DNA of 16,908 bases from Chloroflexota bacterium. Lineage in GTDB: Bacteria > Chloroflexota > Limnocylindria > Limnocylindrales > CSP1-4. Where the stretch lies: assembly GCA_030271555.1 (NCBI GenBank), contig JARXKQ010000002.1, positions 1-16,908 on the forward strand, read 5' to 3'. The notes beneath the pieces were generated by a model. That model made no database searches, was not told the DNA's origin, and saw only the letters and a program-made list of their open reading frames with translations. Both the position numbers and the translations under genes were made by a program. Positions 1-16,908 of the stretch are shown here, piece by piece. Each line of letters begins with the position of its first letter. The stretch's first letter is position 1.

Positions 1-70
1 ACAGCTCGGACAGGTCCGCGAACCGTTCGGTTGTCAGCGGCCGGACATCCAGCTCGGCTGCGCCACTCAC
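1..70 (-). CDS. Possible GNAT-type acetyltransferase, N-terminal fragment (runs off left edge)
   Basis: Only the first 23 codons are in the window. The GTG start (complement of 68-70) overlaps the TGA stop of the upstream cupin gene in a GTGA arrangement, which supports a real, translationally coupled gene. The visible residues include LDVRPLTTERFADLSEL, which resembles the opening strand and helix of GNAT N-acetyltransferases (a 'V-R-P-L-t-x-E/D-r-f-x-d-L' start). The acetyl-CoA site would lie beyond the window, so the family call rests on this short stretch alone. It would be the third gene of the minus-strand unit that starts at 973. Any protein beginning with a similar amphipathic strand could look the same. 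Confidence 0.45.
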   Translation of the reverse strand, partial: MSGAAELDVRPLTTERFADLSEL

Positions 71-528
71 CAGGGCTCGCCCTCGTGCGAGTCGTACTCG
101 TCGCGCGTGCGCTGCCGCTCGGCCAGTGCGCCGGTGGCCTTGGTCGCGCCGCCGTGGGCCTGGGCTTCAGTGGCGGTCGCATCGACGACCGCAGGCTCAT
201 CGGTGCCGGCGAACTCAACGATGATCGCTCGCATCTCGGTCCCATCGGTATAAGCCCCGTGCAGGATGCCCGGCGGCCAGAGGACGGCCTCGCCATGGTT
301 GACCCTCGCGCGCTCGTCGCCGACCTGCACGTAGCCGCCACCGCTGATGACGACGAATAGCGCGGTGTTCGCCTCGTTGGCGTGCGGCTGGATCATCGCG
401 TAAGGCCCGAACGCGACCTCGGTCACTACCCCGCGTTCGTCGGAAAGAAGCAGCGCGCCGGCGACGCCCTTGGTTCCAGGCGGGCCCTCGGCGCGGCGAT
501 GCCCGGGTCCAAAACGGCGGATCTCCAT
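67..528 (-). CDS. Small cupin-domain protein
   Basis: This encodes a 153-residue protein with a single cupin barrel. The second cupin motif is clear at about residues 79-90: GEAVLWPPGILH fits G-x5-P-x-G-x2-H. The first motif, around residues 41-56 (GPYAMIQPHANEANTALF), keeps one His (H49) but has Asn where the second His usually sits and lacks the usual Glu, so the metal site is incomplete or altered. The region after residue about 115 is Ala/Thr/Glu-rich and probably a disordered tail. The ATG at 526-528 lies four bases after the stop of the upstream membrane protein gene, and its own stop overlaps the next gene's start, so it is the middle gene of a compact unit. Cupins of this size act as sugar or metabolite binders, isomerases or dioxygenases; no substrate can be named. 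Confidence 0.8.
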   Translation of the reverse strand: MEIRRFGPGHRRAEGPPGTKGVAGALLLSDERGVVTEVAFGPYAMIQPHANEANTALFVVISGGGYVQVGDERARVNHGEAVLWPPGILHGAYTDGTEMRAIIVEFAGTDEPAVVDATATEAQAHGGATKATGALAERQRTRDEYDSHEGEPW

Positions 529-532
529 GCGG

Positions 533-973
533 CTATCGCCGGCGGCGACTGCCCCGCGTGCGGCGTGAGCGAACTGTCGACTCGGCCGCCTTGTACTTGC
601 TCTGCGAGAAGAAGCGCGCGCGGCGCAGCTGCTCGTTGTAGGCCTCGATATATGGCGGGAAGTGGAAGAAGCGGATCCACACGAACGCCGAGATACCGAT
701 GACGATGAACAGCAGCACGAACAGGAAGTAGAACTGGAAGATCGTGCCGATCAGGACGAGCCCAAAGGTCACCAACCCGGTCCAGAGCAGCCATTCCTGC
801 ATCGCCCGCAGCGGTTCATGGCGGTGCAGCTGCCGAACGCGCACGTTGTACAGGACGACGGTCAGCACCAGCAGGACCGCAGCGGCGACCCAGATGGGGT
901 TGTAGATATCGGGGAAGTTCTGGAAGTTGAACTGGACCCCGGGGATCAGGTATTCATTGGGCGACAGGTTCAC
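533..973 (-). CDS. Small integral membrane protein, unknown function
   Basis: This is a 146-residue protein I do not recognise. Hydrophobic segments lie at about residues 27-44 and 64-103; the second stretch is long enough for two helices, giving about three membrane spans in all. An aromatic loop, RFFHFPPYIEAYNEQ, follows, then a very basic C-terminus that ends in a run of Arg (RRTRGSRRRR), which should face the cytoplasm. The start is the GTG at 971-973, 65 bp from the divergent purH start; no strong ribosome binding site is visible. It is the first gene of the minus-strand unit with the cupin gene four bases downstream. There is no motif pointing to transport or catalysis. The gene is well supported by membrane-protein composition and tight spacing. 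Confidence 0.7.
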   Translation of the reverse strand: MNLSPNEYLIPGVQFNFQNFPDIYNPIWVAAAVLLVLTVVLYNVRVRQLHRHEPLRAMQEWLLWTGLVTFGLVLIGTIFQFYFLFVLLFIVIGISAFVWIRFFHFPPYIEAYNEQLRRARFFSQSKYKAAESTVRSRRTRGSRRRR

Positions 974-995
974 GGCCGCAGGATAGCGCCTCGCC

Positions 996-1001
996 TATAC
1001 T
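996..1001 (+). promoter_or_regulatory. Candidate -10 element upstream of purH
   Basis: The hexamer TATACT sits in the 65-bp gap between the divergent membrane-protein gene and purH, 37 bases before the purH GTG. No convincing -35 box is seen at 16-18 bp spacing, so this is only a candidate. A purH ribosome binding site, AGGAG, is at 1030-1034, four bases before the start. Confidence 0.3.
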
Positions 1002-1038
1002 CGGCCAGCCAACTCGCGGAGAGGGACTTAGGAGAGAC

Positions 1039-2478
1039 GTGCGGGCCCTGCTCTCGGTCGCCGATAGCGACGGCATCGCGGAGTTTGGGCGCGAACTCGC
1101 GGCCCTGGGCGTAGAGCTCCATGCCGACCCCGACGCAGCCGCTGCCCTGGCTGAAGCGGGCGTCAGCGCACAGCCAGCTGACCCAAACGGATTGTCCTTT
1201 GATGGCTTCGACATCGTCGTCGCCAACGTCGAGCCGTTCGCGCGGAGGGTCGGCGATCAGGTCGTGCCGCTCGACGAGGCGATCGCGATGATCGACGTGA
1301 AGACGACGGCCTTGATGGCAGCCGCGGCGCGGAACTACTCATCGGTCGCGGTCGTGTCGAGCCCGCGTCACTACGCCGTCCTGGTCGAGGATTTGCGCAA
1401 TATGGGCGGGGTCTCGCCAGAGCTGCGGCAGCACCTGGCAGCCGACGCTTTGGCTGAAGTCGCAGCCTATTTCGCTGAGGTCGCGGGCTATCTCAACCAT
1501 CTGGGCGGGACGCGTTTCCCCAATCGCCTCGCCGTCGTCGTCGAGAAGGTGCGCGACCTGGGCTATGGCGAGAACCCGCAGCAGCAGGCCGCGTTCTACC
1601 GCGAGACGACCCACCGTTCAGGTTCACTCGCGGACGCGACCCAGCTCCAGGGCGATCAGCCCACTTTCAACGACTTGATCGATCTGGACGCGGCCTACCG
1701 GATTGCGACCGACTTCACGGCGCCCACCTGCTGCATCGTGAAACAGGCCAACCCCACCGGTCTGGCATCCGACGAGCTGCTCGCGCAGGCCTACGAGAGG
1801 GCGCTCGCGGGCGACCCGGTGTCCGCTTTCGGCGCGGTCGTTGCGCTGAATCGCGAGGTCGACGGCAACACCGCCGAAGCCCTGGCCGGCAATGCCTACG
1901 AGGCGATCGTCGCGCCCGCGTTCACGGCACCAGCACGCGAGATCCTGGCCGAAAAGCAGCGCCTGGCGCTGCTGGCCGTGCCCCACCGGATGAGCGAGGG
2001 CCTGTCCGATTACGGCATTGCCCGGCTCCATTTCGCCCGTGTCGACGGCGGTCTGCTGGTGGAGACGCGCGACACGGGTGACGTCGACCGCTCGCAGCTG
2101 CGCGTTGTGACCAACCGTCACCCAACGCTCGAGGAGCTGACCGACCTGTTGTTCGCGTGGCGTGCGGTGCGGCACGTAACGAGCAACGCGGTCGTGCTCG
2201 CCCATCACACCGCGCTCGTCGGCGTTGGCGCGGGCCAGGCGAGCCGCCTGACCGCGGTCGAGATCGCGCTGCACAAGGCCGCCGACCGCTCGAAGCTCGC
2301 CGTGCTCGCGTCAGACGCCTACTTCCCGTTCGCCGACGCGATCCAGCTCGCCGCGGAACGGGGCGTGACTGCAATCATTCAGCCGGGTGGCTCGGTCCGC
2401 GATGAGATGGCCATCGACGTCGCCAACCGTCACCATCTGGCGATGGTCTTCACCGGCAAGCGTCACTACCGCCACTAG
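1039..2478 (+). CDS. purH: PurH-like AICAR formyltransferase with degenerate IMP cyclohydrolase domain
   Basis: PurH performs the last two steps of de novo IMP synthesis: formylation of AICAR with 10-formyl-THF, then ring closure. The protein has 479 residues against about 510-530 usually. The C-terminal formyltransferase domain is clear: [14 protein letters not shown] (174-187), [15 protein letters not shown] (259-273), GVGAGQASR (395-403), SDAYFPF (425-431), [11 protein letters not shown] (446-456) and the end FTGKRHYRH. The N-terminal domain begins normally ([15 protein letters not shown]), but the segment between GVEL (24-27) and VVANVEPF (60-67) lacks the family's STGGT and RVKTLHP-x-HGG blocks, the LYPF Tyr is Glu65, and the IDIGG loop reads IDVKT. 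The catalytic Lys-His of the formyltransferase reads K235-Q236. The GTG start follows AGGAG. Cyclohydrolase activity looks lost; formyltransferase activity is uncertain. Codon composition matches the neighbours and the frame is open throughout. Confidence 0.88.
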
Positions 2479-2488
2479 GGAGAGCCAA

Positions 2489-3466
2489 ATGGAAAGCCTG
2501 CTCGCCCTCGAGATGGTGCGCGTGACCGAGGCCGCGGCCATTGAAGCTGCCCGCCACATGGGGCGCGGCGACAACAAGGCCGCCGACCACGCCGCCGTTG
2601 AGGCGATGCGCCGCACCTTCGACGACGTCGATCTCGCCGGCACGATCGTCATCGGCGAGGGCGAGCGTGACAAGGCACCCATGTTGTACATCGGCGAGAG
2701 CGTGGGCCGGAGCATGCCCGGTCAGCCGGAGATCGACATCGCGGTCGATCCGCTGGAGGGCACGAACCTCGTCGCCCAGGGCAATGCCAACGCGATCACT
2801 GTGATTGCCGCATCAGAGAAGGGCGGCCTGTTCAACGCGCCGGACACGTACCTCGACAAGCTATGCGTGGGGCCGGATGTGGCGGGCAAGGTGGATATCC
2901 GCCTGCCGCCGGCCGAGAACCTGAACCGGATCGCGTCCGTCCTGGGCCGCAAGGTGGCCGACTTGACGGTCGTAATCCTGGACCGGCCACGCCACGAGGC
3001 ACTCATCAATGACGTGCGCGCGGCAGGCGCCCGCATAAAGCTCATCAGCGACGGCGATCTTTCAGCGGCGATCTCGTGCGCCGTCCGCGGCACCGGCGTG
3101 CACGCAGTGATGGGCATGGGCGGCGCGCCTGAGGGTGTCCTGACCGCGGCCGCACTGCGTTGTCTGGGCGGCGAGATCCAGGCGCGGCTGCGCTGGCGCA
3201 GCGACGCAGAACGCGATCGCGCCGTTTCGATGGGTGTCGACCCGTCGATGGAACGTGTCTACATGACGTCCGACCTGGCGCCGGGCAAGAACATCGTGTT
3301 CAGCGCGACCGGCGTGACCGACGGTGACCTGCTGAGCGGCGTCCGCTTCTTTGGTGGCGGCGCGCGAACGCACTCGCTGGTGATGGGCTATCAGACCAAG
3401 GAAGTGCGCTTCATCGACACGGTTCACATGTTCGACCGCGACAAGCCACCAGCCGTGCGGCTATAG
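2489..3466 (+). CDS. glpX: Class II fructose-1,6-bisphosphatase (GlpX type)
   Basis: This enzyme hydrolyses fructose 1,6-bisphosphate to fructose 6-phosphate in gluconeogenesis; in some phototrophs and autotrophs the family also acts on sedoheptulose 1,7-bisphosphate. The protein has 325 residues, normal for the family. Diagnostic motifs are [17 protein letters not shown] (25-41), [16 protein letters not shown] (51-66), the metal/phosphate loop [12 protein letters not shown] (82-93), [11 protein letters not shown] (185-195) and [16 protein letters not shown] (201-216). Likely metal ligands by family comparison are D28, E57, D87 and E90. I chose the ATG at 2489 because the protein then begins exactly as the family does and an AGGGAGAG ribosome binding site (2477-2484) overlaps the purH stop. 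The frame is open further upstream into purH, which is not a real extension. It is probably co-transcribed with purH. Confidence 0.95.
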
Positions 3467-3481
3467 CACAGCGCACTTCAA

Positions 3482-3850
3482 ATGCTCGGGATTGTCCTGC
3501 TCCTGGTTACCGCCATTCTCTCGGCCTGGGTCGCTACGCAGTTCTGGGACTACCCCGCTTGGCCGCGCTACCTCGTCTCATTCATTGCGCTACTTGACGT
3601 CATCGCAATCGTCGCGGTCCTGGTGCGACAGCGTTGGTCTCGACGGTTGACGATGATCCTCATGGGTACTCAGTTCATAGGTGTCGACGCCGTCCTCGTG
3701 GTAGCAGCAGGTGTCCTGGTGCGTGACAACGATTTAGGGGCATCTCTCACTCTGATCCCGATCTTCTTCATCCTGCCCGCCCTCTTGAACTCGGCTATCG
3801 CACTAGTAGTCGCAAGATCCATCGGCAAGTTGGCCTGGCTTGACCGTTAG
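3482..3850 (+). CDS. Four-helix small membrane protein, lower GC than neighbours
   Basis: This 122-residue protein is not recognised. It has four hydrophobic segments at about residues 2-22, 29-47, 56-79 and 87-112, joined by short loops (QRWSRR at about 50-55 is the main positive loop), which fits a small integral membrane protein. It starts 15 bases after glpX without a visible ribosome binding site, and its end overlaps the next gene's TTG start by 11 bases. By direct count the G+C over 3481-3840 is about 58%, lower than the adjacent genes, and it uses codons such as TTA, CTA and GTA that are rare nearby. This could be a recently acquired or fast-evolving gene, though hydrophobic proteins are naturally somewhat lower in GC. 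No function can be assigned. Confidence 0.65.
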   Translation: MLGIVLLLVTAILSAWVATQFWDYPAWPRYLVSFIALLDVIAIVAVLVRQRWSRRLTMILMGTQFIGVDAVLVVAAGVLVRDNDLGASLTLIPIFFILPALLNSAIALVVARSIGKLAWLDR

Positions 3851-5114
3851 CACGAAGCGCAGCTCCGTCTTCAAGGGCATCACCCGTAACGTCGCCGCGC
3901 TGGCGCTGGTCAGCCTCCTGACCGACGTCTCGTCGGAGATGCTGGTCTACCTCGTGCCGCTCTACCTGGCGAACGTGTTGCTCGCCGGCCCGGCGATCAT
4001 CGGTCTGATCGAGGGCATCGCCGAGAGCGCGGCGGCGGCCGTGAAGCTGGTCAGCGGCGCGCTGAGCGACCGGCTGGGCCGGCGGAAGCTGCTTGTGGGC
4101 ATCGGCTACGGCTCATCGACCCTGGCCAAGGCGCTGTTCGTCGTTGCCACCTCCTGGCCTCTCGTCCTGCTGGCGCGTTTGGGCGATCGACTCGGCAAGG
4201 GCATCCGCACCGCACCGCGCGATGCCCTGATCGCCGACTCGACTGACGCGCCCTATCGCGGCCGCGCGTTTGGATTTCACCGCGCGATGGACACGCTGGG
4301 TGCCTTCTTCGGTGTGATCGCGGCGCTCGTGATCGTGATCGTCGCGGCAGGCGGCGAGCGCCAGCTCGACGCACCAACTTTCCAGCTGATCGCGCTGATC
4401 GCGCTAATTCCGGCCGCTCTGGCAGTCGGGGTCATCTTTATCGGCGTCCGGGATGTGCGCCGTGCGCCCAAGGCGACGACGGTGGAATCAGCTCCCGCGG
4501 GGAGTCGGTGGCAGCGGCTCATGGCCACCGCGCGCCAATTGCCGCGGCCGTTCTGGCTGTTCGTCGCCGCCAACACGTTGTTCGCGCTGGGCAATTCGAG
4601 CGACGCGTTCCTGGCATTGCGGACACAGCAGCTGGGCGCGGTGCTGACCGATCTGCTGCTGATGATCGTGGCGATGAACCTGGTCGATACGCTCATCTCG
4701 TTCCCGGCCGGCGCGCTGAGCGACAGGTTCGGCCGGCGCGCACCACTGGTGATCGCGTGGCTGGTCTACGCGGCGGCGTACGCCGGCTTCGCCCTGGCGG
4801 CCTCGCCGATCGCGGCCGCCGGACTTTGGATCCTTTATGGCGCGTACTACGGCATCAACGAGGCCGTCGGCCGCGCGTTCATCGCCGACGTCACGCCGGC
4901 CAATCTGCGCGCGACGGGCTACGGCATCCTCAACGCGGCGATTGCGGTCGCAGTGCTGCCCGCCTCGGTCGTGGCGGGGTTGCTGTGGGACGCGTACGGG
5001 CCGCCGATTCCTTTCTGGATCGGCGCAGCATTCGCGCTGGCCGCAGTCGTCGTATTGCTCCTGATTCGCACGCACAGCAACGGAGCGCGACCAGCAACCA
5101 TGGCAACCGCATGA
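3840..5114 (+). CDS. MFS transporter
   Basis: The product is a 424-residue major facilitator superfamily permease with about 12 hydrophobic segments in two six-helix halves. The first half shows LLTDVSSEMLVYLVPLYL (21-38), typical of a bacterial MFS subgroup of unknown substrate, followed by the loop 2-3 signature GALSDRLGRRK (74-84) and LARLGDRLGKGIRTAPRDAL (about 111-130). The second half repeats the signature as GALSDRFGRR. The protein begins at TTG 3840, the only start that keeps the conserved N-terminus; it overlaps the previous gene by 11 bases. Its stop overlaps the phoD start as ATGA, so the two are translationally coupled. The substrate cannot be inferred from sequence; coupling to a phosphatase could hint at a phosphorylated compound, but this is guesswork. 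Confidence 0.88.
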   Translation: MTVSTKRSSVFKGITRNVAALALVSLLTDVSSEMLVYLVPLYLANVLLAGPAIIGLIEGIAESAAAAVKLVSGALSDRLGRRKLLVGIGYGSSTLAKALFVVATSWPLVLLARLGDRLGKGIRTAPRDALIADSTDAPYRGRAFGFHRAMDTLGAFFGVIAALVIVIVAAGGERQLDAPTFQLIALIALIPAALAVGVIFIGVRDVRRAPKATTVESAPAGSRWQRLMATARQLPRPFWLFVAANTLFALGNSSDAFLALRTQQLGAVLTDLLLMIVAMNLVDTLISFPAGALSDRFGRRAPLVIAWLVYAAAYAGFALAASPIAAAGLWILYGAYYGINEAVGRAFIADVTPANLRATGYGILNAAIAVAVLPASVVAGLLWDAYGPPIPFWIGAAFALAAVVVLLLIRTHSNGARPATMATA

Positions 5115-6607
5115 GCAGCTTCCGCCACGGCGTAGCCAGCGGTGACCCGACCCCGGATCGAGTCGTTATCTGGACACGTTTTTCAGGGAGTCCGGCCCAG
5201 GACCCGGCAGAGTTGCGCTGGACCGTTGCCGAAGACGACCGCTTCAAGGCGGTTGTCGGCTCCGGGTCGGTGACTGCCGGACCAGACACCGACTTCACCG
5301 CCCAGGTAGATGTCGGCGGTTTGGAGCCCGCCACCCACTACTGGTATCGGTTTGAGGCTCCGGAGGGAGACGTGTCGCCAACGGGTAGGACGAAGACATT
5401 GCCCGCAGGCAATGTCGAAAGGGTCAGATTCGGGGTCGTGTCGTGCGCGAAGTTCAACGCCGGCTTCTTCAACGGCTACGGCCGCTTGGCCGACCGCGCG
5501 GACCTCGATTTCGTGCTGCACCTGGGCGACTACATCTACGAGGCGTCGGAGACACCGCCGGCGAATCAGACACCGGGCGCCGACATCGGCCGGCCGTTCG
5601 AGCCGCGCAACGAATGCGTGACGCTCGCCGACTACCGGACGCGCTACGCCCAATACCACGCCGATCCCGACACGCAGGCGATGCATGCCGCGCACCCGCT
5701 GATCGCCACGCTTGACGATCACGAGTTCGCCGACGGCGCATGGCGCGGCGGCTCCGACAACCACGACGAGCAGCGCGACGGCCCGTGGGCGGACCGCCGT
5801 GCGGCTGCATTCCGGGCGCGGCGCGAATGGCTGCCGGTGCGCCTGCCCGACCCGGCCCAGCTCGATCGCGTCTATCGCTCAGTTGCGCTGGGCAACCTCG
5901 CCGACATGTTCATCATCGACACCCGTACAGGGCGCGACCAGCCAGTCAAGGGATCGGCCGCGGCCGATCCGGCGCGGACCCAGCTGGGCCACGTCCAGCG
6001 TGACTGGCTTTTCGACGGCTTGAGGAAGTCGCGCGCCAAGTGGCGACTCCTCGCCAACTCCTCGATCCTGGGCCGCACCTGGGCGCGCGGCATCCCCAAG
6101 GAGCTGCATGACGGGCTTGCCTGGCTGAAGCTCATCAACACTGGCGGCGAAGGTCCCGACGCCGACCAGTGGGAGGGCTATCCGTACGAGCGCAACCTGC
6201 TCATCGAGCACCTCGCGCGCGAGAACACGGTTGTGCTGTCGGGCGACATCCACATCGGCATGGCGCTCCAGCTCGAACGCGCCGGCGCGCCCGGCAAGTC
6301 GATCGCACCCGAATTCGTCACGGCCAGCCTGACCTCACAGAACCTGGACGACAAGACCGGCTGGGGCTACCGGATCAAGTCACCCGCGGTCGAGCGCGAG
6401 TTCCTGGCTGCGCTGTCGAACGTGCTCTGGACCGACATGGACAGCCACGGCTACATGCTGGCCGACCTGACGCCCGATCGGTTGCGCATCGAGTGGTGGT
6501 TCGTCGATACGGTCCTGGAGCGGACGCACAACGAGCGGTTGGGGGCCTCAGCCGAGGTTAAGGCGGGCAGCCCGGAGATCGTGAACTACAACTTCCCCAC
6601 GACCTGA
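5111..6607 (+). CDS. phoD: PhoD-family alkaline phosphatase/phosphodiesterase without signal peptide
   Basis: This 498-residue metallophosphoesterase resembles PhoD enzymes, which cleave phosphate mono- or diesters using a Fe/Ca or similar metal centre. The N-terminal Fibronectin-like PhoD domain starts at once with FRHGVASGDPTPDRVVIWTR (4-23). The catalytic domain has SCAKFNAGFFNGYGRLADR (111-129), the metal motif HLGDYIYE (137-144, D140 and Y143), LDDHEFADGAW (201-211) and SGDIHIG (377-383). These cover the usual Cys, Asp, Tyr and His positions. Classical PhoD proteins carry a Tat signal peptide; here the protein begins directly with the mature N-terminus and the upstream in-frame codons lie inside the MFS gene and do not form a signal, so a cytoplasmic location is predicted. 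The ATG at 5111 overlaps the MFS stop. The 3' end overlaps folK by 22 bp, tail to tail. Confidence 0.9.
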   Translation: MSSFRHGVASGDPTPDRVVIWTRFSGSPAQDPAELRWTVAEDDRFKAVVGSGSVTAGPDTDFTAQVDVGGLEPATHYWYRFEAPEGDVSPTGRTKTLPAGNVERVRFGVVSCAKFNAGFFNGYGRLADRADLDFVLHLGDYIYEASETPPANQTPGADIGRPFEPRNECVTLADYRTRYAQYHADPDTQAMHAAHPLIATLDDHEFADGAWRGGSDNHDEQRDGPWADRRAAAFRARREWLPVRLPDPAQLDRVYRSVALGNLADMFIIDTRTGRDQPVKGSAAADPARTQLGHVQRDWLFDGLRKSRAKWRLLANSSILGRTWARGIPKELHDGLAWLKLINTGGEGPDADQWEGYPYERNLLIEHLARENTVVLSGDIHIGMALQLERAGAPGKSIAPEFVTASLTSQNLDDKTGWGYRIKSPAVEREFLAALSNVLWTDMDSHGYMLADLTPDRLRIEWWFVDTVLERTHNERLGASAEVKAGSPEIVNYNFPTT

Positions 6608-7128
6608 ACGGCGTTTTGGGACTCATCCGCGGCCACGCGCCGGCGGGCGGCCTCGACCGACTCTCCCCAGCCTGGTGGGACCAGCCACGGGGCAAGGTCG
6701 GCCAGGGGCGCGAGCACGAAGAGGCGCGCCTGGGCATCCTTGTGCGGGACTTCCAACCAGCGGCCATTTGGCCGCACGACCTTGATCTGGTGGCGGCCGA
6801 ACATGAGCAAATCCAGGTCGATCTCGCGCGGGCCCCAGCGGCGCCGGACCTTGCGGCCGATGGCAATTTCGAGCACCTTGAGGGTCGCCATGAGTGCCAG
6901 CGCGCCGGTCTCCGGATCGGCGCCGTTCGGAACGTCGAGCGCCACCACGGCATTCAGGAAGTCCGGCTGGTCGGTCACTCCGACGGGCTTGGTCCGGTAC
7001 AGGCGGGAAACGCCGCGCAGGCCTACGCCGGGCAACGCACCCAGGGCACGCACCGCGTGGCGCAGGTTGGCGCGGGTGTCGCCAACGTTCGCGCCCAGAC
7101 CCACATAAGCCCGCACATGCTTGGCCAT
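6586..7128 (-). CDS. folK: 2-amino-4-hydroxy-6-hydroxymethyldihydropteridine pyrophosphokinase
   Basis: FolK (HPPK) transfers pyrophosphate from ATP to 6-hydroxymethyl-7,8-dihydropterin in folate synthesis, in the cytoplasm. The 180-residue product shows the full family pattern: AYVGLGANVGD (7-17), YRTKPVGVTDQPDFLNAVV (44-62), RRWGPREIDLDLLMFG (96-111) with the two magnesium Asp residues D104 and D106, and VPHKDAQARLFVLAPLADLAP (127-147). I chose the ATG at 7126-7128 because it gives the normal FolK N-terminus; the frame is open further upstream but that would run through the divergent gene. A weak GAAGG lies eight bases before the start. It stands alone rather than next to folP or folB in this window. 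The purH product uses a folate cofactor, but there is no operon link. Confidence 0.94.
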   Translation of the reverse strand: MAKHVRAYVGLGANVGDTRANLRHAVRALGALPGVGLRGVSRLYRTKPVGVTDQPDFLNAVVALDVPNGADPETGALALMATLKVLEIAIGRKVRRRWGPREIDLDLLMFGRHQIKVVRPNGRWLEVPHKDAQARLFVLAPLADLAPWLVPPGWGESVEAARRRVAADESQNAVQVVGKL

Positions 7129-7141
7129 GTTGCTGCCTTCA

Positions 7142-7151
7142 AATCTAGACT
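7142..7151. promoter_or_regulatory. Overlapping divergent -10-like elements between folK and the 7162 gene
   Basis: The 33-bp gap between two divergent starts centres on the palindrome TCTAGA (7144-7149). Read on the plus strand it gives TAGACT (7146-7151), 10 bases before the ATG at 7162; read on the minus strand it gives TAGATT (7147-7142), 13 bases before the folK ATG. Both are good -10 matches. The plus-strand transcript would have almost no leader. -35 boxes are poor (TTGGCC at 7121-7126 with a long 19-bp spacer for the plus strand). Confidence 0.45.
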
Positions 7152-7161
7152 CAGGCCGCCT

Positions 7162-8253
7162 ATGACTCGTCCGGCCGTGCTCATCTTCCACCGCCCGGCG
7201 AGTGTTGGCGAGCCGGAACTCGTCAGTTTCCTGGCCGATGTCCGCGCTGAGCTGGCCCAGCGCCAGGCGGCGTTGTTCGAGCGCGCCGGCGCGGCACCGG
7301 CCCAGATGTTGGACGAGTGGCACGAAGGGCTGACGTTCGGCGAGGTCCTGGCGAGCGTCGCGCCGGCGCGCGGCGGGGCGGTGGTCTTTGGTAGCGGCGC
7401 GGTCCCGCGGCTCAACGCCGCTGACGCGCGGCGCCTGGTCAGCGTTGCCGCGTCAAGCGAGCGCCACGCCATCACGAACAACCGCTATTCATCGGACATA
7501 GTCGCCGTAGGCCGCGCCGCGATCCTGCGCGATCTGCCGGCGCTGCCCAGCGACAACCCATTGCCGCGTTGGCTCGAGGAACGCGCCGGCTTTGTCGTGT
7601 CGGAGCTGCCGGGCAGGGAGCGGCTGGCGGTCGATCTGGATACGCCGCTCGATGTCGCTCTCGCCGCGCTCGCTCCTGGCGCGCCACAGTGGCTGCGCCG
7701 CGCGGCGGGCGCTGCCGGCATCGCCGTTCCGCGTCTGGAAGAGTTGCGCGGCGTGGTGCGCGATCCGACCAAAGAGCTGCTCATCTTCGGCCGGAGCGGG
7801 TCGCGCACCCTCGCCTGGCTCGAGCGCAACGTTCGTTGCCGGGTCCGCTTCCTGTCCGAGGAGCGCGGCCTGCGCGCGTCCAGCCCGTTGGCCATCGCGG
7901 GGGCCTCGGCGACCGTTAGACGCGAGCCGAAGAGCACCCTCAGCATGCTGCTTGAGCGGCGTGGCCCAGCGGAGTTCGCCGACATTGTCGAGGACCTGGG
8001 CGATGCGGCGCTCGTCGACAGCCGCGTCCTGCTCGCGGCCCGTCTGGGCGCCGACGAGTCGCGCTGGCCGCAAGCTTTCGACCGCTTCAACAGCGACCTG
8101 AACCGCCCTGATCAAATCGCCGATCCGTGGTTGCGCGACCTGACCGCCTCAGCGTCCGCGGCCAAGCTGCCAATCCTGCTGGGCGGTCACAGCCTGGTCG
8201 GCCCCGGCGTCAGGCTGCTGCTCGCTCCTGGGGCCAAGGCGAAGGGTCGGTAG
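7162..8253 (+). CDS. Unrecognised two-part protein, weakly resembling MobA/CofC-type nucleotidyltransferases
   Basis: This 363-residue soluble protein is not recognised with confidence. The first part has features seen in MobA/CofC-like nucleotidyltransferases: GGAVVFGSGAVPRLNAADAR (71-90) is like the segment holding 'GSD-x-P-x-L', followed by ITNNRYSSDIVAV (104-116), LPSDNPLPRWLEE (128-140) and AVDLDTPLDVALA (156-168), similar to the common 'DIDTPEDL' tail of that fold. The usual N-terminal Gly-rich nucleotide loop is not seen, so a real activity is doubtful. The second part (about 195-363) has LLIFGRSGSRTLAWLERN (206-223), DSRVLLAARLGADESRWP (286-303) and LLGGHSLVGPGVRLLL (339-354), which I cannot place. 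The ATG at 7162 is chosen because the frame upstream is antisense to folK. It is divergent from folK and lies upstream of the complex I operon, separated by 146 bp. Confidence 0.65.
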   Translation: MTRPAVLIFHRPASVGEPELVSFLADVRAELAQRQAALFERAGAAPAQMLDEWHEGLTFGEVLASVAPARGGAVVFGSGAVPRLNAADARRLVSVAASSERHAITNNRYSSDIVAVGRAAILRDLPALPSDNPLPRWLEERAGFVVSELPGRERLAVDLDTPLDVALAALAPGAPQWLRRAAGAAGIAVPRLEELRGVVRDPTKELLIFGRSGSRTLAWLERNVRCRVRFLSEERGLRASSPLAIAGASATVRREPKSTLSMLLERRGPAEFADIVEDLGDAALVDSRVLLAARLGADESRWPQAFDRFNSDLNRPDQIADPWLRDLTASASAAKLPILLGGHSLVGPGVRLLLAPGAKAKGR

Positions 8254-8399
8254 TCGGAGCTCTCAGCTCGACGCCGCCGGGCCGGTCCATCAACTCGCAA
8301 ATCCGCAACAGACTCGTAGAATGAACACGAGACGCGATCCGTCCCTGCCAGCCCACACAAGCCCACGATTGGCGGACCGCGGTGCGTGACGAGGCATAG
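8254..8399 (+). promoter_or_regulatory. Leader region of the complex I operon with candidate -10
   Basis: This 146-bp gap precedes nuoA and is the longest non-coding stretch in the window. TAGAAT at 8317-8322 is a good -10 match; TCGCAA at 8295-8300 is at 16-bp spacing but is a poor -35. It would give a leader of about 70 bases. A small inverted repeat (GAGCT, 3-base loop, AGCTC; 8257-8269) follows the upstream stop but lacks a T-run, so it is not a convincing terminator. GAGG at 8391-8394 is the nuoA ribosome binding site. Confidence 0.4.
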
Positions 8400-8759
8400 T
8401 TGACGACAGGCCTGTGGTACGTGATCGGGTTCGCCTTCGCGGGCGCGACGTTCGTACTCATCACGATCATCGCCTCATGGCTGTTGAGCCATCGCAGCCG
8501 GGGGGATCGCCACAAGGGCATGCCCTATGAATCGGGCATCGATACATACGGCTATACCTGGGGGCGGACCGGGCTTTCCTTCTACATCTACGCGCTGCTG
8601 TTCGTCGCCTTCGACATCGAGGTCGTGTTCATCTATCTCTGGGCGATCGTGTTCCGTGACGTGCTGCTGGGCGGCTTTCTGGCCATGCTGCTGTTCGTGG
8701 TCATCCTGCTCATCGGTCTGGGCTACGCCTGGCGCAAGGGGGTTCTGACGTGGAAGTGA
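8400..8759 (+). CDS. nuoA: NADH-quinone oxidoreductase subunit A
   Basis: NuoA is a three-helix membrane subunit of complex I, lying near the quinone channel beside NuoH. The 119-residue length is standard. Hydrophobic segments lie at about residues 7-28, 61-82 and 87-113. The hallmark loop [20 protein letters not shown] (41-60) and the motif [15 protein letters not shown] (67-81), with the conserved acidic residues in helix 2, are present. The TTG at 8400 is the start: a TAG stop lies directly before it in frame, GAGG is five bases upstream, and the next in-frame start would remove the first helix's N-terminus. It is the first gene of the operon and its end overlaps nuoB by 10 bases. Confidence 0.93.
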
Positions 8760-9469
8760 AAACGCGCGCCACGGGCACCAAGGCGGTCGCAAAGCCAAGC
8801 GAAGAGTCGCGCGTGATCACCGCGCCAAATGACGACCTGGTCGAGGCGATCGTCGTTGAGAACAAGCTCTGGACGCCGACCAACCCCAACGCCTACGGCG
8901 GCCTCCAGCCCCCGCAGATCACCCACCTGCGCGCCGAAGAGCATGCCGACAAGGGCGACACCGGTCGCTGGCGCGCGCTGGACATCATCCCGACTAAGGC
9001 CGACTACGTGCTCGATCTCATCCGGCTCAACAGCCTGTGGCCGCTCACCTCGGGTCTGGCGTGCTGCGCGATCGAGATGATGTCCGCGGCGACGCCGTGG
9101 AACGACATGGACCGCTTCAACATGTTCCCGTTCCGGGCCAGCCCGCGCCAGGCCGACGTGCTCATCGTCGCCGGCACGCTCACGACCAAGATGGCCGGAC
9201 CGCTGCTGCGGCTGTGGGAGCAGATGCCGGAGCCCAAGTGGTGTGTCGCGATGGGTGATTGCACCTGCTCGGGTGGTCGGTACAAGCGCTCGTACGCGAC
9301 GGTCGAAGGGATCGATCGGATCATGCCCGTCGACGTATACGTGCCGGGCTGCCCGCCGCGGCCGGAAGGGCTGATCTACGGGATGATGAAGCTCCAGCAG
9401 CTGATCAAGGAGCGCCGAGGCCATTGGGCCGAGCGGAACGTGGGACCCACGGTTCCGGACGGCGTCTAG
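8750..9469 (+). CDS. nuoB: NADH-quinone oxidoreductase subunit B, with N-terminal extension
   Basis: NuoB carries the terminal 4Fe-4S cluster N2 that passes electrons to quinone. The 239-residue protein has the tandem Cys pair in [11 protein letters not shown] (C105, C106), the third ligand C171 in [11 protein letters not shown] and the fourth C201 in [11 protein letters not shown]. The first 80-odd residues are an extension beyond typical NuoB and include NPNAYGG. Two extra Cys flank the third ligand (C165 and C173), and the C171-C201 spacing is one residue longer than in the E. coli and Thermus proteins. The GTG at 8750 has an AAGGGGG ribosome binding site (8736-8742) inside nuoA. A second GTG at 8756 would change only two residues. 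The stop at 9469 is followed at once by the nuoC ribosome binding site. Confidence 0.94.
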
Positions 9470-9471
9470 CT

Positions 9472-9479
9472 GGAGGAGA
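9472..9479 (+). promoter_or_regulatory. Strong nuoC ribosome binding site without a normal start codon downstream
   Basis: GGAGGAGA is the best Shine-Dalgarno match in the window. It lies two bases after the nuoB stop. At normal spacing the nuoC frame reads GTT (9483) then ACG (9486), not ATG, GTG or TTG. It strongly indicates that nuoC begins here rather than at the first ATG, 130 bases further on. Confidence 0.7.
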
Positions 9480-9482
9480 CCG

Positions 9483-10094
9483 GTTACGGACACGCAGCTC
9501 AAGCGCCGTCTTCAGGCCGCCTTCGGCGAGCGTTTCAGCGCGCCCCTGACGCAGAAGGCGGACACGACCGAGATCTGGATCGGTGCCAAGGACGTCACCG
9601 ACGTCATGCGCTCGTTGCACGACGACGAGCAGTTCGAGTTCGAGCTGCTGGCCGACCTCGCCGGCGTCGACACCGGCACCGAGATGTGGGTCGTCTACCA
9701 CCTGTGGTCGCCGCGCAGCGCCGACTGGTTGCGCGTCGTCGCTGCCGGCCTGTCCCGCGAGGACCCACGCGCGCCATCGGTGACGTTCCTCTGGAAAGGC
9801 GCCGAGTGGGCCGAGCGCGAGGCCTACGACATGTTCGGCATCGTCTTTGAAGGCAATCGCGACCTGCGCCGGATCTACATGCCGCCCGACTACACGTCCT
9901 TCCCGCTGCGCAAGGACTTCCTGCTTCCCGACGATGCGGCACGCTCACCCGGCGAGGGTGTGCGCCACGTCGAACAGGCATTCGCGCCGCTCGAGCAGCA
10001 CGGCACGCAGCCCGTCATGCGCCGGGCCGAGCTTGGGCCACGCACCACTCCCGCCGCGGACGAGCTGACGGCAGGGACGGAGAAGCCGGCATGA
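9483..10094 (+). CDS. nuoC: NADH-quinone oxidoreductase subunit C (start codon unclear)
   Basis: NuoC (30-kDa subunit) is a peripheral-arm protein that packs against NuoD near the quinone site. The C-terminal signature is clear: [20 protein letters not shown] followed by [20 protein letters not shown]. The first ATG in frame is at 9606 and would give 162 residues, but reading back in frame gives [17 protein letters not shown] and [20 protein letters not shown], which is a normal NuoC N-terminus. I place the start at 9483 (GTT) or 9486 (ACG), giving about 202-203 residues, six and nine bases after GGAGG of the strong ribosome binding site. Either a rare start codon is used or one base (9485) differs from the real sequence: a G there would make GTG. 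An annotation from 9606 would cut about 40 residues. The stop overlaps nuoD as ATGA. Confidence 0.85.
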
Positions 10095-11314
10095 CCACTG
10101 ATCGCGGCACGGTCCGCTCGCTCGACGATCCCAACATCTTTGTCGAGACGCCGGCCACCATCTTTGACGCGGTCCCGCCGTACCCGCCACGAACCGAGCG
10201 CGAGGCCGAGTTCTACCACCTGCGCGACGGCGAGATGCTGCTCAACCTGGGGCCGCAGCACCCCTCAACGCACGGCGTGCTGCGCGTCGTCCTCAAGGTC
10301 GACGGCGAGCGCGTCACCGATCTCGACCCGGTGCTGGGCTACCTGCACCGCGGCGTCGAGAAGATCTGCGAGAACGGCGACTGGCACCAGGCGATCAGCA
10401 ACTGCGACCCGCTCGAGTACGTGGCGTCAATGTTCAGCGAGGCCATGCCGGTGCTCGCGGCTGAGAAGCTGCTCGATCTCCAGGTGCCGCGCCGCGCCGA
10501 ATACATCCGCGTCCTGTGCTGGGAGCTCAACCGGATCGCGAGCCACGGCCTGTTCATGGGCTGGCTGGCGCTTGACCTGGGCGGCCTGACGCCGCTGCTC
10601 TACGGCTTCATCGAGCGCGACACGATCGTCGAGATGATGGCCGCGCTCACCGGTCAGCGGATGCTCTTCAACTATCTGCGCATCGGCGGCGTCAACCGCG
10701 ACCTGAACCACGACTTCCTGTCGCGGCTGGGCGACTGGATGGGCAAGGCCGCCGTCGAGCTCGAGAACGAAGCCAAGCTGCTCAACGAGAACGAGATCTT
10801 CGTCCGGCGCACGAAGGGCATGGGCACACTCGATCGGGAGGCGGCGCTGCGGCTGTGCGTCACCGGTCCCAACCTGCGTGCGGCCGGCGTGCCCTACGAC
10901 GTGCGCCGTGCCCACCCCTACAGCGTCTATCCGGAGCTCGACTTCGACATCCCGACACGCGAGGAAGGCGACTCGTACGCGCGCTATCTGCTGCGCATCG
11001 ATGAGATCCGCGAGAGCATCCGGATCATCGACCAGTGCCTGCATGAGATGCCCGACGGGCCGATCATGGCCAAGATCCCGCGCCTGATCCGCATCCCGCC
11101 GGGGCGGGCCTTCATCTCGGTCGAGAGCCCGCGCGGCCAGTACTCGTGCTACGCCATGAGCGATGGCTCCGATCAGCCCTTCCGGCTGCGGCTGCACGAC
11201 CCGTCGTACTTCACCCTCCAGGCAGTCGGTCATCTGCTGCCGGGCAACCTGATCGCTGATTCGATGGCCGTCATGGCCAGCCTCGATCCGATCATGGGCG
11301 GCATCGATAAGTGA
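10091..11314 (+). CDS. nuoD: NADH-quinone oxidoreductase subunit D
   Basis: NuoD (49-kDa subunit) forms most of the quinone-reduction pocket with NuoB. The 407-residue length is standard. The signature [13 protein letters not shown] (53-65) holds the quinone-site His (H57, by comparison with Thermus His38), followed by [10 protein letters not shown] (82-91). Y110 in DPLEYVASM aligns with the Thermus quinone-binding Tyr87. [12 protein letters not shown] and the C-terminal end [11 protein letters not shown] are also typical. NuoD lacks metal ligands, as expected of complex I rather than of a [NiFe] hydrogenase large subunit. The first 45 residues are a longer N-terminal region than in the shortest homologues. 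ATG 10091 overlaps the nuoC stop, and the TGA overlaps the nuoH GTG, so translation is coupled on both sides. Confidence 0.96.
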
Positions 11315-12699
11315 GCGTCATTACCCGGCCGTGGAACCGGCTATCGCTGGCCGGCAAGATCATCCTGCCGCTATTCCTGCTGCTGGTGCTGCTCACCGTG
11401 CTGCTCATTGCCGGCTGGCAGATCGGCGTCATCCCAGGGCTGATCGAGATCGTCGCCGATCTCGTGCGCAGCAACATCGACATCTTCCGCTTCATCGGGA
11501 CCGCGACGGTCACCCTGCTCATCACCATCCCGGTGGCCTTCGTGATCATCTACATGGAGATGAAGGTGATCGCCTTTCTGGCGTCACGCATCGGCCCCAA
11601 CAGGATCGGGCCGTGGGGCACGCTGAGCTCGGTCTTCCATGGGTTCAAGGTGCTGGCGAAAGAGGACTTCACGCCGACCGGCGCCGACGCGGCGGTCTTC
11701 ACCATGGCGCCGATCATCACCTACCTGTCGAGCGTCCTGACGCTGCTCGTCATCCCGTTCGCGCCAGGCCTGGTGGGCCTGGATATGAACATCGGGCTGC
11801 TCTACTTCTTCGCAGTATCGGGCTTGACCGTGGTCGGCTTGTTGACCGCCGGCTGGTCGAGCTTCAACAAGTACTCGCTTATCGGCGGCCTGCGCGCAGC
11901 GGCCCAGATCGTGTCCTACGAGCTGCCGCTGCTGCTCGCGCCGGTGGGCATCATCATGCTGGCCGGCACGCTGTCGCTGAACCAGATCGTGATCAAGCAG
12001 GCCGGCTGGTTCTGGGACTGGTACGTCTTCCAGCAGCCGCTGGCGTTCATCGTCTTCTTCATCGCCGCGACCGCTGAAGGCAACCGCACGCCATTCGACC
12101 TGACCGAGGCCGACAGCGAGATCGTGGCCGGCTTCGCGACCGAGTACAGCGGCATGCGCTTCGGTTTCTTCTTCTTTGCCGAGTACGTGAACGTGTTCAT
12201 CCTCTCGGCGCTGACCGTCGTGCTGTTCTTCGGTGGCTGGAACTCACCGATCAATGCGCAGGAGGTTCTCAACTTCCTCCATATCGGCTCGCTGACGCCC
12301 AACCTGGATATCTCGACCCTGGGCATCTGGCTGCTGTGGATCCTCGTCTTCGGCGTGCCGATCATCCTGTTGCTGATCGCGCTGCCGCTTTGGCTGCTGA
12401 AGAGCAGCTGGTCGTTCGTGAAGTCGCTGATCGTCGCGTTTGTGCTGTTCAACGTGCTGGCCGTGGCCGCGTTCATGGTTTGGGCCTTCCTCTCATTCGA
12501 GGTGGTTGTCGGGCTCATCTGGTTCCTGGCCAAGGTCTTCACGTTCGTCTTCATCTTTGTCTGGATGCGCGGCACCCTGCCGCGCGTCCGCATTGACCAG
12601 CTGATGGGCTTCGCCTGGAAGTGGCTGGTCGAGATTGCGCTGCTCAACGTGTTCATCACCGCCGGCGCGATCCTGCTGCTGCAAGAACTAAACCGATGA
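11311..12699 (+). CDS. nuoH: NADH-quinone oxidoreductase subunit H with extra membrane segments
   Basis: NuoH links the membrane arm to the quinone chamber and has eight helices in about 325-350 residues usually. This protein has 462. Conserved blocks are ASRIGPNRIGPWG (91-103), KVLAKEDFTP (113-122), GWSSFNKYSLIGGLRAAAQ (181-199), AEGNRTPFDLTEADSE (255-270) with the acidic loop, EYSGMRFGFFFFAEY (278-292) and WMRGTLPRVRIDQLM (418-432). Two parts are extra: an N-terminal hydrophobic segment at about 16-36, and an insertion of about 75 residues between LFFGGW (305-310) and the last-helix region (405 onward). The insertion holds hydrophobic stretches at about 338-363 and 371-400. GTG 11311 forms a GTGA overlap with nuoD; the stop overlaps the next ATG. 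The frame is continuous with no sign of a gene fusion by error. Confidence 0.94.
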   Translation: MSVITRPWNRLSLAGKIILPLFLLLVLLTVLLIAGWQIGVIPGLIEIVADLVRSNIDIFRFIGTATVTLLITIPVAFVIIYMEMKVIAFLASRIGPNRIGPWGTLSSVFHGFKVLAKEDFTPTGADAAVFTMAPIITYLSSVLTLLVIPFAPGLVGLDMNIGLLYFFAVSGLTVVGLLTAGWSSFNKYSLIGGLRAAAQIVSYELPLLLAPVGIIMLAGTLSLNQIVIKQAGWFWDWYVFQQPLAFIVFFIAATAEGNRTPFDLTEADSEIVAGFATEYSGMRFGFFFFAEYVNVFILSALTVVLFFGGWNSPINAQEVLNFLHIGSLTPNLDISTLGIWLLWILVFGVPIILLLIALPLWLLKSSWSFVKSLIVAFVLFNVLAVAAFMVWAFLSFEVVVGLIWFLAKVFTFVFIFVWMRGTLPRVRIDQLMGFAWKWLVEIALLNVFITAGAILLLQELNR

Positions 12700-13538
12700 G
12701 CATCATGAGCAAGATCCCCGGCTGGGGCATCGCCAAGGGCATGGCCTTCACGTTCAAGAAGTTCGTGCAGCCCAAGATCACGATCCAGTACCCCGATGAG
12801 CGGCAGGACATCTCGCCCCACCACCGCGGCCGCCTCGTGCTGCTGTACGACGAGCGCGGCAATCTCAAGTGCGAGACCTGCTTCCAGTGCGCCATGGCCT
12901 GCCCCATCGAGATCATCGACATGGGCGGCGTCGACACCAAGAACCGGATGCATGTTCACTGGGGCCCGGCGGAGCAGTACGCCGAGCGGCGCGAAGAGTC
13001 CGCGCTGCGCAGATCCGGCCGACCAGTTGCCGACAAAGTCTTCGCGGCCTGGTTGCCCATCGACCTGGGCCCGCTCGAGCGCATCCTCGCGGCGAACGAA
13101 TACGACCCGCACAGACTTTTGGCGATCCTCAACGAGACGCAGTCCGCCTACGGCCACCTGCCGGTCGCGGCGCTCCAGCACATCAGCCACTCAACCGGTG
13201 CCTGGTACAGCGAGATCTACGGCATCGCGAGCTCCTACCCGCAGCTCATCTTCGAGCCCGGCCGCGTGACTCAGATCGGCCTGTGCCGCTGCCCGGTGTG
13301 CACGCTCGCGGGCGGCGGCAAGGTGCGCGACGCGCTCGTTGACGCGCTGGGCGTGGACGTCGGCGGCGTGACCCCGGATGGCGCCGTCCGCTTCGTGGCC
13401 GCTGACTGTGGCGGCGACAACGGCGGCGAGCCGCTGGTCACGCTTGACGGGCAGCTGCAGCCGGGTATGACGGCGGACAAGGCCCGCAGCCTGGCCGAAA
13501 AGCTGCGCGCGCAAAGCCGCGCGACGGCGACGGCTTGA
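12696..13538 (+). CDS. nuoI-nuoE: Fused NuoI-NuoE protein with reduced iron-sulfur motifs
   Basis: This 280-residue protein joins two complex I subunits that are normally separate. Residues 1-110 resemble NuoI, the 4Fe-4S relay protein: GMAFTFKKFVQPKITIQYP (15-33) then C59-x2-C62-x2-C65-x3-C69-P. The second 4Fe-4S motif of normal NuoI is absent; GVDTKNRMHVHWGPAEQY (78-95) and a charged linker follow instead. Residues 126-275 resemble NuoE (24-kDa subunit): YDPHRLLAILNETQSAYGHLP (136-156, without the first residue), ISHSTGAWYSEIYGIASSY (163-181), then 2Fe-2S ligands C197-x4-C202 and C238. The fourth ligand position, four residues after C238, is Asn242. Spacing C202-C238 is 36 residues, as in E. 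coli NuoE, so the alignment is firm. An extra Cys (C199) lies in the first motif. ATG 12696 overlaps the nuoH stop. No frameshift is visible at the junction. Confidence 0.87.
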   Translation: MSIMSKIPGWGIAKGMAFTFKKFVQPKITIQYPDERQDISPHHRGRLVLLYDERGNLKCETCFQCAMACPIEIIDMGGVDTKNRMHVHWGPAEQYAERREESALRRSGRPVADKVFAAWLPIDLGPLERILAANEYDPHRLLAILNETQSAYGHLPVAALQHISHSTGAWYSEIYGIASSYPQLIFEPGRVTQIGLCRCPVCTLAGGGKVRDALVDALGVDVGGVTPDGAVRFVAADCGGDNGGEPLVTLDGQLQPGMTADKARSLAEKLRAQSRATATA

Positions 13539-13557
13539 GCGGGCGAGCACAAGCACG

Positions 13558-14877
13558 ATGAAGATACTCGCCTCGCCCAAGGGAGTGCCCCAGATCCTGA
13601 CCGGCCGCTTTGGCAAGTACGACCCTGACGGTCCGTTGGCCGCGGCCGAGCAGGCCGGTGCGTGGCAGGCCTGGAAGAAAGCGGCAGTTGCGATGAGCCC
13701 CGCCCAGGTCACACGGATCGTGGCCGATGCCGGACTGCGCGGCCGCGGTGGCGCGGGCTATCCGGCGGCAACCAAATGGCGTGCCGCGGCCGCGGTCGAC
13801 GCCGATCGGCGCTACGTCGTCGCCAACGGCTTCGAGGCAGATCCGGGCGCGATGGTCGATCGGACCCTCATGGAAAATGATCCGCACGCCATCGTTGAAG
13901 GCGTCGCCTTCGCAGCGTTCGCGGCCGGCGCCAGCCACGCGTACATCGCGGTTCGGGCCAATCTCGCGGTCGCCCTGAAGCGCCTGAGCGCGGCAGTTCG
14001 GGTCGCGGAGGAAGCCGGCTACATCGGCAGCAACGCCTTGAACGCCGGCTTCGACATCCACATCGAGGTCACGCCCGTCGAGGGCAGCATGGTCGTGGGC
14101 GAGGAGACCGTCCTGCTCCACGCCATCGAGAACAAGCGCGCCCAGCCCGATCAGCGCCCGCCCTACCCGACCGCGCGCGGCCTGTGGGACCGGCCAACTG
14201 TCGTCAACAACGTGGCCACGCTCGCCGCCGTGCCGTGGATCATGGCCAATGGTGCCGCGGCGTTCGCCGCCGTGGGCGACCCGGCTTTCCCGGGCACACA
14301 GCTCGTCCAGTTCGCCGGCGCATTCAAGAAGCCGGGGATCGTCGAGGTGCCACTGGGCATGAGCGTCCGCAAGCTGATCGACATCGCCGATCCGCTGCCC
14401 AAGCTCAAGGCGGTCCTCGTCGGCGGCCCCGCGGGCGGCTTTTTGTCGCCCACCGAGCTCGACACGCTCTACACGCCCGAAGCGCTCATCGCCCAGGGCT
14501 CCATGTTCGGCTCGGGCAGCGTGCTCGCAGTCGGGCCCGACACCTGTCTTGTCGAGATGGCCACAACCCTCGAGCGCTTCCTGTCCGACGAGGCATGCGG
14601 CAAGACCATTCCGTGCCGCATCGGCCTGCGCCGGCTGTACGAGATCGGCGCGAGGGCCACGACCGGCCTCTCGCGGCCTGATGACGCGAAGAACCTGGTC
14701 GACTTGGGCAACGACGTCCGCGCGGCCGCGCTGTGCGGCCTCGAGTACTGCGCGCCCAACCTTTTCCTGACCGGGATGCGCTTCTTTGCCGATGAATTCA
14801 ATGCGCATCTGCTCCACGGCACGTGTCCGGCCGGGGTGTGCAACCCTGTGCGCGTGGCGCGGACGGTGACGGCATGA
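13558..14877 (+). CDS. nuoF: NADH-quinone oxidoreductase subunit F with an altered N3 cluster motif
   Basis: NuoF holds FMN, the NADH site and 4Fe-4S cluster N3. The 439-residue protein shows LRGRGGAGYPAATKW (60-74), the glycine-rich nucleotide loop, and VVANGFEADPGAMVDRTLM (87-105), the FMN/NADH loop, which in typical NuoF reads like N-A-D-E-x-E-P-G; here one Glu is kept and the next is Asp. PVEGSMVVGEETVLLHAIE (173-191) is the usual 'GAYICGEETAL' region. The N3 motif normally reads C-G-K-C-x2-C; here it is C347-G-K-T350-I-P-C353, so one ligand is Thr. The fourth ligand C393 is in CGLEYCAPN, with an extra C398 that could substitute. The end, TCPAGVC, is typical. It starts 19 bases after the nuoI-nuoE stop with a poor ribosome binding site. 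Its stop overlaps the next start as ATGA. Confidence 0.92.
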   Translation: MKILASPKGVPQILTGRFGKYDPDGPLAAAEQAGAWQAWKKAAVAMSPAQVTRIVADAGLRGRGGAGYPAATKWRAAAAVDADRRYVVANGFEADPGAMVDRTLMENDPHAIVEGVAFAAFAAGASHAYIAVRANLAVALKRLSAAVRVAEEAGYIGSNALNAGFDIHIEVTPVEGSMVVGEETVLLHAIENKRAQPDQRPPYPTARGLWDRPTVVNNVATLAAVPWIMANGAAAFAAVGDPAFPGTQLVQFAGAFKKPGIVEVPLGMSVRKLIDIADPLPKLKAVLVGGPAGGFLSPTELDTLYTPEALIAQGSMFGSGSVLAVGPDTCLVEMATTLERFLSDEACGKTIPCRIGLRRLYEIGARATTGLSRPDDAKNLVDLGNDVRAAALCGLEYCAPNLFLTGMRFFADEFNAHLLHGTCPAGVCNPVRVARTVTA

Positions 14878-16908
14878 CTGACACGCTGCCGCGCCTCTAC
14901 GACGACGCCGCCGACGCACCGGTTGAGCGGCTGCTCGAAACGCAATCGCCGCAGCGGCGCCTGTCCTCGCCCACCTTCACGGTCGAGGTAGACGGCAAGC
15001 AATTCACAGGCCGCGAGGGTCAGACGATCCTCGAGATCTGCCGCGACAACGGCATCGACGTGCCGACGCTGTGCTACGAGCCCAAGCTCCCCGGCTTTGG
15101 CGCGTGCCGCATGTGCGTCGTCGACGTCGAGGGCGAAGAAAACCCGCCCATTTCGTGCTCGCGCGGGGCCGAGCCGAACATGAAGATCCAGACGCAGACG
15201 CCGCGCCTGCGTGAGATCCGCAAGACCAACCTCGAGCTGATCTTCTCCGACCACAACGCCTATTGCCTGCCCCCGTGCCAGAACAAGTGCCCCAGCCACA
15301 TCGACATCCCGGGCTTCCTCAAGGCCAACACTGAGGGCAACTTCGCCGAATCGGCGCGCATCTTCAAGCGCACCATCCCGTTCCCATCGGTCTTGGGCCG
15401 CGTCTGCCCGGCGCCGTGCGAGGAGCACTGCCGCCGCGACGAGGTCGAGGAAGCGATCGCGATCCGCGACAGCCACCGGTATGCCGGCGACCAGGTCCTG
15501 AAGGCGCAGGCCAACGGCATCAAGGCGCCGGTGCCGTTCGAGGTCCAGCCCAAGTCGGGCAAGCGCGTCGCGGTGATCGGCTCTGGGCCGGCGGGCATGG
15601 CTGCGGCCTATTACCTGCTGATCGCCGGCCACGACGTGACCATCTACGAGCGCGACCCGGCCCCGGGTGGCATGCTCCGTTATGGCATTCCGCAGTACCG
15701 ACTGCCCAAGGTGGAAGTGCTCGAGGCCGAGTACCAGTCGGTCTACGACCTGGGCGGCCAGATGGTGTGCAACGCCGAGCTGGGTAAGGACTTCACCATC
15801 GACGACCTGCAGAACCAGGGCTTCGATGCGGTGTGCGTCGCCATCGGCTGCTACGAGACGAACAAGCTGGGCGTGCCGGGCGAGGAAGCGGACGGGGTGC
15901 TCGACGGCCTCGAGTACCTGCGCATCGCCACGCTGGGCCTGCCCTATCCAGGCCATGCCGGCACGCGTGTCGTGGTCATCGGCGGCGGCTTTACCTCGAT
16001 GGACTGCACCCGCACGTCAGTCCGCCAGGGCGCCAAGGAAGTGACGCTCGTTTACCGCCGCGACATGAAGGACATGCCGGCGTCGAATGAGGTTCACGAA
16101 GCGCTCGAGGAGGGCGCGCGCGCGATCTTCCAGGCCGCGCCAACGCGCGTCGTGGCGGACCAGAACAACAAGGTCACCGGCGTCGAGTTCCAGCGCATGG
16201 CGATGGGCGCGCCTGACGCGTCTGGCCGGCGCCGCCCCGAGCCAGTCGCCGGCACGGAGTTCGTCATCGACTGCGACCGCGTCCTGCTGGCGATCGGCCA
16301 GGGGCCGCAGCTCGACTGGCTGTCAAAGGGCGCCGGGGGCATGACCGCCACCAAGAACCGCCGCCTCGCGGCCGACGCGGTCACCTTCAGCACCGGGCGC
16401 AAGGGCGTCTTCGGCACTGGGGACGTGCGCGTGGGCGCCGCGACCGTAGTCCAGGCCACGGCCGAGGGACGCCGCTCGGCGTACGCCATCGACGCGTACC
16501 TGAAGGGCCTGGACCTCGACGAGATCAAGACGCGCCAGACCCTCGCCGAGCCGCAGCCGGAGTTCCTGAACATCGTCCCCTACAGCGGCGAGATCAAGGA
16601 GCCGCGCTACCGGCTCAAGGCAATGCCCGCCGAAGTGCGCAACAAGAGCTACATCGAGTACGAGATCCCCTACAGCCAGCAGGAAGCGATGGCTGAGTCC
16701 AAGCGCTGCCTGCAGTGCACCTGCGAGGCGATCGGCTACTGCGACCTGCGCCGCCAGGGCATCGAATACGGCACGACCCTCAAGACGCTGGAACCGGAGC
16801 GGACCGGCTTCTCATTCCGCAGCGTCAACGACAACCGCTTCACCGGCACGAATCACGACTACATCCGCGACGACAGCCACGCCTTCATCCTGCGCGAGCC
16901 GTCGCGCT
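14874..16908 (+). CDS. NuoG-like iron-sulfur protein with inserted GltD-type FAD/NAD(P)H oxidoreductase domain (3' end cut)
   Basis: 678 residues are visible and the frame is open at the right edge. Residues 34-100 form a 2Fe-2S ferredoxin domain with C67-x10-C78-x2-C81-x13-C95, as in NuoG and some formate dehydrogenases. Residues 120-560 resemble GltD, the glutamate synthase small subunit family: Cys sets C131/C135/C139 and C178/C182/C186 (RVCPAPCEEHC), the FAD loop VAVIGSGPAGMAAAYYL (232-248), PGGMLRYGIPQYRLPK (264-279), the NAD(P) loop VVVIGGGFTSMDCTRT (366-381) and the FAD-closing GVFGTGDVRVGAATVVQA (511-528). A Cys cluster C612-x2-C615-x-C617-x5-C623 follows. The end, DDSHAFILREPSR, is like the lead-in to a 4Fe-4S ferredoxin domain of NuoG type. 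ATG 14874 overlaps the nuoF stop. It is probably the complex I subunit that takes the NuoG place, but could instead serve a separate NAD(P)H- or formate-linked enzyme. Confidence 0.85.
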   Translation, partial: MTDTLPRLYDDAADAPVERLLETQSPQRRLSSPTFTVEVDGKQFTGREGQTILEICRDNGIDVPTLCYEPKLPGFGACRMCVVDVEGEENPPISCSRGAEPNMKIQTQTPRLREIRKTNLELIFSDHNAYCLPPCQNKCPSHIDIPGFLKANTEGNFAESARIFKRTIPFPSVLGRVCPAPCEEHCRRDEVEEAIAIRDSHRYAGDQVLKAQANGIKAPVPFEVQPKSGKRVAVIGSGPAGMAAAYYLLIAGHDVTIYERDPAPGGMLRYGIPQYRLPKVEVLEAEYQSVYDLGGQMVCNAELGKDFTIDDLQNQGFDAVCVAIGCYETNKLGVPGEEADGVLDGLEYLRIATLGLPYPGHAGTRVVVIGGGFTSMDCTRTSVRQGAKEVTLVYRRDMKDMPASNEVHEALEEGARAIFQAAPTRVVADQNNKVTGVEFQRMAMGAPDASGRRRPEPVAGTEFVIDCDRVLLAIGQGPQLDWLSKGAGGMTATKNRRLAADAVTFSTGRKGVFGTGDVRVGAATVVQATAEGRRSAYAIDAYLKGLDLDEIKTRQTLAEPQPEFLNIVPYSGEIKEPRYRLKAMPAEVRNKSYIEYEIPYSQQEAMAESKRCLQCTCEAIGYCDLRRQGIEYGTTLKTLEPERTGFSFRSVNDNRFTGTNHDYIRDDSHAFILREPSR

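Follow-up and report, generated by a model that had tools for sequence, protein, structure and literature searches.

The closest described relatives of the locus analyzed here are a transhydrogenase and three forms of complex I. StnABC, the Stn transhydrogenase (Sporomusa-type Nfn, Nfn-Bfu), works alone as a purified complex and runs in both directions. Deletion of the StnA 2Fe-2S cluster abolished its bifurcation, and the FdhF-like end of StnC is needed to purify the active complex. Residue K170 of StnC, a ligand of the FAD-proximal cluster, is essential; the side branch C1/C2 at the C-terminal end of StnC was judged a dead end. In complex I itself, the origin of the NADH module is an old question. 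One view is that the 11-subunit form is the engine and that the input module was acquired later (available text of PMC11238625). Nuo-Bfu complexes were proposed in Deferribacteres, Proteobacteria, Planctomycetes, and Nitrospirae (available text of PMC9304861).

A complex I operon with a divided nuoI

The window, that is, the whole stretch of DNA analyzed, is an entire contig of 16,908 nucleotides from a Chloroflexota bacterium. Its last gene, which encodes a GltD-type protein, therefore stops at residue 678, and the later cysteine regions lay outside the view of the first-pass annotation. The genes of interest are:

8400..8759, + strand: nuoA (PF00507)
8750..9469, + strand: nuoB (PF01058/TIGR01957), with C105, C106, C171 or C173, and C201 available for cluster N2
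9606..10094, + strand: nuoC (PF00329)
10091..11314, + strand: nuoD, nearest model PRK12322
11311..12699, + strand: nuoH, 462 aa (PF00146, Pfam match in two stretches)
12696..13538, + strand: first half of nuoI fused to nuoE (NuoI'-E; TIGR01971 positions 1-67 of 121, PF01257 at residues 128-270)
13558..14877, + strand: nuoF, 439 aa, scoring nearest to HydB/StnB-type chains
14874..16908, + strand: gltD-nuoG, truncated at the contig end after residue 678 of about 860

We take the listed cysteines of NuoB to be the N2 ligand pattern. The broken Pfam match suggests that nuoH probably carries an insertion. Overlaps join nuoH to nuoI' and nuoF to gltD-nuoG, and 19 bases separate nuoI'-E from nuoF. 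Unlike canonical NuoD, the NuoD of the window has PRK12322 as its best, gap-free match (439.8 bits in one stretch; TIGR01962, 425.3 bits in two stretches with about 28 model positions missing). In the NuoD tree (proteins shorter than 200 aa left out), it branches with Paenibacillus and away from canonical NuoD (support 95/95); one Paenibacillus NuoD is the sole representative of 11-subunit forms there, and the sequences of this type group with support of 82/69.

Within the class of the window (Chloroflexota, near Limnocylindrales), 61 genomes were searched; 55 have the fused NuoI-NuoE, and the other 6 gave no NuoI'-E match. Ktedonobacteria also have this module, as do records titled Actinobacteria or Thermoleophilia. 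The gene order of relatives, shared by the Actinobacteria-titled records, is A-B-C-D-H-[I first half+E]-F-[GltD-G+I second half]-J-K-L-M-N. The genes to the right of the window, to which the first-pass annotation had pointed, are thus J-K-L-M-N in relatives, and the canonical core (B, C, D, and H) and membrane arm are present, with A, B, C, D, and H in the window and J-N after GltD-NuoG in relatives. The two nearest families contributed 48 loci, and in 37 of them a single contig bears NuoH, NuoI', GltD-NuoG, and NuoJ. The order test failed in 6 of the 48 loci, the sole difference in all six being that N is listed before M, which we read as cross-matching of related antiporter subunits. Cultured carriers include Thermogemmatispora, Ktedonobacter, Dictyobacter, and Thermosporothrix, and carrier lineages are known from soil, groundwater, and lakes.

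The first-pass annotation had noted that NuoI holds one 4Fe-4S motif and is fused to NuoE. Both observations stand, as the NuoE domain (PF01257, 13077-13505) follows in the same frame after the motif:

12870..12905, + strand: sole 4Fe-4S motif of NuoI', CETCFQCAMACP (CxxCxxCxxxCP)

By sequence comparison, however, the "missing" motif of NuoI has not disappeared but sits, in homologues, beyond the contig end, at the C-terminus of the GltD-type "NuoG," which rules out the simple loss of a NuoI cluster that had been suggested earlier. The homologue P0004 (860 aa, 99% identical over 98% of the cut GltD query) is encoded on a separate 4520-base contig. The NuoI model TIGR01971 (121 positions) matches NuoI' of the window over positions 1-67 (51.4 bits alone, 50.4 in a search of its own genome; cut-off 113.05) and the P0004 tail over positions 72-113 (44.5 bits, ranking first among 18,950 models; the top model named neither NuoI nor NdhI scores 30.4 bits). 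NuoI is again the top model for tail pieces of three other families (48.8-50.4 bits), with the match starting at position 50 in two of the three, as these pieces include part of the preceding region. Typed together, both halves give a single stretch, 1-113, of 106.8 bits, which is below the cut-off; an undivided canonical NuoI covers 1-121, and the undivided nuoI of Paenibacillus is matched by both halves.

NuoI' of the window and its relatives differs from canonical NuoI, which has two 4Fe-4S motifs in one chain. One motif was found in 52 of 52 NuoI' proteins of relatives (loci from 53 of 54 other matched genomes, one locus being without NuoI'; G047 was left out). The same holds for all 63 readable NuoI' of 78 named loci (15 have no readable NuoI'), a set that overlaps the earlier, unnamed one, with at least 18 loci sharing DNA. 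A third motif and the tail are at the end of GltD-NuoG in 77 of the 78 named loci, and the 78th is cut. All eight Cys of the split ferredoxin are invariant in the homologue alignments. Because P0004 is on a separate contig and all 52 relatives have one motif, the Cys changes are not due to chance or error; sequencing error or a local frameshift is ruled out, as the patterns recur in dozens of genomes. No account of a split NuoI or of a complex of this type was found in the titles and abstract beginnings of the open literature searched.

A GltD-type protein in the place of NuoG

The protein in the NuoG position had been described as carrying a GltD-like FAD- and NAD(P)-binding domain between its 2Fe-2S domain and a Cys cluster, and this arrangement is borne out:

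15072..15158, + strand: 2Fe-2S site, N1b-like (PF13510)
15252..15431, + strand: HNAYCLPPCQNKCP and CPAPCEEHC, the Stn-type HxxxCxxxCxxxCP and Fer4_20 Cys (PF14691)
15474..15476, + strand: codon for H201, which all 25 rows of alignment A2 share and which aligns with StnC K170
15579..16082, + strand: GSGPAG (FAD fold), GGGFTSMD, and YRRDMKDMPA (NAD(P) fold) (PF07992/PF00070)
16707..16742, + strand: Cys cluster CLQCTCEAIGYC, near the Stn motif CxxCxCxxxxC

The YRR stretch of the GltD domain is invariant in the alignment and presumably takes part in 2'-phosphate binding. Kinship to StnC suggests that the GltD FAD most likely oxidizes NADPH rather than NADH. Past residue 678, homologues have a HydA-like 2[4Fe-4S] region, after which comes the second NuoI half. 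The best solved relatives are 9bov, 8oh5 (StnABC), and 9n5u. The alignment of 8oh5_C covers residues 36-766 of P0004 (490.8 bits) and ends at 766; the FdhF-like C-terminal domain of StnC is missing from P0004, whose tail is NuoI-like instead. Searching plasmids with the truncated GltD protein returned 382 records, every one below 60% identity.

Against the curated NuoG model (cut-off 470.05 bits), the window protein scores 71.8 bits over 100 of 606 positions. No NuoG above 470.05 bits was found in the 18 genomes of the window's class, which have lower-scoring NuoG-like pieces of up to 130.5 bits (G018) and, in 7 of the 18, additional NuoF-like genes. NuoG above the cut-off was found in 6 of the 26 genomes searched, all six in other classes. 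A second canonical nuoEFGI set, which could have served complex I in place of this one, was likewise not found in the 18 class genomes searched. The window's own assembly (63% complete, with the window's own GltD-NuoG tail absent) yielded single matches for NuoE and NuoF and, in the NuoI search, the window's half and three weak ferredoxin-like matches; antiporter-type fragments are on its contigs C288 and C123. The assignment of the module to complex I holds in view of nuoJ-N in the operon of relatives, the complementary two-locus layout of sister families, and the lack of NuoG over the cut-off in the 18 class genomes.

Proposed electron path and its direction

We propose that the locus encodes a proton-pumping complex I with a remodeled Stn-type transhydrogenase input module, in which electrons enter at the GltD FAD and pass through the split NuoI to N2 (probability of about 0.68). 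The sequences themselves show that each half is homologous to NuoI, that the Cys are conserved, how the genes are ordered, and that NuoG over the cut-off is lacking in the class genomes searched; the insertion history, assembly, shared ligation, donor, direction, and pumping are what we infer. An ancestral 11-subunit operon, A-B-C-D-H-I-J-K-L-M-N, would have received an stnABC-like cassette within nuoI, at a point that separates the two 4Fe-4S motifs. StnA/NuoE would have become fused to the first NuoI half, and the second half would have been joined to the GltD-NuoG end, where StnC bears its FdhF-like domain. The GltD FAD would be reduced by NAD(P)H, most likely NADPH, and electrons would move from the GltD-NuoG clusters to the HydA-like two-cluster region and on to a two-subunit NuoI ferredoxin. 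In two-cluster ferredoxins, the fourth Cys of each motif serves the other half's cluster, and here each NuoI cluster may take three Cys ligands from one chain and the fourth from its partner. The two-subunit ferredoxin would pass electrons to N2 in NuoB and to quinone, driving the membrane arm.

We also lean toward the more specific view that an stnABC-like operon lies within an 11-subunit nuoI and that two subunits form one 2[4Fe-4S] ferredoxin with clusters ligated 3+1. The NAD(P)H module would then have been gained a second time, independently of NuoEFG, and the StnC-like C-terminal end would be the main road to quinone.

The same anatomy would serve a complex that runs mainly in reverse, with quinol and the proton-motive force driving NADP+ reduction as an NADPH supply. 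Stn is itself reversible, and Thermogemmatispora has a canonical complex I alongside this type, so that NADH oxidation there needs no second enzyme. In the window's class, however, the genomes searched yielded no complex I other than this type, which suits forward use. We consider mainly reverse operation unlikely.

The FMN branch and electron bifurcation

NuoE and NuoF were each reported to be short of one cluster ligand, and both are:

13284..13421, + strand: NuoE 2Fe-2S site, CRCPVC kept (13284-13301), second pair CGGDN (13404-13421) with one Cys missing
13741..13848, + strand: GRGGAGYP, the FMN glycine loop, and NGFEADPG, a loop with D before P as in StnB/HydB
14596..14751, + strand: N3 site with three of the four Cys ligands, CGKTIPC (14596-14616) and the remote Cys in LCGLEYC (14731-14751)
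14824..14841, + strand: CPAGVC close to the C-terminal end of NuoF, in alignment with the corresponding HydB stretch

Among the 32 f1 genomes, 17 are without the NuoE domain, 13 keep CxxxxC with at most one Cys of the second pair, and 2 are unreadable. The motif could be read in 133 NuoF (from 138 loci, some being one genome twice), and 65 of these retain the N3 Cys that the window lacks, so its loss is a local trait. These patterns suggest that the FMN branch (NuoF/NuoE) has decayed in this lineage and is probably structural or slow. Entry at the GltD-type FAD with a weakened FMN branch, as first envisaged, is still likely given the missing NuoE domains and the lost N3 ligand.

Both flavins could nevertheless work, with the NuoF FMN taking electrons from NADH, the GltD FAD taking them from NADPH, and both feeding quinone (confurcation), or electrons could be split as in Stn or the proposed Nuo-Bfu. 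NuoF of the window retains GRGGAGYP, GEET, and a D before P like that of StnB; beyond the set of the two nearest families, 63 of 92 loci have preserved the N3 Cys, among them four of five Actinobacteria-titled loci, the fifth being unreadable; and Nuo-Bfu has its proposed precedents in other phyla (available text of PMC9304861). On the other hand, a ferredoxin-type motif or StnB C-terminal ferredoxin domain is absent in 19 of 19 listed NuoF of this type, whereas an Stn-like NuoF has two such motifs. Neither Pfam nor motif searches found the BfuB-defining ferredoxin domain IPR017896 in NuoF of this type, and in the window the 439-aa NuoF, which starts 19 bases after nuoI'-E and shows the Pfam domains 51K, SLBB, and NADH_4Fe-4S, has no room for an StnB-type N-terminal thioredoxin domain. 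None of the 28 NuoE parts that retain CxxxxC has all four Cys, the domain is gone in the 17 f1 genomes, and deleting the StnA cluster is what ended bifurcation in Stn. We judge two working flavins unlikely. Splitting of electrons between two carriers, which the first-pass annotation had raised, is likewise unlikely, as core parts of StnAB/BfuBC are missing. The NuoF tree named no sister: this type groups in a single clade with support of just 56/32, and the row L217_4380 is very long (L163_4515, L211_3666, L212_4012, L214_2666, and proteins shorter than 250 aa were left out).

It is quite improbable that the tail and NuoI' are unpaired, with each half binding a cluster by itself, or no cluster at all, and with the tail as an extra ferredoxin-like end. 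Such a 4Fe-4S motif scores against many ferredoxins, and polyferredoxins score above NuoI chains in a PDB search with the tail. The tail is also present on five lone GltD-NuoG copies (L145, L149, L151, L153, and L160), with no nuo gene matched in the stretch examined. Yet the two pieces match distinct, adjoining NuoI halves, and the fourth Cys of both halves is conserved. A separate enzyme of NuoE, NuoF, and GltD proteins merely housed in the same operon, for which the independence of purified StnABC could speak, is highly improbable given the split NuoI, the two-locus complement, the order retained in Actinobacteria-titled records, the 37 of 48 loci with NuoH, NuoI', GltD-NuoG, and NuoJ together, and the loss of the FdhF-like end that active purified Stn requires.

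Several points count against our preferred reading of GltD entry and a split NuoI: the absent own tail, the lone GltD-NuoG copies, the 6 of 61 genomes without NuoI'-E, the NuoG-like pieces, the extra NuoF-like genes, the polyferredoxins placed first for the tail, the change of K170 to His, and the single 11-subunit NuoD reference.

Significance and comparison with known systems

Acquisition of an input module seems to have been repeated here with the joints still visible, as a transhydrogenase-like operon within nuoI. If true, a main electron path that runs through a ferredoxin core shared between two proteins would be structurally striking, and NADPH would be a direct respiratory donor in the carrier lineages. 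The cultured carriers make the proposal testable.

Nuo-Bfu is, in the available text of PMC9304861, the nearest published idea: a HydBC-like module replaces NuoEFG within a complex I operon. That text describes no GltD domain or split NuoI, and it defines BfuB with a ferredoxin domain, which is absent here.

Judged by its domains and motifs, the module resembles the Stn/Nfn-Bfu transhydrogenases, not canonical NuoEFG, and is without the parts that Stn needs to bifurcate. As in StnABC, a GltD domain with FAD and NAD(P) folds follows the 2Fe-2S domain within a NuoG-like protein, with HxxxCxxxCxxxCP and CxxCxC motifs. Unlike in Stn, the FdhF-like end is replaced by the second half of NuoI, the StnB ferredoxin domain is missing (in the window, the thioredoxin domain too), the four-Cys 2Fe-2S cluster of StnA is damaged or gone, K170 is His, and the module sits in a nuo operon.

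Canonical 14-subunit complex I shares B, C, D, H, J-N, and NuoE/F homologues with this type, which differs in that NuoG is under the family cut-off, NuoF is nearer to HydB/StnB, and NuoI is halved. The 11-subunit complex I of Paenibacillus shares the core gene order, the NuoD affinity, and, undivided, the NuoI that the halves match; unlike that form, this one has E, F, and GltD-G as an input module that divides NuoI.

Gene content and conservation of the nuo operon

The window is all of contig C3 (16,908 bases), from an assembly 1.63 Mb in size and 62.8% complete; the names of close homologues point to Chloroflexota near Limnocylindrales. Its nuo genes lie on one strand and comprise nuoA, nuoB, nuoC, nuoD and nuoH, a fusion of nuoI with nuoE, then nuoF and a gltD-nuoG truncated by the contig end, with these features alongside:

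70-8250, upstream of the nuo operon: cupin protein, purH-type AICARFT/IMPCHase, glpX fructose-bisphosphatase
70-8250, other genes of this upstream stretch: MFS transporter, PhoD phosphatase, HPPK (minus strand)
536-973, 3482-3847 and 7138-8250: upstream frames with no Pfam match at 1e-5
11311-12699: NuoH of 462 aa with a split Pfam match, as if an insertion were present

The cysteine changes described in the first-pass annotation were recovered: NuoI' (the first half of NuoI) has one CxxCxxCxxxCP, the second Cys pair of NuoE reads CGGDN, the N3 site of NuoF has three Cys, and the protein in the NuoG place has a 2Fe-2S / GltD / CxxCxC layout. The single NuoI motif is real and conserved, but it does not represent a lost cluster; the gene is split, and its second half lies on the GltD-NuoG of homologues.

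The module is a real, conserved feature of the window's class. The NuoI'-E fusion was matched in 55 of the 61 genomes searched from the window's family, order and class; no match was found in G003, G007, G013, G021, G042 and G054, two of which (G007 and G021) also had no full-length GltD-NuoG match. Among the loci read from 53 of the 54 other genomes with a fusion match, all NuoI' proteins read (52/52) have a single 4Fe-4S motif. For the genes present, the order A-B-C-D-H-I'-F-GltD-G-J-K-L-M-N on one strand is found in 42 of the 48 loci of the two families nearest the window, and H, I', GltD-G and J share a single contig in 37 of these 48.

The second half of NuoI is carried by GltD-NuoG of homologues

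Full-length relatives of GltD-NuoG extend about 180 residues past the window's contig end. The extension begins with a two-cluster region aligning with HydA chains (C679/682/685/689 and C722/725/728/732 in the 860-aa homologue P0004), followed by a third CxxCxxCxxxCP (754-764 in P0004) and then a tail, mostly with FEL. Searched alone, the P0004 tail has NuoI as the best of 18,950 models (positions 72-113, 44.5 bits; best model outside NuoI/NdhI names, 30.4 bits), and the window's NuoI' covers positions 1-67 (51.4 bits). NuoI was again the best model for tail pieces from three other families (48.8, 49.0 and 50.4 bits), one spanning positions 69-111 and two, which include part of the preceding region, 50-111. 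Concatenated, the halves match as a single stretch, 1-113, at 106.8 bits, just below the cut-off of 113.05; undivided Thermogemmatispora NuoI covers 1-121. A PDB search with the tail matched complex I NuoI/TYKY chains in their second halves, with polyferredoxins scoring higher through repeated motifs.

A scan of named records gave 327 stretches encoding a relative, from which 78 loci were retained; the third motif and tail form the protein end in 77 of these, the remaining one being cut. The 78 overlap in DNA with the other set of loci read, in at least 18 cases. Alignment of the solved Stn-type relatives (9bov_A, 8oh5_C and 9n5u_A) stops at residues 744-766. Three of the third motif's four Cys are absent from the Stn-like protein of G188, where neither NuoD nor NuoH was matched. 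This 0.9 Mb Chloroflexota genome has an Stn-like cluster with a StnC-like protein of 1205 aa and a StnB-like protein carrying two ferredoxin motifs.

NuoE and NuoF branch

NuoE decays across the two nearest families. In family 2, all 15 proteins keep CxxxxC and have no Cys of the second pair. In family 1, CxxxxC is kept in 13 of 32 genomes, 9 of these 13 with one second-pair Cys; the 2Fe-2S domain is gone in 17, among them G030 with a truncated end, and the other 2 could not be read. In three Actinobacteria-titled loci (L163, L165 and L172) the NuoF frame, judged by eye, opens with a NuoE-like stretch, and the NuoE remnant there seems joined to NuoF instead of NuoI'.

In the set of the two nearest families, T or S replaces one N3 Cys of NuoF at 43 of the 46 loci (C in 2, unreadable in 1). 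Outside that set it is C in 63 of 92 loci, T, S or A in 25 and unreadable in 4, these 92 including more loci from the class of the window as well as some genomes counted twice. The seven best PDB chains for NuoF (9bov_B, 9n5u_B, 8oh5_B and Hyd chains) score 335-351 bits, against at most 260 bits for complex I NuoF chains. In the NuoF tree this type stands apart from canonical NuoF (98/93), with no sister group gaining clear support.

Membership in complex I

Two other families of the class (f3 and f5) have the genes divided between a B-D-I'-F cluster and an A-C-H-J-K-L-M-N cluster, which combine into one set; GltD-G is next to B-D-I'-F in f3 and on a separate contig in f5, and nuoA was not seen in one of the three A-C-H-J-K-L-M-N clusters. 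Among 18 genomes of the window's class, each has one NuoH gene above 300 bits (three have weaker NuoH-like genes), none has NuoG above the cut-off, and NuoF is single in 11, with additional NuoF-like genes in 7.

Thermogemmatispora carboxidivorans has a module cluster nuoB-I'-F-GltD-G and a separate nuoA-C-D-H, plus a canonical 14-gene operon; nuoA-C-D-H is grouped in four more genomes from these families. Because nuoJ-N was seen adjoining neither place in Thermogemmatispora (L191, L094), its second complex I may borrow the canonical complex's membrane arm. Several Ktedonobacteria have additional GltD-NuoG copies, either adjacent or isolated: L140, L142 and L146 hold more than one, and L145, L149, L151, L153 and L160 have a lone copy, the stretches examined giving no match to any other nuo gene. 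The operon with J-N also occurs in records whose titles name Actinobacteria, Actinomycetes, Thermoleophilia or Gaiellales (L163, L165, L172, L178; L169 partly), such titles being fallible, as Proteobacteria-titled L125 shares DNA with a genome classed as Chloroflexota.

Origin of the operon

The 11-subunit nuo operon of Paenibacillus cellulosilyticus (A-B-C-D-H-I-J-K-L-M-N) has the same order as the window's type, except that in the latter E-F-GltD-G lies between the nuoI halves; NuoI' and the GltD-NuoG tail each match the 153-codon NuoI frame of Paenibacillus. The Stn genes of S. ovata are consecutive and, in order, NuoE-, NuoF- and GltD/NuoG-like. The simplest history would be that a stnABC-like cassette entered nuoI, fusing at both ends. 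This history is supported by NuoD: the window's protein fits PRK12322 gap-free and TIGR01962 in two stretches only, canonical Thermogemmatispora NuoD shows the opposite, and the tree separates 17 NuoD of this type plus Paenibacillus from 9 canonical ones (95/95).

Comparison with known systems

In two-cluster ferredoxins, each motif's fourth Cys ligates the other cluster. Both NuoI clusters should therefore be held jointly by the NuoI' and GltD-NuoG chains, which fits the invariance of the split ferredoxin's Cys (8/8).

Searches of the open literature turned up neither a GltD-type complex I nor a split NuoI. PMC9304861 proposed Nuo-Bfu, in which the complex I of certain other phyla carries a HydBC-like module, and Nfn-Bfu as another type; passages of PMC6776052 and PMC13374853 mention nuo genes of Thermogemmatispora T81 and cave Ktedonobacteria without remarking on the module. 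PMC10482914, PMC7483475 and PMC11238625 were also consulted.

In the transhydrogenase StnABC, as described in the literature, NADPH reduces the StnC FAD, electrons pass through C7, C6, C5, C4 and C3 to StnB, the C1/C2 branch is a non-functional remnant, and bifurcation depends on the StnA cluster. In the window's type, by contrast, the StnA-type cluster is damaged or gone, no ferredoxin domain was seen in NuoF (19/19), and the GltD-NuoG end runs into NuoI. Because of these three differences, electrons would likely flow from the GltD FAD through the GltD-NuoG clusters and the rebuilt NuoI pair to N2 and quinone, with NADPH the probable donor by kinship to StnC. A further change concerns K170 of StnC, an essential ligand of the FAD-proximal cluster, whose position is His in all 25 GltD-NuoG rows (P0004 residue 201; window 15474-15476), hinting at a His-ligated cluster. 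The enzyme is best classed as a complex I with Stn-like input, rather than as Stn, Bfu or canonical complex I.
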